64,000 nucleotides of DNA from assembly GCF_900129505.1 (NCBI RefSeq), contig NZ_LT670818.1, forward strand, positions 7,783,001 through 7,847,000, given 5' to 3'. Shown here in pieces: positions 1-64,000 of the stretch; the stretch's first letter is position 1, and the number at the start of each line of letters is the position of its first letter. The position numbers were made by a program, and so were the translations under genes. Origin of the DNA: Bradyrhizobium erythrophlei. GTDB lineage: Bacteria; Pseudomonadota; Alphaproteobacteria; Rhizobiales; Xanthobacteraceae. The notes beneath the pieces are model-generated. The model was not told where the DNA came from and did not search any database. It worked only from the letters and a program-made list of their open reading frames with translations.

Positions 1-2
1 TG

Positions 3-1592
3 ACGACAGTCCTACGAGAGCTGGGCAACAACTTCAACAATCTCCTCGTCCAATACCCCGACTACCAGATCAACATGGACACGTACTTCCATGGCAATGC
101 TGTCCTCGTCTACATGGCCAAGTTTGCTAAGAACAGTACCTGCTACAAGCCGTCAGCATACACACCCGAAACACTCGCTCTGGAGATGACCAACAACCCG
201 ACGATGACTCTTCGGGTCACTCGAAGTGACTGGCAAGCCTGCACCATCGCCATCTCGAATCCGGTCACGAAGACGAACAAAGCTGCCCTCTGGACCACGC
301 TGTCCTATTCGGCTGACGTCCTAGAACTACTCCCCTGGCCATTGATCGTCAAAGGCGAGCAGAAACCGATCTGCTACGGCGTCGAGCTGGAAGTATCAAC
401 CCAGTACACGACGAAGCAACTCGTCGAGGCATCGGATGAACCCTTCTTCGCTGGCAAGCAGGATTCGTCAATCTCCGGTACGATGAGGAACAAGGTCGAA
501 CTCGTCACGGCTCCAATGTCTTTGAAATCGCACAAGAAGGAGTGGTCACATCTCTTCTCAAACCTCGACTACGATCTCTTCGATACGACGGTCGACACGA
601 ACAACGGGATGCACGTCCACATCGGACGTGAACACTTCAACGACAACCATCTCCGTACGTTCGCCTGGTTCTTCGGCAATCCCTGCAATCTGGAGTTCAT
701 CGTCGCTCTGTCCGAGAGGAAGGCAAACCAGATGCACCAGTATGCAGCAATGCCAAGCTGGCCTGAGCAAGCAACGAAGACGAGCAGCCTGAAGTCAGTC
801 GTCGAATACTTCGACATGCTCCGAGGCGCAGTCAATCTGCACAAGTCGAAGCCGACCGTCGAAGTCCGCATCTTCAAAGGGATAGCATCATACGCCACCA
901 TCCTGAAGAATCTTGAAGTCGTCGACGCCATCTTCCACTTCACCCAGCAGTCTTCCCAGACGGCCTCCGGCCTGCGTGAGTTCCTGAACTTCCTTCGCAA
1001 GACACCGAGGAACAAGTACCCAGTCCTCAAAGAGTTCATCGCCACGCTGGACACGAAGAAGATGCTGTCAGCAGCGCAGCTGAACGACCTCGTCTTCAAC
1101 GTGAAAGATCCCCGGCAGATCCTGTCCATCATCGAGAAGAAGCACTTCCCGATCACGAGCCACCATGTCTCCATCCTGAACGCGAAGCAAGGAGTACGTA
1201 CCTTCATCTTTAATAAGGACACCGGAACGATTGAGATCGTCCGAACGAAGCACGGCAGGATGAGCCACCTGGACCGTGTCCTGGAAAAGAAGTACACGCG
1301 AAGCATTCAGCCACGAGCACCAGTAACAGACACTCCAGAGCCAGCGCCGAACTGGTACGAGCCAACCGCCCAGGCTGCAGCTCCCCGCTCAGTCGGCTTG
1401 TCGACCGCCTCACTTCGCCGCGCCCAGGCTGCTCTCCGATCAGCCAACGTCGCACCCCCGTATCATATCATGGACGACATGGTCTCACGTTCTGCCGAAT
1501 ACCAGGCGGACCTAGGCGCAATCCTCGACCAAGCACTCCAACCGCCAATCCAATGGTCTTCCATCTCCGACTCCAACGACGTTAACTTCTAA
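3..1592 (+). CDS. Phage amidoligase (COOH-NH2 ligase family), 5' end outside window
   Basis: The reading frame is open to the left window edge and reads as good protein before the first ATG at 75, so the gene is probably truncated. From the ATG it has 505 residues. Motifs of the glutamine synthetase-like amidoligase fold are visible: YGVELEVS near residue 100, GKQDSSI near 126, VELVTAP near 139, GMHVHIGREHF near 180 and VEVRIFKG near 265. These enzymes join a carboxyl group to an amine using ATP. The last 90 residues are rich in Ala and Pro and look like a linker. A class II glutamine amidotransferase follows after 14 bases and a gamma-glutamylcyclotransferase-like gene after that, which suggests one modification pathway. 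Substrate unknown. Confidence 0.85.
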   Translation, partial: TTVLRELGNNFNNLLVQYPDYQINMDTYFHGNAVLVYMAKFAKNSTCYKPSAYTPETLALEMTNNPTMTLRVTRSDWQACTIAISNPVTKTNKAALWTTLSYSADVLELLPWPLIVKGEQKPICYGVELEVSTQYTTKQLVEASDEPFFAGKQDSSISGTMRNKVELVTAPMSLKSHKKEWSHLFSNLDYDLFDTTVDTNNGMHVHIGREHFNDNHLRTFAWFFGNPCNLEFIVALSERKANQMHQYAAMPSWPEQATKTSSLKSVVEYFDMLRGAVNLHKSKPTVEVRIFKGIASYATILKNLEVVDAIFHFTQQSSQTASGLREFLNFLRKTPRNKYPVLKEFIATLDTKKMLSAAQLNDLVFNVKDPRQILSIIEKKHFPITSHHVSILNAKQGVRTFIFNKDTGTIEIVRTKHGRMSHLDRVLEKKYTRSIQPRAPVTDTPEPAPNWYEPTAQAAAPRSVGLSTASLRRAQAALRSANVAPPYHIMDDMVSRSAEYQADLGAILDQALQPPIQWSSISDSNDVNF

Positions 1593-1606
1593 GGAATCTG
1601 CAGAAC

Positions 1607-2860
1607 ATGTGCGTCATCATTCATCGTTTGCCGAACATTATCATCCCCTCAGACAAGATCGAGTCCGCCTGTATCGTTAACGCTGACGGCTTCGGGCTGG
1701 CCGTTGCCGACCGGGGCAAGATCGAACTGATCAAGGAACTGAACCCGAAAGGTAATGATCCAGAGCGAGTACTCAAACTCCTCGAAGAGACGAAGGATCT
1801 GCCCATCCTTCTTCACCTCCGATACAAGACAGTCGGTGCAGTGAACGAAGCGAACTGCCACCCCTTCGTTGTGACGACAGACGCAGACGACGGCATCGAC
1901 ATCGTCATGTGTCACAACGGCACGATGAACCAGTTCAATATCACTGGCAACGACTTCTCCGACAGCTACATGTTTAACGAGATGCTGCTGAAGCCGCTGC
2001 TCGAACGCAGTCTCTGCTCCCCCGACGTCGACCCGGAAGCAGTCCTGGACGACGAACTACTCCAGCTCGTCCTGAACGAGTTCGTTCCCTCGTCATCCAT
2101 CGTCTCTCTTCTCGACGGGAACGGGAAGTCACTCCACATCCACGAGACGTCCGGCTTCGAACACGAAGGATGGTGGAGTAGTAACAACTACTCATTCAAT
2201 ACCCAGCACAGGGTTAAGAGTGTCACCACGTTTCCCAACTCAACCACGACCTACTACGGCAGTGGAGCAATGGGTAGCTGGGAGGACGCATGGGATGACG
2301 CCAACGCAGATCAAGAGCCTGAAGCGGCAGGGAGTGCTGACTACGAAGCAATGCAAAATGGCAATTACTCGTCAGTATCGGGAGCAAAAGGACATTCGGG
2401 AATTACAAACGCGCTTCCCACAAATATACCAACTACTTACGACGACTCAGACACCAATCGTAACGCAGGACGAGCAGAGGAGTTCACCAAGATCCGAGAC
2501 ACCATTACCGAGATTCGCGGAAGTCCCTGTCCCTCTAACTCAATGCTCCGACTGGCAACATCTGATCGACCGAACTTTGCCACCATCTGTCGCCTCAACA
2601 ATCTCAAAGAAGTCTGTCGACTGGAGCGCGAGGACATTACCGAACTCGTGTTCTTCTACCCCGAGGCTACAATTGTCCTGATCCAAGACCTCCTCCGCGA
2701 GCTGTACATAAAGCCTCACTTGAAAGTGACGAAAGCAATGGACGACGCAGCAGAGTTCAGGGACCAGGAGAAGAAGAAGGGGACAGCACTCGTCGTCCTT
2801 CCCAGCGTGGACAAGGTCCTGGCTGAACTCGCATCGGGCGAAGCCTGCACTCACCATTAG
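1607..2860 (+). CDS. Class II (Ntn) glutamine amidotransferase-like protein
   Basis: The protein starts MCVIIHRLPN, so after Met removal Cys2 would be the N-terminal nucleophile typical of class II amidotransferases. Other family features are LLHLRYKTVGAV near residue 70, HPFVV near 85 and CHNGTM near 101. The catalytic domain covers roughly residues 1-200. It is followed by an acidic, low-complexity linker (about 215-300) and a separate C-terminal domain (about 300-417) of unknown role. Length is 417 residues. An AAGGAA ribosome site precedes the ATG. The gene lies 14 bases after the amidoligase. It could supply ammonia from glutamine or hydrolyse an amide made by the amidoligase; the sequence does not decide. 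Confidence 0.85.
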   Translation: MCVIIHRLPNIIIPSDKIESACIVNADGFGLAVADRGKIELIKELNPKGNDPERVLKLLEETKDLPILLHLRYKTVGAVNEANCHPFVVTTDADDGIDIVMCHNGTMNQFNITGNDFSDSYMFNEMLLKPLLERSLCSPDVDPEAVLDDELLQLVLNEFVPSSSIVSLLDGNGKSLHIHETSGFEHEGWWSSNNYSFNTQHRVKSVTTFPNSTTTYYGSGAMGSWEDAWDDANADQEPEAAGSADYEAMQNGNYSSVSGAKGHSGITNALPTNIPTTYDDSDTNRNAGRAEEFTKIRDTITEIRGSPCPSNSMLRLATSDRPNFATICRLNNLKEVCRLEREDITELVFFYPEATIVLIQDLLRELYIKPHLKVTKAMDDAAEFRDQEKKKGTALVVLPSVDKVLAELASGEACTHH

Positions 2861-2936
2861 AACGCTTCCTTCGGAAACTTAGGGTGAAACGGTAATTTCA
2901 TCGCAAAAATTTTAGCCCAAAATCAGGATTCGCCCC

Positions 2937-3515
2937 ATGATGCCAATCGCCACGCTCGTCTCCGGCAAGGTCGAAGACAATTATTACACGCCTGACATGC
3001 CCGACTTGTATTCGAAGCGGCGTCACCTCCTCTTCGTCTACGGTACGTTGAAGAAGGGATTCAATCGTCATGGTCTTCTCCTCCAGAAGAAGCCGCTGTT
3101 CGTAGGCGACGGTTGGACGGTCGCCCCCTGGTTCAACATGGAATACACGAAGGGGAAGAATCCATACCCCATCGTACTGAAGACCGACTTCATCAACGGC
3201 GGCAAGATCCACGGCGAAGTCTACCTCGTCCCGCCCGAGACCATCGTCCAGTGTGACTTCTATGAGAGCAACGGGACGTACTACAACCGGATGAAGACAG
3301 CCATCGATATTACTAACGCAAACAACCCGACGATCCCGTTGACGATTGGCTGCTGGATCTACGAGGGCAACCAGGAGTATTGGGCCGAGTACAAAAAGAA
3401 GCAGACGACACGCCAAGCAGACCCATTGAAAAGAAATAAGGACGGGAAGAAGTACTTCACGTTCATGAAGAAATACGCGAATGGAACATCGAATGCTACG
3501 CTGCGAAGTATGTGA
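2937..3515 (+). CDS. Gamma-glutamylcyclotransferase-like (AIG2/GGCT fold) protein
   Basis: The 192-residue protein shows the GGCT signature FVYGTLKKG at residues 33-41 and a likely catalytic Glu in CDFYES (Glu110). GGCT enzymes release gamma-glutamyl amines as 5-oxoproline plus the free amine. Two ATGs (2937 and 2940) are possible, preceded by AGGA. It is third in line after amidoligase and amidotransferase, with a 76-base gap that shows no clear terminator. In that setting it may remove or trim the amide made by the first enzyme. The fold call is strong; the role is inference. Confidence 0.85.
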   Translation: MMPIATLVSGKVEDNYYTPDMPDLYSKRRHLLFVYGTLKKGFNRHGLLLQKKPLFVGDGWTVAPWFNMEYTKGKNPYPIVLKTDFINGGKIHGEVYLVPPETIVQCDFYESNGTYYNRMKTAIDITNANNPTIPLTIGCWIYEGNQEYWAEYKKKQTTRQADPLKRNKDGKKYFTFMKKYANGTSNATLRSM

Positions 3516-3678
3516 CTTCACGACTCAAGAAGGATCATCCTACGCAGGACTACCACCGAACAAACAGAATTGGGTTCAGTACAGGAAAGAATTTCACGGC
3601 ACTTATTGTAAGTCCTGCGCTTCCAGCATGACGTCAGCACTCTTCACACTGGAAGAGAATGACCCAGACAAATTCTAA
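3481..3678 (+). CDS. Small zinc-finger protein
   Basis: 65 residues, or 61 if the second ATG at 3493 is used. Two CxxC pairs are present (CEVC near the start and CKSC near residue 40), spaced as in a zinc ribbon. It overlaps the end of the GGCT-like gene by 35 bases in another frame and its own end overlaps the primase start by 20 bases. That tight packing supports a real gene. No specific family recognised; it may be a nucleic-acid or protein adaptor. Confidence 0.6.
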   Translation: MEHRMLRCEVCDFTTQEGSSYAGLPPNKQNWVQYRKEFHGTYCKSCASSMTSALFTLEENDPDKF

Positions 3679-5278
3679 ATTAATCCAATCTGGTCTCCCC
3701 TGCCCCTCCCCCTTCTGTGATTCATCCGACGCCTTCTCAACGTACGACGATGGACACGGTTTCTGTTTCTCCTGCGGCACCTACGCCAAGCCTGGCAGCC
3801 CCGGTACCCCGGCAGAGAACGATCTTCAATCACCTAAGGCTAAACCTATCACGATCTCATCTGCAGCCACGTCGGCTGATAAATTCACTCACGAGTATCT
3901 TCCGTGGCGTGGCCTGAGCGCCGACACTTGTCGGTTCTACAAAGCTCTGGCCCGCATCGCTCCAGACGGGAAGCCCATTGCTATTGGTTTTCCTTACCCT
4001 GTCGGAGTCAAAGTACGAGGCTGGGAGGAAAAACGTTTCCACTCAGAGGGTGACTTCAAAGGCCCCGGCCTCTTCGGCATGGACAAGTTCAACGCTGGAC
4101 AGTCCATGTCTATCACCATTACCGAAGGAGAGACCGATGCAATGTCTGTCTTCCAGATGCTTGGAAGCAAGTATCCGGCTGTTTCTGTCCGCAGTGCTAC
4201 TTCAGCTAAGACTGACTGCGCTGCTCACCGAGATTATCTTAACTCGTTTGACAAGATCTACCTCTGTTTCGACAACGACGTTCACGGAAAGAAAGCTGCT
4301 AAGGAAGTCGCGTCACTTTTTGACTTCAATAAAGTCTACGACGTCAATCTTACAAAGCATAAAGACGCCAACGAGTATCTATCGTCTGGACAGTCCCAAG
4401 ACTTCAAAAACATATGGTTTAACGCGAAGAGATTTCTTCCTGAGGGCATTGTCTCTTCCTGGTCTGAGTTCGGAGACATCTTAGACGCACACAAGGATAA
4501 GAAGTCGTACCCAATCCCCTTCGCTCAACTGAATGAGATGAACGAGGGACTACGGACAGGCGAAGTCTTCCTCGTCACTGCCATGGAAGGCATCGGCAAG
4601 ACCGAGTTCGTCCGCAGCCTGGAGTATGAACTACTACTCCACACTAACGAGAACATCGGCACAATCCATCTCGAAGAGTCCAAGGCAAGGCAGCTGAAGG
4701 CGCTAGCTGGCCTGTACCTCGAAGCCCCTGTCCATAAGAAGGACTCGTCAATCGCTACTGAGGACATCATCGCTGCAGTTAAAACCGTCACAAGACGCGA
4801 TGAGCGTCTACACATGTACTCTCATTTTGGCAGCGACGATCCTACTATCATCCTGGACACCATACGTTTCCTTGTTACGGCTTGTGACTGCAAGTTTGTC
4901 ATCCTTGATCACATCACCCTTGTTGTTACCGGCCTGGCTGGAGACGATGAACGGAAGACACTAGACATGCTCAGCACCAGGCTGGCCATGATGGTGGAAG
5001 AGCTGGACTTCTGTCTGATCCTTGTCTCCCACATCAACGACGACGGGAAGACACGAGGCTCAAGGAACATATCAAAGATTGCCCACACCTGGTTGCAGCT
5101 CAGCCGGGACGTAGAGAACGAGTCTGAAGACATCCGAAACGTGACCACCCTCCTCATCAAGAAGGCACGGTTTACCGGAGAGACCGGTCCAGCTGGCCGC
5201 CTCCGCTTCGACAAGTCCAAGTTCAAATTAGAAGAGGACAGCGGACCTGTCTTCCAACCCGTGAGCCTACCAACATGA
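3659..5278 (+). CDS. Bifunctional primase-helicase (T7 gp4-like)
   Basis: 539 residues. A zinc-binding primase domain is at the N terminus with Cys15, Cys20, Cys36 and Cys39. A TOPRIM domain follows, with TEGETDA at 155-161 and the acidic motif CFDNDVHG near 204. A RecA-like DnaB-family helicase domain fills the C-terminal half, with Walker A EGIGKTEF near 309-315 and motif VILDHIT near 417. It should unwind the fork and lay primers for the family A polymerase encoded downstream. The ATG overlaps the previous gene; its stop overlaps the next start (ATGA). Confidence 0.95.
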   Translation: MTQTNSKLIQSGLPCPSPFCDSSDAFSTYDDGHGFCFSCGTYAKPGSPGTPAENDLQSPKAKPITISSAATSADKFTHEYLPWRGLSADTCRFYKALARIAPDGKPIAIGFPYPVGVKVRGWEEKRFHSEGDFKGPGLFGMDKFNAGQSMSITITEGETDAMSVFQMLGSKYPAVSVRSATSAKTDCAAHRDYLNSFDKIYLCFDNDVHGKKAAKEVASLFDFNKVYDVNLTKHKDANEYLSSGQSQDFKNIWFNAKRFLPEGIVSSWSEFGDILDAHKDKKSYPIPFAQLNEMNEGLRTGEVFLVTAMEGIGKTEFVRSLEYELLLHTNENIGTIHLEESKARQLKALAGLYLEAPVHKKDSSIATEDIIAAVKTVTRRDERLHMYSHFGSDDPTIILDTIRFLVTACDCKFVILDHITLVVTGLAGDDERKTLDMLSTRLAMMVEELDFCLILVSHINDDGKTRGSRNISKIAHTWLQLSRDVENESEDIRNVTTLLIKKARFTGETGPAGRLRFDKSKFKLEEDSGPVFQPVSLPT

Positions 5279-5535
5279 TTGATCTTGATAAACTCCGAGA
5301 CATTTCCGCTCTCCTCACTCGTGCAGCGAATGCTCCAATGGATACCGCTTACCACGCTCTCCACAACGCCCGGTTAGATCTACACGCTGTCATCCTGCAT
5401 GAAGAACGACGCTCATTACAGAAGATACACGGGGAACGAGTCGAAGCCAGGCAGAAGCAGGCTAACACCTATCTGAATGGTGAGGCTGAACTCCAGGAGT
5501 GGAAGAAGAAGAACCCAGGCAAAGAATGCGACTGA
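5275..5535 (+). CDS. Small hypothetical phage protein
   Basis: 86 residues, mostly charged and predicted helical, rich in Arg, Glu and Lys in the second half. No family recognised. Start and stop are both coupled: ATGA overlap with the primase-helicase and TGATG overlap with the next ORF. Position inside the replication block suggests an accessory role, but nothing in the sequence states it. Confidence 0.6.
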   Translation: MIDLDKLRDISALLTRAANAPMDTAYHALHNARLDLHAVILHEERRSLQKIHGERVEARQKQANTYLNGEAELQEWKKKNPGKECD

Positions 5536-5672
5536 TGAATACGTACGAACAAGGCAGGCACAGTATGCGAGAGGACATCATCCGCAAGCTGGAGCAGGCT
5601 TACCCCGAGAACTGTGCCGAGCCGAACGACAAGGCCCAGCTGATCCTCGAAATGATCCGGCAGCTGAAATAG
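5535..5672 (+). CDS. 45-residue hypothetical phage protein
   Basis: Starts with ATG overlapping the previous TGA (TGATG) and ends with TAG three bases before a promoter-like palindrome. The product begins MNTYEQGRHS and is hydrophilic, with an amphipathic helix near MREDIIRKLE. A second in-frame ATG lies 10 codons in. No family recognised. The coupled start is the main evidence that it is real. Confidence 0.5.
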   Translation: MNTYEQGRHSMREDIIRKLEQAYPENCAEPNDKAQLILEMIRQLK

Positions 5673-5674
5673 GC

Positions 5675-5703
5675 TTGTATTCCTATACAACCTGTGGTAT
5701 ATT
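5675..5703 (+). promoter_or_regulatory. Sigma70-like promoter overlapping a palindromic operator
   Basis: TTGTAT at 5675-5680 and TATATT at 5698-5703 are separated by 17 bases, a good match to -35/-10 spacing. The -35 box is one arm of a perfect inverted repeat, TTGTAT-tcct-ATACAA (5675-5690). A repressor bound there would block polymerase. It is the only clear vegetative-type promoter in the visible phage part and would drive the endolysin, polymerase and downstream genes. Confidence 0.6.
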
Positions 5704-5732
5704 AAAGCATAAGGTCTACTGAAAGCATTGAT

Positions 5733-6482
5733 TTGACTCAACTTCCTGCTCCGTCATTTACGGAGATGTTTCCCAAGTACAATAACTGGTGGGGCCAGCT
5801 CAAAGTAGTCGCCCAGTCCCCAGCCAACCTGGCTGCAGCTAAGATCCACGCTGGCACGGCCCGCTACCAGGCCGTCGAAGCTAAGACGACAGTCCCCTGG
5901 TACGTCATCGGCCTCCTCCATATGCGGGAGAGCAACAACAACTTCCACTGCTGGCTCCATAACGGTGACCCCATGTTCAACCATGAGGGCCAACCGACCA
6001 GGACCGTCCAAGTCCCTCCGAACCGTCCACCCAATCCTGCCGTCACGTGGGAAGAAGGAGCTGTCGATGCCTTACAGGGATTCAAGCTTACACAGATCAA
6101 AGACTGGTCTGCTGAGCGCATCGCATACACAGCCGAAGCGTTCAATGGATGGGGCTACACTCTGTATCGTCACATTCCCAGTCCTTATCTGTTTGGTGGT
6201 TCATCTATTCAGCAGCGTGGCAAGTACGTCCGAGACCGTGTCTGGGATAGTACTGAGTGGGACACCCAGCTTGGAGTTCTCACTACGCTGAAGGCATTGA
6301 TGCTGATTGATCCGAGTATCGATCTTCATCCAAGCATGACTGTGACCCGTCCTGATCTCCCGCCCATCGCTCCCTACCCGACACCCAAAGCCGACCACCC
6401 GAGCCTGCCGACGCTGGCTCCGAAGCCGAGTATCTGGGTTGTGATCCTGACTGCCATCCTTTCAATCCTCAGGAAGAAATAA
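5733..6482 (+). CDS. Phage endolysin (lysozyme-like peptidoglycan hydrolase)
   Basis: 249 residues, TTG start. The block LLHMRESNNNFHCWLHNGDP (near 63-82) is typical of a phage lysozyme family in which the Glu is the likely catalytic residue; TRTVQVP and WEEGAVDAL motifs follow, as do AFNGWGY and GKYVRDRVWD. A Pro-rich linker (about 205-230) leads to a hydrophobic C-terminal segment, IWVVILTAILSIL, that could anchor it in the membrane. It is placed within replication genes rather than beside a recognisable holin, so the C-terminal anchor may regulate release. Confidence 0.85.
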   Translation: MTQLPAPSFTEMFPKYNNWWGQLKVVAQSPANLAAAKIHAGTARYQAVEAKTTVPWYVIGLLHMRESNNNFHCWLHNGDPMFNHEGQPTRTVQVPPNRPPNPAVTWEEGAVDALQGFKLTQIKDWSAERIAYTAEAFNGWGYTLYRHIPSPYLFGGSSIQQRGKYVRDRVWDSTEWDTQLGVLTTLKALMLIDPSIDLHPSMTVTRPDLPPIAPYPTPKADHPSLPTLAPKPSIWVVILTAILSILRKK

Positions 6483-6592
6483 TGGACCCAGAAGACGCTG
6501 AGTATTTCTTCGAAGACGATCCCTTCGATCATGAAGATCCAGACATCAACTACGACGACGAAGATGACGGAGAGGACTACGAACCAGTTTGA
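6482..6592 (+). CDS. Tiny, strongly acidic protein (36 residues)
   Basis: ATG overlaps the endolysin stop (TAATG) and its TGA overlaps the TTG start of the DNA polymerase (TTGA). The product is about half Asp plus Glu, starting MDPEDAEYFFEDDP and ending in a run of acidic residues and EDYEPV. It contains one His, no Lys and no Arg. Double coupling makes it likely to be translated. A DNA-mimic or polymerase partner role is possible but unproven; it may also serve only to couple translation. Confidence 0.6.
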   Translation: MDPEDAEYFFEDDPFDHEDPDINYDDEDDGEDYEPV

Positions 6593-8499
6593 GGGTTATT
6601 GCCGACTGCGAAACGAACGGCCTTGAAGGCTGTACTGAACTCTGGCTAATCGTCTGCAAGGATATCGATACTGGCATCGTCTACACCTTCCCCCATCCGA
6701 CTCAGAGTTCAGACTTTATTGCCTTCGCTTCCAACGTCACTCTGTGGATCGGCCATAATTTTCTGGGCTTTGACGCTCCCGTTATTAATCGTCTTCTACG
6801 CAGCGATGTTATCGACCTGGATACCGTTACAGATACTCTGGTGGTCAGTCGGATGGCTGACTATCAGATGGAGGGTCACAGCCTCGAAGCGTGGGGAGTA
6901 CGACTTCGGTATCCGAAAGGCGACTTCAATGATTGGAATCAGTATTCTCCGGAGATGCTTGCGTACTGCATCCAAGACGTAGAGCTGAATTACAAGGTCT
7001 ACCTCCACTTCAAACAACTCATCGACTCTCCCTTGTGGCAACGGAGCCTCAAGACTGAGCACGCGATGGTCACCATCTCCAGGGAGATGCACGACAATGG
7101 ATTCTACTTCGACATCGATGAAGCGAGACGGATCTATGACGAGATCATTGGTCAACTCGATCCTCTCGATAACGAACTCCGACGAAGCTTTCCTCCGAGG
7201 CTTAAGTTCATACGAGAAGTACACCCTCGGACTACAAAGCACGGAACATTATCTCGCACTGATTTTCGCTGGAAGACGGACGGCGATCTTTCAGATTTTT
7301 CCGAGGGAGCAACCTTTTCTCTATGTGAATGGGAAGAGTTTAATCCGGGAAGTACCCGCCAAATCGTTGAGCGTCTCAATGCTGCCGGTTGGAAACCCTA
7401 TGAGAAAACCAAAGGACACATCCAGTGTGAACGAGACCTCAATGACCATCGCACAAGGGGTGAAGTACGTGAACTGGCAGCCGCCAAGATTGATCATTAC
7501 AGACAGCTCGGTTGGAAGGTCTCAAAGGATAACCTGGATACTCTCCCTGCTGACGCTCCCGCTCCTGCTCGTCGCCTCGTACTTCGCCTTCTTTTGGCTG
7601 CGCGTGCACGAACTCTTACCGAGTGGTTTAATGCGTATAACCCAGTAACACATCGCATACACGGCACGTTTAATCACATCGGCGCTTGGACCCATCGGAT
7701 GAGCCATAACGGCCCGAACATGGCCAACGTTCCTACTGAAGACCCTCAGCATCTAGATCGCAGCATCTATTCCAACGCGATGCGGGCACTATGGTCGGTG
7801 CCCGTAGGCCGAAACCTAATCGGAGTGGACGCTGAGGGGATTCAGCTCAGGATTCTCGCCCATTACATGAACGATCCCGCTTTCATCTTTGCTGTCACGT
7901 CTGGGAGCAAAGAGGACGGTACTGATCCTCACACATTGAATAAGAACGCACTCGGACATGTCTGCAAATCCCGCGACGACGCGAAGACATTCATCTACGC
8001 CTTTCTCCTCGGCGCTGGTACAGGCAAGATCGCGTCCATCCTTGGCTGTACACTGGCTGAAGCCAAGGTTGCCAAAGACAATTTCATCGCCGCATACCCT
8101 GGTCTCCTACATCTTAAACAAACAATCATCCCGGCAGACGCAGCAGCAGGATACTTCAAAGGATTCGACGGAAGATTTGTAAAGTGTAACAGTGAACATC
8201 ACATGCTGGCTGGCTACCTCCAGAACGGAGAGTCAGTCATCATGAAAGAAGCAAGAGTTCTATGGGGCAAGGAACTAAAACGCCTCCAAATCCCATTCCT
8301 CCCAGTCAACTTCGTCCATGACGAATGGCAGACAGAAGCCTGTGACGATCTCGATACTTGTAAACAGATCGCATCTGTGCAGGCTGACGCAATCCGACAA
8401 GTCGGAGAGAGTCTTAATCTTAATTGCCCAATGGCAGGATCATACCTAAACTCCCACAAGTCCCTAGCCATCGGGGCCAACTGGAGTCTTACCCACTAA
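6589..8499 (+). CDS. Family A DNA polymerase with 3'-5' exonuclease (T7 gp5-like)
   Basis: 636 residues, TTG start with GGAGAGGA upstream. The exonuclease domain starts with the DxE motif in IADCETNG (Asp6, Glu8) and continues with WIGHNFLGFDAP and YCIQDVELNY. Polymerase motif A is GVDAEGIQLRILAHYM, motif B lies around KTFIYAFLLGAGTG, and motif C is NFVHDEW. Length is slightly below T7 polymerase (704). This should replicate the phage genome together with the primase-helicase. Its stop overlaps the next ATG (TAATG). Confidence 0.95.
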   Translation: MRVIADCETNGLEGCTELWLIVCKDIDTGIVYTFPHPTQSSDFIAFASNVTLWIGHNFLGFDAPVINRLLRSDVIDLDTVTDTLVVSRMADYQMEGHSLEAWGVRLRYPKGDFNDWNQYSPEMLAYCIQDVELNYKVYLHFKQLIDSPLWQRSLKTEHAMVTISREMHDNGFYFDIDEARRIYDEIIGQLDPLDNELRRSFPPRLKFIREVHPRTTKHGTLSRTDFRWKTDGDLSDFSEGATFSLCEWEEFNPGSTRQIVERLNAAGWKPYEKTKGHIQCERDLNDHRTRGEVRELAAAKIDHYRQLGWKVSKDNLDTLPADAPAPARRLVLRLLLAARARTLTEWFNAYNPVTHRIHGTFNHIGAWTHRMSHNGPNMANVPTEDPQHLDRSIYSNAMRALWSVPVGRNLIGVDAEGIQLRILAHYMNDPAFIFAVTSGSKEDGTDPHTLNKNALGHVCKSRDDAKTFIYAFLLGAGTGKIASILGCTLAEAKVAKDNFIAAYPGLLHLKQTIIPADAAAGYFKGFDGRFVKCNSEHHMLAGYLQNGESVIMKEARVLWGKELKRLQIPFLPVNFVHDEWQTEACDDLDTCKQIASVQADAIRQVGESLNLNCPMAGSYLNSHKSLAIGANWSLTH

Positions 8500-8720
8500 T
8501 GGATAAACGATTGTACGAAATTCATATCTCCTTCCTCGAACCGGCTGAAGCGATTATCAACGCGACCGGTAGCAGTGAGGAAGAAGTTGTATTCAACCTG
8601 CGAGCAACCCTCGACCAGGTCAAAGAGCTGAAAATCTTGAGCGTCAAAGACCTTGGTCCGTCGCCCGAGGAAGCCAGTACCGAAGCACCCGCCCCGGTAA
8701 AACCTAACCAAATTAACTAA
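8499..8720 (+). CDS. Small hypothetical phage protein
   Basis: 73 residues from the ATG that overlaps the polymerase stop (TAATG). A longer frame exists upstream but would lie inside the polymerase, so the coupled ATG is preferred. The protein is acidic with a Pro/Ala-rich C-terminal tail (EAPAPVKPNQ). No family recognised. Position between polymerase and ssDNA-binding protein suggests a replication accessory role. Confidence 0.6.
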   Translation: MDKRLYEIHISFLEPAEAIINATGSSEEEVVFNLRATLDQVKELKILSVKDLGPSPEEASTEAPAPVKPNQIN

Positions 8721-8736
8721 AGCCTAGGATCAATTT

Positions 8737-9159
8737 TTGACTACATATTTCTTCTCCGGTATCGCCAAGTGGGCGAGCCGTAAGCCTGGTAAGTTCGACA
8801 AGTACACGATCGATATGTACTTCGACGACGAAAGCTTGGCTCTCTTCAAGACGAGTGGCATCCGAGTGTCCCCTAAGACCGACAATGACGGAGACACATT
8901 CTACAAACTGTCCCGTCACATTGACCTGACTAAGAAGGATGGGACGAAGATCGACCTCGGTCCTCCGAAGTTCCTCAACCCAGACGGTACCGAGTTTGCT
9001 GGTAACGTTGGTAACGGAAGCACGGTCACCATCAAGGTAGACGTCTACGATACTGGCGCTGGCAAGGGTCATCGTTGGGAAGCCCTCCGAGTGGACGAAC
9101 TGGTTGAATACAATCCGACGACCGCAGTCAACGCTCCGGCAGTCGGTCTCCCCTTCTAA
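8737..9159 (+). CDS. Phage single-stranded DNA-binding protein
   Basis: 140 residues, TTG start with AGGA six bases upstream. The pattern IDMYFDDESLALFKTSG, then LGPPKFLNPDG, GNGSTVTIKVDVYD and an acidic end matches the OB-fold ssDNA-binding family common near phage RecB/Cas4-like exonucleases. It would coat single strands during replication and recombination. A noncoding gap follows and then the exonuclease gene. Confidence 0.8.
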   Translation: MTTYFFSGIAKWASRKPGKFDKYTIDMYFDDESLALFKTSGIRVSPKTDNDGDTFYKLSRHIDLTKKDGTKIDLGPPKFLNPDGTEFAGNVGNGSTVTIKVDVYDTGAGKGHRWEALRVDELVEYNPTTAVNAPAVGLPF

Positions 9160-9366
9160 TCGGAAGAGGTTAGGAAGGTTGGCACCTTCCGTAAATCGCG
9201 GGCCACGCGGAGCCCCTCCTCACCTAAACAGGCTGAAGTAATGTGTCAGCCTGGGATGCAGCTTAACTGATCAGGCGCTTTGGTACACCAACTTGGCTGG
9301 ATAACGTCTCCAGTCACTGCCTTCTCACGAGTCATCCTGAACCTGCATCTACCCTCTAGGACCTAA
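9160..9366 (+). other. Noncoding gap with predicted stem-loops
   Basis: This 207-base stretch is the only sizeable gap in the visible prophage run before the integrase. A perfect hairpin GGAAGGT-tggc-ACCTTCC is at about 9174-9191, followed by a short CGCG/CGCG stem. AGGT and ACCT segments around them can pair to enclose both, which resembles a folded RNA. No T-run follows, so it is not a standard terminator. It is not a tRNA. Possible small RNA, leader or processing site; no family recognised. A TAGGA ribosome site precedes the next gene. Confidence 0.35.
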
Positions 9367-10269
9367 TTGAAATCAATTTCCACGCTGATAGACGATATCT
9401 ATTCACTCTTCACCAAATCCCTCCCCTTCGACCCTCAGGATATTGAAGACTTTGGAAGACGACTTGCCACTCACGTTAGCAACCAAATCAGCCGAACCCA
9501 GAAGCCAACACTCCGACTGTCCAATCTCGGATCACCGTGTGATCGAAAGCTCTGGCTCCAGATCAACCGACCGGAGACAGCGATCCCCCTCTCCCCCCAG
9601 ACTCGATTCAAGTTTTTGTATGGAGACATTCTGGAAGAACTGGTTCTATTTCTCGCTAAGGTTTCTGGACACCGGGTACAGTCCGAACAAAAGACCGTAA
9701 GCGTTAATGGTGTCAAAGGTCACATCGACGCCATTGTTGACGGCCATCTCGTCGACGTTAAGTCTGCTAGTCCTTACTCCTTCAACAAGTTCAAATCACA
9801 TGGACTGGAAGACGACGATCCCTTCGCATACCGCGTACAGCTTGGATCATACCTCGAAGCCAACCAAGACAACCCGGACCTAAAGGATAAGGACACAGCG
9901 TCCTTCCTAGCCGTTGATAAGACGCTAGGTCACATGGTTCTTGATACTCACGGAAAGACAGACACTGACTATGCAGCTCTCGCAGATTCTAAGAGAGATA
10001 TGCTTGCTCTTCCCTCCCCTCCAGACAGACCCTTCGCTGCAAAGCCTGATGGAAAGTCTGGAAACGAAACCCTCCAAACCATCTGCAGCTATTGTGACCA
10101 CCGATTTGATTGCTGGTCCGACATTGATAACGGGAAAGGTCTCCGCACATTTCTTTACAGCACAGGACCTAAGTTTCTTACCAAAGTAGTCAAGCAGCCG
10201 AACGTTATCGAAGTCAACCAAGCCGGAGAGATAGTCTCACCTCCCCCACAGCCAGGCGATCCCTTCTGA
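9367..10269 (+). CDS. PD-(D/E)XK exonuclease, Cas4/RecB-like with likely Fe-S cluster
   Basis: 300 residues, TTG start. The nuclease motif is GHIDAIVDGHLVDVKSAS (Asp then D-x-K). Four cysteines sit as in Fe-S Cas4/AddB nucleases: Cys58 in LGSPCDRKLW and a C-terminal trio Cys240, Cys243 and Cys249 (CSYCDHRFDC). In phages this family works with an ssDNA-binding protein in DNA processing and recombination, which fits the neighbour. There is no CRISPR context here. The stop overlaps the presumed start of the endonuclease VII gene. Confidence 0.85.
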   Translation: MKSISTLIDDIYSLFTKSLPFDPQDIEDFGRRLATHVSNQISRTQKPTLRLSNLGSPCDRKLWLQINRPETAIPLSPQTRFKFLYGDILEELVLFLAKVSGHRVQSEQKTVSVNGVKGHIDAIVDGHLVDVKSASPYSFNKFKSHGLEDDDPFAYRVQLGSYLEANQDNPDLKDKDTASFLAVDKTLGHMVLDTHGKTDTDYAALADSKRDMLALPSPPDRPFAAKPDGKSGNETLQTICSYCDHRFDCWSDIDNGKGLRTFLYSTGPKFLTKVVKQPNVIEVNQAGEIVSPPPQPGDPF

Positions 10270-10625
10270 CGAGGGCATACCGGCTCCGGAAAATCTACGG
10301 CATAACCGAGGAACAATATGCGGAAATACTTCTACGACAAATGGGACGCTGCGGCGTTTGTAAACGACCACATCAAGAATTTAGGACCAACCTTGCTGTT
10401 GACCATGACCATCACACTGGAGAAATCCGGGGGCTGTTATGTATCAATTGCAACAGACGAATCATCGGAAGACACCGAACTCCAGCGGGCGAAGTTCTTC
10501 TCAGACACGCAGCTGAGTATCTAGAAGGACCGTATACCGGGTGGACAGTACCTACAAAGCCCAAGCGAAAGAGGCGAAGATCTATCTCCTCCAGAACGAC
10601 TACAAGAAAGCGATCAAGGAAGTGA
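10266..10625 (+). CDS. Recombination endonuclease VII-like (HNH) with non-ATG start
   Basis: The zinc/HNH core is GRCGVCKRP, then AVDHDHHTGEIRGLLCINC; CxxC pairs bind zinc and the DHDHHTG block is the nuclease site. Family members carry YG(I/L)T-x-E-x-Y just before the core. That motif (KIYGITEEQY) is present here but lies upstream of the first ATG at 10341. The most plausible start is CTG at 10266, overlapping the exonuclease stop as CTGA, with CAGG nine bases upstream. The enzyme resolves branched DNA. The basic C-terminal tail overlaps the next ORF by 85 bases. Confidence 0.8.
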   Translation: MTRAYRLRKIYGITEEQYAEILLRQMGRCGVCKRPHQEFRTNLAVDHDHHTGEIRGLLCINCNRRIIGRHRTPAGEVLLRHAAEYLEGPYTGWTVPTKPKRKRRRSISSRTTTRKRSRK

Positions 10626-10672
10626 AGCGTCTTGCTGAACTATTGAAGGACGTAGGCATCCTCGTTGACTAA
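10541..10672 (+). CDS. 43-residue hypothetical phage protein
   Basis: GTG start; the product begins MDSTYKAQAKEAKIYLL and is a Lys/Ala/Leu-rich amphipathic helix. It overlaps the end of the endonuclease VII gene in another frame and its stop overlaps the TTG start of the metallophosphoesterase. No family recognised. Either this ORF or the basic tail of the endonuclease could be the less constrained reading. Confidence 0.45.
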   Translation: MDSTYKAQAKEAKIYLLQNDYKKAIKEVKRLAELLKDVGILVD

Positions 10673-11438
10673 AACACATCTTATCATCCCTGACAGTCAC
10701 GCACATCCCGATCACAACAACGACCGTGCTGACTGGCTTGGACAACTCATTGCAGACGTAAAACCTGATGCTCTTATCCATATTGGTGACAGCGCCGACA
10801 TGGCTTCCCTGTCTTTGTATGACAAGGGTAAACACTCCTTTCACGGAAGAAATTACAAGGCTGATATCTCAGCACACTGTGACTTCCAAGACAGGACGTT
10901 CGCGCCGATCAAGAAGGCGAAGAGGAAGCTTCCTACTTCATACTTTTTTGTAGGCAACCACGAACACCGGATCACCCGAGCCATCGATGTAGCACCCGAG
11001 CTAGATGGTGCGATCAGTATGAAGGATCTTCAACTCAAGGAGTACTACGACGAAGTTATTGATTACACCGGAAGTACTCCAGGCGTTAGACAGATCGATG
11101 GCATCTCGTATGCACATTACTTTGTGGGAGGAATTGCGGGCCGCCCATTGGGAGGTATCCACGCCGGGTACGCCATCGCAACGAAGAAGCATTCGTCTGC
11201 AACGTGCGGGCATTCCCATCTCGTCGACTGGTCTGTTCACACGAACATTACAGGACAACAAGTCGCTGGAATGGTCGTAGGTTGCTATCAGGATTATACG
11301 AACGATTGGGCTGGCAACGAACTCGGCAAGCTTTGGTGGAGAGGTGTTGTCGTCAAGCGTAACGTGGATGGTAACGGTGGCTACGACCCCCAGTTCATCA
11401 CGCTGGACGCACTCCGAAAAGAATACGCCGTTGTATAA
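10665..11438 (+). CDS. Calcineurin-like metallophosphoesterase
   Basis: 257 residues, TTG start overlapping the previous stop. All metal-binding motifs are present: IPDSHAHPDH (DxH), HIGDSADM (GD), VGNHEHR (GNHE) and a late CGHSH. Phage members of this fold act as nucleic-acid end phosphatases or nucleotidases; the substrate here is not evident. Coupled at both ends, so part of the same transcription unit. Confidence 0.85.
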   Translation: MTKTHLIIPDSHAHPDHNNDRADWLGQLIADVKPDALIHIGDSADMASLSLYDKGKHSFHGRNYKADISAHCDFQDRTFAPIKKAKRKLPTSYFFVGNHEHRITRAIDVAPELDGAISMKDLQLKEYYDEVIDYTGSTPGVRQIDGISYAHYFVGGIAGRPLGGIHAGYAIATKKHSSATCGHSHLVDWSVHTNITGQQVAGMVVGCYQDYTNDWAGNELGKLWWRGVVVKRNVDGNGGYDPQFITLDALRKEYAVV

Positions 11439-11571
11439 ACAGATCCAAGACCTCCTAGACCTTTACACATTGTCCGAGATCCTTCTCCGAGCTGACGCGA
11501 CTGAAGAGGACGTACTTCTCTTCCTAGTCAACGAAGGCTTTCTCTCTCTCCCCGAGGTAAAACCAGTATGA
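11431..11571 (+). CDS. 46-residue hypothetical phage protein
   Basis: Read from TTG at 11431, which overlaps the metallophosphoesterase stop. The product begins MYKQIQDLLDLYTLSEILL and looks like two short amphipathic helices. An upstream ATG in the same frame lies inside the previous gene and is less likely. The next ORF starts within its stop (ATGA). No family recognised. Confidence 0.5.
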   Translation: MYKQIQDLLDLYTLSEILLRADATEEDVLLFLVNEGFLSLPEVKPV

Positions 11572-11717
11572 AAGTCGTAACCCTCCCCCCTGAGACTGTC
11601 ATCGCTGCACTCCAGCAGTACCTCCAGTCTCTCTCCATCATCAACGATGATGAGACCATCATGAAGATTTACACCCGAGGGAAATACGACTTCGATATCG
11701 AATTGAAAAAGGAATAA
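11568..11717 (+). CDS. 49-residue hypothetical phage protein
   Basis: ATG overlaps the previous TGA, and its TAA overlaps the next ATG (TAATG). The product begins MKVVTLPPETVIAAL and ends with a charged stretch DIELKKE. No family recognised; support is the coupled start and stop. Confidence 0.5.
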   Translation: MKVVTLPPETVIAALQQYLQSLSIINDDETIMKIYTRGKYDFDIELKKE

Positions 11718-11962
11718 TGGCACGCAACTACAAAAAGGAGACCGCGTATGAGGACTCCCCTACCCAGGTTAAAAGGCGTGAAGCCCGTAACCGAGCCAGA
11801 GCTAAGACGGATCGCGCAGGCAAGACGCATAAAGGCGACGGTAAAGAGGTGGACCACCAGGGGTATCATCGAACAGGAAGCCTTGATCGAGTCCCTACGA
11901 AAGTCGTCTCCAAGCACGCCAACCGCGTAAGACAACCCCCAACCAAACGAAAGCGAAGTTAA
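11717..11962 (+). CDS. Small HNH-like phage protein
   Basis: 81 residues, very basic. It begins MARNYKKE and carries an Arg-rich helix, KGDGKEVDH, and a later VVSKHANR segment. That order resembles a family of short T7-like phage proteins with a degenerate HNH motif. Only part of the HNH metal site is visible, so nuclease activity is uncertain. Coupled to both neighbours. Confidence 0.6.
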   Translation: MARNYKKETAYEDSPTQVKRREARNRARAKTDRAGKTHKGDGKEVDHQGYHRTGSLDRVPTKVVSKHANRVRQPPTKRKRS

Positions 11963-12184
11963 TTGTTTAACTGGATTAAGAACACCGAGGCTACTGTTGA
12001 GACCATCCTGTCGGGCTGGACGAAGACGATCAAGGATCTTGAGGCGCACGCTGAGGCGAAGGCTGCAGAAGCTATCGAGAATAACGCACTCGTTACATTC
12101 TACGAGGAAGCTACCAACCTGGCTAAGGCTGAAGTTGCTAAGGCTAAGGATGTAGCAGCCAAGATCAAGGCACTGTTTGCGTGA
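11963..12184 (+). CDS. Small Ala/Lys-rich coiled-coil protein
   Basis: 73 residues, TTG start immediately after the previous TAA. The sequence is Ala, Glu and Lys rich with helix-favouring repeats such as AEAKAAEAIE and AKAEVAKAKDVAAKIK, consistent with one long helix. No family recognised. Its TGA overlaps the GTG start of the next gene. Confidence 0.55.
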   Translation: MFNWIKNTEATVETILSGWTKTIKDLEAHAEAKAAEAIENNALVTFYEEATNLAKAEVAKAKDVAAKIKALFA

Positions 12185-12534
12185 TTGAAGTAGACACCCT
12201 CCTCAAGGCCCTCCCTAGGAGGATCAAGGTGGGTGCCTATGACTGGCGGGTCATCCTTAACGAGGAAGAAGCCGACATAGAGAAGTGCGGAGAGGCTGAC
12301 TTCGAACACCACGTTGTCAACCTCTGGCCTTCTCATCTCAACTCACCCGACCACGCAGTAGGCATCGTCATCCATGAACTCCTCCACGTCATCTTCGACA
12401 ATGCCGACCTCGAAGGTAACCACACGAGTCCTGATCCTGAAGAAGAGATCGTCATTGGGTTCGAACAAGGACTCGTAGCACTGTATCGAGACAATCCCAG
12501 GCTTCTCACCTGGATCAAGAAAGGTTTAAAGTAA
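12181..12534 (+). CDS. HExxH metallopeptidase-like phage protein
   Basis: 117 residues, GTG start overlapping the previous stop. The motif IVIHELLHVIFDN near residues 61-73 is a zinc HExxH site. A family of short phage proteins with this site is known, but the substrate is not known to me. Acidic Glu residues after the motif could supply the third ligand. The name is limited to what the motif supports. Confidence 0.7.
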   Translation: MIEVDTLLKALPRRIKVGAYDWRVILNEEEADIEKCGEADFEHHVVNLWPSHLNSPDHAVGIVIHELLHVIFDNADLEGNHTSPDPEEEIVIGFEQGLVALYRDNPRLLTWIKKGLK

Positions 12535-12536
12535 TC

Positions 12537-12905
12537 ATTAAATCCATTTACATAGCCGGTCCCATGACTGGCTACCCCGAGTTTAACTTTCCTAAGTTCT
12601 TTGCCGTCCAGAAGATGCTCGAAGCGAAAGGCTGGAAGGTTTTCAATCCAGCCGAGAAGGACGTTGAAGCCGACGTTCACGAGATGGAAGCTTACAAGAC
12701 TGGTGACGCCAAGCTGAGTGTCGCTGAAGGCTTCGACTACAAGGCAGCATTCACTTGGGATTGCGACAAGGTCATCTACGGTGACGGCATTTACATGCTG
12801 GAAGGCTGGGAGAAGAGCACTGGAGCACGAGCTGAGTGGGCTGTCGCACAGTTCATCAAAGCCCAGAACCCGTCGTACACCATCCAGTACGAGGCCGTAG
12901 CCTGA
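12537..12905 (+). CDS. DUF4406 / nucleoside deoxyribosyltransferase-like protein
   Basis: The family signature YIAGPMTG...NFPKF opens the protein, and part of it (KSIYIAGP) lies before the first ATG at 12564. The true start is therefore probably the rare codon ATT at 12537, or ATC just before it. The protein is about 122 residues. DUF4406 proteins are Rossmann-like relatives of nucleoside 2-deoxyribosyltransferases, so a nucleotide-salvage role fits, together with the dNTP hydrolase nearby. Confidence 0.75.
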   Translation: MKSIYIAGPMTGYPEFNFPKFFAVQKMLEAKGWKVFNPAEKDVEADVHEMEAYKTGDAKLSVAEGFDYKAAFTWDCDKVIYGDGIYMLEGWEKSTGARAEWAVAQFIKAQNPSYTIQYEAVA

Positions 12906-13123
12906 GCAAGAAATTTAATAAACGAGTGACCGTAGTCGAGATGGAAACGTCTCACCTATGGCTCGTACAAGACGAGCAATACGGCGATCAACGTCTCTTC
13001 TACGACAGAGAAGACGCTGTTGAGTACGTCCACAGTCAATCCGAAGGCGGTCAACTTAATATGGGCGACGACGTCTGGAATAAATATCACATGACCGAGG
13101 TACCCGTTGACGACCGATACTAA
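12902..13123 (+). CDS. Small hypothetical phage protein, probable CTG start
   Basis: About 73 residues if read from CTG at 12902, which overlaps the previous TGA (CTGA) and has GAGG seven bases upstream. GTG at 12926 is an alternative. The product has VTVVEMETSHLWLVQ and YDREDAVEYVHSQ, a compact alpha/beta pattern. No family recognised. It overlaps the next gene by 17 bases. Confidence 0.5.
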   Translation: MSKKFNKRVTVVEMETSHLWLVQDEQYGDQRLFYDREDAVEYVHSQSEGGQLNMGDDVWNKYHMTEVPVDDRY

Positions 13124-13475
13124 GAAAGAAGCCCTCCGCGCAGGAGACGATCTCAAGACCGGAGGAGTCAAGTTTGATCAAGGCAAAGCCCGATACGATC
13201 TTCTCCCACCTGAGGGAGCTAAGGCCGTGGCTACGATCCTTGAGTTTGGGGCTCGAAAATATGCAGCTCGAAACTGGGAACAAGGTATGGATTGGTCGCG
13301 ACCATTCAGCGCAATGCAGCGCCACCTATGGGCCTGGTGGGAAGGTGAGAAGGTTGACCCTGACTCTGGATATTCCCATCTGTGGCATGCAGCCTGCAAC
13401 CTCTTCTTCCTCATCGCGTATGAGCAAAGAGGAAAGGGAAATGATGATCGCCCGCCCGCCGTACCCGTGAAGTAA
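13107..13475 (+). CDS. dATP/dGTP diphosphohydrolase domain protein (DUF5664)
   Basis: 122 residues, TTG start with GAGGT upstream. The pattern GGVKFDQGKARYDLLPP, then FGARKYAARNW, AMQRHLWAWWEGE, DSGYSHLWHA and FLIAY matches the DUF5664 family of MazG-like all-helical nucleotide hydrolases. It would remove selected dNTPs. It is the last gene before the terminator at 13496. Confidence 0.85.
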   Translation: MTTDTKKEALRAGDDLKTGGVKFDQGKARYDLLPPEGAKAVATILEFGARKYAARNWEQGMDWSRPFSAMQRHLWAWWEGEKVDPDSGYSHLWHAACNLFFLIAYEQRGKGNDDRPPAVPVK

Positions 13476-13495
13476 TCGCAAGTATTCACAATGAG

Positions 13496-13525
13496 AAAAA
13501 CCCTAGGGAAACCTAGGGTTTTTTT
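13496..13525 (+). terminator. Rho-independent terminator
   Basis: Perfect 12-base stem AAAAACCCTAGG / CCTAGGGTTTTT with a GAAA loop, followed by further T. It closes the rightward phage transcription unit and separates it from the integrase. The A-run on the other strand means it could work in both directions. Confidence 0.9.
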
Positions 13526-13554
13526 GTTAGAATCAATACCTTAGGAGGACGACA

Positions 13555-14538
13555 ATGCTGCTGAAACAAGTCTTTGATTCCTACATGGTTGTGTCAGGAG
13601 AAGCGCGAGGCGCTGCCTATATGGACCGCCTGATGTTCAACGCCTTCGATAAGTTCTTCCCTAAATACGTCCCCGAAATCTCGCCTGTCGATCTGACGGA
13701 TTATCTGAAGGACATGCGAGCCAAAAAGATCAAGAGGAATGGTGTTCTCCGTCCTCTCCAGCCTGCCACTTTGAACAAGCACACTCAGTTCCTTCGTCGC
13801 CTTCTCTCCCACGCTGAGGCTCTAGGTGTGACCGTACAGCGGTTTCGCTGGAAAGCCTTCCTTGTCATGGAGGCAGAGCAGAAGACGAGCTACCTGACGA
13901 TCCCAGAGGAGCACACAGCCCTCGTAGGTATGGATGACTACATCCGTCCCCTGTTCCTGTTCTCCGTCCTGTCTGGTGTCCGCCAGGCTAATGCCATCGA
14001 CCTACGGTGGGACCAGGTGGACATGGATGATCGGATCATCACCTTCCAAGCCAAGTCTCGAAGACCTGGTGGCAAGCAGTACACGGTACCGCTGACTGGG
14101 ATGATCGAAGGCGTCTTGGAAGGCGAGTGGGGCAACCACATCGACCGTGTCTTCACCTTCGTAGCGAGGAGGACAAGCCGATGGGGCTACGAGGCTGGGA
14201 AGCGATACCCGCTGACGAAGCCTCTCGTCCGCAATTACTGGGAGAAACTGGGGCTGGAGAAGCGATGGCACGACCTACGCCATACCTTCGGGACCCGGCT
14301 GTACCAAGAGAGCAAGGACATCCATCTCGTCCAGCGAGCAATGAACCACGCCGACGTCAATACGACGATGCGCTACATCCATACTGATGTGTCAGACATC
14401 AGGCAACAGATGGAAAACATGCACAATAAAGTAGCAAACTTGCATCAACAAGAACAGGTCGAGAACAAGCCTGTTCCGAAATTCTCCCGTAATTTCAAGA
14501 TGGTGCGCTCGAAAGGACTCGAACCTTCACTCGATTAA
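13555..14538 (+). CDS. int: Phage tyrosine-type integrase
   Basis: 327 residues with a strong ribosome site (AGGAGG). Catalytic residues are visible: Arg143 in SGVRQANA, His239 and Arg242 in HDLRHTFG, His265 in NHADVNT and nucleophile Tyr274 in MRYIHT. It has its own start region after a terminator, so it is expressed separately from the replication genes. The last 12 codons, Met316 to Asp327, and the stop lie within the tRNA-Leu gene, so the C terminus is supplied by the attachment site. Confidence 0.97.
   Translation: MLLKQVFDSYMVVSGEARGAAYMDRLMFNAFDKFFPKYVPEISPVDLTDYLKDMRAKKIKRNGVLRPLQPATLNKHTQFLRRLLSHAEALGVTVQRFRWKAFLVMEAEQKTSYLTIPEEHTALVGMDDYIRPLFLFSVLSGVRQANAIDLRWDQVDMDDRIITFQAKSRRPGGKQYTVPLTGMIEGVLEGEWGNHIDRVFTFVARRTSRWGYEAGKRYPLTKPLVRNYWEKLGLEKRWHDLRHTFGTRLYQESKDIHLVQRAMNHADVNTTMRYIHTDVSDIRQQMENMHNKVANLHQQEQVENKPVPKFSRNFKMVRSKGLEPSLD
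14501..14538. other. Predicted attachment core inside tRNA-Leu
   Basis: The phage integrase reading frame crosses into the tRNA 3' part, which places the crossover in or near this segment. The core cannot be sized because the second copy at the other prophage end is outside the window. Confidence 0.6.
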
Positions 14539-14585
14539 GAACTGCCACCTCAAGGCAGCGCGTCTACCAATTCCGCCACGAGCGC
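14501..14585 (-). tRNA. tRNA-Leu (anticodon GAG), prophage attachment target
   Basis: Read on the minus strand, GCGCTCG begins the acceptor stem at 14585 and pairs with CGAGCGC near the 3' end; CCA is encoded (14501-14503). The anticodon loop CTTGAGG gives GAG. The long variable arm is typical of tRNA-Leu. The gene is intact, so integration rebuilt the 3' part with phage DNA. It also contains the last codons of the integrase on the opposite strand. Confidence 0.95.
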
Positions 14586-14708
14586 TTGGGAAGCCGGCAC
14601 CGGATGTGCGCCGGACCGGATCAACGGCGCGGGATGTAACAAATCAGGGATGGGGGGACAAGGCCTGCCGGTGCAGTCAATCCGGCGAAGTTGGGATCGG
14701 ATTCCGCC

Positions 14709-14981
14709 CTACCGGCTGCCCGGCGATTTCGGCAGCATTTGCTTGACTTCGACTGCGATGCGGTTGCGGTCGACCAGCACCACGCCGGAAGCAATCGGCA
14801 GATTGTTGGCGAGGATCTTGACCTCGTCCGCCTCGGTGGCGTCCAGTTCGATGATGGCGCCACGGCTCAGCCGCATTACCTGATGGATGGGCATCGTGGT
14901 GGTGCCGAGGACCACCATGAGGTCGACACTGACTTTATCGAGGGTTGGCACTGGGATGAGCGACCTGAACTGACGAAACAT
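14709..14981 (-). CDS. fliN: Flagellar motor switch protein FliN (SpoA domain)
   Basis: 90 residues forming essentially one SpoA/surface-presentation domain: VSVDLMVVLGTTTMPIHQVM, GAIIELD, then ILANNLPIASGVVLVDRNRIAVEV. FliN with FliM and FliG forms the cytoplasmic switch ring of the flagellar motor. The gene stands alone here, between tRNA-Leu and lipB; no other flagellar gene is nearby, so it may be an orphan or second copy. Confidence 0.85.
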   Translation of the reverse strand: MFRQFRSLIPVPTLDKVSVDLMVVLGTTTMPIHQVMRLSRGAIIELDATEADEVKILANNLPIASGVVLVDRNRIAVEVKQMLPKSPGSR

Positions 14982-15023
14982 GCAAAATTGCGTGGATTGA
15001 GATCACCACGTTATGGTTAGCCA

Positions 15024-15752
15024 ATGGTTAATGACCGCCAAACCCTGGATTTGACGCCCTTCGCCGGCCCCGCCGGCGGCGGGGTCGTGGAATGGCGGAT
15101 ATCGGACGCCCCGGTCCCCTATCCCGAGGCAGTCGCGGCCATGGAAGCCCGCGCCGCCGACATCGCGGCCCACCAGGCGCCGGAACTGGTGTGGCTGCTG
15201 GAACATCCCCCGCTCTACACTTCCGGCACCAGCGGCAAGGCCGAACACCTGCTCGACCCCCGCTTTCCGCTGTTTGCCACCGGTCGCGGCGGCCAAATCA
15301 CCTATCACGGCCCCGGCCAGAGGGTCGCCTATGTGATGCTCGACCTGAAACGGCGCCGTCCTGACGTGCGGGCCTATGTGGCGGGTCTGGAGGAATGGAT
15401 CATCCGGACGCTCGCAGCCTTCAACGTGCGCGGCGAGCGGCGCGAGGATCGCGTTGGCGTCTGGGTGCGCCGGCCGGACAAGGGAGAAGGTTTTGAGAAC
15501 AAGATCGCCGCCATCGGCGTGCGGCTGAGGCGCTGGGTGTCGTTCCACGGCATTTCGATCAATGTGGAGCCCGACCTGACCCATTTCGATGCCATCGTTC
15601 CCTGCGGCGTGGTGGATCCGCGCTACGGCGTCACCAGTCTGGTCGATCTCGGCCATCCCGCGAGCATGGCGGATGTCGATATCGCGCTCCGCCAGGCCTT
15701 CGAGCAGGTGTTCGGCGCCATCGAAGTGCGGCTGCCGGAAGCAACGGCCTGA
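15024..15752 (+). CDS. lipB: Octanoyltransferase LipB
   Basis: 242 residues. Motifs of the family are clear: [43 protein letters not shown] (catalytic Lys) and FDAIVPCGV (catalytic Cys). LipB moves octanoyl from acyl carrier protein to lipoate-dependent enzymes such as pyruvate dehydrogenase. Divergent from fliN with a 42-base gap. Confidence 0.95.
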
Positions 15753-15766
15753 AAGCGGCGGGCCCT

Positions 15767-15961
15767 TTACGTCTTCGCGGGCCTGCCGCGTTTGGCAAAC
15801 GTCAATCCCTGCAAATCCGCCGCATTCCTGAGGGTACCCGCGCGCTTCATCGCCTCGGTTCGCGCCGGGCCGGGCTTCATCCTGCGCGCCTGCTCCAGCG
15901 CAATCTGCGCTTCGGCGTCGAGATCGAGGTTGGAATGAGGGTCTTTATTCTCTGGCGCCAT
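15767..15961 (-). CDS. Small hypothetical protein
   Basis: 64 residues from ATG at 15961 (MAPENKDPHSNL). Contains DAEAQIALEQARRMKPGPAR, consistent with a helical segment, and a basic C terminus. A longer frame upstream exists but the internal Met gives the more natural protein. Convergent with lipB, 14 bases apart. No family recognised. Confidence 0.55.
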   Translation of the reverse strand: MAPENKDPHSNLDLDAEAQIALEQARRMKPGPARTEAMKRAGTLRNAADLQGLTFAKRGRPAKT

Positions 15962-16020
15962 GGAATTAAAGCCGGGTTGGCCGATCTGGCAATGCACTCG
16001 TGTTCGCAAGACTTCTGCAG

Positions 16021-16254
16021 CTATTCCGGCCGCCGCAGTTCGCCGACAGTCCAGCCGACTACGTCAGATTTAAGTGGATCGTTGGTGACCACGTCGGTTT
16101 CGCAATGTCCGCATTTGCGGCATGCGAAGGTGCGGTGCTCGAAGCCTTCGGGGCCCGAAGCAATGGCAACCGTGATCATTCGCGTTTGACAGTTGGGACA
16201 ACGCGGACGGTAAATCGGCAATAGCTCGGGATCGGGTTTTCTCGTTGCCGCCAT
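16021..16254 (-). CDS. Small zinc-ribbon protein
   Basis: 77 residues from ATG at 16254 (MAATRKPDPELL). Two CxxC pairs, CPNCQTRM and CRKCGHCE, flank ASGPEGFEHRTFA, making a four-Cys zinc ribbon. No known partner. The longer upstream frame starting at 16356 looks non-coding. Confidence 0.65.
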   Translation of the reverse strand: MAATRKPDPELLPIYRPRCPNCQTRMITVAIASGPEGFEHRTFACRKCGHCETDVVTNDPLKSDVVGWTVGELRRPE

Positions 16255-16432
16255 TATAAAAAAATACAGCAACAATAAAAAATCTGTCTGTTCGGTTTCG
16301 GACCGAAAACGAAAATGTGACCTTCTGGTGTCAGCGTGGACCATTGGTTCCATCAATGGAACACACAGCTGAACTGAGCCGATCGGTATCGCACTCCGGC
16401 GGGCCCGTGCGCCCGCCGGAAAGCGACAAACA

Positions 16433-16861
16433 TCACGCCGCCGTGCGTTGCGGCGCGACCTCGAGCTGGCCTGCGATGTATCGGCGTTCCTGCGTCAGGC
16501 CGCCAAAGCCGTAGGCATCGCCGCGGACTTCGCCGACGTGCAGATAGCTCTCACGGTGCAACGGCCCCAGCAGCTCGCCCATGCGCTTGAACATCGCGGC
16601 GAGATACTCGGCCTTCTCATCCTTGGTGTTGGTGCCCTCGCTGACGTGAACGTCGAGCCAGAAGCTTGCGAGTTGCTGGTCGGCCAGCGAACTTCCGCCG
16701 GCGAACCAGTCTGCCGAATCGACGGATCGCACGATGATCGCGGTGACCTTGGGATCCTTGCGCAGGATCCTGGCGGTGAGCTCACTGACGGCGGCAGCGA
16801 TATCGGCCTTCAGCGATGTCGAGTGGCGTGAACTCGAATAGTCGACGGTGATGAGCGGCAT
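16433..16861 (-). CDS. Tautomerase family protein (4-oxalocrotonate tautomerase-like)
   Basis: 142 residues from ATG at 16861 (MPLITVDYS). Met removal would leave Pro as the N-terminal catalytic base, the hallmark of the family. The protein is long enough for the fused double-domain type. It lies divergently from a LysR regulator, which is probably its controller. Substrate unknown. Confidence 0.8.
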   Translation of the reverse strand: MPLITVDYSSSRHSTSLKADIAAAVSELTARILRKDPKVTAIIVRSVDSADWFAGGSSLADQQLASFWLDVHVSEGTNTKDEKAEYLAAMFKRMGELLGPLHRESYLHVGEVRGDAYGFGGLTQERRYIAGQLEVAPQRTAA

Positions 16862-16931
16862 GATCGTTCTCCTTGCATTGCGCCTCGATCGCGCCACACG
16901 AAGCTAGACCTGCGGCCATCATTTTGGTACC

Positions 16932-16956
16932 TTATCTTACAACATTACAATGATAA
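16932..16956. promoter_or_regulatory. Candidate operator between tautomerase and LysR genes
   Basis: TTATC and GATAA are inverted across 15 bases in an AT-rich patch of the 101-base divergent gap. This resembles a LysR-type site just upstream of the regulator. Support is only symmetry and position. Confidence 0.3.
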
Positions 16957-16962
16957 CGATAT

Positions 16963-17820
16963 TTGATGATGACGCTCGACATTTCGACGGTGCAGGCCTT
17001 CCTGCTGGTGGCCGAACTGCAAAGCTTTACCCGCGCCGCCGAAGCGCTCGGCGCGACGCAGGCGGCCGTGAGCATGAAGCTGCAGCGGCTGGAGGCCACG
17101 CTCGGCAAGCGGCTGGTCGAACGCTCGCCGCGCGCGGTGCGGTTGACCGCCGAAGGAACGAATTTTCTAGTCCATGCCCGTGCGCTGATAGAGGCGCATG
17201 ACCGGGCGCTAAGGAGCGAGCAATCCGCCCGGCAGCATTTGTCGCTCGGCATCAGCGACCACGCCGCCGGCCCCGAACTGGTGCCGCTGCTGGCGAGGCT
17301 TCATGCGGTCTCGCCGCAGCTTGCGCTTTCGGTCGCCATCGGTTTCTCGCGCAACCTGCTCGAGTCCTATGATCGCGGCGAACTCGACGCGGTGATCGTG
17401 CGTCAGGAGGGCAGCCGGCGCGGCGGCGAGAAACTCGCCGAGGATGAATTCGGCTGGTTTGCCTCGCCTGCCCTGCAATGGCGTCGCGGCGACAGCCTGC
17501 CGCTGGCGACACTGGCGCGGCCCTGCGGAGTGCGGGCGCTCGCCATCCGCGCCCTCGACCGGACCGGCATCGAATGGAACGAGGCCTTTGTCGGCGGCGG
17601 CGTGGCGTCGGTCGCCGCCGCCGCGCTCGCCGGGCTCGCGGTCGCTCCCCTGGCGCGCCGGGTCGCGCCGGCGGGCTTGGTCGACATCGGCCCTGCGCGG
17701 GGATTGCCGAAACTTGGTTCGTCAAAGGTGAGGCTGCATTCAAAGGTCAGCGACGCCGGCAAACTGGCGGCGCTGCGGACGCTGGCGGCGACATTCCGGA
17801 GTGCCGTGACGGGGGGTTGA
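16963..17820 (+). CDS. LysR-family transcriptional regulator
   Basis: 285 residues. The N-terminal winged helix is plain: AFLLVAELQSFTRAAEALGA, AVSMKLQRLEATLGKRLVER. The rest is a substrate-binding domain. Start could be 16963, 16966 or 16969 (three near-adjacent ATGs). Divergent from the tautomerase gene, its likely target. Effector unknown. Confidence 0.9.
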   Translation: MMMTLDISTVQAFLLVAELQSFTRAAEALGATQAAVSMKLQRLEATLGKRLVERSPRAVRLTAEGTNFLVHARALIEAHDRALRSEQSARQHLSLGISDHAAGPELVPLLARLHAVSPQLALSVAIGFSRNLLESYDRGELDAVIVRQEGSRRGGEKLAEDEFGWFASPALQWRRGDSLPLATLARPCGVRALAIRALDRTGIEWNEAFVGGGVASVAAAALAGLAVAPLARRVAPAGLVDIGPARGLPKLGSSKVRLHSKVSDAGKLAALRTLAATFRSAVTGG

Positions 17821-17824
17821 GCGA

Positions 17825-18049
17825 ATGGACGGACTTACACTCTTCGGGCTCTTCGCCGTGACCGCGATGCTGGTGTCGTACGCGCTGGAGGCGAAAAGCC
17901 CCTGGTACATTCTGGCGTTCGCATTCGCCTGCGGCCTCGGTTCGGCTTACGGCTTCCTGCAGGGCGCGTGGCCGTTCGGCGTGGTGGAAGCGATCTGGGC
18001 GCTGGTGGCGCTGCGCCGGTGGATGCAGGCGAGGACGCGCGGCTCGTGA
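17825..18049 (+). CDS. Small membrane protein
   Basis: 74 residues with two to three hydrophobic segments (FGLFAVTAMLVSYAL, YILAFAFACGLGSAYGFL, GVVEAIWALVAL) and a basic tail. Starts five bases after the LysR stop, so it is probably co-transcribed. No known function. Confidence 0.6.
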   Translation: MDGLTLFGLFAVTAMLVSYALEAKSPWYILAFAFACGLGSAYGFLQGAWPFGVVEAIWALVALRRWMQARTRGS

Positions 18050-18050
18050 A

Positions 18051-18350
18051 CTACACCGTCGGCAGCACCGAGAACCGCTCGCCCGGCCGACGCAGGTTCA
18101 GCGCATCGGGACTGGCGCCTTCGTCCTGCACGGCATCGACCCGCGCCGAGGACGGGCCGCGCCGGCACTGCGCCACCATGTCCGAGACGATCTCCGGCGG
18201 CCCGGCGAACAGCGCTTCCACGCTGCCGTCCCTGCGGTTGCGCACCCAGCCCTCGAGATTGTGCTTTCGTGCCTGGTGCTCGACCCAGGCGCGGTAGCCG
18301 ACGCCCTGCACGCGCCCGGTGATCATCACCTGACGGATCGCGCCGCTCAT
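18051..18350 (-). CDS. acyP: Acylphosphatase
   Basis: 99 residues. Signature [20 protein letters not shown] contains the active-site Arg, and [17 protein letters not shown] contains the catalytic Asn. Hydrolyses acyl phosphates. The stop of this ORF is two bases from the membrane protein stop (convergent). It follows the oxaloacetate decarboxylase start region on the same strand only distantly. Confidence 0.92.
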
Positions 18351-19217
18351 CTAATTCCTCAAGCCCAGGAAGTCGCGGCTGCGTGCCCTCACCTCCGCCT
18401 CGCGCGTGACGCGGCCGGTCAGTTCGCTCGAAGCCAGCCCCTTCAACGCCTTTGGCGGCAAGCCTTCGCGCAGCGCCTTAAGCGTCTCGTAAACGGCCTG
18501 GGTCGCCGCGGCGAACGGCGCATGCCCCTGCAGCGCGATCCGTACCCGCTGGCTCGCGAGATAAAGGGGGTCGGACATGTCCTCCGGCGCGCCGCCCAGC
18601 ACGATCGGCAGCGTCGTGGCGGCGGCGATGGCCTCGAGTTCGGTTCGCGTCTTGATGCCGGTGAAGAACAACGCGTCGACGCCGGTCGCCTGATAGGCCC
18701 TGGCGCGCGCGATCGCGTCATCGAGCGAGGTGATCGATACTGCCCCGGTACGCCCGATGACGACCAGCGAGGCATCGCGGCGCGCAGCCAGTGCCGCCTT
18801 TACCTTGCCGACACCCTCCTCCAATGGAATCAATTGCGTCCCGCTCTGGCCGAAGGCCTGCGGCAGCAAGGTGTCCTCGATGGTGAGGCCGGCGGCGCCC
18901 GCGGTCTCCAGTTCTTCGATGGTGCGGCGGACGTTGAGCGCGTTGCCATAACCGTGATCGGCATCGACCAGCACCGGCAATTCTGCCGCGCGCGACATCC
19001 GGCGCATCTGTTCGGCGAGTTCGGTCAGCGTAATCAAAGCAATGTCGGGATCGCCCAACACCGCGAGCGAAGCCACCGAGCCGCCGAACATGCCGAGTTC
19101 GAAACCGAGATCCCAGGCGATGCGGATCGACGTCGCGTCATAGACCGAGCCGGGTCGAGTGCAGGCCGATCCCGCCAGGATCGAACGCAACGCTTCGCGG
19201 CGCTTTCGGAAGGCCAT
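18351..19217 (-). CDS. Oxaloacetate decarboxylase (isocitrate lyase/PEP mutase superfamily)
   Basis: 288 residues from ATG at 19217 (MAFRKRREAL), the length of the annotated Bradyrhizobium oxaloacetate decarboxylases. Features include RPGSVYDA, VDADHGYGNAL (Asp ligands for Mg) and TIEDTLLPQAFG. The enzyme converts oxaloacetate to pyruvate. The frame extends upstream with low-quality Arg-rich sequence, which I leave out. Convergent-side neighbour is pccA on the same strand, 20 bases upstream. Confidence 0.8.
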   Translation of the reverse strand: MAFRKRREALRSILAGSACTRPGSVYDATSIRIAWDLGFELGMFGGSVASLAVLGDPDIALITLTELAEQMRRMSRAAELPVLVDADHGYGNALNVRRTIEELETAGAAGLTIEDTLLPQAFGQSGTQLIPLEEGVGKVKAALAARRDASLVVIGRTGAVSITSLDDAIARARAYQATGVDALFFTGIKTRTELEAIAAATTLPIVLGGAPEDMSDPLYLASQRVRIALQGHAPFAAATQAVYETLKALREGLPPKALKGLASSELTGRVTREAEVRARSRDFLGLRN

Positions 19218-19237
19218 CGCGAAATCCCCCAATAATT

Positions 19238-21253
19238 TTACGCGAATTCCAGAATCAGCGCGTCGACCGCCAGCGTGGCGCCGGGGGCGGCGTGGATTTT
19301 CTTCACCGTACCGTCGCGTTCGGCGCGCAGCACGTTCTGCATCTTCATCGCCTCGACCACGGCCAGCGTCTCGCCGGCCTTGACCTCCTGGCCTTCGGCG
19401 ACCGCGATCGACACCACGAGACCGGGCATCGGACACAGCAGTTTCTTGCCGGTGTCGGTTTTGGTGCCGACCGGCATCAGCCGCGCCGCTACGGCCTCGG
19501 ATTCGGTGAAAACATTCACGGCGACTTCATATCCCTGATGCGCAAGCCTGAAACCGTTGGGGATCGGACGTACCTGCATCGCCGCCAGATGGCCGTCGAC
19601 GGTGCCCTGCCAGACGGGATCGCCAGGCTTCCACGGCGAGACCAGAAGGTGGGGATTGCCGAGCTTCGCATCGGGGCCGACAAAACGCACCGCGATACCA
19701 TCGGCCTCGCGCACGATGTCGAGGGGGATTTCAGCGCGGTCCAGCCAGACCGCGCGGCGGCGCTCGCGCTGCACCAGGCGGTCGGTCAGCTGGCCGGAAA
19801 TCTGCCGCTTGCGTTCGCCGAGCACGTGATCGACCGCGGCCGCCACCGCGGCCAGCCGGCGCGCGATCTCGCCCTCGGGAACGCGAACCGCAAACCCCTT
19901 CGGAAACTCTTCGGCGATGAAGCCGGTGGAAAGCTTGCCCTCGCGCCAGCGCGGATGCAGCATCAACGCCGACAGGAACGGAATATTGTGGCGGATGCCA
20001 TCGATGTAAAATGAATCGAGCGCGGTCGCCTGCGCCTCGATGGCGGCAGCGCGCGACGGCGCATGCGTCACGAGCTTCGCGATCATCGGATCGTAATAGA
20101 TCGAGATCTCGCCGCCTTCCTGCACACCGGTGTCGTTGCGGACGGTGATCCCGTCAACGCTGCTCTCGAGCGGCGGACGATATTTCACCAGCCGCCCGAT
20201 CGAGGGCAGGAAGTTGCGGAACGGGTCTTCGGCATAGACGCGCGATTCCACCGCCCATCCGGTCAGACGGACGTCCTTTTGCTTCAGCGCCAGCTTTTCG
20301 CCCGCGGCCACCCGGATCATCTGCTCGACCAGATCGATGCCTGTGACCAGTTCCGTCACGGGGTGCTCGACCTGCAGCCGCGTGTTCATTTCCAGGAAGT
20401 AGAAGCTCTTGTCCTGACCGGCGACGAATTCGACCGTGCCGGCGGAATCGTAATTCACGGCCTTTGCCAGCGCCACCGCCTGCTCGCCCATCTGGCGGCG
20501 GGTGGTCTCGTCCAATAGCGGCGACGGCGCTTCCTCGATCACCTTCTGATTGCGGCGCTGGATCGAGCATTCGCGTTCGCCGAGATAGATGACGTTGCCA
20601 TGCTTGTCGCCGAGCACCTGGATTTCGATGTGACGGGGATCGACGATGAATTTCTCGATGAACACCCGGTCATCGCCGAACGATGCCTTGGCTTCCGCTT
20701 TGGCAAGGCCAAACCCTTCGGCGACTTCTGAGGTCGAATGCGCGATCCGCATGCCCTTGCCGCCGCCGCCGGCGGAAGCCTTGATCATGACGGGGTAGCC
20801 GATCGCATCGGCGATCTTCACGGCATGCTTTTCGTCCTCGATCACGCCGAGGAAGCCCGGCACGGTCGAGACGTCGGCCTTGGCGGCTGCCTTCTTGGAC
20901 TCGATCTTGTCGCCCATCGCGGCGATCGCGCCGGCGTTGGGTCCGATGAAGACGATGCCGGCTTGCTGGAGTACGCGCGGAAAGGCCTCGCGCTCAGACA
21001 GGAATCCATAGCCGGGATGCACAGCCTCCGCGCCGGTCTTGCGGCAGGCCTCGATGATCTTGTCCATCACCAGATAGCTTTCGGCGGCGGCCGGCGGCCC
21101 GATCAGGACGGCGTCATCGGCCATTTCGACATGCAGCGCGTCACGGTCGGCCTCGGAATAGACGGCGATGGTCTGGATCCCCATCCGGCGGGCAGTCTTG
21201 ATGACCCGGCAGGCGATCTCGCCGCGGTTTGCGATCAGGATTCGTTTGAACAT
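19238..21253 (-). CDS. pccA: Acetyl/propionyl-CoA carboxylase, biotin-carrying alpha subunit
   Basis: 671 residues from ATG at 21253 (MFKRILIANRGEIACR). Order: biotin carboxylase N domain, ATP-grasp with SAGGGGKGMR and QRRNQK, biotin carboxylase C domain, and a C-terminal biotin carrier domain with AMKM, Lys637 being the biotin site. It carboxylates biotin for propionyl-CoA to methylmalonyl-CoA conversion. The beta subunit is not in the window. Together with the decarboxylase downstream, this links C3/C4 metabolism. Confidence 0.9.
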   Translation of the reverse strand: MFKRILIANRGEIACRVIKTARRMGIQTIAVYSEADRDALHVEMADDAVLIGPPAAAESYLVMDKIIEACRKTGAEAVHPGYGFLSEREAFPRVLQQAGIVFIGPNAGAIAAMGDKIESKKAAAKADVSTVPGFLGVIEDEKHAVKIADAIGYPVMIKASAGGGGKGMRIAHSTSEVAEGFGLAKAEAKASFGDDRVFIEKFIVDPRHIEIQVLGDKHGNVIYLGERECSIQRRNQKVIEEAPSPLLDETTRRQMGEQAVALAKAVNYDSAGTVEFVAGQDKSFYFLEMNTRLQVEHPVTELVTGIDLVEQMIRVAAGEKLALKQKDVRLTGWAVESRVYAEDPFRNFLPSIGRLVKYRPPLESSVDGITVRNDTGVQEGGEISIYYDPMIAKLVTHAPSRAAAIEAQATALDSFYIDGIRHNIPFLSALMLHPRWREGKLSTGFIAEEFPKGFAVRVPEGEIARRLAAVAAAVDHVLGERKRQISGQLTDRLVQRERRRAVWLDRAEIPLDIVREADGIAVRFVGPDAKLGNPHLLVSPWKPGDPVWQGTVDGHLAAMQVRPIPNGFRLAHQGYEVAVNVFTESEAVAARLMPVGTKTDTGKKLLCPMPGLVVSIAVAEGQEVKAGETLAVVEAMKMQNVLRAERDGTVKKIHAAPGATLAVDALILEFA

Positions 21254-21332
21254 GTTCTTGCTTACTTGAAACCTTCTAGGGCGGGGCCGGCCCTCGCGAG
21301 GCCGGGGGCCGCAATCTGACACGCGGGCGCGG

Positions 21333-21380
21333 ATGTAACAATTCCGTGGTTACAGGAAAACCAAACGGAGGCAACGACCT
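21333..21380 (+). repeat. 48-base element, copy 1 (similar copy at 22162)
   Basis: Shares ATGTAACAATTC and GGCAACG with the segment at 22162-22210, and about three quarters of the intervening bases with one gap. It lies in the gap beside pccA. A third, weaker match to the first 11 bases is near 14633. Confidence 0.5.
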
Positions 21381-21399
21381 AACGCTGCGAATCGGCGCC

Positions 21400-21618
21400 T
21401 CAACCGGAGTAAGTCTGGAATCTGCCCCGCGCATAGGCGTGGGACACGGCCTTCATGAGTTCGCCGACCTCGGATTCCAGATATTCGTTGGCCACGATCA
21501 ATGCGCGGATCGTGGCCCGCACGTCGCCGCCGCAGGCGGCGATGGCCTGATCCACCGACGCCTCCAGCCCGTCCTCCTCGATGTCCGATTGTGATGAGGG
21601 CAGCATATTTCGTTCCAT
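21400..21618 (-). CDS. Small hypothetical protein
   Basis: 72 residues, helical: LEASVDQAIAACGGDVRATI, then VANEYLESEVGELMKAVSHAYARG. Sequence quality and codon use look real. No family name recalled. Flanked by repeat copy 1 on the left. Confidence 0.6.
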   Translation of the reverse strand: MERNMLPSSQSDIEEDGLEASVDQAIAACGGDVRATIRALIVANEYLESEVGELMKAVSHAYARGRFQTYSG

Positions 21619-21744
21619 CGCGGGCCGCGGAGATAAATGTTCTTCTTTTGTTCTTATGAAGTCAACTGCCTGATGGGCGCGCGTTCAATAGCGCAGCAGC
21701 GCCCGCTGAAAGGCATGTCCGCTCAGGCCGGCGTGCCGCCGGTC

Positions 21745-22053
21745 TCAAGCAGCCTTTGGCAGCTTGGCGGTCAGGATATCGATCTTGTGGATGGAAGGCG
21801 GCTTGGCGAAGAGGTCGGCCGCCTTGGCCATCAACGCCGCCGCGACCTTGCCGTTCAGATGCGCGTCGCGCCCGGCTTCGTCGTTAAACGTATCGAAAAT
21901 GGCAAACGATGACGGGCCTTCCTGGATGGCGTACCAGGTCACCGTTCCGGCTTCGGCATCCACCAGCGGCAAAGCCGAACGCAAGAATTCCGCGACTTCC
22001 TTTTCCTTGCCCGGCTTAGCCTCAAGCGGCACGTACAGCGCGACCTTGGTCAT
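21745..22053 (-). CDS. Putative quinol monooxygenase (ABM domain)
   Basis: 102 residues: VALYVPLEAKPGKEKEVAEF, then TWYAIQEGPSSFAIFDTF and the conserved DEAGRDAHLNG. This is the antibiotic biosynthesis monooxygenase / YgiN-like fold, a dimeric alpha-beta barrel. Substrate unknown. Confidence 0.85.
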   Translation of the reverse strand: MTKVALYVPLEAKPGKEKEVAEFLRSALPLVDAEAGTVTWYAIQEGPSSFAIFDTFNDEAGRDAHLNGKVAAALMAKAADLFAKPPSIHKIDILTAKLPKAA

Positions 22054-22161
22054 GGGGTGCTCCTGCAGTGATTGAACGTCTCGTCAGGCGCTCGCGCGCC
22101 GTCCCCTTCAAACATACAGGCCTGTTGTTGGTTCCGTGGGGATGGCGGTGCCCTGTGGGGC

Positions 22162-22210
22162 CATGTAACAATTCTGTCGTATAGCAAAACTAAAGAGTGG
22201 CAACGGCCTG
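22162..22210 (+). repeat. 48-base element, copy 2, upstream of the phosphatase gene
   Basis: See copy 1 at 21333. It begins ATGTAACAATTC and ends GGCAACGGCCT, 34 bases before the phosphatase ATG, so it may carry its promoter. CTGTCGT within it resembles half a Pho box, but the second half is poor. Confidence 0.5.
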
Positions 22211-22243
22211 GCCGGGAATTTGCTTCTGATGGGGGAGACTTCA

Positions 22244-24097
22244 ATGCGCCGCTTAATGCTTTTTGTGACCGCAGGCCTGGCGCTCTTCTCCACCGGCAGC
22301 ACGGCGTTGGCCCAGAACAACACCCCCCACAACCTGATCCTGTTCGTGCCAGACGGCTTGCGCGGACAGATCGTCACGCCGCAGACCGCGCCGGCCATGG
22401 CCGATGTCCGCGACAAGGGCGTCAATTTCAAGAATTCGCACTCGATGTTCCCGACGTTCACCATGGCCAACGGATCGGCCCTGGCGACCGGGCATTACCT
22501 CGGCGATACCGGGACGTTCAGCAACACCATCTATACCGGGTTCTCGTCGGTTCCTGCCGGCGATACCGTCGTCCCCTTCATCGAGAACGACGCGGTGCTG
22601 GGCGATGTCGACGAGCATTTCGGCGGCGACTACCTGAACGAAGAAACCATCCTGAAGATGGCGCGCATCAAGGGCTTCAGCACGGCCGCCATCGGCAAGG
22701 TCGGCCCGACCCTGATTTTCGACCATACCGACCGTGCCGACCGTCCCGGACTGCATTCGATCGTGATCGACGATTCCACCGGCGCCAAGACCGGCGTGCC
22801 GCTGTCGGATGAAATGAAGGCCGCACTGGAAAAAGCCAATCTGCCGCTGGTAGCGCCCTCGCGCGGCGACAACGCCAAGGCCGGCGACGCCAAGACGCCG
22901 GGCACCACGGTCGCCAATATCGCCCAGCAGGCCTATTTCGCCGACGTCGCCAGCAAGATCGTGCTGCCGATGTTCAAGGCACGCGGCAAGCCGTTCGTGC
23001 TGGTGTTCTGGTCGCGCGATCCCGACGGCAGCCAGCACAACACCGGCGACAGCCTCAATACCGTGACGCCGGGAATCAACGGACCGACGTCGCTCGCCGG
23101 CATCAAGAACGCCGACGACAATCTGGCGCAGTTGCGCAAGACGCTCGACGATCTCGGTCTTGCCGCCACCACCAACATCGTGATCGCGGCCGACCACGGT
23201 TTCTCGACGATTTCGAAGGAAAGCAAAACCAGCCCCTCGGCAAAGGCGACCTACGCGGACACGCCGAAGGATTTCCTGCCCATGGGGTTCCTGGCGCTCG
23301 ATCTGGCCAAGGCGCTTGACCTGCCGCTGTTCGACCCCAACGACAAGAATGCGCGTATCGGCGACAATGCGCACCCGAAGGCCGGCAACGGCGTGCTCGG
23401 CGCCGATCCCGCAAAGCCCGACCTGGTGGTCGCCACCAATGGCGGATCGGACCTGATCTACCTTCCCAACAGGGACAAGAAACTCGCCGCACGCACCGTC
23501 AAGGCGCTACTCGAACAGGACTATGTCAGCGGGCTGTTCGTCGACGACAAGCTTGGGCGCTTCCCCGGCACATTGGAAATGTCGGAGCTCAACCTCAAGG
23601 GCAAGGCGGTGACCCCCAATCCGTCGATCGTGGTCAACTTCCGCTCCTATGTGGAGGGATGCAACGAGCCGACCAATTGCTCCGTCGAGGTCGCCGATAC
23701 CGTGCTGCGGCAAGGTCAGGGCATGCACGGCAGTTTCGGCCGCGGCGATACCATGAATTTCATGGCCGCAACCGGTCCCGATTTCAAAGCCGGCTATGTC
23801 GATCCGCTCCCGGTCAGCAATGCCGACGTCGGCATGACGATCTCGCAACTGATGGGCTTGCGTGCGGCCGCCAACGGCGGACTTATCGGCCGGGTGATCT
23901 CTGAGGCACTGCCCAACGGAATCATCCCGAAGGCGGCCGACGGAAAGCTGGTCTCCAAACCCGCCGCCAACGGCCTGCAGACCGTCGTCAAGTACCAACG
24001 CGTGCTGTCGCAGCGCTATTTCGACGCCGCCGGATTTCCCGGCCGCACCGTCGGACTCGAGGCCGAAACCGGCAAACAAAAAACGGCGGGGAAATAA
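22244..24097 (+). CDS. Exported alkaline phosphatase superfamily protein
   Basis: 617 residues from ATG at 22244, preceded by GGGGGAG. A signal peptide (MRRLMLFVTAGLALF... cut near ALAQ) sends it to the periplasm. The metal centre is suggested by LFVPDGLRG, FPTFTMANGSALATGHY (nucleophile Thr/Ser region), FWSRDPDGSQHN and VIAADHGFSTI. It belongs to the nucleotide pyrophosphatase/phosphodiesterase branch. Length is larger than typical due to a C-terminal extension. An upstream ATG at 22220 would disrupt the signal peptide. Confidence 0.85.
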   Translation: MRRLMLFVTAGLALFSTGSTALAQNNTPHNLILFVPDGLRGQIVTPQTAPAMADVRDKGVNFKNSHSMFPTFTMANGSALATGHYLGDTGTFSNTIYTGFSSVPAGDTVVPFIENDAVLGDVDEHFGGDYLNEETILKMARIKGFSTAAIGKVGPTLIFDHTDRADRPGLHSIVIDDSTGAKTGVPLSDEMKAALEKANLPLVAPSRGDNAKAGDAKTPGTTVANIAQQAYFADVASKIVLPMFKARGKPFVLVFWSRDPDGSQHNTGDSLNTVTPGINGPTSLAGIKNADDNLAQLRKTLDDLGLAATTNIVIAADHGFSTISKESKTSPSAKATYADTPKDFLPMGFLALDLAKALDLPLFDPNDKNARIGDNAHPKAGNGVLGADPAKPDLVVATNGGSDLIYLPNRDKKLAARTVKALLEQDYVSGLFVDDKLGRFPGTLEMSELNLKGKAVTPNPSIVVNFRSYVEGCNEPTNCSVEVADTVLRQGQGMHGSFGRGDTMNFMAATGPDFKAGYVDPLPVSNADVGMTISQLMGLRAAANGGLIGRVISEALPNGIIPKAADGKLVSKPAANGLQTVVKYQRVLSQRYFDAAGFPGRTVGLEAETGKQKTAGK

Positions 24098-24131
24098 TCC
24101 CCCGCCGCCTGGTCTCGACCGCGACTGAAAT

Positions 24132-24716
24132 TTACATCCCGATATCGAACACCTTCGGCAGCTGCGTCGCCAGCGGCACGGCTGCGGCGCCCACGATGGT
24201 GGCGACCAGCGCCATCAAGGTGCGGTTGATGCGCTGCTTGCCCCGCATCTGGCTCGCGATCCATTCCAGCACGTCGGTATTGACGCCCGCCGCACGCGTC
24301 GGCGCCCAGCTTTCGATCGCGGTCTCCGGCGACAGCGCAACCGTGCGTGGCGGCACCGGCAGGCCTGACGCGGAGGCCGCGTGGTGCACCACCGCCTTGG
24401 CCAGCAGATCGTCAAAACGTCCCTCGTCGCTGCGTTCGGCGCCGGCGTCGTTGATCTCGAACAGCGCTTCGGCTTCGGCCCGGCTGACGGGCTGATGGTC
24501 GACAGCGGTCGCGGTCAGGATGCGCGCGCACCAGGCAGCGTCAAAGGCATCCAGCGCGCGGGAAAAATGTACACGGCCCCTGGTGGTGGGACCTTCGCCG
24601 GTGATCACGCCATCGCGGACCACGGTGAGAGCTTGTGCGGCGGTGTCGCGGCAGGAAATTCTGGAGGGTTCGAGCGCGGGGATCGATTCGGGTAACTTAA
24701 GTGCGGCGGCGGACAT
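24132..24716 (-). CDS. Hypothetical protein with C-terminal membrane segment
   Basis: 194 residues, starting MSAAALKLPESIPAL and ending with a hydrophobic helix, LMALVATIVGAAAVPLATQL. The middle is soluble and of mixed composition. No family recognised. Convergent with the phosphatase gene, 34 bases apart. Confidence 0.7.
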   Translation of the reverse strand: MSAAALKLPESIPALEPSRISCRDTAAQALTVVRDGVITGEGPTTRGRVHFSRALDAFDAAWCARILTATAVDHQPVSRAEAEALFEINDAGAERSDEGRFDDLLAKAVVHHAASASGLPVPPRTVALSPETAIESWAPTRAAGVNTDVLEWIASQMRGKQRINRTLMALVATIVGAAAVPLATQLPKVFDIGM

Positions 24717-25091
24717 GAGTTGGGTCTACTTTTCAGTTTCTTGTGCAGGACAGCATTTTCACGCAGGCGTAAACGAGTAGTTAACGATTCGAAACTCGCT
24801 TCGCTGGTTTTTTAGATGGTTGCCGATTTGTCGCCGTGACGTCCGTGAAAGTTCGGTATCGGAACCGGACCCGGCGTGTTGCGGGCGATTAAAGGCAATA
24901 GCGGGGCAGAGACAACATTTGCCCCCGCTGTTGCTTTTTTGCCGCACAAGCGGAGCAAAAGAAGATGCTAGGGGTTGCCTGTTCGAGAGAAGAATTTCAC
25001 CTTTTCTTGGCCGCCATTCACTTAAACGCTTCCACCCCCTATACTTAGCGCGAAGAATTACCCTGCAACTTGAAGCACATGAGGAAACAAA
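24717..25091 (+). other. 375-base gap, regulatory region of peroxiredoxin
   Basis: No convincing ORF in either strand. It should hold the divergent promoters of the hypothetical gene on the left and the peroxiredoxin gene on the right. A GAGGAAAC ribosome site precedes the peroxiredoxin ATG. I could not identify a specific regulator site. Confidence 0.4.
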
Positions 25092-25751
25092 ATGGCTCTT
25101 CAGATAGGCGCAGTGGCCCCCGATTTCGAGGCCGAAACCACCGAAGGCAAAATCAAGTTCCATGATTGGATCGGCAACGGCTGGGCGCTTTTGTTCTCGC
25201 ACCCGAAGGATTTCACGCCGGTCTGCACCACCGAACTCGGCGCCCTGGCGAAGTTGAAGCCGCAATTCGACAAGCGCGGCGTCAAGCTGATGGGGCTTTC
25301 CGTCGATCCCGTCACCAACCATGCGAAATGGTCGGAGGACATCAAGGAGACGCAAGGCGCCGCGCCGAATTATCCGATGATCGGCGACACCGATTACAAC
25401 GTGTCGAAGCTATACGACATGCTGCCGGCCGCGACTTCCGGCGATGCCACCAAGCGCACCGCCGCCGACAACCAGACCGTCCGCAACGTCTTCATCATCG
25501 GGCCGGACAAGAAAATCAAACTGATCCTCATCTATCCGATGACCACGGGCCGCAACTTCCAGGAAATACTGCGCGTCATCGATTCCATGCAGATGACCGC
25601 CAAGCATCGCGTGGCGACGCCGGCCGACTGGAAGCCGGGCGAGGACGTCATCATCGCCGGCTCGGTCAGCGATGACGAGGCCAAGACCATCTATCCGGAG
25701 GGCTGGAAGGCGCCGAAGCCCTATCTGCGGATCGTGCCGCAGCCGAAGTAA
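25092..25751 (+). CDS. Peroxiredoxin, 1-Cys (Prx6) type
   Basis: 219 residues. The active site is HPKDFTPVCTTE with the peroxidatic Cys, and the distal Arg region is conserved (RNVFIIGPDKKIKL). Length and the C-terminal domain (DDEAKTIYPEGW, KPYLRIVPQ) match the Prx6 class. It reduces peroxides in the cytoplasm. Confidence 0.93.
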   Translation: MALQIGAVAPDFEAETTEGKIKFHDWIGNGWALLFSHPKDFTPVCTTELGALAKLKPQFDKRGVKLMGLSVDPVTNHAKWSEDIKETQGAAPNYPMIGDTDYNVSKLYDMLPAATSGDATKRTAADNQTVRNVFIIGPDKKIKLILIYPMTTGRNFQEILRVIDSMQMTAKHRVATPADWKPGEDVIIAGSVSDDEAKTIYPEGWKAPKPYLRIVPQPK

Positions 25752-25770
25752 GCGAGTAGCGCTTGGTAAG

Positions 25771-25807
25771 GTGGGCAAAGGCGCGCCGGCGCTGTGCCCC
25801 CTTTTTT
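25771..25807 (+). terminator. Likely terminator after peroxiredoxin
   Basis: GGGCA and TGCCC arms enclose a GC-rich segment containing GGCGCGCC, followed by CCTTTTTT. It lies 20 bases after the peroxiredoxin stop. Confidence 0.6.
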
Positions 25808-25904
25808 CCTGGCCGGTGGCCCGCTGCGATTGACCGTTAAATTCGCGGCGCGAGCCATTCGTGATCATCAGCCCGAGCGTGGACGATACCGCCGCTATCC
25901 CGGC

Positions 25905-26245
25905 AACGGTTCGGCGATTTTCTTGCAACCGGCGTGACGGGCTACGCCCGTGAGCGCGACCGCCCCGATCGGGACGGCATGTCCCGAGGCGAACGATGGT
26001 TCTGGGACAGCCTGGTCGACGCCGACCCAGGGAGCAATCCGGTCACCTGGCAATGGGTCGCGGGGTTCGGCGCCGATGCGGCGCCATGATTGCCGGCCAC
26101 CTTGATCCACCAACCCCGGAACCCGACGCCGCTTGAACTGAAGGGCGCTGAGGTTGGCCTCGGCAAGAGCGAGCCGGAGTCGGTCGTCGACCACCGGCCG
26201 GCGCGGAAGCGGGCCTATGCCACGCTCCGCAAACGCCGAGCGGGC
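25905..26245 (+). pseudogene. phr: Remnant of a DNA photolyase gene
   Basis: In one frame the DNA reads RGERWFWDSLVDADPGSNP, then WQWVAGFGADAAP, a TGA stop, then at once LPATLIHQPRNPTPLEL and SVVDHRPARKRA. These are two conserved blocks of the photolyase FAD-binding domain. The stretch that normally lies between them (the FRxFNP block, about 35 residues) is missing, so there is an in-frame deletion plus a stop. The N-terminal half is absent or unreadable. Clearly non-functional. Confidence 0.8.
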
Positions 26246-26311
26246 CGCATCTCTTTGACAGCTCTCAGAATCTCGCTATCGTTGTGGCTTCGACTAACCT
26301 TGGGGGACGAG

Positions 26312-26584
26312 ATGGACGACGATACACCCGTAGTAGAGCCGATGACCGAGACGACCACCATGGCCGAAGTGCCGCCGCCGGCCGCAAAGCCCGCGGTCAA
26401 GAAGAAAAAGAAAGCCGCCAAGAAGGCCGCGAAGGCTCCGCCGAAGAAGGCAAAAAAAGCCAAGAAAGCCGCCAAGAAATCCGCGGCGAAAAAATCCGCC
26501 AAAAAGGCCGTGAAGAAGACCGGCAAGAAATCATCCAAGAAGGCCGCGAAAAAGAAAAAGAAGGCCAAGAAGTCGAAGCGCTGA
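26312..26584 (+). CDS. Histone H1-like lysine-rich protein
   Basis: 90 residues from ATG at 26312 (MDDDTPVVEPM), with GGGGGACGAG upstream. A short acidic head of about 25 residues is followed by a tail made almost entirely of Lys and Ala, ending KKAKKSKR. This resembles bacterial H1/Hc1-like DNA-binding tails. A second gene with the same plan lies at 41120. Confidence 0.75.
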   Translation: MDDDTPVVEPMTETTTMAEVPPPAAKPAVKKKKKAAKKAAKAPPKKAKKAKKAAKKSAAKKSAKKAVKKTGKKSSKKAAKKKKKAKKSKR

Positions 26585-26608
26585 TCGAGGCGTTTCCTTC
26601 AACTGCAG

Positions 26609-26638
26609 AAGCCTTCAGGCGAAAGCCTGGAGGCTTTT
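26609..26638 (+). terminator. Rho-independent terminator
   Basis: AAGCCTTCAGGC - GAAA - GCCTGGAGGCTT stem with one G-T pair, followed by TTTG. It ends the histone-like gene and also lies at the end of the convergent transporter remnant. Confidence 0.85.
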
Positions 26639-26666
26639 GTTTTGGGGGCTTCGACCCTTGCAGTCC

Positions 26667-27540
26667 TCACGCCCGCCGGTTGACCAGAAACACCGCGGCG
26701 GCGCACGCGATCATGCCCCCTATCGCGACGAGATCGAGCCGCTCGCCGAACAGGACATAGGCCATCGCGGCGGTCACCGCCGGCACCAGATAGAACAGGC
26801 TTGCGACCGAGGTCGCCGCCGAGCGCCGGATCAGCCAGTACAAGAGCCCGATCGATCCGATCGAGAGCACCACCACGAGCCAGAGCAGAGCCAGCACGAA
26901 CTCCTGCGTCCAGTGCACCACATGGTTTTCGAACAGCCACGCCGCGACCGCGAAGAAGATGCTGACCGCGACATATTGCATGAGATTGCCGGCGCGCCAG
27001 TCGATCTGGCCGCAATAGCGCCGCTGATAAAGCGTGCCCAGGGTGATGCTGACCAGCGAGACACCCGAGGCCAGCCAGCCCCAGCCTGCCTCGCCGCTCA
27101 TCGGGCGATTGTGCAGGATGAGCGGCGAGGCAGGCGAGCCCAAGCAACAGCCCGGTCCATTGCAGCGGCGTGACGCGTTCGCCGAGCCAGCGGTTCGCCA
27201 GCGTCGAGGTCAGGATCGGCTGCAGCCCCGGAATCAGCGCCGAGAGCCCGGCGGGAATCGAATGCGCGATCGCGACCGCGGTGCCGCCGAGGTAAAAGCC
27301 ATGCACCAGAATGCCGGCGACCACGCTGTGGGCGACGCCGATCCGGTCCGGCCATTTCGGCCGCGCGATGGCGGCAATCACCGCCATCAGGCCGACCACC
27401 AGCCCCATGCGGATGGTGAGATAGGTCAGCGGGTCGGCATTGTTCACGACGTATTTGGTGGCGACGAAGCCGGTACTCCACAGCACGACGAAAATCGCCG
27501 GCGCCGCGCGCGCGGCCATTTTCTCGAGGTCATGACTCAT
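26667..27540 (-). pseudogene. EamA/DMT-family transporter split by a frameshift
   Basis: The first half reads well from ATG at 27540 (MSHDLEKMAARAAP) through LQWTGLLLGLA. At about 27110-27145 the frame shifts, and the second half continues in another frame as SPASPLILHNRPMSGEAGW to FLVNRRA. Joined, they make a normal transporter of about ten helices and two EamA repeats. Either the gene is inactivated or there is a sequencing error of one base. Confidence 0.75.
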
Positions 27541-27569
27541 TGTGGCACTCAGTGCCCGATCGTATGCTC

Positions 27570-27752
27570 CACGGCAACGCTAGTTTGCGCGGGTCCACTC
27601 GCGCGCTATGACATGTCCCGACCGCCCATTGCCCCCGAGGAAGGCCTGTTTCCCGTGATTCTCGGCCGTGAAGGTGCTGGCGTCGTGGTCGATATCGGCC
27701 GCGGCGTCACCAGCAAGAAAGGCAATCACGTCATCCCGCTGTACGACGATGT
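27570..27752 (+). pseudogene. Fragment of class III alcohol dehydrogenase (glutathione-dependent formaldehyde dehydrogenase)
   Basis: In one plus-strand frame the DNA reads EEGLFPVILGREGAGVVVDI, then GRGVTSKKGNHVIPLYDD. This is the conserved N-terminal zinc-site region of the enzyme (GLFPxILGHEGAG, GDHVIPLY), with the His of GHE changed to Arg. No start region and no C-terminal part are present, so it is a relic. It abuts the ribE stop codon. Confidence 0.75.
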
Positions 27753-27753
27753 G

Positions 27754-28362
27754 TCATTTCATTTCCGCAAGCCGCGCGGCGTAGCGCGCCATCAGGTCGA
27801 CCTCGATATTGACCTCGCTGCCAGCCCGCCAGGCGCCGATCGTCGTGACGGAGAGCGTATGCGGAATGATCAGCACCGAAAAAGCGACGTCTTCAACGGT
27901 ATTTACCGTCAGCGACGCACCATCGAGCGTCACGGAACCCTTGGGCGCGATGAAGCGCGCCAATTCGCGCGTGGTGGTGAGCTCGAACCGCGCCATGTCC
28001 GGCAGGTCGTCGCGTGTGACGATGGTGGCGACGCCGTCGGCATGGCCGGCGACGATGTGGCCGCCGAGTTCGTCCCCGATCTTCAGCGCCCGCTCGAGAT
28101 TGAGTTTTGTTCCCTTGACCCAGTGTTTTGCCGTGGTCATGCGAAGCGTTTCAGCGGCGGCATCGACCTCGAACCAGGTCTTGTCACGCTCAACGCCCGA
28201 GGCAACGACCGTGAGACAGATACCGTTGCACGCGATCGAGGCGCCGTCGGCGATGGTGGCGCGGTCGTAGCGGCAGGCAATGCGCAAGCGATGCAGCTGC
28301 CCCTGCGCCGTCGGCGTCAGGCTGACGATCTCGCCGACATCGGTGACTATGCCTGTGAACAT
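27754..28362 (-). CDS. ribE: Riboflavin synthase
   Basis: 202 residues from ATG at 28362 (MFTGIVTDVGEIV). Two lumazine-binding repeats are visible, with GICLTVV in the first and GASLTVNTV in the second. It converts two 6,7-dimethyl-8-ribityllumazine to riboflavin. Last gene of the glyA-nrdR-ribD-ribE run, separated from ribD by a palindromic repeat. Confidence 0.95.
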   Translation of the reverse strand: MFTGIVTDVGEIVSLTPTAQGQLHRLRIACRYDRATIADGASIACNGICLTVVASGVERDKTWFEVDAAAETLRMTTAKHWVKGTKLNLERALKIGDELGGHIVAGHADGVATIVTRDDLPDMARFELTTTRELARFIAPKGSVTLDGASLTVNTVEDVAFSVLIIPHTLSVTTIGAWRAGSEVNIEVDLMARYAARLAEMK

Positions 28363-28378
28363 TAGAATCTCTTTAGTT

Positions 28379-28427
28379 GACCATGATCTTATCGGAAAAC
28401 CGGTTCCCACTTTTCCGGATCATGGTC
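28379..28427. repeat. Nested palindromic intergenic repeat between ribD and ribE
   Basis: GACCATGATC at 28379 and GATCATGGTC ending at 28427 are perfect inverted arms. Inside, CGGAAAA and TTTTCCG form a second stem around CCGGTTCCCAC. Such elements recur in Bradyrhizobium-type genomes. The right arm includes the ribD stop codon and its last codons. Confidence 0.75.
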
Positions 28428-29571
28428 TCTCGTAAATCGTAAGAGTATCGTTTTCCAGGCGCTCGCTAGCACGGACCTTCAGCGCGGGCGACTGCGTGAT
28501 GGCGGACAGCGACAATGCATCCAGCGCGGCGATGCCGTCGGTGCCGATCGGATCGGGTCCGCGCAGCAGCCGGACTTCATCGACGAGGCCGGCGGCGACA
28601 AAGGATGACGCCACCCGCGCGCCACCTTCCACCAGAAGCCGCGTGATGCCCTTTTCGGCAAGCGCATGCAGCACGGCCGGCAAATCAAGCCCGGATGAGG
28701 TTTTTGACGGCGCAAACCGGATCACCTGCGCCCCTGCCGCCCCGAGCTTCATGGCGGCCGGCGCCTCCGCGAGCTCGGACGCCATCACCCAGAGCGGCGT
28801 CTCGCGCGCCGTGTGAACCAGCCGGCTGGTGCCTGATATCCGCAGGCGCGGGTCCAGCACCACCCGCACCGGTGAGCGCGGCTCCATGCCGGGCAGCCGG
28901 CAGGTCAGGAGCGGATCGTCCGCTATGACCGTCCCGATCCCGACCAGGACGGCGTCGCATTGCGCGCGCAGCAGATGCACCCGCGCTCTCGCGGCTTCGC
29001 CCGTTATTGCCACCGGCCTGCGGCCGGCCGCCGCGATCTTGTCGTCGGAGGATACCGCGAGTTTCAGGATCACATGCGGACGCTTGTCGCGGACGCGCCG
29101 GAAGTGCCCGGCATGATCGTGCGCCGCTTCCAAAGCCCCGAGCCCGATATCGACAGTAATCCCGGCGGCGCGCAGCCTTGCATGGCCTTGGCCAGCCACT
29201 TCCGGATTGGGATCCTCGATCGCCGACACGACGCGCGCAATACCTGCGGCGATGACCGCGTCGGCGCAAGGCGGCGATTTGCCGAAATGCGAGCACGGCT
29301 CCAGCGTCACATAGAGGGTGGCGCCTCGCGCCGCTTCGCCGGCGCGCCTGAGCGCCTCCGGCTCGGCATGCGGACGGCCGCCTGCTTGCGTCCAGCCGCG
29401 GCCGACGACGACGCCGTCTTGGACCACGACCGCGCCGACGGCGGGATTGGGCCAGGTGCGTCCCTGCCCGCGCCGGCCGAGCGCCAGTGCCAGCGCCATG
29501 AAGCGCTGGTCGGCGGCCTTGGCGTCCTTCGATTTCTGCGCGTACTGGTCTTCCAGGATGCGGAAGATCAT
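28420..29571 (-). CDS. ribD: Riboflavin biosynthesis deaminase/reductase RibD
   Basis: 383 residues. N-terminal deaminase domain with zinc site [10 protein letters not shown] and [13 protein letters not shown]-terminal reductase domain (about 155-383) with [11 protein letters not shown] and [13 protein letters not shown]. Start ATG overlaps the nrdR stop (ATGA), so translation is coupled. No FMN riboswitch is seen in front of the operon. Confidence 0.95.
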
Positions 29572-30050
29572 TTGCGTAACAGGGCAATCCGCGCGGCGTC
29601 GTCGCCGGAGAGTTCGCCGAGCACGGCTTCAAAGTCCCTGGCTTCGCGGAAATTGCGGTAGACCGAGGCGAAACGGACATAGGCGACGTCGTCGAGCTGG
29701 CGCAGATGCTCCATCACGATCTCGCCGATCGCCTCCGACGAAATCTCGGCCTCGCCGCCGCTTTCGAGTTCGCGCACGATCGCCGAGACCATCTTCTCGA
29801 CCCGCTCCGGATCGACCGGGCGCTTGCGCAAGGAGATCTGCACCGAGCGCACCAGCTTGTCGCGATCGAACGGCACCCGTCGGCCATTGCGCTTGATCAC
29901 CGTGAGTTCGCGCAACTGCACCCGCTCGAAGGTGGTGAAGCGAAAATTGCAGGCCACGCACACCCGCCGCCGCCGGATCACGGCGGAATCCTCGGTCGGA
30001 CGCGAGTCCTTCACCTGGGTATCGAGACTGTTGCAACTGGGGCAACGCAT
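29568..30050 (-). CDS. nrdR: Transcriptional repressor NrdR
   Basis: 160 residues. Zinc ribbon CPSCNSLDT...[13 protein letters not shown] is followed by an ATP-cone with [14 protein letters not shown]. It represses ribonucleotide reductase genes. Placed between glyA and ribD, as in many alphaproteobacteria. Confidence 0.96.
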
Positions 30051-30079
30051 CCGGCAAAAACCTTGTTGCTAGAAAAGCC

Positions 30080-31387
<1,308 letters not shown>

Positions 31388-31717
31388 GAGCGAAATACCT
31401 CCACCGCCGCAACCTGTTACGGCCGTTGCGGCCGGTCATATGTGGCAATCGAAAGCGGCATTCGCGGGATACCATATCGGACGGCGACGGCCAAGCACTT
31501 GCGGTAGGCGGCTGCTATTTATGCAAGATATGGTGGTGGATGGGGGTGGGTTCCAGCCTGCCCCGCGCCCTCCCCGGCGTCGCCCCGGCCTTGAGCCGGG
31601 GCCCAAAACCACGGCTCGAGGTCGGTTGGGGTCATCCGCCGGACTGCTCGATGACTGCCGCCGCGGAGTATGGGTCCCGGCTCAAGGCCGGGACGACGGG
31701 GTACCCACTCCGACGCC
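31388..31717. repeat. 330-base gap holding two inverted hairpin repeats
   Basis: The segments near 31578-31609 and 31669-31698 are inverted copies of one unit, each itself a hairpin of the form CCCGGCcttgaGCCGGG. This REP-like unit is a mobile-type intergenic repeat style. The rest of the gap includes the glyA upstream region. No ORF is supported. Confidence 0.65.
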
Positions 31718-32344
31718 CTACTTCGCAAACCGGTACGCCCCGCCATGCTCGATACTGCGCTGGAACGCCGGCCGCGTGTGCATGCGCGACAGCCACGCGC
31801 TCAGGTTCGGATACGGCCCGAGCTTGTCGAACACCTTTGCCATGTCGCCAACAAAACTCATCTGGATGTCGGCGCCGGTCAGCGCGTTGCCGACGAAGAA
31901 CTCCCTGCCCTGCAGCGCGCCGTCGACATAGCCCAGATGATTGGCGATCTCGCTGTCGATGCGCGGATGCAGTGGGGAGCCGGCTTCCTTCAGCCGGCCG
32001 ACATAGAGGTTGAGCATCAGCGGCAGCATCGCTGAGCCTTCCGAGTAATGCAGCCACTCGTTATAGATCTCGTACTCGGTGCTTCCGAGCGCCGGCATCA
32101 TCGCGCCCTTTCCATAGCGGCGGATGACGTAATCGACGATCGCGCCTGATTCTGCGATCCTGATCTCGCCGTCGGTGATAATGGGCGACTTGCCGAGCGG
32201 ATGAATGGCCTTCAGCTCCGGCGGCGCCAGCCGCGTTTGCGCGTCGCGCTGATAGCGCGTCATCTTGTAGGGCACCGCGAGCTCTTCGAGCAGCCAGAGG
32301 ATTCGTTGCGAGCGCGAGTCGTTGAGATGATGCAGCGTGAGCAT
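31718..32344 (-). CDS. Glutathione S-transferase family protein
   Basis: 208 residues. N-terminal thioredoxin-like domain (LTLHHLNDSRSQRILWLLEEL, VPYKMTRY, IHPLGKSPIITDGE, IAESGAIVDYV) and an all-helical C-terminal domain (LTGADIQMSFV). Cytosolic. Substrate unknown. Confidence 0.93.
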   Translation of the reverse strand: MLTLHHLNDSRSQRILWLLEELAVPYKMTRYQRDAQTRLAPPELKAIHPLGKSPIITDGEIRIAESGAIVDYVIRRYGKGAMMPALGSTEYEIYNEWLHYSEGSAMLPLMLNLYVGRLKEAGSPLHPRIDSEIANHLGYVDGALQGREFFVGNALTGADIQMSFVGDMAKVFDKLGPYPNLSAWLSRMHTRPAFQRSIEHGGAYRFAK

Positions 32345-32409
32345 AGGGGTTTCCTCGGGCGTGCTTGTTGACCACCGAGGTGTATCAGATATTTCCGCGA
32401 GGCGTCACA

Positions 32410-32530
32410 CGCTCAAGTGTCATCGCCCGGCTTGACCGGCCCGCCCAGTATTCCAGAGAACGCAGTGATTAAACCGAGAAGCCCCGGCGTACTGGATCCC
32501 GCTTTCGCGGGGATGACGAGCAACGTTGGG
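32410..32530. repeat. Intergenic repeat with hairpin ends
   Basis: Carries CCGGCTTGACCGG near the left and CCCCGCTTTCGCGGGG-like sequence near the right, with GTCATC and GATGAC at the edges. Its style matches the repeats at 31.6 and 38.5 kb. No ORF is supported. Confidence 0.55.
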
Positions 32531-32564
32531 GCGAACACTTTGCTTCCATGCAAGCGGCCGATAC

Positions 32565-32822
32565 CTACAGCCCCGTATACCCTGCCTTCACCGGATCGCT
32601 CGAGCCGTCGAGTTCGCGCAAGTACGTCAGCCCGCACACGGTCAGGCGATGGGTATCCCTCTCGCCGGCTTCCATCAGCTTGGCGAGATATTCTGTCACT
32701 TTCGCTCGCGCTTCGGCGCTGGCCGCGGCAGAGCGGTTCAAAAGCAGATCGTAGGTCATCATAATACGGTCGATGGCGGCTTCCATGACATCCTCTTCGC
32801 TCGGGGAATCAGACGCGTTCAC
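32565..32822 (-). CDS. Small hypothetical protein
   Basis: 85 residues, helical, beginning MNASDSPSEEDVMEAAIDRI and including AEARAKVTEYLAKLMEAG. Four bases upstream of it lies the end of the next small gene on the same strand, so the two are probably co-transcribed. No family name known to me. Confidence 0.65.
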   Translation of the reverse strand: MNASDSPSEEDVMEAAIDRIMMTYDLLLNRSAAASAEARAKVTEYLAKLMEAGERDTHRLTVCGLTYLRELDGSSDPVKAGYTGL

Positions 32823-32825
32823 GAA

Positions 32826-33050
32826 CTAGACGAGCTCGACGGCTTCGAACTTCGCAATCGCCTTGTTGGCGAGCCGGAGCCGGTTCATCTCGCCGCGCTG
32901 AAACATCTCGACGATGATTTCGAGCAGCCGCTCGTTGGTGAGAAAACTGTCGGCGATGGCGCCGGTACGGCGCAGGTAATTCGAGGCGATGGCATAGGCA
33001 TCGCCCACCACTTCGACGTTCATGACCTGCAATCCGCGCTCGACCAGCAT
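32826..33050 (-). CDS. Small hypothetical protein
   Basis: 74 residues from ATG at 33050, preceded by a strong GGAGGAGAGG ribosome site. Reads MLVERGLQVMNVEVVGDAYA and later NERLLEIIVEMFQRGEM. A longer upstream frame is unlikely given the ribosome site. Function unknown. Confidence 0.65.
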   Translation of the reverse strand: MLVERGLQVMNVEVVGDAYAIASNYLRRTGAIADSFLTNERLLEIIVEMFQRGEMNRLRLANKAIAKFEAVELV

Positions 33051-33317
33051 GGCCCTCTCCTCCGGCACGAGATAAGCACGACAGCGGGCAGAAGTTCCGT
33101 TCCGGGAAACCGGTTTTTGCTGGTCCTGAACGACAAAACGCACCGGACCGGTAATCCGGGCCGATGCGCTTTGAGGGGAAGTCTCGTTTTTCTTGTTTTT
33201 GTTGGCTTATCTTTTCTTGGACGCCTTTTCTTCACGCGAACCGGTAGCCACTTCACTCGAAAACGCTATGCTGGCTGCCGGTCTTCTAAAGTTGGCCGGC
33301 TTGGCCGAAAGAAAATC

Positions 33318-33830
33318 TCAGAGCCGGTACAGGATCTGGTCGGTCCAGAACCGCTCGAGCCGGTGCAACGACTTGTTCAGGGTCGCGAACTCCTCGTTCG
33401 AGATGCCGCCAACCTGCTCCACCGTCTTGACGTGCTTCTGGTAGAGCGCGTCGACGATCTTGCGGATTTCCTGGCCCTGCGGGGTCAAGCGGATGCGCAC
33501 CGAGCGGCGATCGACGCGCGAGCGCTGGTGATCGAGGAAGCCGAGTTCGACCAGCTTCTTCAGATTGTAAGAGACGTTGGAGCCGAGGTAGTAACCGCGC
33601 GTGCGCAGTTCGCCGGCGGTCAGCTCCTTGTCGCCGATGTTATAGAGCAGGAGCGCCTGCACCGAATTGATGTCAGCGCGGCCGCGACGATCGAATTCAT
33701 CCTTGATCACGTCGAGCAGGCGGCGATGCAGCCGCTCCACCAAAGTCAATGCTTCCAGATAGAGCGGCTGCACCGGAGCTCCGGGAGCGCGTTCGGCGGT
33801 CTCCACCGCCGTTGCAACGGCTTTCATCAT
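33318..33830 (-). CDS. ldtR: MarR-family regulator, LdtR-like
   Basis: 170 residues. Winged-helix region includes TAGELRTRGYYLGSNVSYNL, KKLVELGFLDHQ and RSRVDRRSVRIRLT. This pattern matches the LdtR group of alphaproteobacteria, known in Liberibacter to control an L,D-transpeptidase. The symbol is by resemblance; no ldt target gene is in the window. Confidence 0.75.
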   Translation of the reverse strand: MMKAVATAVETAERAPGAPVQPLYLEALTLVERLHRRLLDVIKDEFDRRGRADINSVQALLLYNIGDKELTAGELRTRGYYLGSNVSYNLKKLVELGFLDHQRSRVDRRSVRIRLTPQGQEIRKIVDALYQKHVKTVEQVGGISNEEFATLNKSLHRLERFWTDQILYRL

Positions 33831-35974
<2,144 letters not shown>

Positions 35975-36096
35975 GGCACTCCCTCGTCGCCGAATCGCCG
36001 GATTGTTGCGGTTTCGTCATTCGGAGGGGCCTTGCAAGCGCCCGGGCGGTTCCCATGTCTCGCTTTCGAAGAATGCACGGTCGGGAGGGACTGATC

Positions 36097-36666
36097 ATGT
36101 CTGACGGCGGCACGGGCTACTCTGGCGGCGCCAATTCCGGCGGCACCTGGCGCAACGGCGGTCCGGCGAATTTCCAGCCGCACGCCTTCGACCCTTATCG
36201 GCAGCCGGAATTGTTTCGCGGCGTGCTGACCCGGCGGGTATTTGCGTTCCTGATCGACCTGATCATCATCTCGATCCCGGTAATCCTGGGTTACCTCTTT
36301 ATCATCGCATTCGGCATCGTCACGCTGGGTCTCGGCTTCCTGCTGTGGGGGCTGGCGTGGCCGGCGACCCTGATCTGGGTTGTGGTTTATTACGGCGCCA
36401 CGCTGGGCGGGCCCTATTCTGCCACCATGGGCATGCGCGTGATGGATCTTGAATTGCGCACCTGGTACGGCGCGCCCGGCTATTTCGTCCTCGGCGCTAT
36501 GCATGCGGTGCTGTTCTGGGCCTCAGTATCGTTCCTGTCGCCACTGGTGCTCCTGGCCGGCCTGTTCAACGGCCGCCGCCGCCTGCTGCACGATATCGTG
36601 CTGGGAACCGTGGTCATTAACAGTTCGGTCCGCAACCCAGTGGTACAGTCGGCGCGATCGTTCTGA
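36097..36666 (+). CDS. RDD-family membrane protein
   Basis: 189 residues from ATG at 36097 (MSDGGTGYSGG). A Gly-rich soluble head leads into the RDD signature RRVFAFLIDLIIISIPVI, followed by two more membrane segments and RRRLLHDIVLGTVV. Function unknown; RDD proteins are often transporters. The upstream ATG at 36055 is possible. Confidence 0.85.
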   Translation: MSDGGTGYSGGANSGGTWRNGGPANFQPHAFDPYRQPELFRGVLTRRVFAFLIDLIIISIPVILGYLFIIAFGIVTLGLGFLLWGLAWPATLIWVVVYYGATLGGPYSATMGMRVMDLELRTWYGAPGYFVLGAMHAVLFWASVSFLSPLVLLAGLFNGRRRLLHDIVLGTVVINSSVRNPVVQSARSF

Positions 36667-36742
36667 GCCCAAACCGATTGACGGTCAGCCTCCGCGGCGC
36701 GATGCTGGCTTTTGCCTGTTTTTCGGAGACTGACGACATCCC

Positions 36743-37519
36743 GTGACCCAGCACTCGCGTGACACCCCGCAATTCTATCTGACGGCGCCCTCGCCCTGCC
36801 CGTATCTGCCCGGCCGGCACGAGCGCAAGGTGTTCACCCATCTGGTCGGCGACAAGGCAGGCGACCTCAACGACCTTTTGACCCATGGCGGCTTCCGGCG
36901 CAGCCAGTCGATCGCCTACCGCCCGGCCTGCGACCAGTGCCGGGCGTGCGTGTCCGTGCGTGTCGTCGCCAACGAGTTCCGGCCTTCGCGCAATCTGCGC
37001 AAGGTCCTGGCCCACAACGCCGACATCGTCGGCGAGCAGCGCAGCGCGGTGCCGACCTCCGAGCAATATTCGGTATTCCGCGCCTATCTCGATCAGCGCC
37101 ATCGCCATGGCGGCATGGCCGACATGACCGTGCTCGATTACGCCATGATGGTGGAGGACAGCCACGTCGAAACCCGCATCATCGAATACCGCCGCCGCGG
37201 CGCCGGCACCAGCATCACCGGCCGCGGCGAGGAACTCCTGGCGGTGGCGTTGACCGACGTGCTCAGCGACGGGCTGTCGATGGTGTATTCGTTCTTCGAA
37301 CCGTCGGAAGTCAGCCGCTCGCTCGGCAGTTTCATGATCCTCGACCACATCGCGCGCGCCCGGCGGCAGGGACTGCCTTACGTCTACCTCGGCTACTGGA
37401 TCGAAGGCTCCAAGAAGATGGACTACAAAGGCCGCTTCCTGCCGCAGCAGCGCCTCGCCCCCTCCGGCTGGCTGCGCATCGACGCCTCCGGCGACATCTC
37501 GAGCGAGCCGCAGGATTAG
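36743..37519 (+). CDS. bpt: Aspartate/glutamate leucyltransferase
   Basis: 258 residues, GTG start. N-terminal block [20 protein letters not shown] and the Cys cluster [12 protein letters not shown] are typical, followed by [16 protein letters not shown]. It adds Leu to N-terminal Asp/Glu to mark proteins for degradation (N-end rule). Confidence 0.93.
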
Positions 37520-37546
37520 CCCCGACTGTCGCCACTCGGCTGTGGC

Positions 37547-37993
37547 TCACCACTCTTCCGGACAGGGGTCGACGATCTTCCAGAGGTCCATGCCGTTCTT
37601 GATCTTCTTCATCTCGGTGGTGAGGCCGCCGTTGCGGCGGATCCAGTCCTTTACCGTATCCGGATAATAGGACATCAGGTCCAAGGTGCCTTCGGCGCTG
37701 GTGACCTTGATGCCGAAGGTAAAGGCCTTGTCGTAATAGGCCTGGTGGAAACCGAGGCTGGCGCGCGGCGTCACGCAGATCTTGTTTATCGGCACGATGC
37801 CGAACACCAGGGTGCAGGCCGAATTGCAGATGCCGTCGATGATGACCCGCTCATGGTGGTCCCGGATGCGCTTGTACTTGTCCTTGTATTCCTCGACATA
37901 GCCGCCGTGATCCCGGGTGATATGCAGATCGGCCCGCGCCGGCGAAGCGGCCGGCAGAGAGAGCAACAGCAGGGCAAAAGCGGTGATGCGCAT
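37547..37993 (-). CDS. Exported ClpP/crotonase-like protein (COG3904 type)
   Basis: 148 residues from ATG at 37993, with signal peptide MRITAFALLLLSLPAAS cleaved near ARA. IDGICNSACTLVFGIVP and RASLGFHQAY give a Ser and a His in the order of a ClpP-like periplasmic family. Proteolytic activity is not proven. A longer upstream frame would lose the signal. Confidence 0.7.
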   Translation of the reverse strand: MRITAFALLLLSLPAASPARADLHITRDHGGYVEEYKDKYKRIRDHHERVIIDGICNSACTLVFGIVPINKICVTPRASLGFHQAYYDKAFTFGIKVTSAEGTLDLMSYYPDTVKDWIRRNGGLTTEMKKIKNGMDLWKIVDPCPEEW

Positions 37994-38225
37994 GGGTCGG
38001 TCGGGATGGACAGGCCTGGAGGACCCGGGAAAGCCGGGTCCACGAAACGGACCTGACGGTACAACTCTGGCGAGACTGTGTTGGAATTTCGTTAAGCATG
38101 CCGGGAAAGCGAAAAATCCCCCCTTCCATGGCCGATTTCCCGCAATTTTAACGACATTTTGGTCTGGATAGGAACCGCGGGCCACCTAAAATGCCCGCTT
38201 TAAGGCCCTCTGCCGGAGAATCCAG

Positions 38226-38498
38226 ATGACCCACAAGACGCTCGCCGCCGCACTCCTGTCCGCCCTGGCCCTGGCCGCGCTGCTGGCGCCCGGCGCGGCT
38301 CAGGCGCGGACCCACCGCCATCACCATTATCATCTGCATTCTTATGGGCTGCCCTACGACATCAGCTATCTGCACAATTACGGACCCGGCTCCGTGCCCG
38401 GCCGCTTCGCCTTTTACGACGGTCCCTCGAATAATTACTGCGCGCTGGGTTCGGCGGCTTATATCGGCCAGGACCATCGCAAATATCCCTGCTTCTGA
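38226..38498 (+). CDS. Small exported His-rich protein
   Basis: 90 residues. Signal peptide MTHKTLAAALLSALALAALL ends near AQA; the mature part begins with THRHHHYHLHSYG and has a Cys near each end of YCALGSAAYIG...YPCF. Could bind metal through the His run. No named family. Confidence 0.7.
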   Translation: MTHKTLAAALLSALALAALLAPGAAQARTHRHHHYHLHSYGLPYDISYLHNYGPGSVPGRFAFYDGPSNNYCALGSAAYIGQDHRKYPCF

Positions 38499-38533
38499 GC
38501 GGTGCGCTGACAGGCGCCGCGAATGCCGATGGG

Positions 38534-38628
38534 GTGTCGTTGCCGGGCTTGACCCGGCAATCCATCTTCTTCGAAACCAACTTCTTTGCGAAGATGGGTG
38601 CCCGGATCAAGTCCGGGCATGACGAGTG
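38534..38628. repeat. Intergenic repeat with inverted GC arms
   Basis: TGCCGGGCTTGACCCGGCA is a strong hairpin at the left and GCCCGGATCAAGTCCGGGC at the right. Same general family as the repeats at 31.6 and 32.4 kb. It follows the small exported gene. Confidence 0.6.
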
Positions 38629-38664
38629 TGTTTGCGTACACACCAATCACAATTTCAAACATCA

Positions 38665-39110
38665 CGTATCTCGACCTTCATTGCGAGATACACCTTCGCG
38701 ATCTCGCCGCAGGTGTGCGCGAGGTTTGGCCTGCACGTTCCGCCCCCTCATCAGGGCGCAGGGAATGCCGGGCGTCCGATGCGCCCGATAGCCGCGCGTG
38801 CAATGAGTGTGATAGAACGCACACGCGTTAGTCAGGTCACACCGGAAACGTCCGGCATTCCCCGCGCAATGGTTTTACGGCTTATTTCGTACTCTCCCCG
38901 GCGATCGGGCTTTCTTGTCACCGTCGCCTGCGGAAATCGCTTCCCGCAAACTTGACGCCAGCGTCGAGGCGTCAGGACCATACGACTTCGCCGTCCGCGA
39001 GAAAGCGCTCTCGTCTTTAGCGCTTCCAGCGTCCACCGCATCCCGCTCCGCGTTTCGTGACGTTGCGCAACGCCCCTCCGAGGAACGGGACGGCGACTAT
39101 ATGGACTGAT
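38665..39110. repeat. Long (about 450 bases) intergenic repeat-like element
   Basis: No supported ORF. The pattern, from CGCAGGTGTGCGCGAGG through AGGGCGCAGGGAATGCCGG to the GC-rich end, resembles a long intergenic repeat seen many times in Bradyrhizobium chromosomes. This is recognition by style; a search of the genome would settle the copy number. Confidence 0.45.
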
Positions 39111-39336
39111 TTGCTATTTCTGAAAATCAGAATATTTTTTCAAAAGGGGCTGGACAGAGGGGTTGATGAATCGCCCAGGTGATTTGCCCGTCGGGCCGGA
39201 TCGCGCAGCTCCGCCACCGCTCCCTGGCCCGCCGCAGACTGGCACAACGGCGCCGCCACGACGCCCGCCTGTTTTTCGATTTGGTCTTGAGGTTCGAATT
39301 TTCGTCTTAGGGAAGGTGCCCGTCGCCGGCAGCGGC

Positions 39337-39567
39337 TTACGTCGAGCGGCTCGCGGCGGCGGCCGGCTGATCCTGCGCATTCAAGCCTTCACGCGTCAGC
39401 AAGAGATCGAACCGGTCGGCGGAATAGACATCCCCGCTTGGGGTCGTTATCGAAACCGCAGAGCCGTCGGCAACAAGCTTGCGGGCCAGGTCCACCGCGA
39501 CGTCGGCCCGCGACCGGAAGTCGGTGGTGCGGCGCCGGTCTTTGATCGATTCGATAATGAACGTCAT
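39337..39567 (-). CDS. Small hypothetical protein
   Basis: 76 residues from ATG at 39567 (MTFIIESIKDRRRTTDF). Contains SRADVAVDLARKLVADG and VYSADRFDLLL. Looks like a real soluble protein. No family name recalled. Confidence 0.6.
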   Translation of the reverse strand: MTFIIESIKDRRRTTDFRSRADVAVDLARKLVADGSAVSITTPSGDVYSADRFDLLLTREGLNAQDQPAAAASRST

Positions 39568-39881
39568 GTGATCCGCATTCCCATTCAACTGATGTCGCCG
39601 ATCGCAGGCCATCGGGCCCGGATCGGCTTAAAATTTTCTCCGCGCGCCAAATCATGCACACGGTAATTTGCGCGATCTATCCGCGAAAATCGGATAGGCA
39701 ACAAGCCCGCTATTGACCGCGCGGCACGGTGACCATACCCATATTGAGTAGGGCTCGAAATCTCCGGTTCGCGCCGGATAAAACGCAATTCATTTCGCTA
39801 AAAACGAAACCTTATTCGAAGCAGCTCGAACGCTCGAAGCCGTGAATGCTGGCTGATGCTTCTCGCGCAGATGGAGATTTA

Positions 39882-40367
39882 ATGGCAGGCAAAAGTAAAG
39901 ACGACAAGAACGCCGCGGATCGAATCCGAAGCATTTCCCGCCATTCGCTGGCCTATATGCTGTGCGCGATGAGCGAGATGCTCCGTTTTTACGACTTCGA
40001 TCTCATCGATTTGCTGATCATCCACGCCGTCCTGAACGCCAACGTGATCCCCGTCATGAAGGACCCCGACCTCGATCGCCGCTTCGGCAGCGTCGAGACC
40101 GTCGAGCCCGACGCCATCAAGCAGGGCGTCTCCCGCGCCGCGCTCTCCCGCTTCCTGGCGATGCCGATCGAAACCGTCCGCCGGCGCGCCAATGCGCTGA
40201 AGAAGAAAGGCGTTCTTCGCGACACCAACGGGGGATTGATCGTGACCGAGGCTAATCAATTCAAGTTCGGCAACAACCACGTGCTGCAGAACGTCAATGT
40301 CCTGCTGGTGCGGAAATTCCTTCGCGACATGATGGAAGCGGGCATCGACGTTCCCGGCGGCATTTGA
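39882..40367 (+). CDS. Helix-turn-helix-like hypothetical protein
   Basis: 161 residues from ATG at 39882, with GGAG upstream. GVSRAALSRFLAMPIETVRR followed by RANALKKKGVLRD resembles a DNA-binding winged helix. An in-frame ATG at 39846 is less likely. Possibly a regulator; targets not evident. Confidence 0.7.
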   Translation: MAGKSKDDKNAADRIRSISRHSLAYMLCAMSEMLRFYDFDLIDLLIIHAVLNANVIPVMKDPDLDRRFGSVETVEPDAIKQGVSRAALSRFLAMPIETVRRRANALKKKGVLRDTNGGLIVTEANQFKFGNNHVLQNVNVLLVRKFLRDMMEAGIDVPGGI

Positions 40368-40461
40368 GGTGGACGCCGCAACGTCCTTGCCGCGCTCGTC
40401 TTACCAACATTTCATCCAGCTTTTCTGTTGAACCGGGCTGCACCGGCTCCATCTGGCGGGA

Positions 40462-40635
40462 ATGAGTTTAGCTGATCTTTATCGTGATAATGCTGCTGAC
40501 TGCGCCTTCCTAGCTGAACGAGCCGAAGACGAGGAGACTAAGGTTACCCTGATGCGGATGGAGGCCGCATGGCGTACTTTGGCCAGCCAACAGGAGCGGC
40601 TGGACACCAAAAGATGGAAAAGGCCGCCGGGGTGA
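40462..40635 (+). CDS. 57-residue hypothetical protein
   Basis: Begins MSLADLYRDNAADCAFLAER and contains TLMRMEAAWRTLASQQERL. A helical small protein of a type common in Bradyrhizobium, shorter than usual gene-finder limits. No function known. Confidence 0.6.
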   Translation: MSLADLYRDNAADCAFLAERAEDEETKVTLMRMEAAWRTLASQQERLDTKRWKRPPG

Positions 40636-40659
40636 GACGGCTCTTTCGAAGCACACCGG

Positions 40660-40870
40660 ATGTTTGAGTAAGCGTTGCCGTCTTTCTCCGGCGCGGACGA
40701 CATTCAAGGCTGTCTCGGCGTACCGATCGATGGCGAGCATCAATCGTTTGGACATGGTCGAAGCGAAACCCCTCTCGCGTACCCCACGTTCGGACGTTGG
40801 CCAGCGCCTCAGTCCACGGCGTTTTCCGCTTCGGTTCGTACTACTTCATTCCCTTGACCGTGGCCGAGAA
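40660..40870 (-). pseudogene. Decayed small-protein gene, copy A
   Basis: Minus-strand reading gives TPWTEALANVRTWGTREGFR and FDHVQT, then a shift of frame to MLAIDRYAETALN. Upstream a stop interrupts FSATVKGMK. The same blocks occur in a second damaged copy at 42854-43090. Frameshift plus stop argue it is dead. Confidence 0.6.
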
Positions 40871-41021
40871 GGGTAGGCCGCTGGACGTGAACTCCCTCAC
40901 CAGTTTGGGCCGGGTCGCGTTTGAAGCCGCCGCAGCCTTCCTCGCAGCCCACGGGTCGTACAGCCCGATTACGAGTAAAACTTCGGTCGAGGCCGCAGGC
41001 TAAAACCCCTCTGAAACGCTC

Positions 41022-41056
41022 AAAAAGGCCCCTAAAACGCGAGTTTGGGGGCTTTT
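41022..41056 (+). terminator. Likely terminator upstream of the second histone-like gene
   Basis: AAAAAGGCCCCTAAA and TTTGGGGGCTTTT can pair over about 13 positions with one mismatch, followed by TT. It lies 64 bases before the histone-like ATG. Confidence 0.6.
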
Positions 41057-41119
41057 GAAGATCTACGCCATTCAGCGAATCGGCTAGCCTATGCCTTATC
41101 GCCCCTTCTGGAGGCTGCC

Positions 41120-41356
41120 ATGGATGATGAAAATTCAGTACTTGAACAGACGACCGACGTGATGGCCGACGCGGCGCATGCTACAAAAGAACCCGCCAAA
41201 TCGGCCTTCAGAAGTGTAAAAAAGACGGCCAAGAAAATGATGCCGAAGAAGGCGAAAGCAAAGGCCGCCGCAAAGAAAAAGACCACCAAGAAGGCTTCAA
41301 AGAAGTCGGCCAAGAAGGTTGCGAAGAAAAAGAAGGCGAGGAAGTCGAAGCGCTGA
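41120..41356 (+). CDS. Second histone H1-like lysine-rich protein
   Basis: 78 residues from ATG at 41120 (MDDENSVLEQTTD). Same plan as the gene at 26312: short acidic head, then Lys/Ala tail, ending KKARKSKR. The tail includes FRSVKKTAKKMMPKKAK. A DNA-binding tail is likely. Duplicated or paralogous. Confidence 0.7.
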   Translation: MDDENSVLEQTTDVMADAAHATKEPAKSAFRSVKKTAKKMMPKKAKAKAAAKKKTTKKASKKSAKKVAKKKKARKSKR

Positions 41357-41417
41357 CGGCCTCGGATTCGCTCTACACGCTCCTATGACGTTGCTCTCTA
41401 TTGCGGGGGCATGGATC

Positions 41418-41684
41418 ATGTCTCATGAGATCAATTTCTCCGTGCCAGCTAGCTTGAGAAAATACCCTTCGTTGCATGGAAGGCGGAATTCGGATGCGCG
41501 ATACGCGAACCCCTACCTGCTGCTTGACGGAACATTGGACGAGTGCATCCAGCACTTCATGAGCAGGCCTGCTTCACAGCACCACTTATACGAGATTCAT
41601 ACCAAACCCCAGGCGCCATTAGTGACCGAGGTGCTGAAACCCGAGCACATAGTTGAATTGGCACGGTTGCGGGAGTTTCTCTGA
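41418..41684 (+). CDS. Hypothetical protein
   Basis: 88 residues from ATG at 41418 (MSHEINFSVPASLRKY); an ATG at 41385 is also possible. Includes YLLLDGTLDECIQHFM and VLKPEHIVELARLREFL, a plausible folded small protein. No family recognised. Confidence 0.55.
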   Translation: MSHEINFSVPASLRKYPSLHGRRNSDARYANPYLLLDGTLDECIQHFMSRPASQHHLYEIHTKPQAPLVTEVLKPEHIVELARLREFL

Positions 41685-41826
41685 CGTGGGCGGCTTTCGC
41701 ATCAGCAAATCCTCTTTATCGACCCGTTCCTGAATTGCGTCCCGTACAGACCAGTTTGATCAACTCATACGTTTCGCTCTGCGGCACCAACGACTGGGCG
41801 GCATTGGCGCGATAAAGCGTCTGCGA

Positions 41827-42060
41827 TTATTTCAATAATGCCGCTACGAACGCTGCGAGTGCGGCAACGCAAAGAGCGACGGTGACGATCAGACCAATCC
41901 GATGGCGCCTGCCCGGCCCGGTGTAATCCCGCGGGGCCAGAATGCTTTGCGCTTCCAATGATTCCATAGTCGGAGTTATCAGCTGATAATTGTCGTTCGC
42001 CGGCACGAGTTTCTCATTCAGCTCCGGGTCAGGAATTTCAAATATCTGATTGTGCTTCAT
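41827..42060 (-). CDS. Small membrane-anchored protein
   Basis: 77 residues: polar N-terminal part (MKHNQIFEIPDPEL) and one C-terminal membrane helix, IGLIVTVALCVAALAAFVAA. Type II-like tail anchor. Unknown function. Confidence 0.6.
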   Translation of the reverse strand: MKHNQIFEIPDPELNEKLVPANDNYQLITPTMESLEAQSILAPRDYTGPGRRHRIGLIVTVALCVAALAAFVAALLK

Positions 42061-42175
42061 GGAACTCTCGGAACGCTATCGTCCTGCCCCATTCAACCAT
42101 ATGCAGGCCCGCGCGCAAGGGTTGTTATCCCCGCCCCAGCGCTGGGCCAAATGGAACCTTCGTTATATTTGGCTG

Positions 42176-42328
42176 ATGGATACATCAGACGCAGGGAGAT
42201 TGGGCGCGACAGCAACTAACAAGAAGCTCAGCAAAAAGCAGCGGAAAGCAAATGCTCGCAGGGCTGCAAAGGCACGCTGGGCCAAGCGGCTGGATTGCTT
42301 CTGGCGACTTGCAGCGGATTGTCGCTGA
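42176..42328 (+). CDS. Small basic protein, possibly a fragment
   Basis: 50 residues, MDTSDAGRLGATATNKKLS then KKQRKANARRAAKARWAKR. After this the natural continuation appears in another frame (GWIASGDLQRIVAEKT and RRLRELAEEGKLDV, ending at 42512), so a frameshift may have split one gene. Confidence 0.4.
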   Translation: MDTSDAGRLGATATNKKLSKKQRKANARRAAKARWAKRLDCFWRLAADCR

Positions 42329-42604
42329 GAAAACCTCGTACGGTCCACAAAACGCTGGGCGCCGACTTCGAGAGCTGGCAGAGGAAGGGAAGCTGGACGT
42401 TATGTATGTCCGCAATCACGCGCATTACCGGTCAGCGCAAATCGGAGGGCGCAACTCTGCCCTGGAAGGGGGGCTTGCTCAGGACAGAGTTGCGCTAGCC
42501 GATGAAGGCTGACGTTAGGTTACAACGTTGCATCCCCAGTCGGAGTCAAAGTCTGGTGCCGGGTTATCACGTTCGAAGGAGCTAACGTTTCCATTGGTTA
42601 CAAG

Positions 42605-42805
42605 ATGAAAGGCCGTCCCTATCGCCGGAAGCCAAGTTTTGAACACTGTCGCGTTTGCGACCGAAAAGTTTTCGCTGACTATCCATATTGCGAGAAGCAC
42701 AAGGAGATCTACGAAATTGCCAAACTCGAAACCAGGACGCACGACCTACCCCGACGCGGGGCTGGTGTCGACGGGGAAGGTCGTGCAAGCCAAAACTGTC
42801 CATAA
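42605..42805 (+). CDS. Small zinc-finger protein
   Basis: 66 residues. CRVCDRKVFADYPYCEKH is a C-x2-C...C-x2-H cluster near residues 15-32. Basic N terminus. The last third is of lower quality. No family recognised. Confidence 0.5.
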   Translation: MKGRPYRRKPSFEHCRVCDRKVFADYPYCEKHKEIYEIAKLETRTHDLPRRGAGVDGEGRASQNCP

Positions 42806-42853
42806 TGGCCTGCCAATCTAATTCCCAGGTTGTGAAAGTAGTTCCTCTAACCC

Positions 42854-43090
42854 TTAGGATATTTCGTCATTCTTCCCCCCGACGCCGCGGGGCTTGTTCA
42901 AAAAGAATTGCCGGTTGCCCAAGTCGGCTTCCGCATACCGGTCGATCGTGAGCATGATCGCCCGGACGTGCTCGAAAGAGTGCCCTTCCCGTGTCCCCCA
43001 GCCGTCAGACATCAGCCAGCGCCCTAATCCAGGGCGAGCTTTCAACCTGAAGATCGTACCACTTCAAATCCTTGGCCCTAGCCCATGAAA
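42854..43090 (-). pseudogene. Decayed small-protein gene, copy B
   Basis: Minus-strand blocks KWYDLQVESSPWIRALADV, then a stop and frame change, then GWGTREGHSFEHVRAIMLTI and DRYAEADLGNRQFFLNKP. Matches copy A at 40660-40870. A 52-residue piece starting at 43012 could still be translated. Confidence 0.6.
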
Positions 43091-43247
43091 CATTTGGAGA
43101 ACGAAACGGCAGGCCGCCAGGTTTAGATGTGCCGCCACCCACCCGGACTGTGCGGTCCATCACACAAGAAGGAGGCGGTTAACCGGTCGTTAAGAAGTTG
43201 GTGAACAGTTTAGAGGTCCCCGCCGTCCAATTGGCAGGAGCATTCGA

Positions 43248-43400
43248 ATGACCCGCGCCGAACGTCAAGAACTGGATCGAAAGCTACAGCAGGCTCGCAG
43301 GCTTGCGCTAGAGCCCACAGATCCGGTCACGAGAGAGCGACTAGCTCAGCTTATTGAAGAGTTGGAATCTCAACTGCAGGACCACCGCATGGTCGCCTAG
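43248..43400 (+). CDS. 50-residue helical protein
   Basis: ATG at 43248 with GGAG upstream. Begins MTRAERQELDRKLQQARRLA and ends in LIEELESQLQDHRMVA, two charged helices. Small and unannotated types like this are common next to tRNAs. Function unknown. Confidence 0.55.
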   Translation: MTRAERQELDRKLQQARRLALEPTDPVTRERLAQLIEELESQLQDHRMVA

Positions 43401-43518
43401 CACCCCTCGGAGAAGTCTGGTATCCGATCTCAGCCAAAAATATTTTCGGCAGTCGTTTTCAGTGCCTGGTCGGTGCCTAAGAAATTAGGCGTCCGGCTAA
43501 ACCATTGAAAAGACTCAC

Positions 43519-43595
43519 GCGCTCGTAGCTCAGCTGGATAGAGCATCGGACTTCGAATCCGAGGGTCGGGAGTTCGAATCTCTCCGAGCGCGCCA
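43519..43595 (+). tRNA. tRNA-Arg (anticodon TCG)
   Basis: GCGCTCG acceptor arm pairs with CGAGCGC; anticodon stem TCGGA-CTTCGAA-TCCGA gives TCG, reading CGA codons. TTCGAATC T-loop present and CCA encoded at the end (43593-43595). Confidence 0.95.
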
Positions 43596-43880
43596 TTTCC
43601 CGATCGTATGATAGGGTGCGACCTCGCCTCCCATTGTAACGCGGCACACGCGCTTATGTCGCCGAATTCCCGCCGCGGTGTATAGACCCGGTACATGGAG
43701 CGCCCTCGACACCAAGCCGGGCTCGATCACCGGCCCAATCACGCGTTCATGTACCGTTGCTGCAATTTCGCGTCAAAAGAGGCAAGCAGCCGCGCCAGTG
43801 TTCAGCTTGTCGCGCTGGAACAGCATCAGCTCAAAGCCGTTCACCTGTTGAAGGGTCACACGTTGGGCTATCATTTCGGG

Positions 43881-44489
43881 ATGGATTGCAGAACTACTGA
43901 CGAGCTCATCGCCATGGCAGAGCACGACCGAAAGGTCAGTGACGAGCTGGCGGCGTCGGGAGCGCTGTACGAGGGCTATGATCCACGTATGGCCGCCGTT
44001 CACGAGAAGAATGCGCTGCGGCTCCGGGCGATCATGGCCCAGATCGGATGGCCGACGGAGCGCCTGGTCGGCAAACGAGCCGCGGACGCCGCCTGGCTGA
44101 TCGCCCAGCACGCCATCGCGCACCCGGAATTTCAGCGCTCGTGCCTTAAGCTCCTTGCTGCGGCCGCGCACGAGCACTTGGTCCCAGCTTGGCAGCCGGC
44201 CATGCTGGAGGACAGGATCCGTGTGTTCGAAGGTAGGCCGCAGCTCTACGGCACCCAGCTTGAGCCCGACGCGCACGGCAACATGCGGCCCCACACGATC
44301 GAGGATCCGGACGGAGTGGACGAACGACGTCGCGCGGTAAGTCTCGAACCGCTCGCTGAAATACTTGCTCGTGCTAAACCGCAACCGCTGCCAGCCGACC
44401 GTAAACGGTTCGAGCACGACTATCACGAGTGGCTCATTGCGGTCGGTTGGCGCACACGCCCCCAGTCGTGGAGTAAGGGGCCAGCATGA
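43881..44489 (+). CDS. DUF6624-like hypothetical protein
   Basis: 202 residues from ATG at 43881 (MDCRTTDELIAMAEHDRK). Conserved pattern: DELAASGALYEGYDP, IMAQIGWPT, AAWLIAQHAIAHPEFQRSCL, YGTQ and IEDPDGVDERRRAV. Matches the DUF6624 family, function unknown. An upstream ATG gives a longer, lower-quality N terminus. Confidence 0.7.
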   Translation: MDCRTTDELIAMAEHDRKVSDELAASGALYEGYDPRMAAVHEKNALRLRAIMAQIGWPTERLVGKRAADAAWLIAQHAIAHPEFQRSCLKLLAAAAHEHLVPAWQPAMLEDRIRVFEGRPQLYGTQLEPDAHGNMRPHTIEDPDGVDERRRAVSLEPLAEILARAKPQPLPADRKRFEHDYHEWLIAVGWRTRPQSWSKGPA

Positions 44490-44868
44490 GGCTTGCCCGA
44501 ATACCCGTCCAGCAACAACCTCCATAGCCAGCCACTCATCGTCGACGTATTGGATCGTCGACGACCGATTGCGGTACAGGTGAGACCGTCCTTTTTTATG
44601 ACAGCTATCTCATCGGCGGAAATCTGGGCCCCTCGGCTTCAATCCTCACGGCCGAACGCGTCACGGCTGCACAGTGTGGGATACGCCGGTCCGGCCGCGC
44701 GGCAAACTACTGGAAAAGGCCATACGTGCGACAAATTCGGCGATTCGGTCGTTGCCAGCGGACTGCTCACGAACTTACACGACACGCCGGCTGGATCGGA
44801 CCAAGGTTATGACGGAGTAGTTCGAGCGCAGAGCCCGGGCGCAAGCGTGAAGTGGCTTGCCTTGACCA
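44490..44868. other. 379-base gap without clear genes
   Basis: Short ORFs are present on both strands but none has convincing protein character, ribosome site or known motif. No palindrome or terminator stands out. Confidence 0.3.
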
Positions 44869-45747
44869 TTAGCGACTTTGCGGTACGCTGCGCCAATCCG
44901 CCAAGTGGCTTTGTTCGACGGGAATTGCAAAGACATAGCCGACGCCGCGTTCGGTCTTGATGACACGTGGCGCCTTCGGGTCTGCTTCCAGTTTGCGCCG
45001 CAGCCGCAGCACCTGTACATCGATGCTGCGATCGAAGACGTCTTCGTCGTGAAGCCGGGTCGCCTGCAATAGATGCTCGCGCGAAAGCGGCCGCTCCGAC
45101 GCATCGAGGAAGGCCAGCAGCAGAGCGTACTCGCCCTTGCTTAAGGCAACCAGCCGTTCCTGCGGATCGATCAGGCGCCGGCTGCGACGATCTAGCCGCC
45201 ACCCGCCGAACTTGTATCCGCCCCGCTCCACCTCGCTGGTGCGCAATAACCCTCTGTTCACACGGCTCCGCCGCACGGCGCGAAACCGGGCATACAATTC
45301 GCGGATACCGAACGGCTTGGTGAGGTAGTCGTCGGCACCGAGTTCGAGTCCGACCACACAGTCAACTTCATCGCGGGAGCGACCTGACAGAAGAATGACC
45401 GGGACGTCCGAACTGGAACGAATTTCCCGGAGCAGATCGAGCCCATTGTCGTGGCCGAGGTGAAGGTCGAGAATGATCGCGCTTGTGTCCCCGCCAGCTA
45501 ATTGACGGGCCACCCCCGACCGGCTCGTCGCCGAAACGGTCTGTATGCCGTACTGCCCGAAATAATCCGAGATCAGATGTCGGACCGCCGGATCGTCATC
45601 CACGACAAGGATATGGCTTGAGCTGCAGTCGGTGGCCACAATGCGGCTGGGCTCGACCTTGGTCAACATGTGATCCGGCGTCCGCATGGCTGCTGCGGAC
45701 CGCGCAGAAGCAAAAATTGACACACGCGAAATCTCGGCGGTCGCCAT
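44869..45747 (-). CDS. OmpR/PhoB-family response regulator A
   Basis: 292 residues, ATG at 45747 with GAGG upstream. An N-terminal extension of about 45 residues precedes the receiver domain (HILVVDDDPAV, phospho-Asp in IILDLHLG, TKPFGIREL). The C-terminal winged helix is RPLSREHLLQATR...SIDVQVLRLRRKLE, ending GVGYVFAIP. Closely related to the regulator at 47104. Confidence 0.9.
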   Translation of the reverse strand: MATAEISRVSIFASARSAAAMRTPDHMLTKVEPSRIVATDCSSSHILVVDDDPAVRHLISDYFGQYGIQTVSATSRSGVARQLAGGDTSAIILDLHLGHDNGLDLLREIRSSSDVPVILLSGRSRDEVDCVVGLELGADDYLTKPFGIRELYARFRAVRRSRVNRGLLRTSEVERGGYKFGGWRLDRRSRRLIDPQERLVALSKGEYALLLAFLDASERPLSREHLLQATRLHDEDVFDRSIDVQVLRLRRKLEADPKAPRVIKTERGVGYVFAIPVEQSHLADWRSVPQSR

Positions 45748-45897
45748 GGCGGTACCTCACCCAACGGATAAATTCGGGAAATCTACGGCCAGGCAGTCGC
45801 GTGACGGAACGGTGGATCAGCGGAACTCCGCCATCGATGCAGGGCCGGCTGCGTCCCGCCCCGCTGCGGTCGACGCCAACAAGACTCTGTTAGCAGT

Positions 45898-46896
45898 CTA
45901 GACGATGAATGGATTGTAAGAATCGGCCATGCCCGGCGCCGCTTCCGTGCCGCGTAATCCCCACCGCAGTGTCGTACCGAAGAACTCGGCCGGCGTTCCG
46001 CCCACGATCGTGCCGAAATCATGGATCAAGTGCGCCTGATCGACAAAGCCGCAGGCATATGCGACATCCGCCCAACCTAGGCCGTTTTTCCGCGCGGCGA
46101 CAACCTTTTCGATCCGTGCCAGTCGCGCATATTGTTTAGGGCTGGTGCCGAATGTCGCGCGAAAACCGCGTGACAGCTGCCGCTCGCTGAGATCCAATAG
46201 CGAGGCGAGTTTTCGTATGCGCAGGCCCGGATTGCGACGCAGCCACGAGGAAGCGCGGGAAAAAACCGGATCTTCGCGGTCCTGACCCAGATTCTGAAAG
46301 AGAAAACGTTCGACGCAGGCGATCCGTTCGCGGCTGCTGCCTGACTCCATCACCCTTTCCTCCAGCAGGGCGATATCGCGATCCCTGAAAATGTTGCGCA
46401 GTCCGATCTTGACGTTCATGAGCTCATGCATGGACGCCCGCGCCAGCCGGGAGGCCGCCTCGGGCTTGAGCCGGACGGTGATGACACCAAGCGGACCGCG
46501 AGGACTGATCGCAAAGCTTCCGCTCTGGGTCTGGGTCAGCACATGGCCGTAGTTTTTGTGATCGTAACTGTCGTCGCCAAGTTGCCATCTGCAATGCGTC
46601 AGCGTGCGGTATTGAACGACGAAATACGGCGCGGTGCTCGGCGGCACCTTGATCGTAAAGGCCGTCGCCGCATCGCTGTCCGGAATGTCCCAATCCCAGA
46701 TTGCCTCGACGAGGTCGGCAACGGCGGCGGCGGGCCGGATGCTCCTCGAAAAGCCGTCGGGAACGATGTGTTCGCCGCCCGATTTGGGTGGCGGCTCCCG
46801 TTGCGGAAGCCAGAGAGGTGGTCCGGATACCACGAGGAAAGCTCCACTCTGCTGCAAGAGCCAGAACGGGCCGCCTAAGCCAGCGCGACGCCTCAT
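45898..46896 (-). CDS. AraC-family transcriptional regulator
   Basis: 332 residues. The DNA-binding domain at the C terminus shows LRIRKLASLLDLSERQLSRG, then GTSPKQYARLARI and WADVAYACGFVDQAHLIHDF. The N-terminal sensing part is AraC-like of unknown ligand. No obvious ribosome site at the first ATG, so the true start may be internal. Confidence 0.85.
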   Translation of the reverse strand: MRRRAGLGGPFWLLQQSGAFLVVSGPPLWLPQREPPPKSGGEHIVPDGFSRSIRPAAAVADLVEAIWDWDIPDSDAATAFTIKVPPSTAPYFVVQYRTLTHCRWQLGDDSYDHKNYGHVLTQTQSGSFAISPRGPLGVITVRLKPEAASRLARASMHELMNVKIGLRNIFRDRDIALLEERVMESGSSRERIACVERFLFQNLGQDREDPVFSRASSWLRRNPGLRIRKLASLLDLSERQLSRGFRATFGTSPKQYARLARIEKVVAARKNGLGWADVAYACGFVDQAHLIHDFGTIVGGTPAEFFGTTLRWGLRGTEAAPGMADSYNPFIV

Positions 46897-47103
46897 TCGG
46901 TGTTAAGCGCACATTAGAAGTCGTCCGTGGCTTTTTCTGGCCACCATTATTACCGTTGAAACATCTCGCCACGAGGCAAGCGTTCGAAGAGACTACGGAT
47001 GTCGTCCCATACCCCGTCCAACTGGGCAGCAAATATCATGACGGGAAACCTGCCAGCCGTTGAAGCGGTAGCACCCGGAAGCGGTAGCAGCCCGCTCCGC
47101 TGT

Positions 47104-47838
47104 TCAAAACGGCTTGACTATAGCCGTAAAGATATAGCCAACGCCGCGCTCTGTCTCGATTACACGTGGCGCATTCGGCTCGATCTCGAGCTTGCGTCGC
47201 AAACGCAAGACTTGGACATCGATGCTTCGGTCGAAAATGTCGTCGCGGACTCGCGTTGCTTGAAGAAGCATCTCCCGCGTGAGCGGCCGTTGTGGAGCTT
47301 TGAGAAACGCGAGCAGCAAGGCGTATTCGCTTTTGGTCAGCAAAACCGGCGCGCCGTCCGGATTGGCGAGGCGACGGGTGCGACGTTCAAGCGACCAGCC
47401 ATTAAACCGGTACCCGCCCCTCTCCGGGTCGCGGGCTCGCGCTGCGCGGCCCGTTTCGTGCCGCCGTAAGACGGCGCGGACGCGCGCCAGCAACTCCCTG
47501 AGGCTGAACGGCTTCACCAAGTAGTCGTCCGCACCGAGTTCGAGACCCACCACGCGGTCCACCTCCTCACGGCTGTGGCCTGTCATGATGATGATAGGGA
47601 CGTTTGAATGAGACCGGATCTCTTTCAAGACGTCCAGCCCGTCCTCTTGGCCGAGCCGCAGATCCAGAAGGATCAAGCTAGGATGTGCCTTTTCGAGGTG
47701 GCAGCTCAAGTCCTGCCGGCACGACACGGAAGCTGCCGGCACATTGTGTTCTTCCAAATAATTGGTGATCGTCTGCCGCACCATCGCGTCGTCATCGACT
47801 ACAAGGATGTGGCCCACCTCGCCGGTGTCGCCGGGCAT
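47104..47838 (-). CDS. OmpR/PhoB-family response regulator B
   Basis: 244 residues. Receiver: HILVVDDDAMVRQTI, phospho-Asp in LILLDLRLGQ, LVKPFSLREL. Winged helix: RPLTREMLLQATRVRDDIFD, SIDVQVLRLRRKLEIEP. Divergent from the hybrid histidine kinase at 48377, its likely partner. Paralogue of regulator A. Confidence 0.92.
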   Translation of the reverse strand: MPGDTGEVGHILVVDDDAMVRQTITNYLEEHNVPAASVSCRQDLSCHLEKAHPSLILLDLRLGQEDGLDVLKEIRSHSNVPIIIMTGHSREEVDRVVGLELGADDYLVKPFSLRELLARVRAVLRRHETGRAARARDPERGGYRFNGWSLERRTRRLANPDGAPVLLTKSEYALLLAFLKAPQRPLTREMLLQATRVRDDIFDRSIDVQVLRLRRKLEIEPNAPRVIETERGVGYIFTAIVKPF

Positions 47839-48376
47839 TCCTCCGCTCCTGGTTTCGATAGCTGACTGTTTGCCAGCCTAAGAACTCAGACAACCGAATG
47901 CAGCTTGAACAAACCTTTGGCTGTCCTTGGATCATGGGATTTGTCCGCAATTGGACTCAATTGTGGATTTCAAAATTCAGCCCATACCGCTTTGAGAGCA
48001 TCGCGCCACCGCTGCGTAACGTCGGCGTCGAAGTCGCTAAATTCGGCGGCACTGCCTACGACAAGGCACCCGCGTTGCCTTCGAGGCCATGGTATCAGCT
48101 TTCCCGCCGGTCTTAAGTCCAAGACACGTTACGATCGTAACGAAGTTTTTCTGCACTGACACCGAGCCGCAACACGGCCCCCACATCTTCGGCAGCGGAT
48201 GGCATAGAGTTTTGATATGGGACAGATCATCCGGAACCATGCCTACCCGACGATCGCATCACGGCCAACAGGATGATCGTCGTGCGCATCAACGAGAGCG
48301 TTTCGCCGTCGATCGAGACAAGTTCAGCGTCGTTGCCCCCACGGACGAACGTTACAGGATTGGGGCCAGGTGAGAA
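47839..48376. other. 538-base divergent gap between regulator B and the hybrid kinase
   Basis: No supported ORF. Short frames occur but lack start signals and protein character. Must contain both promoters; I could not assign boxes. Confidence 0.3.
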
Positions 48377-50986
48377 GTGACCCTTTTATCACGCCTATTC
48401 GTGTTGGTGGCTGTCGCGCTGCTGCCCGTGATCGCAATCCAAATGTACAATGAGTTCGACCTGCGCCGCGCGCGCCAGGTTGAAGTACAGGACCACGCGC
48501 TCAGCCTGGCCAAGCTCGCCGCGGCAGAACAGCAGCAGATCGTCCAGGGAATCCGTGAAGTCCTGATCGCGATGTCGGAGCTCCCGACGATAAAAACGAA
48601 GGACAGCCAAGCATGCGATGCTTACCTGGCTGCGTTGCAACAGCGATTTCCGGCGTTCGTTACCTTTCTCGTCGCCGAGTTGGATGGTCGATCCTTCTGT
48701 GACACGAACAGCGATCACAGGCCAATCAGCATCGCTGCGCGGCCCTACTTTGCCAACATCTTGAAGACGGGCACATTCACGGTCGGAGAATTCTCGGCAG
48801 GTCTGTCAACCGGTCGGAACGTCCTTCAGTTTGCGTTGCCGTTCTACGACGACAGTGGCCGCATGGGCGGTCTCATCGTAGCGGGTCTCAGCCTCGACTG
48901 GCTCGCTGACTACATTGCTCGAAAGGGCGTTCCGGAAGGAGCCGCGCTTGCCGTCACAGACCGCAACGGTATTTATCTCGCCCGCTACCCCTATAACGAC
49001 CGGTTCGTCGGCACAAAGATGCCCGGTGGCAAATACCTGAAAATGGACGACCGCGGCGCGGTCGATATCCTAGACATCGACGGCGTGGAGCGGATCGAAG
49101 GCTACTCAGCCTTGCGGGCTGATCTCGGTGGGCTTGTTGTCAGCTTTGGCCTCAACAAGGCGCAGGCTTTCGCCGCGATTCAAGATCAGACGCAACGCGA
49201 CATCCTCCTGATCGTCCTGGGCATCTCCCTGATGCTGGTCCTGACATCGTTGGGGGCCCGGCGGTTCATCCATCGCCCGCTTGGCCAATTGGTCGACGCC
49301 GCAAACCAATGGCGGCTCGGCGAATTCGCCCAACGTGTGAACATCCGGGATAAATCCGAAATCTCCCGGGTCGCCGACGCGTTCAACACCATGGCCGACG
49401 CATTGGAGCACCGCGAGCACGAATTGTCCGAGGCGAAGGAAAACGCCGAGGAAGCCGCGGCTCGGATCACGATGATCTTTGAGAGTACGACTGACAGCGT
49501 AATCATCGTCGATCGGGATTGGCGCATCAGCTATCTTAACGGACCTGCCTGGGTCGAAATCGCCGAAGGCCGCAATCTCATCGGCATTGACCTAGGGGAG
49601 GCCTTTCTCGAGGATCATTGCGCGCAAATTTTCAGTCAACTTCGGGAGGCCATGTCGGATCAACGGCCGGCCTCGTTCGAAGCGTTCTGCCGTCGCCGCG
49701 GTACCTGGTACGCGGTCAATGCGTTCCCCTCCAGCCAAGGCCTTGCGGTCTTCTTGCGAGACAACACCGAACACAAGCACGCCGTGGAGGCGCGCCGCTT
49801 GATCGAGGAGCAGTTCCACCAGAGCCAGAAGATGGAGTCCGTCGGCCAGCTCACCGGCGGCGTCGCGCACGACTTCAACAATCTGCTTACGGTTGTATCC
49901 GGAAACCTCGAACTCATCGAGGAAGCCGCGGATATTGGCAGGGTCCGTCAGTTCGCCACAGCCGCACGGCATGCCGTTGATCGGGGAGCCAAACTAACGG
50001 CGCAGCTTCTCGCCTTTTCCCGTCGGCAAAGACTGCACCCAAAACTGGTCAACGCGAACGAGCTGATTTCTGAATTCCAGGGAATCATCCGCCAAGCGGT
50101 CGGAGGGGGATGCGAAGTCAAGCTGCGGACCGATGAGCGACTGTGGCTGTGCCACGTCGATCCGCCGCTGCTGGAGACCGCTCTCCTCAACCTGGCCCTG
50201 AACGGGCGCGACGCCATGCCAGACGGCGGCGCACTTGAGATCGAGACGCGGAACGTCGTCCTGGATGAGGGAGCCGTGGCCGGGTGCTTGCCCGGATCGT
50301 ATGTCAGGCTGTCCTTCAAGGACAGCGGCTGCGGGATGCCTCCTGAAGTACGGGATCGGGCTTTTGAGCCCTTCTTCACGACCAAGGAGGTCGGCAAGGG
50401 CACCGGACTCGGCCTCAGCATGGTCTATGGCTTTGTCCGACAATCCGGGGGCCATATTGCTATCGAAAGCGCGCCTGGAGCTGGGACCACGGTCGCTCTG
50501 TATCTGCCTAAAGCCACGCAAAAGCCTGATGCCGGGGTGGAAGCCATCCAACCGCAGGCCATCCCTGAGGGTTCGGAGCGAATCCTTGTGGTCGAGGACA
50601 ATGAGGATATCCTGGAAGTCACGTCGGCAATGCTAACCACGCTCGGCTACCGGGCTCTTTGCGCCGGGAATGGTGCGGAGGCCATCCAGATCCTCGAGAG
50701 TGGCCAGGAATTTGAACTCTTGTTCAGCGATGTCGTGATGCCAAACGGAATGAATGGCGTTGAGCTTGCCCGCGAAGCGAGACGGCTACGCAAAGACATC
50801 AAGATCCTGCTCACCTCTGGCTACGCGCGGGATGTGCTGGAACGACATCAGGCGGTAGACGAGTTTCCGATCATCGACAAACCTTACCGCCAGGCAGACT
50901 TGGCGCGGCGGCTGTGGTCAATCCTGCACGAATCGCAGGATCCTCATGTCCCCTCTTTGCCTGCTCGCACGGGCACGGCCATCTGA
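48377..50986 (+). CDS. Hybrid sensor histidine kinase
   Basis: 869 residues, GTG start. Order: membrane helix 1 (about 3-22), periplasmic Cache-like sensor (about 25-270), membrane helix 2 (about 275-295), HAMP, PAS near 370-470, HisKA with phospho-His in [11 protein letters not shown], HATPase with [14 protein letters not shown], and a C-terminal receiver with [10 protein letters not shown] and phospho-Asp in LFSDVVMP. It senses an external signal and can relay phosphate. Divergent regulator B is the nearest response regulator. Confidence 0.93.
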
Positions 50987-50996
50987 CATTTGCGAA

Positions 50997-51102
50997 TGGT
51001 GACCATTTGACTGGCGATCCATTCCGCAGTCGGGTGTGCGGTGACCCCAAGCCACAGGATCTCTCGCCACTCGGGCCGCACAATCAACAAGCCATATAGC
51101 AG
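50997..51102 (-). pseudogene. Fragment of an integrase-core transposase
   Basis: Reads LLYGLLIVRPEWREILWLGV and TAHPTAEWIASQMV. The pattern LWxGVTxHPTAEWI is typical of rve-type transposase/integrase core proteins. Only about 35 residues remain, fused in frame to a nitroreductase fragment. Confidence 0.7.
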
Positions 51103-51249
51103 ACGATCGATCGTAACGATCAAGCCAACGGGCGCGCCGAAGAACGAGTAATTCTTGGCGGTCCGGTTGGCGCGCGCCTCTATGTCCGTTTGCGCAATGC
51201 CGAGCGAGCCGTAAAACAGGCTTCCGAATTCCTGCCGGCGGCTCAAATA
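51103..51249 (-). pseudogene. Fragment of a nitroreductase-family protein
   Basis: Reads YLSRRQEFGSLFYGSLGI, then ANRTAKNYSFFGAPVGLIVT and IDR. NYxFFGAPVGLIFTIDR is the conserved middle block of nitroreductases. The N-terminal FMN part and C terminus are missing, so it is a relic cut by the transposase fragment. Confidence 0.7.
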
Positions 51250-51346
51250 CGGTTTCGGCAGAGCCCTGACCACCATTATCCGCATAGAGCGAGAACATAT
51301 CGGTCAGAACACCGATCTTAACAGGTGCTTCTTGAGCTTCCGGCTT
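51250..51346 (-). pseudogene. Fragment of an ABC transporter substrate-binding protein
   Basis: Reads PVKIGVLTDMFSLYADNGGQ and GSAET in a frame different from the nitroreductase fragment. V-K-I-G-V-L-T-D-M-S-x-x-Y-x-D is the mature N terminus of branched-chain amino-acid type binding proteins. No continuation is present. Confidence 0.55.
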
Positions 51347-51985
51347 CTACAGCATCGTCTTGGCGTACTGGATGCCGACACCGAAGGCGCCGCCGAACTT
51401 CATCGCAATGTCGATTGTGATATCGTAGGTCTCGAGACGGGCCCAATCGCGTTGCAGCTCGAGAAGATAGGTGAGCGAGGTGATCGGACGCGCGCCTGCC
51501 TGTATCATGCGCTCGACTGCCCGCTCGTGGGCCTCAACCGAACAATCACCGCATGCATCAGTGACCACATAAACCTCGTAGCCCTGGTCCAGCGCTGACA
51601 ATACGGGACCGTTGCAGCAGACAGAGGTCCATAGGCCGCAGATGACGAGGCGATCCTTGCCGATGGCGTTGACGCGGGCAATGAAATTCTCGTCCTAACA
51701 GGCATTCGAGGTCGTGCGGTCAGTGACTTCCGCGTTCGGGAATGCGTCCGTGATCTCGTCGAATAGCGGGCCGGCGAAACTGTCCTTTGAAATCGTCGAG
51801 AGGATCGTTGGGACGTTGAAGCCCTTCGCCGTATGAGCAAGGATTCCAGTATTCGTGCGCAGAGCAGTCACGTCGATTGACCTGGTGTTGAACGCCATCT
51901 GCGACTGGTGATCGATGAGCATAAGCGCGTGATCCTTGGGGCTGAGAAGACTTCTGGCAGGTTTGGCGACTGCTTTGATGCTCAC
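51347..51985 (-). pseudogene. Isochorismatase-family hydrolase with an in-frame stop
   Basis: From a GTG at 51985 with an AGGAAA ribosome site it reads SIKAVAKPARSLLSPKDHAL, MLIDHQSQMAF and so on, giving Asp of the catalytic triad. At 51695-51697 a TAG interrupts, but the same frame continues DENFIARVNAIGKDRLVICG and LWTSVCCNGPVLSALDQGYE, with the catalytic Cys. Otherwise complete. Likely inactivated by one nonsense change, unless suppressed. Confidence 0.75.
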
Positions 51986-52194
51986 GTTGGTTTCCTTTCT
52001 GGTGCGCCAGGATTTCCGGGATACCCTCGGCATGGTGATACGGAGCGTTGACTGTCCGACGATCTTCGGACCGTCAGGGAGTTAGGACGCAGGCATTCAA
52101 ACCGCGAGCGGCATCGCTGCAAAAGTTCTTTTGCAAATTTGCAGCCGGCCGGCCGTCATCCACTCGTCGCAGCGACGGCGGGCTTTCCCATCGC

Positions 52195-53118
52195 TCACGG
52201 CGCCCGATGCTCCCTTCCCTCGATGAGAGCGCGCTGCCTCGATATGGACGCCATGCAATGGGCCATGAACGCACACACCCTTCCCGACTTACGAATGTCG
52301 GGATGGGTGAGTATCCACAATTCGTCACTCAGTTCCGGCTCCACAGGACCAACGCGCACAAGCCTGTCGGAGAGGTCACCGTGCATGCAGGGCAAAAATC
52401 CTACACCGAGGCCGGCAGCGATCGCTGCGGCCATGCCGGCAACAGAGTTGCTTCGATAGGCGATCTTCTCGCCCGGAACACGCTCCTCCACGAATTTGAA
52501 CGCCCTCAGGCCGGAGAGGCTGCTTCCGTACGATGCCCATTGACGCTGATAAAGCTCGTCAGGACTTGGCATGCGCGCTGCAACGTCCGAGCGGCGGCCA
52601 TAGGCGGCCCAGGCAATGGTGGCGGCCTTCCGTCCGAACAGGTTTTCCGGTGGCGCCGCGGTCACCGCCCGGATGGCGATATCCGACTCACCTCGCGCGA
52701 GGTTCAGCGAACTGTTTCCGACGATGACCTCGATCCGTACCTCGGGATTGGATGCCCTGAAGTCCGCGACGATCGGCGTGAGGAAATCGAGCAGCAGTGC
52801 ATCACTCGTCGTGATGCGCAGGTCGCCAGCGTGGCCTTGCGCATGACCTGAAACGCGTTTTGCCACCCCGACAATGTCAACTTCAACTTGCCGGGCAAGC
52901 GCGATCAACTCGGCGCCAGAAGCGGTCGGCCGGTATCCCGTGCGACGCCGGTCGAAGAGAACGGCCCCCACCACTTGCTCGAGCCGCGACAGCCGCCGGG
53001 AAATGGTTGTATTGTTCAAGCCGAGCCTCATCGCGGCGGCCGCAAGACCGCCGCTCTCGCCGATTGCCTTTATGATCCGCAGGTCATCCCAGGAGAGCTT
53101 GTCCAGGGGATCACTCAT
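52195..53118 (-). CDS. LysR-family transcriptional regulator
   Basis: 307 residues from ATG at 53118 (MSDPLDKLSWDDLRIIKAIG). DNA-binding helix region: GGLAAAAMRLGLNNTTISRR, LSRLEQVVGAVLFDRR. Substrate domain follows. It is close in position to an isochorismatase pseudogene and a 2Fe-2S dehydrogenase relic; either may have been its target. Confidence 0.9.
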   Translation of the reverse strand: MSDPLDKLSWDDLRIIKAIGESGGLAAAAMRLGLNNTTISRRLSRLEQVVGAVLFDRRRTGYRPTASGAELIALARQVEVDIVGVAKRVSGHAQGHAGDLRITTSDALLLDFLTPIVADFRASNPEVRIEVIVGNSSLNLARGESDIAIRAVTAAPPENLFGRKAATIAWAAYGRRSDVAARMPSPDELYQRQWASYGSSLSGLRAFKFVEERVPGEKIAYRSNSVAGMAAAIAAGLGVGFLPCMHGDLSDRLVRVGPVEPELSDELWILTHPDIRKSGRVCAFMAHCMASISRQRALIEGREHRAP

Positions 53119-53124
53119 ATTTCC

Positions 53125-53235
53125 CTCGCTCCAGCCGAAGTCGTCCAACAGGCCTGGACGAAGCTCGACGTGCCGCAATGCGGCTATTGCCAATCCGGTC
53201 AGGTGCTCGCGGCAGTCGCCCTGCTCTCCTACCGG
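53125..53235 (+). pseudogene. Fragment of a 2Fe-2S subunit of a molybdenum hydroxylase (IorA/CoxS family)
   Basis: Reads LAPAEVVQQAWTKLDVPQCG and YCQSGQVLAAVALLS. The WxxxDVPQCGYCQSGQ block carries the C-terminal Fe-S cysteines of the family. The plant-type ferredoxin domain and the helical end are missing. Confidence 0.75.
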
Positions 53236-53428
53236 CGTTGTACCAATGTCATTGATCGGACCGAACCATGTCTGCCGCCTTTTCGCCGATCATGATCGTC
53301 GAAGGGTTTACGCGCGATCTAACTTGCGCGCTTCTCTCGTGAGACAGACGCTTTGCGCGATTCGATCTCACGTACCACCCGGATTAGGTTTCCGACAGGG
53401 ACACGATTCATTTCGATCCCATCGCGCT

Positions 53429-53893
53429 CTAGAAATCGAAATCGCTGAGGTCGGGATGGTCGTCCGGCCTGCGCCCCAGCGGCCAAAGGAACATCCGGTC
53501 GGGTTCCGCGATCGGATGGCCGTTGATACAAGCGATGCGCCGTCGTATCAGGCCGTCTGGATCAATCTCCCAATTCTCGTTCCCGTAGGCCCTGTAGCAA
53601 TTGCCGTTGACGTCGTGATATTCGTAGGCAAACCGAGCCGCTATCCGATTGTCGGTGAAAGCCCAGAGTTCACTGATGTGCCGGTACTCAAGTTGCTTGG
53701 CCCATTTGCGCGTGAGAAACGCCTCAATCGCCGCGCGCCCGGACAGAGAGTCGGTGCGGCTTCGCCAGAAACCGTCGATTGTGTAGCCAAGCGCCACGAG
53801 AGCGGGCTCTCGAGTATTCCAGCTGTCCTCGATGGCCCGGACCTTTTCTGTTGCGGCCTTCCAGGTGAAGGGAGGCAAAGGGGCGCGTGACAT
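53429..53893 (-). CDS. DUF1348 (SnoaL/NTF2-like) protein
   Basis: 154 residues from ATG at 53893 ([18 protein letters not shown]), matching the family length. Conserved pattern: [67 protein letters not shown]. Fold is a small alpha/beta cone. Function unknown; upstream in-frame ATG looks non-coding. Confidence 0.8.
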
Positions 53894-54104
53894 GATCGTT
53901 GTTCCGGCGAATATAGGGATCGTGCCGAACCTGAAGCAATGCCCGACTGGTGGCGAGTATATTGGTGTGAAGAAGTGTGAATGCTCTCGTTGGGCAAGGC
54001 CGCCCGTGCGGTATCCTGCGAAAAGACTGCCCTTCATAAAGCTATTGTTGGCTCCTCGGTATCGAGCCGTGAGAGGGGTGGCTGGTCAGCCGGGAGGAAG
54101 CAGC

Positions 54105-56966
54105 TCAACGATGTGAGGTCCGGGCCCCGGTTGCACGAAGCTGACGTTCCGCCTCACTCAGATCAGCAGTCTCGAACCCTTCCGTGAATCGCTCGTAGAC
54201 GTCAGCAAGCAAAGTTCGTGCTTCGCCCCCGCGGCCATGATCCGTCCACAGGCGGCCCAATGCAATTGCCGCACGCAGTTCCCACCCGAGCGCGGACTGC
54301 TGCCGGGCGCAGTCGAGCGAGGCCATGAGCGAGGCCTCGGCCGCTGGCCAGTTCTCGCGCGACGTCGCCAACAAAACCTCCGCTCGAGCCCGCAGCAAGT
54401 TGGGTAATTCGAAGGTTCCGGAACCGCACGCGGCGCCCGCCACAAGCGCATCAATGATAGTGGTCGCTTCTGCTGCCTGCCCGCTGCGACCCAAGCCTTC
54501 GGCTAAGGCCCGAGAAAATGCGAACGAGAGGATATATTGCCGCTCCGTTTGCAGCGTCGACAGCGCAGTACGCAGGGCCTCGACACCAAGCTTTATCTCT
54601 CCTCCCGCTAACATAAGCTCACCCCGCAGACCCAGGCCGCCAGCATAGTACGGCGCGAGCGAGTACCTGGCAGCATAAGCGACGAGCCGTTCTATGAGGT
54701 CCTCTGCGATTTGCTGGTCTCCCCGCCATAGAAACACCGGCGTGGCATAAAGAAGGCAGATGCAAAGCGTGACGGGGTGCTCTTGTCGTCCAGCCACCTC
54801 AATGCCTTGCTGTGCAAGTTGAGCCGCCTGATCGGGGAAGCCTCGCAGCCACAATGTCCGTGCGTACCCGATTAATGCCCTCACCTGGTGATCATAGCCA
54901 TAGAAGTGCAGCTGGCTTACGTCGGCTGCTGCAGCACGTGCGAAGCCGGTTTCATAGCTTTGCTGCGCCGAGGCTTGATTTCCCACCAGGTGCTGGCTCG
55001 CTCCCAACATCCACTCGGCCGCCACGATCTCTCGCGAACCGCCAAGTTCCTTAGCCGCAGCAGCGTAGCGCTCTGCGGCCGCCAGCGCGCCGCCGAAATC
55101 CGAAAGGCGAGTCCGAAAGAGATTGAGACCGGAGAGGAAGTGCAGTTGGTACTCGGTATCTCCCAAGGACTCGGCAAGGCTGAGGCCGCGCTCTAGCGCC
55201 GTCCCAACCTCGTCGCTGTTGCCGTGGACGTAGGTCGAGGAGATCGCCAGTGATAGTTGCAGAGCGAGTTCAAGCTTTGTTCCGCGATCTTCCTCGCCCA
55301 ATGCAAATATCGTCTGCCGGCACCAGCGCAGGCACTCACTCAGCAACGACAGCCCGAGAAATAGTGGCACTGCCCCGGCGCCCAATTCCACACCGATCGA
55401 AGTGTCACCTGATGTTGAAAAACTCCATTCGAGCGCTGCTCTGATGTCGCCTATTTGCCGCGCGTAGGCCGTTAGATCACGATCCTTCAGGACATTCGCC
55501 TGAAATCCCACGAGGCGTTCCGCATAATGGAGTGCGTGCCGCCTCGCCGCTGTCTTCGCCTCTCCTCGCTCCTTTAATTTGATCGCAGCATACGCTCGGG
55601 TCGTATCGAGGAGCCGGTATGAATTTGCGCCTTCTGTCTGCGAAACCGAGATCAGCGACTTTTCGGCAAGGCTCGCTACGTCATTTGCAACTTGCGATCC
55701 GTCACGGTGCCGCCCGGATACAATGGCTTGCGCCATTTCCAACGTGAATGCCCCTGCAAAGACGGAGACCGCGCACAGAGCCGCCCTTTCGCGTTCCGAC
55801 AACAGATCGTAGCTCCAGTCCAGCATTGCCTGCAGGGTCTGGTGCCTTGGCACGCTACGCCGCCTCTGCCAAAGCAGCATCAGGCGGTCGCCGATCAGTT
55901 GGGCCAGTCCGCTGATGCCATAGGTGCTCGCCCTGGTCGCTATCAGCTCGATTGCGAGCGGCATCCCGTCAAGTTGATGACATATGTCGGCAACAACCGG
56001 CGCCTCCCTGTCGGTGAGCTTGCCCCGGTAACCGCCGGCCGCGGCCCGCTCCATAAAGAGCTGTACCGCGGGAGAAGCCAGTGCCTGAACCGCCGTCAAC
56101 TTCGGTTCGCTCGGTGGACTCTCGAGAGATTGAAGTAGATGAATGTTCTCACCTTCGACCCGCAACGCTTCGCGAGTGGTCGCAATCATGTGCACGAGAG
56201 GTGCTTCGCGGAAGAGATGCTCAGTGAGCACCGCGACTGACTCAACCACGTGCTCGCAGCTGTCGAGGACCAGGAGGATTCGCTTGTCCGCGACGAATGC
56301 CAGGAGACGCGGCAGGGAGTCTTGCGTCTGTTCAAGGCACCCGACAGCTGACGCAACCGCGGGAATAACAAGCGCATCGTCCTGCAGAGCACCGAGGTCC
56401 ACGAAACAGATCGCGTCTTGGAAATCGGTCATCATCCCGTGCGCGACTGCGATGGCGACCGTCGTTTTGCCGACGCCGCCAGGTCCCACGATGCTGACAA
56501 ACCGACGAGACGTGACCTCGGAGCGCAACGTTTCGACAATCCTGTCGCGACCGACCATCCGCTCCAGGCGCGCAGGCAGAGTCCGGAGTTGGCGGCGTCC
56601 CGCCGACACACCCGTGGGCGGGCCGTTTTGCCCCGAGCGTTGGACGGATCCAACGAAGCAATAGCCTCTGCCGGGCAGATTGGCGATGTAGCGCGCCTCG
56701 CCTCGACCATCACCAAGCGCTCTGCGGAGCCCGGCGATATGGACCCGAAGACTGCTTTCCTCGACGATGACGTCCGGCCAAACCCGCTTGACCAATTCCC
56801 TGTGGCTCACGACATCCCCTGCCCGCTCGACCAGAGCAATCAGTATGTCGAGAGCACGGCTGCCTAGCGCCACCGGCTCGTTCGCTTTCAGCAGCAATCT
56901 TTCGGGCGCGATCAGTCGGAACGGCCCAAATTGGAATGTCTCCGATTTACTGGATCGTTGCTGCAC
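54105..56966 (-). CDS. Large winged-helix, NTPase and repeat regulator
   Basis: 953 residues. N terminus is an OmpR-type winged helix (FGPFRLIAPERLLL, SHRELVKRVW, EESSLRVHIAGLRRALGD). Then an NTPase of the NB-ARC/STAND type with Walker A VGPGGVGKTTVAIA near 161-174 and ILLVLDSCEHV. The remaining 550 residues are helical repeats (TPR-like). Such proteins sense ligands and switch transcription. Ligand and targets not evident. Confidence 0.9.
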   Translation of the reverse strand: MQQRSSKSETFQFGPFRLIAPERLLLKANEPVALGSRALDILIALVERAGDVVSHRELVKRVWPDVIVEESSLRVHIAGLRRALGDGRGEARYIANLPGRGYCFVGSVQRSGQNGPPTGVSAGRRQLRTLPARLERMVGRDRIVETLRSEVTSRRFVSIVGPGGVGKTTVAIAVAHGMMTDFQDAICFVDLGALQDDALVIPAVASAVGCLEQTQDSLPRLLAFVADKRILLVLDSCEHVVESVAVLTEHLFREAPLVHMIATTREALRVEGENIHLLQSLESPPSEPKLTAVQALASPAVQLFMERAAAGGYRGKLTDREAPVVADICHQLDGMPLAIELIATRASTYGISGLAQLIGDRLMLLWQRRRSVPRHQTLQAMLDWSYDLLSERERAALCAVSVFAGAFTLEMAQAIVSGRHRDGSQVANDVASLAEKSLISVSQTEGANSYRLLDTTRAYAAIKLKERGEAKTAARRHALHYAERLVGFQANVLKDRDLTAYARQIGDIRAALEWSFSTSGDTSIGVELGAGAVPLFLGLSLLSECLRWCRQTIFALGEEDRGTKLELALQLSLAISSTYVHGNSDEVGTALERGLSLAESLGDTEYQLHFLSGLNLFRTRLSDFGGALAAAERYAAAAKELGGSREIVAAEWMLGASQHLVGNQASAQQSYETGFARAAAADVSQLHFYGYDHQVRALIGYARTLWLRGFPDQAAQLAQQGIEVAGRQEHPVTLCICLLYATPVFLWRGDQQIAEDLIERLVAYAARYSLAPYYAGGLGLRGELMLAGGEIKLGVEALRTALSTLQTERQYILSFAFSRALAEGLGRSGQAAEATTIIDALVAGAACGSGTFELPNLLRARAEVLLATSRENWPAAEASLMASLDCARQQSALGWELRAAIALGRLWTDHGRGGEARTLLADVYERFTEGFETADLSEAERQLRATGARTSHR

Positions 56967-57678
56967 GGCAGCTGCCTCAAAAAATTAGCGCTTCTTCCTA
57001 CGGTTCGATCGATGTGCGGGGTTTGCCGATCCTGCATTTACATCATATCTGCCCGGAAGGGGACCCCCAAAGGGGTTGGCGTGCTCCAAATTTGGCACAT
57101 TCTGACCGCTTAAAGTAAGAGGATGCGGTGCATCCTCGTGGTCAAAGAATGAGCGCTCGCGACAACGGCGCGCGACTGCCGCGGGGAGCGAGTTTGTATT
57201 ACGCAGAGGTTAAGGGACCGATCGGCTGGGCGACGCCGGCGGCGTTCGGGCCGCTGCCGCGTGTCCGCATCGACGCGTGCATGCTATTCGTGACCGGAGG
57301 ATTTCCATCAATTCACGGTACAGGAGGTCAGCCAGTTTCGCGCAGCTTGGCTTGAAACTCATGTACTCAACAACGACGGTTACCTAATCGAGGGAATGCG
57401 CCGCAAGAATCCTGACATCGCGCATAGCTGCAGGAGAACGTGAAGTCCCTGTATCCGCTCGCGGCGAGGGCGACGGCGTCATTGTATGGCGACCAAAGCA
57501 CTGGACACCAAGGAAGCGGCCCGCGAGCGCACAGGAGCGCGCAAATAGGGGCAGCTTGATGCCGGCGCTCCTCCGCTCGCTCTTGGCGTTAGACGATGTC
57601 CCCGCAATCTTTCAGATTTCAACAGCTTTGCTACCGGCCTGAGACCGTTCCACATGATCTCCCTTCACGCGTCTGCTA
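56967..57678. other. 712-base gap, mostly non-coding
   Basis: Several short ORFs on the plus strand lack support. One run near 57333-57440 reads EVSQFRAAWLETHVLNNDGY, then LIEGMRRKNPDIAHS, and looks protein-like but has no start and a nearby stop; it may be a relic. Nothing else recognised. Confidence 0.3.
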
Positions 57679-58416
57679 CTAGCCCCGCGCATTCGTGCAT
57701 CGACCCGTGTTGGTCGACTGTCGGTAAGCGCGTGGGGCCAGGATGGAGAACCTCGTTCCACGAGAGACAACGGAGCTCACGTCAACGCGATGTCCGAGCA
57801 TGGCGATCGCTTGTCGCACGATGAAAAGGCCAATACCGAAACCGTCGCTGTGGTTGGAGTCGAGGCGAGTAAAAGCGTCGAATATCCTCGACATATCCTC
57901 ATCGGAAATACCAATTCCCGTGTCGAAAACGTCAACGCGGATGCTATCCTGGAAATGACGGCACCCGAAAAGGATCTGTCCGCCCGGTTCTGTATATTTT
58001 ATCGCATTGCTGAGCAGATTGCGAAGAACCGCACTGAAAAGAAAGGCGTCGCTCATCACCCGGGAAGCGGTCGATACCAGGCGAATTCGAATCCCTTTCT
58101 GAAGGGCTGTCCATTCATTCTCCCGGTAGGCTTCTTGCAGCATAGGCCCCAGATCGACTGGAGATAGCTGGATTGGCTTGGCATGTTCTCGGAGGCGAAG
58201 GGCGTTCAAGAGCTGATCGAGCTGTTCGGTCAATCGGTTAATCGCGCTTTGGCCCAATTGCAGCAGGTGCGGCTCCGGCCTGGTCCCGACGGCGCGGCCA
58301 AGGCTGTCGTGAACGTTCTGGATGATCTGGAGCGGCTGACGAAGGTCATGACCGGCCATCGCGAGAAGCAGTGTTTCGAATTCGCAATCGTCTTTCGGTG
58401 GTCCCGTCATTTTCAC
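57679..58416 (-). CDS. Short histidine kinase without sensor domain
   Basis: 245 residues. HisKA-like phospho-His in AMAGHDLRQPLQ, HATPase with NLLSNAIKYTEPGGQ, DVFDTGIGISDED and GFGIGLFIVRQ. No membrane or PAS segment. GTG at 58416 overlaps the upstream LysR-relic stop (GTGA); ATG at 58410 is an alternative. May take signals from another protein. Confidence 0.85.
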   Translation of the reverse strand: MKMTGPPKDDCEFETLLLAMAGHDLRQPLQIIQNVHDSLGRAVGTRPEPHLLQLGQSAINRLTEQLDQLLNALRLREHAKPIQLSPVDLGPMLQEAYRENEWTALQKGIRIRLVSTASRVMSDAFLFSAVLRNLLSNAIKYTEPGGQILFGCRHFQDSIRVDVFDTGIGISDEDMSRIFDAFTRLDSNHSDGFGIGLFIVRQAIAMLGHRVDVSSVVSRGTRFSILAPRAYRQSTNTGRCTNARG

Positions 58417-58742
58417 GCCCGTGCAGCAATGCGCTGAAACGGTGCGGCTGAAGCGGGTCGGGCCGGATCCGCAAGTTCAACAAAACGGGCGCGCAAATGT
58501 TCGGAGGCGCGTTTCAGCATCGCACGCAGCCACTCCTGCGGTGGATCAGCCGTGTTACGCTCATGCCAGAGAACGCCAACTTCCACTGACGTGGTTTTGT
58601 ACGGCAACTCGTGCGTAGATAACGGGTGTATGCGGGCCAGTGACCTGGCAAGTGGTCGCGGTACGATTGCAGTCAGCCGCGCATTCTCGAGTAAGGAGGG
58701 AAGCGCGAGAAAGTGTTGCTTCATTGGCTGCTCTCCGTTCAA
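58413..58742 (-). pseudogene. C-terminal fragment of a LysR regulator
   Basis: Reads TAIVPRPLARSLARIHPL, then LPYKTTSVEVGVLWHERNTA and DPPQEWLRAML. These are the last part of the substrate domain in LysR proteins with the LWH.R...DP...WLR ending. The helix-turn-helix and most of the sensor domain are absent. It may have been the partner of the gene that follows. Confidence 0.65.
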
Positions 58743-59044
58743 TTCTCAGAAATCATTGGTGGCCGCGGTGGCCGCTCGGAGAAACTTGCGGGACCAGGCA
58801 GGAATTCGCGAGTTGATTGTATGGCTGTAACGCCCGGATCGCATCGGGGCCACGTTAAATTCCGGGAATCTGTGAGAGCTCTTGTGAAGCGGAATCGTGC
58901 GCCGACCGGACATGAAGTCACGCATCAGTCAGCGTTGAGAAAAAGTGTGATCAACGCCCAGACCGTCCAGCCTGAGCCGTCCCTGTTTGCGCGACGACTG
59001 CTGTGGGGGCTCCGGGAGGCCGCGGGGCTTTTGTCGCGGCGGCG
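58743..59044. other. 302-base gap without clear genes
   Basis: No ORF with credible protein character. A GC-rich segment near 59000-59035 precedes the convergent end of the glutamine synthetase-like gene. No clear terminator with a T run. Confidence 0.3.
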
Positions 59045-60481
59045 TCAGAACATTTCGAAATATTCGCGCTGCTCCCATTCGGTGACCTCGGCCTGGAAGC
59101 GATCGATCTCCGCATTCTTGATGTGGACGTAATAATCGACTAGTTCCGCACCCATCGCCTCGCGGAAGAACGGATCCTCCTGCAGGGCGAACACCGCCTC
59201 ACGCAGCGATTTCGGCAGCAGGCTTGCTTTGGTCTCGTAGGGCGTATCGGCAGAGGGACCGGGATCCAGCGCGCGATCGACGCCATCGAGGCCGGACAGG
59301 ATTTGCGAAGCCATATAGAGGTATGGATTCGCGGCGGGCTCCCCTACTCGGTTTTCCAGCCGCGTCGCCTTATCATTGGCGCCGCCAAGCGCCCGGATCA
59401 TCACGCCGCGATTGTCGCGGCCCCAGATTGCGCGGTCCGGCGCCAGCGAATAAGAGCGATAGCGCTTGTAGCCGTTGATGGTCGGCGTGGTGAAAACGGT
59501 TGCTGCACGGGCGTGTTGCAGCAGCCCCGCGAGATAGTGCTTTCCAAACGACGACAGCGCTTCGCCCGCAACCTTCGACATGAAGGCATTGTTGCCGTCC
59601 TTGCGCGAAACCAGCGATTGATGCAGATGCCAGCCGGACGACACCACGTTCGGGATACGCGGCCGGCACATGAACGTCGCGTGATAGCCATGGCGATGGG
59701 CGATCTGCTTCACGGCGCTGCGAAAAAGGACCATGGTGTCCGCCGGCGCGAGACCGACAGTCGGCTGGAAGGTAAATTCGGCCTGGCTCGGGCCGAACTC
59801 CACTTCCATAGAACGCAGCGGCAAGCCGAGCGCGACCACATCGCGCCGGATCAGCTCGAGCGCCGGCTCCATCTGATCGTAGCGCTGCTCGGTCAGATAT
59901 TGGTAGCCGTGCGACAGCAGGCCAACTTCCGGTGGCTCGCCGGGCTGCCCGGCATGCTCCGGCTGCATCTTGGAATCGGTGACCTTGAAGATGTGAAACT
60001 CGACCTCAAGGCCCGCGACGAAATCATAGCCGCGCTTGGCAAGCTTCTCCAACACCAACTTGTAGAGACCGCGGGTAGCAAACGGCACCGGACGACCGTC
60101 GGCAAAATAAAGGTCGCACAACAACCACCCCGTGGTCGGCGCCCAGGGCAGCACCTTGAACGTGGTCGGGTCCGGGACCATCAGGACGTCGCAACCGCCC
60201 TGCATTTCGCTAATACCGAAGCCGCCGCCGGCGGTAAATACCGGAAATACCGTGCGGTGCGACGTGTCCTTTGCCAGCATCGTAGTCGTGATCGAGCAAC
60301 CGCTCTCGAGCGAGTCCAGCGCTTCCGATGCAATCAGCGTCTTGCCGCGCAGGATGCCGTGCTGGTCCGGGAACGACAGCCTGATGGTCTCAAGCTTGCT
60401 GTCTGCGCCGACCCGCCGCAGACGGACCGCCGCTTCGCGTTGTTCATCGGACCACAGTCCGTGCTTCCTGATGAAACTCAA
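59045..60481 (-). CDS. Glutamine synthetase-family enzyme (likely gamma-glutamylating an amine)
   Basis: 478 residues. Catalytic-domain motifs are visible: VAGLEVEFHIFK, SMEVEFGPSQAEFTF, SSGWHLHQSLVS, NGYKRYRSYS and ENRVGEPAANPYLYMA. The protein is a member of the GS-like group rather than the main GlnA, and it sits after a Rieske oxygenase gene. In aniline-type pathways a similar GS-like enzyme joins glutamate to the amine before the oxygenase acts; the same may be true here. Confidence 0.85.
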   Translation of the reverse strand: MSFIRKHGLWSDEQREAAVRLRRVGADSKLETIRLSFPDQHGILRGKTLIASEALDSLESGCSITTTMLAKDTSHRTVFPVFTAGGGFGISEMQGGCDVLMVPDPTTFKVLPWAPTTGWLLCDLYFADGRPVPFATRGLYKLVLEKLAKRGYDFVAGLEVEFHIFKVTDSKMQPEHAGQPGEPPEVGLLSHGYQYLTEQRYDQMEPALELIRRDVVALGLPLRSMEVEFGPSQAEFTFQPTVGLAPADTMVLFRSAVKQIAHRHGYHATFMCRPRIPNVVSSGWHLHQSLVSRKDGNNAFMSKVAGEALSSFGKHYLAGLLQHARAATVFTTPTINGYKRYRSYSLAPDRAIWGRDNRGVMIRALGGANDKATRLENRVGEPAANPYLYMASQILSGLDGVDRALDPGPSADTPYETKASLLPKSLREAVFALQEDPFFREAMGAELVDYYVHIKNAEIDRFQAEVTEWEQREYFEMF

Positions 60482-60512
60482 AGCAATTTCCTTGCCTAGC
60501 GCGGGAATCCGA

Positions 60513-61865
60513 TTACTCGGCTGCGGTCAGATCAGACGACGCGATCTGCACCGGAACGGATGCCGCCCAGGGTGCTTCTCGGCGTCGCTTGACGTCGACT
60601 TCCATCCAATATGTCTCCCAACCCTTGGTCGGGCCGATACCGTCCATGGTCGGGGGACCCTGAATGCTCTTGGCATGCGCTTGGTCGAGGAACATGAAGG
60701 GCTTGCCGCCTTGCGTGACCTTCTCGATCTCCTGACGCAGCAGACGTCGATATTGAATGATCGCCTTGTCGGACTGGCCGAGATGCTCGCGCGTGCGATC
60801 CTGGATCGCGCCCATCGATTCCACGGCCCACTGGTCGTGCACGTTGATGTCGGCGCCCATGCCGGTGTAGGTATCGTGCGCCTGCTCATGCGGATCGAAG
60901 CCATAATCGTTCGACTTGTTCTTGCGCGAGCGATAGTCGGGAAGCTGATAGAGCTCGAGGCGCTGCTCGCGCATCTTCTTCTTGTCCATCGGCGCGGTGT
61001 AGCTGGTGAAGATCGCGTACCAATAGCAATGCGTATCATCGACGGGCACGTGCCACTGTGTGATCGTCATCTCGGTGCTCATCGGGATCACGAAGGCGTG
61101 CGGGAACAGCGCGTTGGTCACCCGCACATGGGTCCGCCTATCGTCAATTTCACGTAGCGCGACGAGCCGCAGGCCATATTCGGTTTGCTCGACATTGATA
61201 ATCGGCCGATCGTACTCGCGAAGCACCTTCGTCATCGGTATTTCGCTATCGGCGGACGCGCCGCGAAACTGCTTGCCATACGCGATCGAGGTGTCCTCGT
61301 CCTCGAAGAAGCGGTGCAGGAACGAGGCATGCGCCGGATCAATTCCGACTTCGAAAGCCTGCAGCCAGTTACATTCGATCAGTCCCTTGAACGCGAAGGT
61401 GTAGGCATTGGGAGCTGCAAAACAGTCGATCTCCGGAAACGCGGGCGGCTCGCCTTCGCCGAGATAGGCCCAGAGGATGCCGCCCTTCTCCGTGACGGGA
61501 TAGGCACGCTGCTTGATATTCTTGCAGAGCGAGGAGCCGACCGGCTCCGCTGGCGTCTCAAGGCACTGCCCCTTGACGTCGAACAACCAGCCATGGAATG
61601 CGCACCGCAGGCCGCCATTCTCGAGCCGGCCGAATGCGAGGTCGGCGCCGCGGTGCGGACAATCGCGATCCACCAAGCCGTAGCGGCCATTTTCATCACG
61701 GAACAAGACGAAGTTCTCGCCGAGCAACTTGACCGGCTTGATCGGCCGCTCGCCCTCCAGTTCATCGACCAGGGCTGCCGGCTGCCAGTACATCCGCATG
61801 AATTTGCCGGCGGGATCCGCAGGACCGATACGGGTGATCAGATCATTCTGCTGTTGGCTCATCAT
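60513..61865 (-). CDS. Rieske-type aromatic ring-hydroxylating oxygenase, alpha subunit
   Basis: 450 residues. The Rieske cluster is CPHRGADLAFG...LRCAFHGW near residues 69-93. The mononuclear iron site is FEVGIDPAHASFLHRF. Resembles single-component phthalate/vanillate-type oxygenases, which need an electron-transfer partner. A ferredoxin gene is divergent at 63835. Gap to the GS-like gene is 31 bases, so one operon. Confidence 0.93.
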   Translation of the reverse strand: MMSQQQNDLITRIGPADPAGKFMRMYWQPAALVDELEGERPIKPVKLLGENFVLFRDENGRYGLVDRDCPHRGADLAFGRLENGGLRCAFHGWLFDVKGQCLETPAEPVGSSLCKNIKQRAYPVTEKGGILWAYLGEGEPPAFPEIDCFAAPNAYTFAFKGLIECNWLQAFEVGIDPAHASFLHRFFEDEDTSIAYGKQFRGASADSEIPMTKVLREYDRPIINVEQTEYGLRLVALREIDDRRTHVRVTNALFPHAFVIPMSTEMTITQWHVPVDDTHCYWYAIFTSYTAPMDKKKMREQRLELYQLPDYRSRKNKSNDYGFDPHEQAHDTYTGMGADINVHDQWAVESMGAIQDRTREHLGQSDKAIIQYRRLLRQEIEKVTQGGKPFMFLDQAHAKSIQGPPTMDGIGPTKGWETYWMEVDVKRRREAPWAASVPVQIASSDLTAAE

Positions 61866-61905
61866 GGTGCGGGTCTCCTCAGGTCTTGTTCGACAGTGCT
61901 GCGGC

Positions 61906-63609
61906 TCAGCGCTGGAATACGACTTTGCCGCCGACCACCGTGATGGAAGCCTTGATGTCCTTGATCTGGTCTTCCGGCACGGTCATGTAGTCTGCCGAGA
62001 GCACCACCAGATCCGCCAATTTGCCCGGCTCGAGTGTGCCCTTTTTGGCTTCCTCGAACGTGTAGCGTGCGGCCGCACTGGTATAGAGACGCAGCGCCTG
62101 TTCACGGCTGATGGCCTCGGAAGCACCGTAGACGTTCCCGTTCGGATCCTTCCGCGTCACCATGATGTACATGTTGAGCAGCGGGTTGATCGGATTGACG
62201 GGGAAGTCAGTGCCGGCGCCGAGATTGTCGAGGCCCATTTTGTCGATCAACGTTTTGGTGGGCAAGGCGCGATCTGCGACGGCGCGACCGAGGAAGCGCT
62301 CCACCGTCGCCGCCTTGTCCCACATGAAGACATTCTGGAAGTCGATGCGGACGCCGAGCTTGTGGGCGCGCTCCATCTGTTCGGGCCGGATCAGGCTGGC
62401 GTGGATCAGGATAAAGCGGCGATCCCGGATGGACTTTTCCTTGTCGGCCGCCTCGAACGCGTCGAGGACCTGATCGATACCGAGATCACCGACGACGTGG
62501 ACGCCGACGCGCCAGTTGTAGCGGTTACAGATCGAGATAAGCTGCTTCAGCCGTTCCGGCGTCTGTTGCGCGATACCGTGATAGTCATCGTGCGAGTCCG
62601 GATAGACATCGCGCATCAGCGCGGTCTTCAGCGTCATGCCGCCATCGTAGAAGATCTTGATCCCCGCAAATTTCAGCCAATCGTCACCGAAGCCGGACGA
62701 CGCACCGTTGCCGGACATGATCGCCTCCCACGCCGCCATCTCCGCCGGCGGTTCCGGCCGGAACATCAGGCCGACACGAAGCGTCGCCTCTTTGGCGAGC
62801 GCGATCTTCTGCAGCGTCCGGATGTCACGCGCTTCCGTCGCGCCCTCGACCGCGCTGGTGATCCCGAAGCCGTTGAGCACGCTCTCTGCGAGTTTGAACT
62901 GCTGGATCTCGTCCTCGTCCGACCACGGCGGCACGGCTTTCTCGACCCGATCGATCGCGGTCTCGACGAGAACGCCGGTCAATTCCCCCGCGGCATCCCG
63001 CTCAAAGGAGCCACCGCCTGGATTGGCCGTGCTCTTGTCCACGCCCGCGCTCTGCAGCGCCATGCTGTTGGCCATCGAGAAATGGCCGACGGTGCGCAGA
63101 TAGACCGGATTGCTCGGAGCGACGCTGTCGATTTCCTGCCGGGTAAGATACCGCTTCTCCGCGAGCTGCGATGGCGGATGCCACGCACCGCCGATAATCC
63201 ATTCGCCCGGCTTCTTCTTGCCTGCGAACGTTCTGATCGCGTCGAGCGCCTCCGCGACAGTCTTCGCGCGGCTCATATTCACGACGTATTCAGCCATACC
63301 CGCCGCCTTGAAATGCGCGTGGGTGTCGATCAATCCGGGAACAACGGTCTTGCCGCCCACGTCGAATACGCGCGTCTGCGTGCCGATCAGCGCCTTAATC
63401 GATGCGCTGGTGCCGACCGCGAGGATCTTACCGTCCCTGATCGCAGTTGCCTCCGCGACTGAGGAACTGGCGTCCATGGTCAGGATTTTTGCGTTGATCA
63501 GAACCAAGTCGGGCGAGTTCAGATCCGCCTGCTGCGCGGCCGCATACGTGGCGCTGGCGAGATACACGCCCACCCCTAAAACCGACAAAGCCTTCAATTT
63601 CCCAAACAT
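61906..63609 (-). CDS. Exported metal-dependent amidohydrolase
   Basis: 567 residues from ATG at 63609 (MFGKLKALSV), preferred because GGAG lies nine bases upstream. Signal peptide KLKALSVLGVGVYLASATYA. Metal motif VVPGLIDTHAHFKAAG, then VHVVGDLGIDQVL, FILIHASL and NLGAGTDFPV. Family of the YtcJ-type amidohydrolases. Likely cleaves an amide in the periplasm. First gene of the operon. Confidence 0.9.
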   Translation of the reverse strand: MFGKLKALSVLGVGVYLASATYAAAQQADLNSPDLVLINAKILTMDASSSVAEATAIRDGKILAVGTSASIKALIGTQTRVFDVGGKTVVPGLIDTHAHFKAAGMAEYVVNMSRAKTVAEALDAIRTFAGKKKPGEWIIGGAWHPPSQLAEKRYLTRQEIDSVAPSNPVYLRTVGHFSMANSMALQSAGVDKSTANPGGGSFERDAAGELTGVLVETAIDRVEKAVPPWSDEDEIQQFKLAESVLNGFGITSAVEGATEARDIRTLQKIALAKEATLRVGLMFRPEPPAEMAAWEAIMSGNGASSGFGDDWLKFAGIKIFYDGGMTLKTALMRDVYPDSHDDYHGIAQQTPERLKQLISICNRYNWRVGVHVVGDLGIDQVLDAFEAADKEKSIRDRRFILIHASLIRPEQMERAHKLGVRIDFQNVFMWDKAATVERFLGRAVADRALPTKTLIDKMGLDNLGAGTDFPVNPINPLLNMYIMVTRKDPNGNVYGASEAISREQALRLYTSAAARYTFEEAKKGTLEPGKLADLVVLSADYMTVPEDQIKDIKASITVVGGKVVFQR

Positions 63610-63629
63610 GGACATTGGCTCCATTTATC

Positions 63630-63646
63630 TGTTCGATAGACGAACA
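63630..63646. promoter_or_regulatory. Operator 1: inverted repeat near the amidohydrolase
   Basis: TGTTCG-ATAGA-CGAACA, a perfect inverted repeat with five-base spacer. It lies about 20 bases upstream of the amidohydrolase start, between promoter and ribosome site. Shares its half-sites with operator 2. Confidence 0.65.
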
Positions 63647-63802
63647 TTGGTTCGAAGATTATAGAATGCTCCTAATTTCGTTTCCGTGCAAGTGTCCATT
63701 TTGCACACAGCGCCAAGTTTTGGATTGCCCAGGTGTCCCTTCCGAGACCAAGCCCTAATGCTGACCGGAAATCCTGCTTGATATATCCGTTATACGAACA
63801 TA

Positions 63803-63819
63803 CGTTCGTTAGTCGAACG
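63803..63819. promoter_or_regulatory. Operator 2: inverted repeat near the ferredoxin
   Basis: CGTTCG-TTAGT-CGAACG, a perfect inverted repeat with the same GTTCG-N5-CGAAC core as operator 1. A third overlapping half-site (CGAAC at 63795) is adjacent. Lies 15 bases before the ferredoxin ATG. The core resembles IclR-type sites, but the regulator is not in the window. Confidence 0.65.
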
Positions 63820-63834
63820 AACGGAGAATGTGGA

Positions 63835-64000
63835 ATGTCGAAGGTGAATTTCGTTCGCCAAGACGGCACGGCGTGCGTCGTCGAGATCGGATCAGGCGTC
63901 AGCGTGATGCTCGCCGCGGTCCGTAGCGGCATATCGGGAATCGAGGGTGAATGCGGTGGCTGCCTCGATTGCGCAACCTGCCACGTCTATGTCGACGACG
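63835..64000 (+). CDS. 2Fe-2S ferredoxin, cut by the window edge
   Basis: Begins MSKVNFVRQDGTACVV with GGAG upstream. The cluster region starts CGGCLDCATCH, a plant/putidaredoxin-type arrangement. The 3' end lies beyond the window. Probably the electron donor for the Rieske oxygenase. Confidence 0.88.
   Translation, partial: MSKVNFVRQDGTACVVEIGSGVSVMLAAVRSGISGIEGECGGCLDCATCHVYVDD

Follow-up and report, generated by a model that had tools for sequence, protein, structure and literature searches.

Described amidoligase cassettes in phages

Cassettes of this kind have already been published for LUZ24, phiEco32, RIO-1 and other phages. According to papers citing it, a 2009 study by Iyer and colleagues dealt with this cassette type, in agreement with the attribution made in an earlier note on the DNA analysed here. 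In LUZ24-like phages (Bruynoghevirus; LUZ24 gp16-gp24, UFV-P2 ORF21-31), the genes immediately upstream of a primase/helicase gene encode an Amidoligase_2 protein, a glutamine amidotransferase of class II (GAT-II), a RimK/ATP-grasp ligase and a GGACT-type gamma-glutamyl cyclotransferase. Phage phiEco32 (phi32_77-86) likewise carries GGACT, ATP-grasp, GAT-II and Amidoligase_2 genes beside a primase/helicase gene, and the RIO-1-like phages or Zobellviridae (RIO-1, CW02, PA11 and, according to its paper, PSA-HP1) share the core enzymes and the primase neighbour. In Sinorhizobium phage phiM6 (genes 67-79), the order is amidoligase, ATP-grasp, GAT-II, GGACT, CxxC protein and primase, with a similar arrangement in Rhizobium phage RHph_N3_19. 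Unlike these phage cassettes, EgtC (the Ntn hydrolase of ergothioneine biosynthesis, with EgtA) and BtrJ/BtrG of butirosin belong to metabolite pathways.

A variant cassette in a tRNA-Leu prophage

The window (64,000 nt of Bradyrhizobium erythrophlei contig NZ_LT670818.1, positions 7,783,001 to 7,847,000) includes part of a cassette-encoding prophage of ~49.2 kb, inserted in a tRNA-Leu gene and bounded by imperfect 53 bp repeats (79 % identity) of the 3' end of that gene. The prophage also encodes a terminase large subunit, a head-tail adaptor, a major head protein and an integrase, and its GC content is 50-55 %, compared with 61-67 % to its right. The relevant features are as follows (window numbering).

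About -34629 to -34577: left attachment repeat (53-bp match, 79 % identity with the right copy)
1..1592 (frame 3-1592), plus strand: main amidoligase (Amidoligase_2), 3' part in the window; Pfam E 3.7e-6
1607..2860, plus strand: GAT-II-type protein; GATase_4 E 2.6e-7
2937..3515, plus strand: gamma-glutamyl cyclotransferase, GGACT/AIG2 type; PF06094 E 5.1e-16
3481..3678, plus strand: small CxxC...CxxC protein of 65 aa, overlapping both neighbours; no family reaches its cut-off
3659..5278, plus strand: DNA primase/helicase, directly 3' of the cassette; phrog_239 E 7.2e-132
13555..14538, plus strand: prophage integrase, at the right prophage end; phrog_1 integrase E 2.1e-38
14501..14553: right attachment repeat, within tRNA-Leu (53-bp match, 79 % identity)
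14501-14585, minus strand: tRNA-Leu (ARAGORN)

The prophage setting proposed in the earlier note was thus confirmed, and its amidoligase, GAT-II, GGACT and CxxC reading frames were located as claimed, with Pfam matches for the first three. The three consecutive enzymes that it described are real; the set, however, was incomplete, as the window edge truncates the amidoligase gene, and a second amidoligase and a RimK-like ATP-grasp protein are encoded upstream of the window together with the start of the main amidoligase. The full order is second amidoligase, RimK-like ATP-grasp, Amidoligase_2, GAT-II, GGACT, small CxxC protein and primase/helicase. No nucleotide relative of window positions 1-8000 was found in the phage collection.

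From six isolates and the prophage, the core cassette was defined as Amidoligase_2, GAT-II, ATP-grasp, GGACT or Peptidase_C26, and a primase/helicase neighbour. All five features were found in the prophage, and the cassettes of LUZ24, phiEco32, RIO-1, CW02, PA11 and phiM6 likewise have a primase/helicase gene as neighbour. The prophage copy is a variant, its distinguishing features being a temperate phage, an N-terminal amidoligase extension of ~250 residues and a different second ligase. In LUZ24-like phages, by comparison, the ATP-grasp gene follows that of GAT-II instead of preceding the amidoligase gene, the second ligase is of the COOH-NH2_lig family (PF14395), the amidoligase (391 aa) lacks the extension, and the GAT is of the GATase_6 rather than the GATase_4 type. 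phiEco32 differs in its PF14395 second ligase (phi32_86), its GAT of 676 aa and a gene of the ~190-aa type (phi32_85, leave-one-out E 5e-4); CW02 and PA11 differ in an added Peptidase_C26 gene, PA11 having no match to the GGACT profile. phiM6, whose GAT-II is the closest of the isolates compared (profile E 3.6e-52), differs in having an additional GAT-II gene and one for Peptidase_C26; RHph_N3_19 also has a second GAT-II.

Ligases of the cassette

The ORF of the main amidoligase begins about 440 nt upstream of the window, at about -441 (TTG) or -435 (ATG; 0 being the base before position 1), and encodes 675-677 aa. The protein passes PF12224 with 26.3 bits (cut-off 22). Alignment of 36 of 66 matches (self included) revealed that the tested catalytic-type (GS-type) residues are invariant (36/36), so the loss of catalytic residues raised by the earlier note as a counter-argument was not observed. 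The enzyme is predicted to adopt a glutamine-synthetase-type fold, the nearest matches of its model in a fold search being YbdK and glutamine synthetases. The amidoligase of phage tf was matched by Foldseek with E 7.3e-7 at a low TM-score (0.21/0.34). As single sequences, LUZ24 gp18 gave no profile-profile match to the main amidoligase and LUZ24 gp16 no profile match to the second ligase; because these direct comparisons were empty, kinship with LUZ24-type ligases is based on the Pfam and phage tf matches. The proposal that the N-terminal ~250 residues represent a fused LUZ24 gp17-like protein was rejected as unsupported (profile-profile probability 0.1 %). An amidoligase-named Catovirus protein was also among the fold matches (E 3.5e-5); Catovirus is a virus of eukaryotes, which argues against peptidoglycan as the sole target of the fold family.

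The second amidoligase was shown to be homologous to the main one (profile-profile probability 98.9 %) and is detected by the amidoligase profile in its own genome (5.3e-10). It matched no Pfam family at E 1, and thus not PF14395, which is a frequent but not universal accessory of the cassette and therefore not defining; PF14395 was not detected in RIO-1_10 or in the five scanned phiM6 genes (72, 73, 76, 78 and 79). The ATP-grasp protein matched the PHROG 'ribosomal protein S6 glutaminyl transferase' (E 4e-7) and, below the cut-off, Pfam RimK (E 0.059), while its profile weakly matched alpha-L-glutamate ligases and tubulin polyglutamylases. The window-family profile A3 recovered the ATP-grasp protein in 6/6 isolates (E 5e-20 to 6e-9).

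Architecture and conservation of GAT-II

GAT-II begins with an Ntn hydrolase domain (about residues 1-200), beyond which a region of low confidence leads into a helical C-terminal portion. It has a predicted Ntn hydrolase fold, Cys2 and the glutamyl-binding residues; the fold and Cys2 are found in EgtC but also in GlmS and PurF, and are therefore not decisive for an EgtC-type hydrolase. The tested catalytic-type residues were invariant in 39/39 aligned proteins (39 of 65 matches, self included), and the earlier note's concern that Cys2 might not be conserved was not borne out in this alignment. In the fold comparison, EgtC, GlmS and 1te5 were tied, so that ammonia-donating and hydrolysing enzymes were not separated, and GlmS and PurF matched nearly as well as EgtC; EgtC as single best fold was rejected as decisive owing to this tie. 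The NCBIfam EgtC model gave 18.9 bits (cut-off 218.65).

No 'MC' was present within the first 80 GAT-II residues in 7/78 loci (among the best 80 of 129 viral loci, see below), and a separate listing gave nine such frames at eight loci. Cys directly follows an alternative start codon in L015, L016, L080, L082 and the first GAT-II copy of L083, and lies shortly after a non-ATG start in L047; the L073 protein resembles an over-long ORF, that of L007 is split across two frames, and Cys2 is missing from the start of the second L083 copy. One weak GAT-II profile match, in a frame of the CW02 tail region (E 0.0048), was excluded as chance.

Recurrence in viral loci

Scanning viral sequences with amidoligase alignment A1 confirmed 129 loci, of which the best 80 were kept, whereas single-sequence pattern scans of viral contigs (amidoligase; GAT-II) yielded no matches. 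A pattern-based A1 scan of genome contigs likewise yielded none, and the own genome was the sole A1 match among 391 genomes of the family and 397 of the order. No more than 124 nt separate GAT-II and amidoligase in 78/80 loci (best 80 of 129), and most of these pairs overlap or are spaced by a few bases, so that the pairing is not due to chance. Of the two exceptions, L019 stops immediately downstream of the amidoligase, and L034 has no GAT-II in the 5 kb downstream, its upstream sequence spanning 58 nt. Clustering of neighbouring genes in the same best 80 of 129 loci yielded amidoligase (80), GAT-II (73) and primase (24) families, the others reaching at most 21 and being mostly short; apart from amidoligase and GAT-II, no recurrent neighbour (e.g. 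a DNA-modification gene) stood out among the families, not all of which were identified.

GGACT was found in 16/80 loci (best 80 of 129), two of the matches (L075 and L079) being weak, distant, opposite-strand pieces. The commonest state was GAT-II beside the amidoligase with no GGACT match (62/80 of the best 80 of 129 loci, many of them short contigs); GGACT is therefore not obligatory. The expectation of the earlier note that these genes stay together consequently held for amidoligase and GAT-II, but less so for GGACT. In the 40 loci flanked by 3 kb on either side, ATP-grasp and GGACT occurred together in 12, ATP-grasp only in 0, GGACT only in 2 and neither in 26 (Fisher test p 1.6e-8, a value that ignores shared ancestry, the 11 nearest loci resembling one lineage, and that was therefore given no weight).

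GAT-II/GGACT fusions and gamma-glutamyl chemistry

The solved structure nearest to the prophage GGACT by sequence is 3jub (AIG2-like domain-containing protein 1; E 1.2e-4). E94 is identical in 17/17 aligned proteins, and the VYGTL motif, intact in the prophage copy, deviates in several relatives (L008, L009, L010, L012 and phiM6). In other viruses, GAT-II was found fused to GGACT in 13 loci, 11 of which have an amidoligase upstream. The window-family GAT-II profile matched 13/13 fusions (E 2e-24 to 2e-18); GATase_4 matched three of five scanned fusions below its cut-off of 23 bits (C75C1 21.9, MW202828 22.5 and L105 20.4) and was absent from L110 and L112 at E 0.001, so that the GAT-II assignment is based on the window-family profile and the retained residues. 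No ATP-grasp match was obtained in the stretches available around the fusions, indicating that the full enzyme set is not needed there.

Furthermore, a Peptidase_C26 enzyme is encoded in 3/6 isolates (CW02, PA11 and phiM6), including PA11 with no detectable GGACT, and represents a second gamma-glutamyl-cutting family, unrelated to GGACT, in some cassettes. Together, the fusions and Peptidase_C26 suggest gamma-glutamyl bonds as the shared chemistry, and GAT-II may, given its natural fusion, act on the same gamma-glutamyl substrate as GGACT. The 'supply' step of the earlier note, taken to mean GAT-II as an ammonia donor, is weakened by these data to a tentative possibility; the fold fits EgtC as well as GlmS.

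Proposed function and alternative explanations

On balance, the prophage cassette probably represents a temperate podovirus-type variant of the amidoligase/GAT-II/ATP-grasp/GGACT set, by which gamma-glutamyl groups would be made and then trimmed. Gene set, gene order, conserved residues, predicted folds and recurrence beside a primase/helicase gene were obtained directly. The two amidoligases and the RimK-like ATP-grasp protein would join amino-acid carboxylates to amines at the expense of ATP, with at least one of the three ligases presumably using the glutamate gamma-carboxylate. Gamma-glutamyl amides would be cleaved again by GGACT and, probably, by the Ntn domain of GAT-II as well. Such groups would be added to, and then trimmed or removed from, a cytoplasmic acceptor during lytic growth. 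Peptidoglycan precursors, as published, are the most likely acceptor, though this is a guess; a protein or peptide tag is a slightly less probable candidate, closely followed by a small metabolite, and DNA is very improbable. In the open-licence literature searched, no substrate or product was found for any cassette member, in line with the earlier note's statement that none is characterised.

A more specific version, in which the cassette is a gamma-glutamyl protect-and-remove or reversible tag pathway rather than ammonia-driven amidation, with GAT-II acting as a gamma-glutamyl hydrolase/transferase on the GGACT substrate, as suggested by the recurrent single-chain GAT-II/GGACT protein, is speculative. 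It competes with the tentative possibility that GAT-II is a true amidotransferase, which releases ammonia from glutamine for the adjacent GS-fold amidoligase to amidate a carboxylate (e.g. of peptidoglycan stem peptides, comparable to the MurT/GatD-type reaction), with GGACT just recycling by-products. The latter is favoured by the near-constant pairing of GAT-II with the amidoligase (78/80, compared with 16/80 for GGACT, in the best 80 of 129 loci), by the similarity of the amidoligase fold to YbdK and the ammonia-using glutamine synthetases, and by the GlmS and PurF matches of GAT-II. Conversely, no ORF matched the GAT-II and amidoligase profiles together (best 80 of 129 loci), yet the GAT-II/GGACT fusion recurs, its GAT-II domain having no synthetase partner within the same chain. 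Modification of a host protein (ribosome or RNA polymerase) by the RimK-like ligase and the amidoligases, with trimming by GGACT/GAT-II, by which the phage would redirect its host, is unlikely: the name of the PHROG ATP-grasp family, the glutamate ligase and polyglutamylase matches and the pupylation enzymes PafA and Dop in the fold search (E 0.007-0.02) are consistent with it, but all are weak matches at the sequence or fold level, and the substrates of GGACT-type enzymes are small gamma-glutamyl amines, action on intact proteins not being known.

The published reading, superinfection exclusion through a peptidoglycan modification that alters the host surface, is doubtful for the prophage. 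A 'peptidoglycan modification cassette' hypothesis is stated for PSA-HP1 and relatives and adopted for OM43 phages and the LUZ24-like phage U17, a Clostridium prophage paper words the phiEco32 role as shown while citing the 2009 computational paper, and MurT/GatD peptidoglycan amidation provides an amidation precedent (PMC3267633). However, the cassette is grouped with genes for replication and oriented like the primase gene, from which lytic rather than lysogenic expression would be expected, and no experiment on the cassette genes themselves was found in the open-licence literature searched. Auxiliary nitrogen metabolism, in which ammonium would be converted into glutamate-derived amino acids or glutathione-like peptides for the host, was proposed for Phage-ZRK32 from work on stutzeri 273 with nitrate or ammonium (PMC10945688), where the gene-to-growth link is speculation on the part of the authors; a set of three ligases together with removal enzymes would exceed the needs of nitrogen assimilation, and this explanation is highly unlikely.

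Many phages carry the whole cassette or the amidoligase/GAT-II pair at its core (129 amidoligase loci were confirmed in the viral scan), with a suggested function in the literature found. The protect-and-remove reading, if true, would represent a new use of a GAT-II domain in viruses and would give cassette phages one chemical signature, namely release of 5-oxoproline or glutamate. The GAT-II/GGACT fusions and Peptidase_C26 narrow the chemistry enough for direct tests with purified proteins, and the prophage, as a temperate system, would permit removal of the genes and induction of the lysogen.

Accessory and small proteins

PADLOC models returned no family for the six proteins at E 0.1 (0 families, 6/6), and a defence-system reading was rejected on this basis. 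The gene of ~160-205 aa (alignment A6), a frequent accessory that lies between the ligases and is present in RIO-1, CW02 and PA11 at ~160-190 aa, has no matching prophage ORF at E 10 and no ORF match at E 1 in the best 80 of 129 loci, with a profile whose leave-one-out test recovers just 5/6 members; the one missed is LUZ24 gp17, a member by position alone, and a diverged prophage copy might escape the profile in the same way. A role of the small CxxC protein in substrate choice, as raised in the earlier note, would be speculative. The RCxIC and CxxC motifs of the small CxxC protein were not retained in LUZ24 gp23 or phiM6_68, but were kept in the other four of the six rows compared (L006, L007, L012 and phiM6_69).

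Gene content and prophage setting

The amidoligase, class II glutamine amidotransferase-type protein (GAT-II), gamma-glutamyl cyclotransferase of the GGACT/AIG2 type and small CxxC/CxxC ORF that the earlier note had listed in the window were confirmed to be right and real. Two further ligase ORFs precede them in L005, a stretch of the same genome that reaches upstream of the window.

L005:5964-6800, second amidoligase by profile comparison, ORF of 261-278 aa preceding the ATP-grasp ORF, without a Pfam hit
L005:6664-7599, RimK-like ATP-grasp ORF, overlapping the start of the main amidoligase (PHROG 'ribosomal protein S6 glutaminyl transferase', E 4e-7)
3-1592, main amidoligase, 3' part (Pfam Amidoligase_2, E 8.3e-6, exceeding the curated cut-off)
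1607-2860, GAT-II (GATase_4, E 2.6e-7)
2937-3515, GGACT/AIG2 gamma-glutamyl cyclotransferase (E 5.1e-16)
3481-3678, CxxC/CxxC ORF of 65 aa, no family above cut-off
3659-5278, primase/helicase (phrog_239, E 7.2e-132)

The complete main amidoligase ORF (L005:7559-9592, 677 aa; 675 aa in the protein database) starts ~440 nt upstream of the window, and all genes from the second amidoligase through to the primase are closely packed, each either overlapping the next or separated from it by no more than 76 nt. The ATP-grasp gene likely starts at a TTG codon (position 6772 of L005), judging from a Shine-Dalgarno-like AAGGAG. Pfam RimK scored below its cut-off on this ORF (E 0.059), and a 12-row family profile compared with the PDB matched cyanophycin synthase (3.5e-5), AMdnB (0.001) and alpha-L-glutamate ligases (0.008), as well as PurP (2.7e-4), which is not a peptide ligase. 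The ORF ahead of it is assigned as a second amidoligase by profile-profile comparison with the first (98.9%, E 1.4e-17); the profile of the first amidoligase independently retrieved it from the same genome (E 5.3e-10), and its residues G25, E27, E29, E75, H114, E199 and R201 are identical in 10/10 aligned relatives.

The block lies in a prophage of ~49.2 kb, delimited by a 53-bp repeat of a tRNA-Leu 3' end at window positions 14501-14553 and ~-34629 to -34577 (negative positions being upstream of the window start); the two copies are 79% identical, which would not be expected of a recent integration. PHROGs identified an integrase, terminase large subunit, head-tail adaptor and major head protein, and the GC content rises from 50-55% in window 1-14000 to 61-67% in 14001-24000. 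Other features in this part of the window are as follows.

9367-10269, Cas4-domain exonuclease
10665-11438, metallophosphoesterase
12564-12905, nucleoside 2-deoxyribosyltransferase-like protein
13107-13475, dATP/dGTP pyrophosphohydrolase-like protein
14501-14585, tRNA-Leu

A search with the amidoligase profile gave a match in 1 of 391 genomes of the family and 1 of 397 of the order, in both cases only the genome studied here, which marks the cassette as phage cargo and not part of host metabolism. Fifteen bases of the host tRNA-Leu (14528-14542) recur exactly mid-prophage (~-8453 to -8439), near a switch in gene direction. In the host portion of the window, a putative glutamine-synthetase-type gene (59045-60481) adjoins a putative Rieske oxygenase gene (60513-61865), both by reading alone.

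A variant of a published phage cassette

Published reports describe a comparable block. In phage UFV-P2, COOH-NH2_lig, Amidoligase_2, GATase_6, ATP-grasp and AIG2/GGCT genes were reported shortly upstream of the primase/helicase (PMC3890496), and a seven-gene 'peptidoglycan modification cassette', hypothesized to alter the cell surface against superinfection, was named in RIO-1, phiEco32, 7-11, PA11, tf, MR299-2, LUZ24, PaP3 and CW02 (PMC5498523). The cassette was also reported in another LUZ24-like phage (PMC11945000), and an amidoligase with a GATase in OM43 phages (PMC10580990). The same block was found in the records of six isolates (LUZ24, phiM6, RIO-1, CW02, PA11 and phiEco32), in which profiles of the window families detected GAT-II (6/6), ATP-grasp (6/6) and GGACT (5/6, the matches in LUZ24 and phiM6 being by construction of the profile); the GGACT profile had no match in bases 1-49,000 of the 49,639 of PA11. 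The amidoligase profile directly matched only phiM6, while PF12224 is common to LUZ24, PA11, RIO-1 and phiEco32, and the CW02 enzyme is known by its record name, 'putative amidoligase', alone. The prophage block thus belongs to an already known phage cassette, and the reading of these genes in the earlier note, as a cycle that makes, supplies and removes a modification, was right in outline and already in print for other phages.

The block is termed a variant here because its carrier is a temperate phage, its main amidoligase has ~250 extra N-terminal residues relative to LUZ24 gp18 (shared with its nearest relatives) and its second ligase is a relative of the first amidoligase, not PF14395. 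Six cassette phages encode, between their ligases, a protein of ~160-205 aa that is hypothetical in the records.

L086:8170-8739, hypothetical gene between ligases
L087:5216-5827, hypothetical gene between ligases
L096:7737-8219, hypothetical gene between ligases
L097:3675-4247, hypothetical gene between ligases
L098:3990-4538, hypothetical gene between ligases
L099:8704-9321, hypothetical gene between ligases

Leave-one-out profiles placed five of the six copies in one family (E 7.5e-9 to 0.0025), LUZ24 gp17 being missed and a member by position only. The family profile had no match in the prophage or in 80 viral amidoligase loci; a diverged copy in the prophage is possible given that gp17 is also missed. 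Profile comparison gave no support for the N-terminal extension of the main amidoligase corresponding to this gene.

Conservation across viral loci

Viral loci were retrieved with the amidoligase profile, and the best 80 of 129 were compared. In 78/80, no more than 124 nt separate GAT-II from the amidoligase. ATP-grasp was found in 12/80 and GGACT in 16/80, with two of the GGACT hits being weak fragments on the opposite strand; GAT-II occurs without a GGACT hit in 62/80, many contigs being short. All 11 nearest loci, of which two (L015 and L016) are near-copies, keep the genes in the order ATP-grasp, amidoligase, GAT-II, GGACT, primase. Residues G272, E274, E276, E312, H350, H352, E433, R435 and N449 of the main amidoligase are invariant in 36/36 aligned rows (chosen from 66 database hits), as are M1, C2, R72, N104, G105 and D119 of GAT-II in 39/39 (chosen from 65); from a reading of the families, these positions look catalytic. 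GGACT Glu94 is kept in 17/17 aligned sequences. By contrast, L008, L009, L010, L012 and phiM6 have a changed VYGTL motif, the GGACT gene being in place in the first four, and GGACT is thus kept less strictly than the amidoligase and GAT-II residues. In locus L083, GAT-II genes (8379-9218 and 10699-11460) were observed on either side of the amidoligase. The downstream copy (10699-11460) lacks Cys2 at its start; it may have degenerated or serve a different purpose.

A GAT-II/GGACT fusion and probable gamma-glutamyl chemistry

A tblastn search with the window GAT-II retrieved a phage C75C1 gene annotated as a cyclotransferase (L100:6001-6897), the 298-aa product of which carries a GAT-II and a GGACT domain (GGACT E 2.7e-21) in a single chain. 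Its GAT-II domain retains Cys2, Arg, NG and Asp, with SNG in place of the usual HNG, and scored 21.9 with Pfam GATase_4 (cut-off 23) and E 1.9e-24 with the window-family profile. Upstream of the gene, at a distance of 0.85 kb, is one for an Amidoligase_2 protein (E 3.5e-30). The same fusion was found in twelve viral contigs (L102-L113), which together with C75C1 form five clusters at 90% identity. An amidoligase lies upstream in 11/13 loci, the other two (L104 and L113) covering just ~1.3-1.6 kb upstream; ATP-grasp had no match in the 13 loci. Record MW202828 likewise contains both domains, preceded by a 574-aa ORF without a Pfam hit. No description of the fusion was found among the open-licence papers searched.

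A second clue comes from Peptidase_C26, a family that includes gamma-glutamyl hydrolases, which was detected in PA11 gp1 (E 1e-16), CW02 gp2 (4e-17) and phiM6_79 (3e-10). Both the fusion and the presence of Peptidase_C26 in these cassettes are new clues: if the common chemistry of the cassette is a gamma-glutamyl amide bond, the joining of GAT-II to GGACT and a second cutting fold are as expected. A role of GAT-II as a supplier of ammonia is weakened, since in the fusion it has no synthetase partner in its own chain. The fusion is the most useful advance of this analysis, as it renders the chemistry of the cassette testable.

As to the target, our guess is peptidoglycan precursors, as published. 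A role in nitrogen metabolism has also been put in print (PMC10945688), where its tie to the cassette genes is the authors' speculation. Among the amidoligase fold matches was a Catovirus protein named as an amidoligase, which suggests that the fold family is not bound to peptidoglycan-bearing hosts. The cassette is co-directional with the replication genes, which suggests lytic rather than lysogenic expression.
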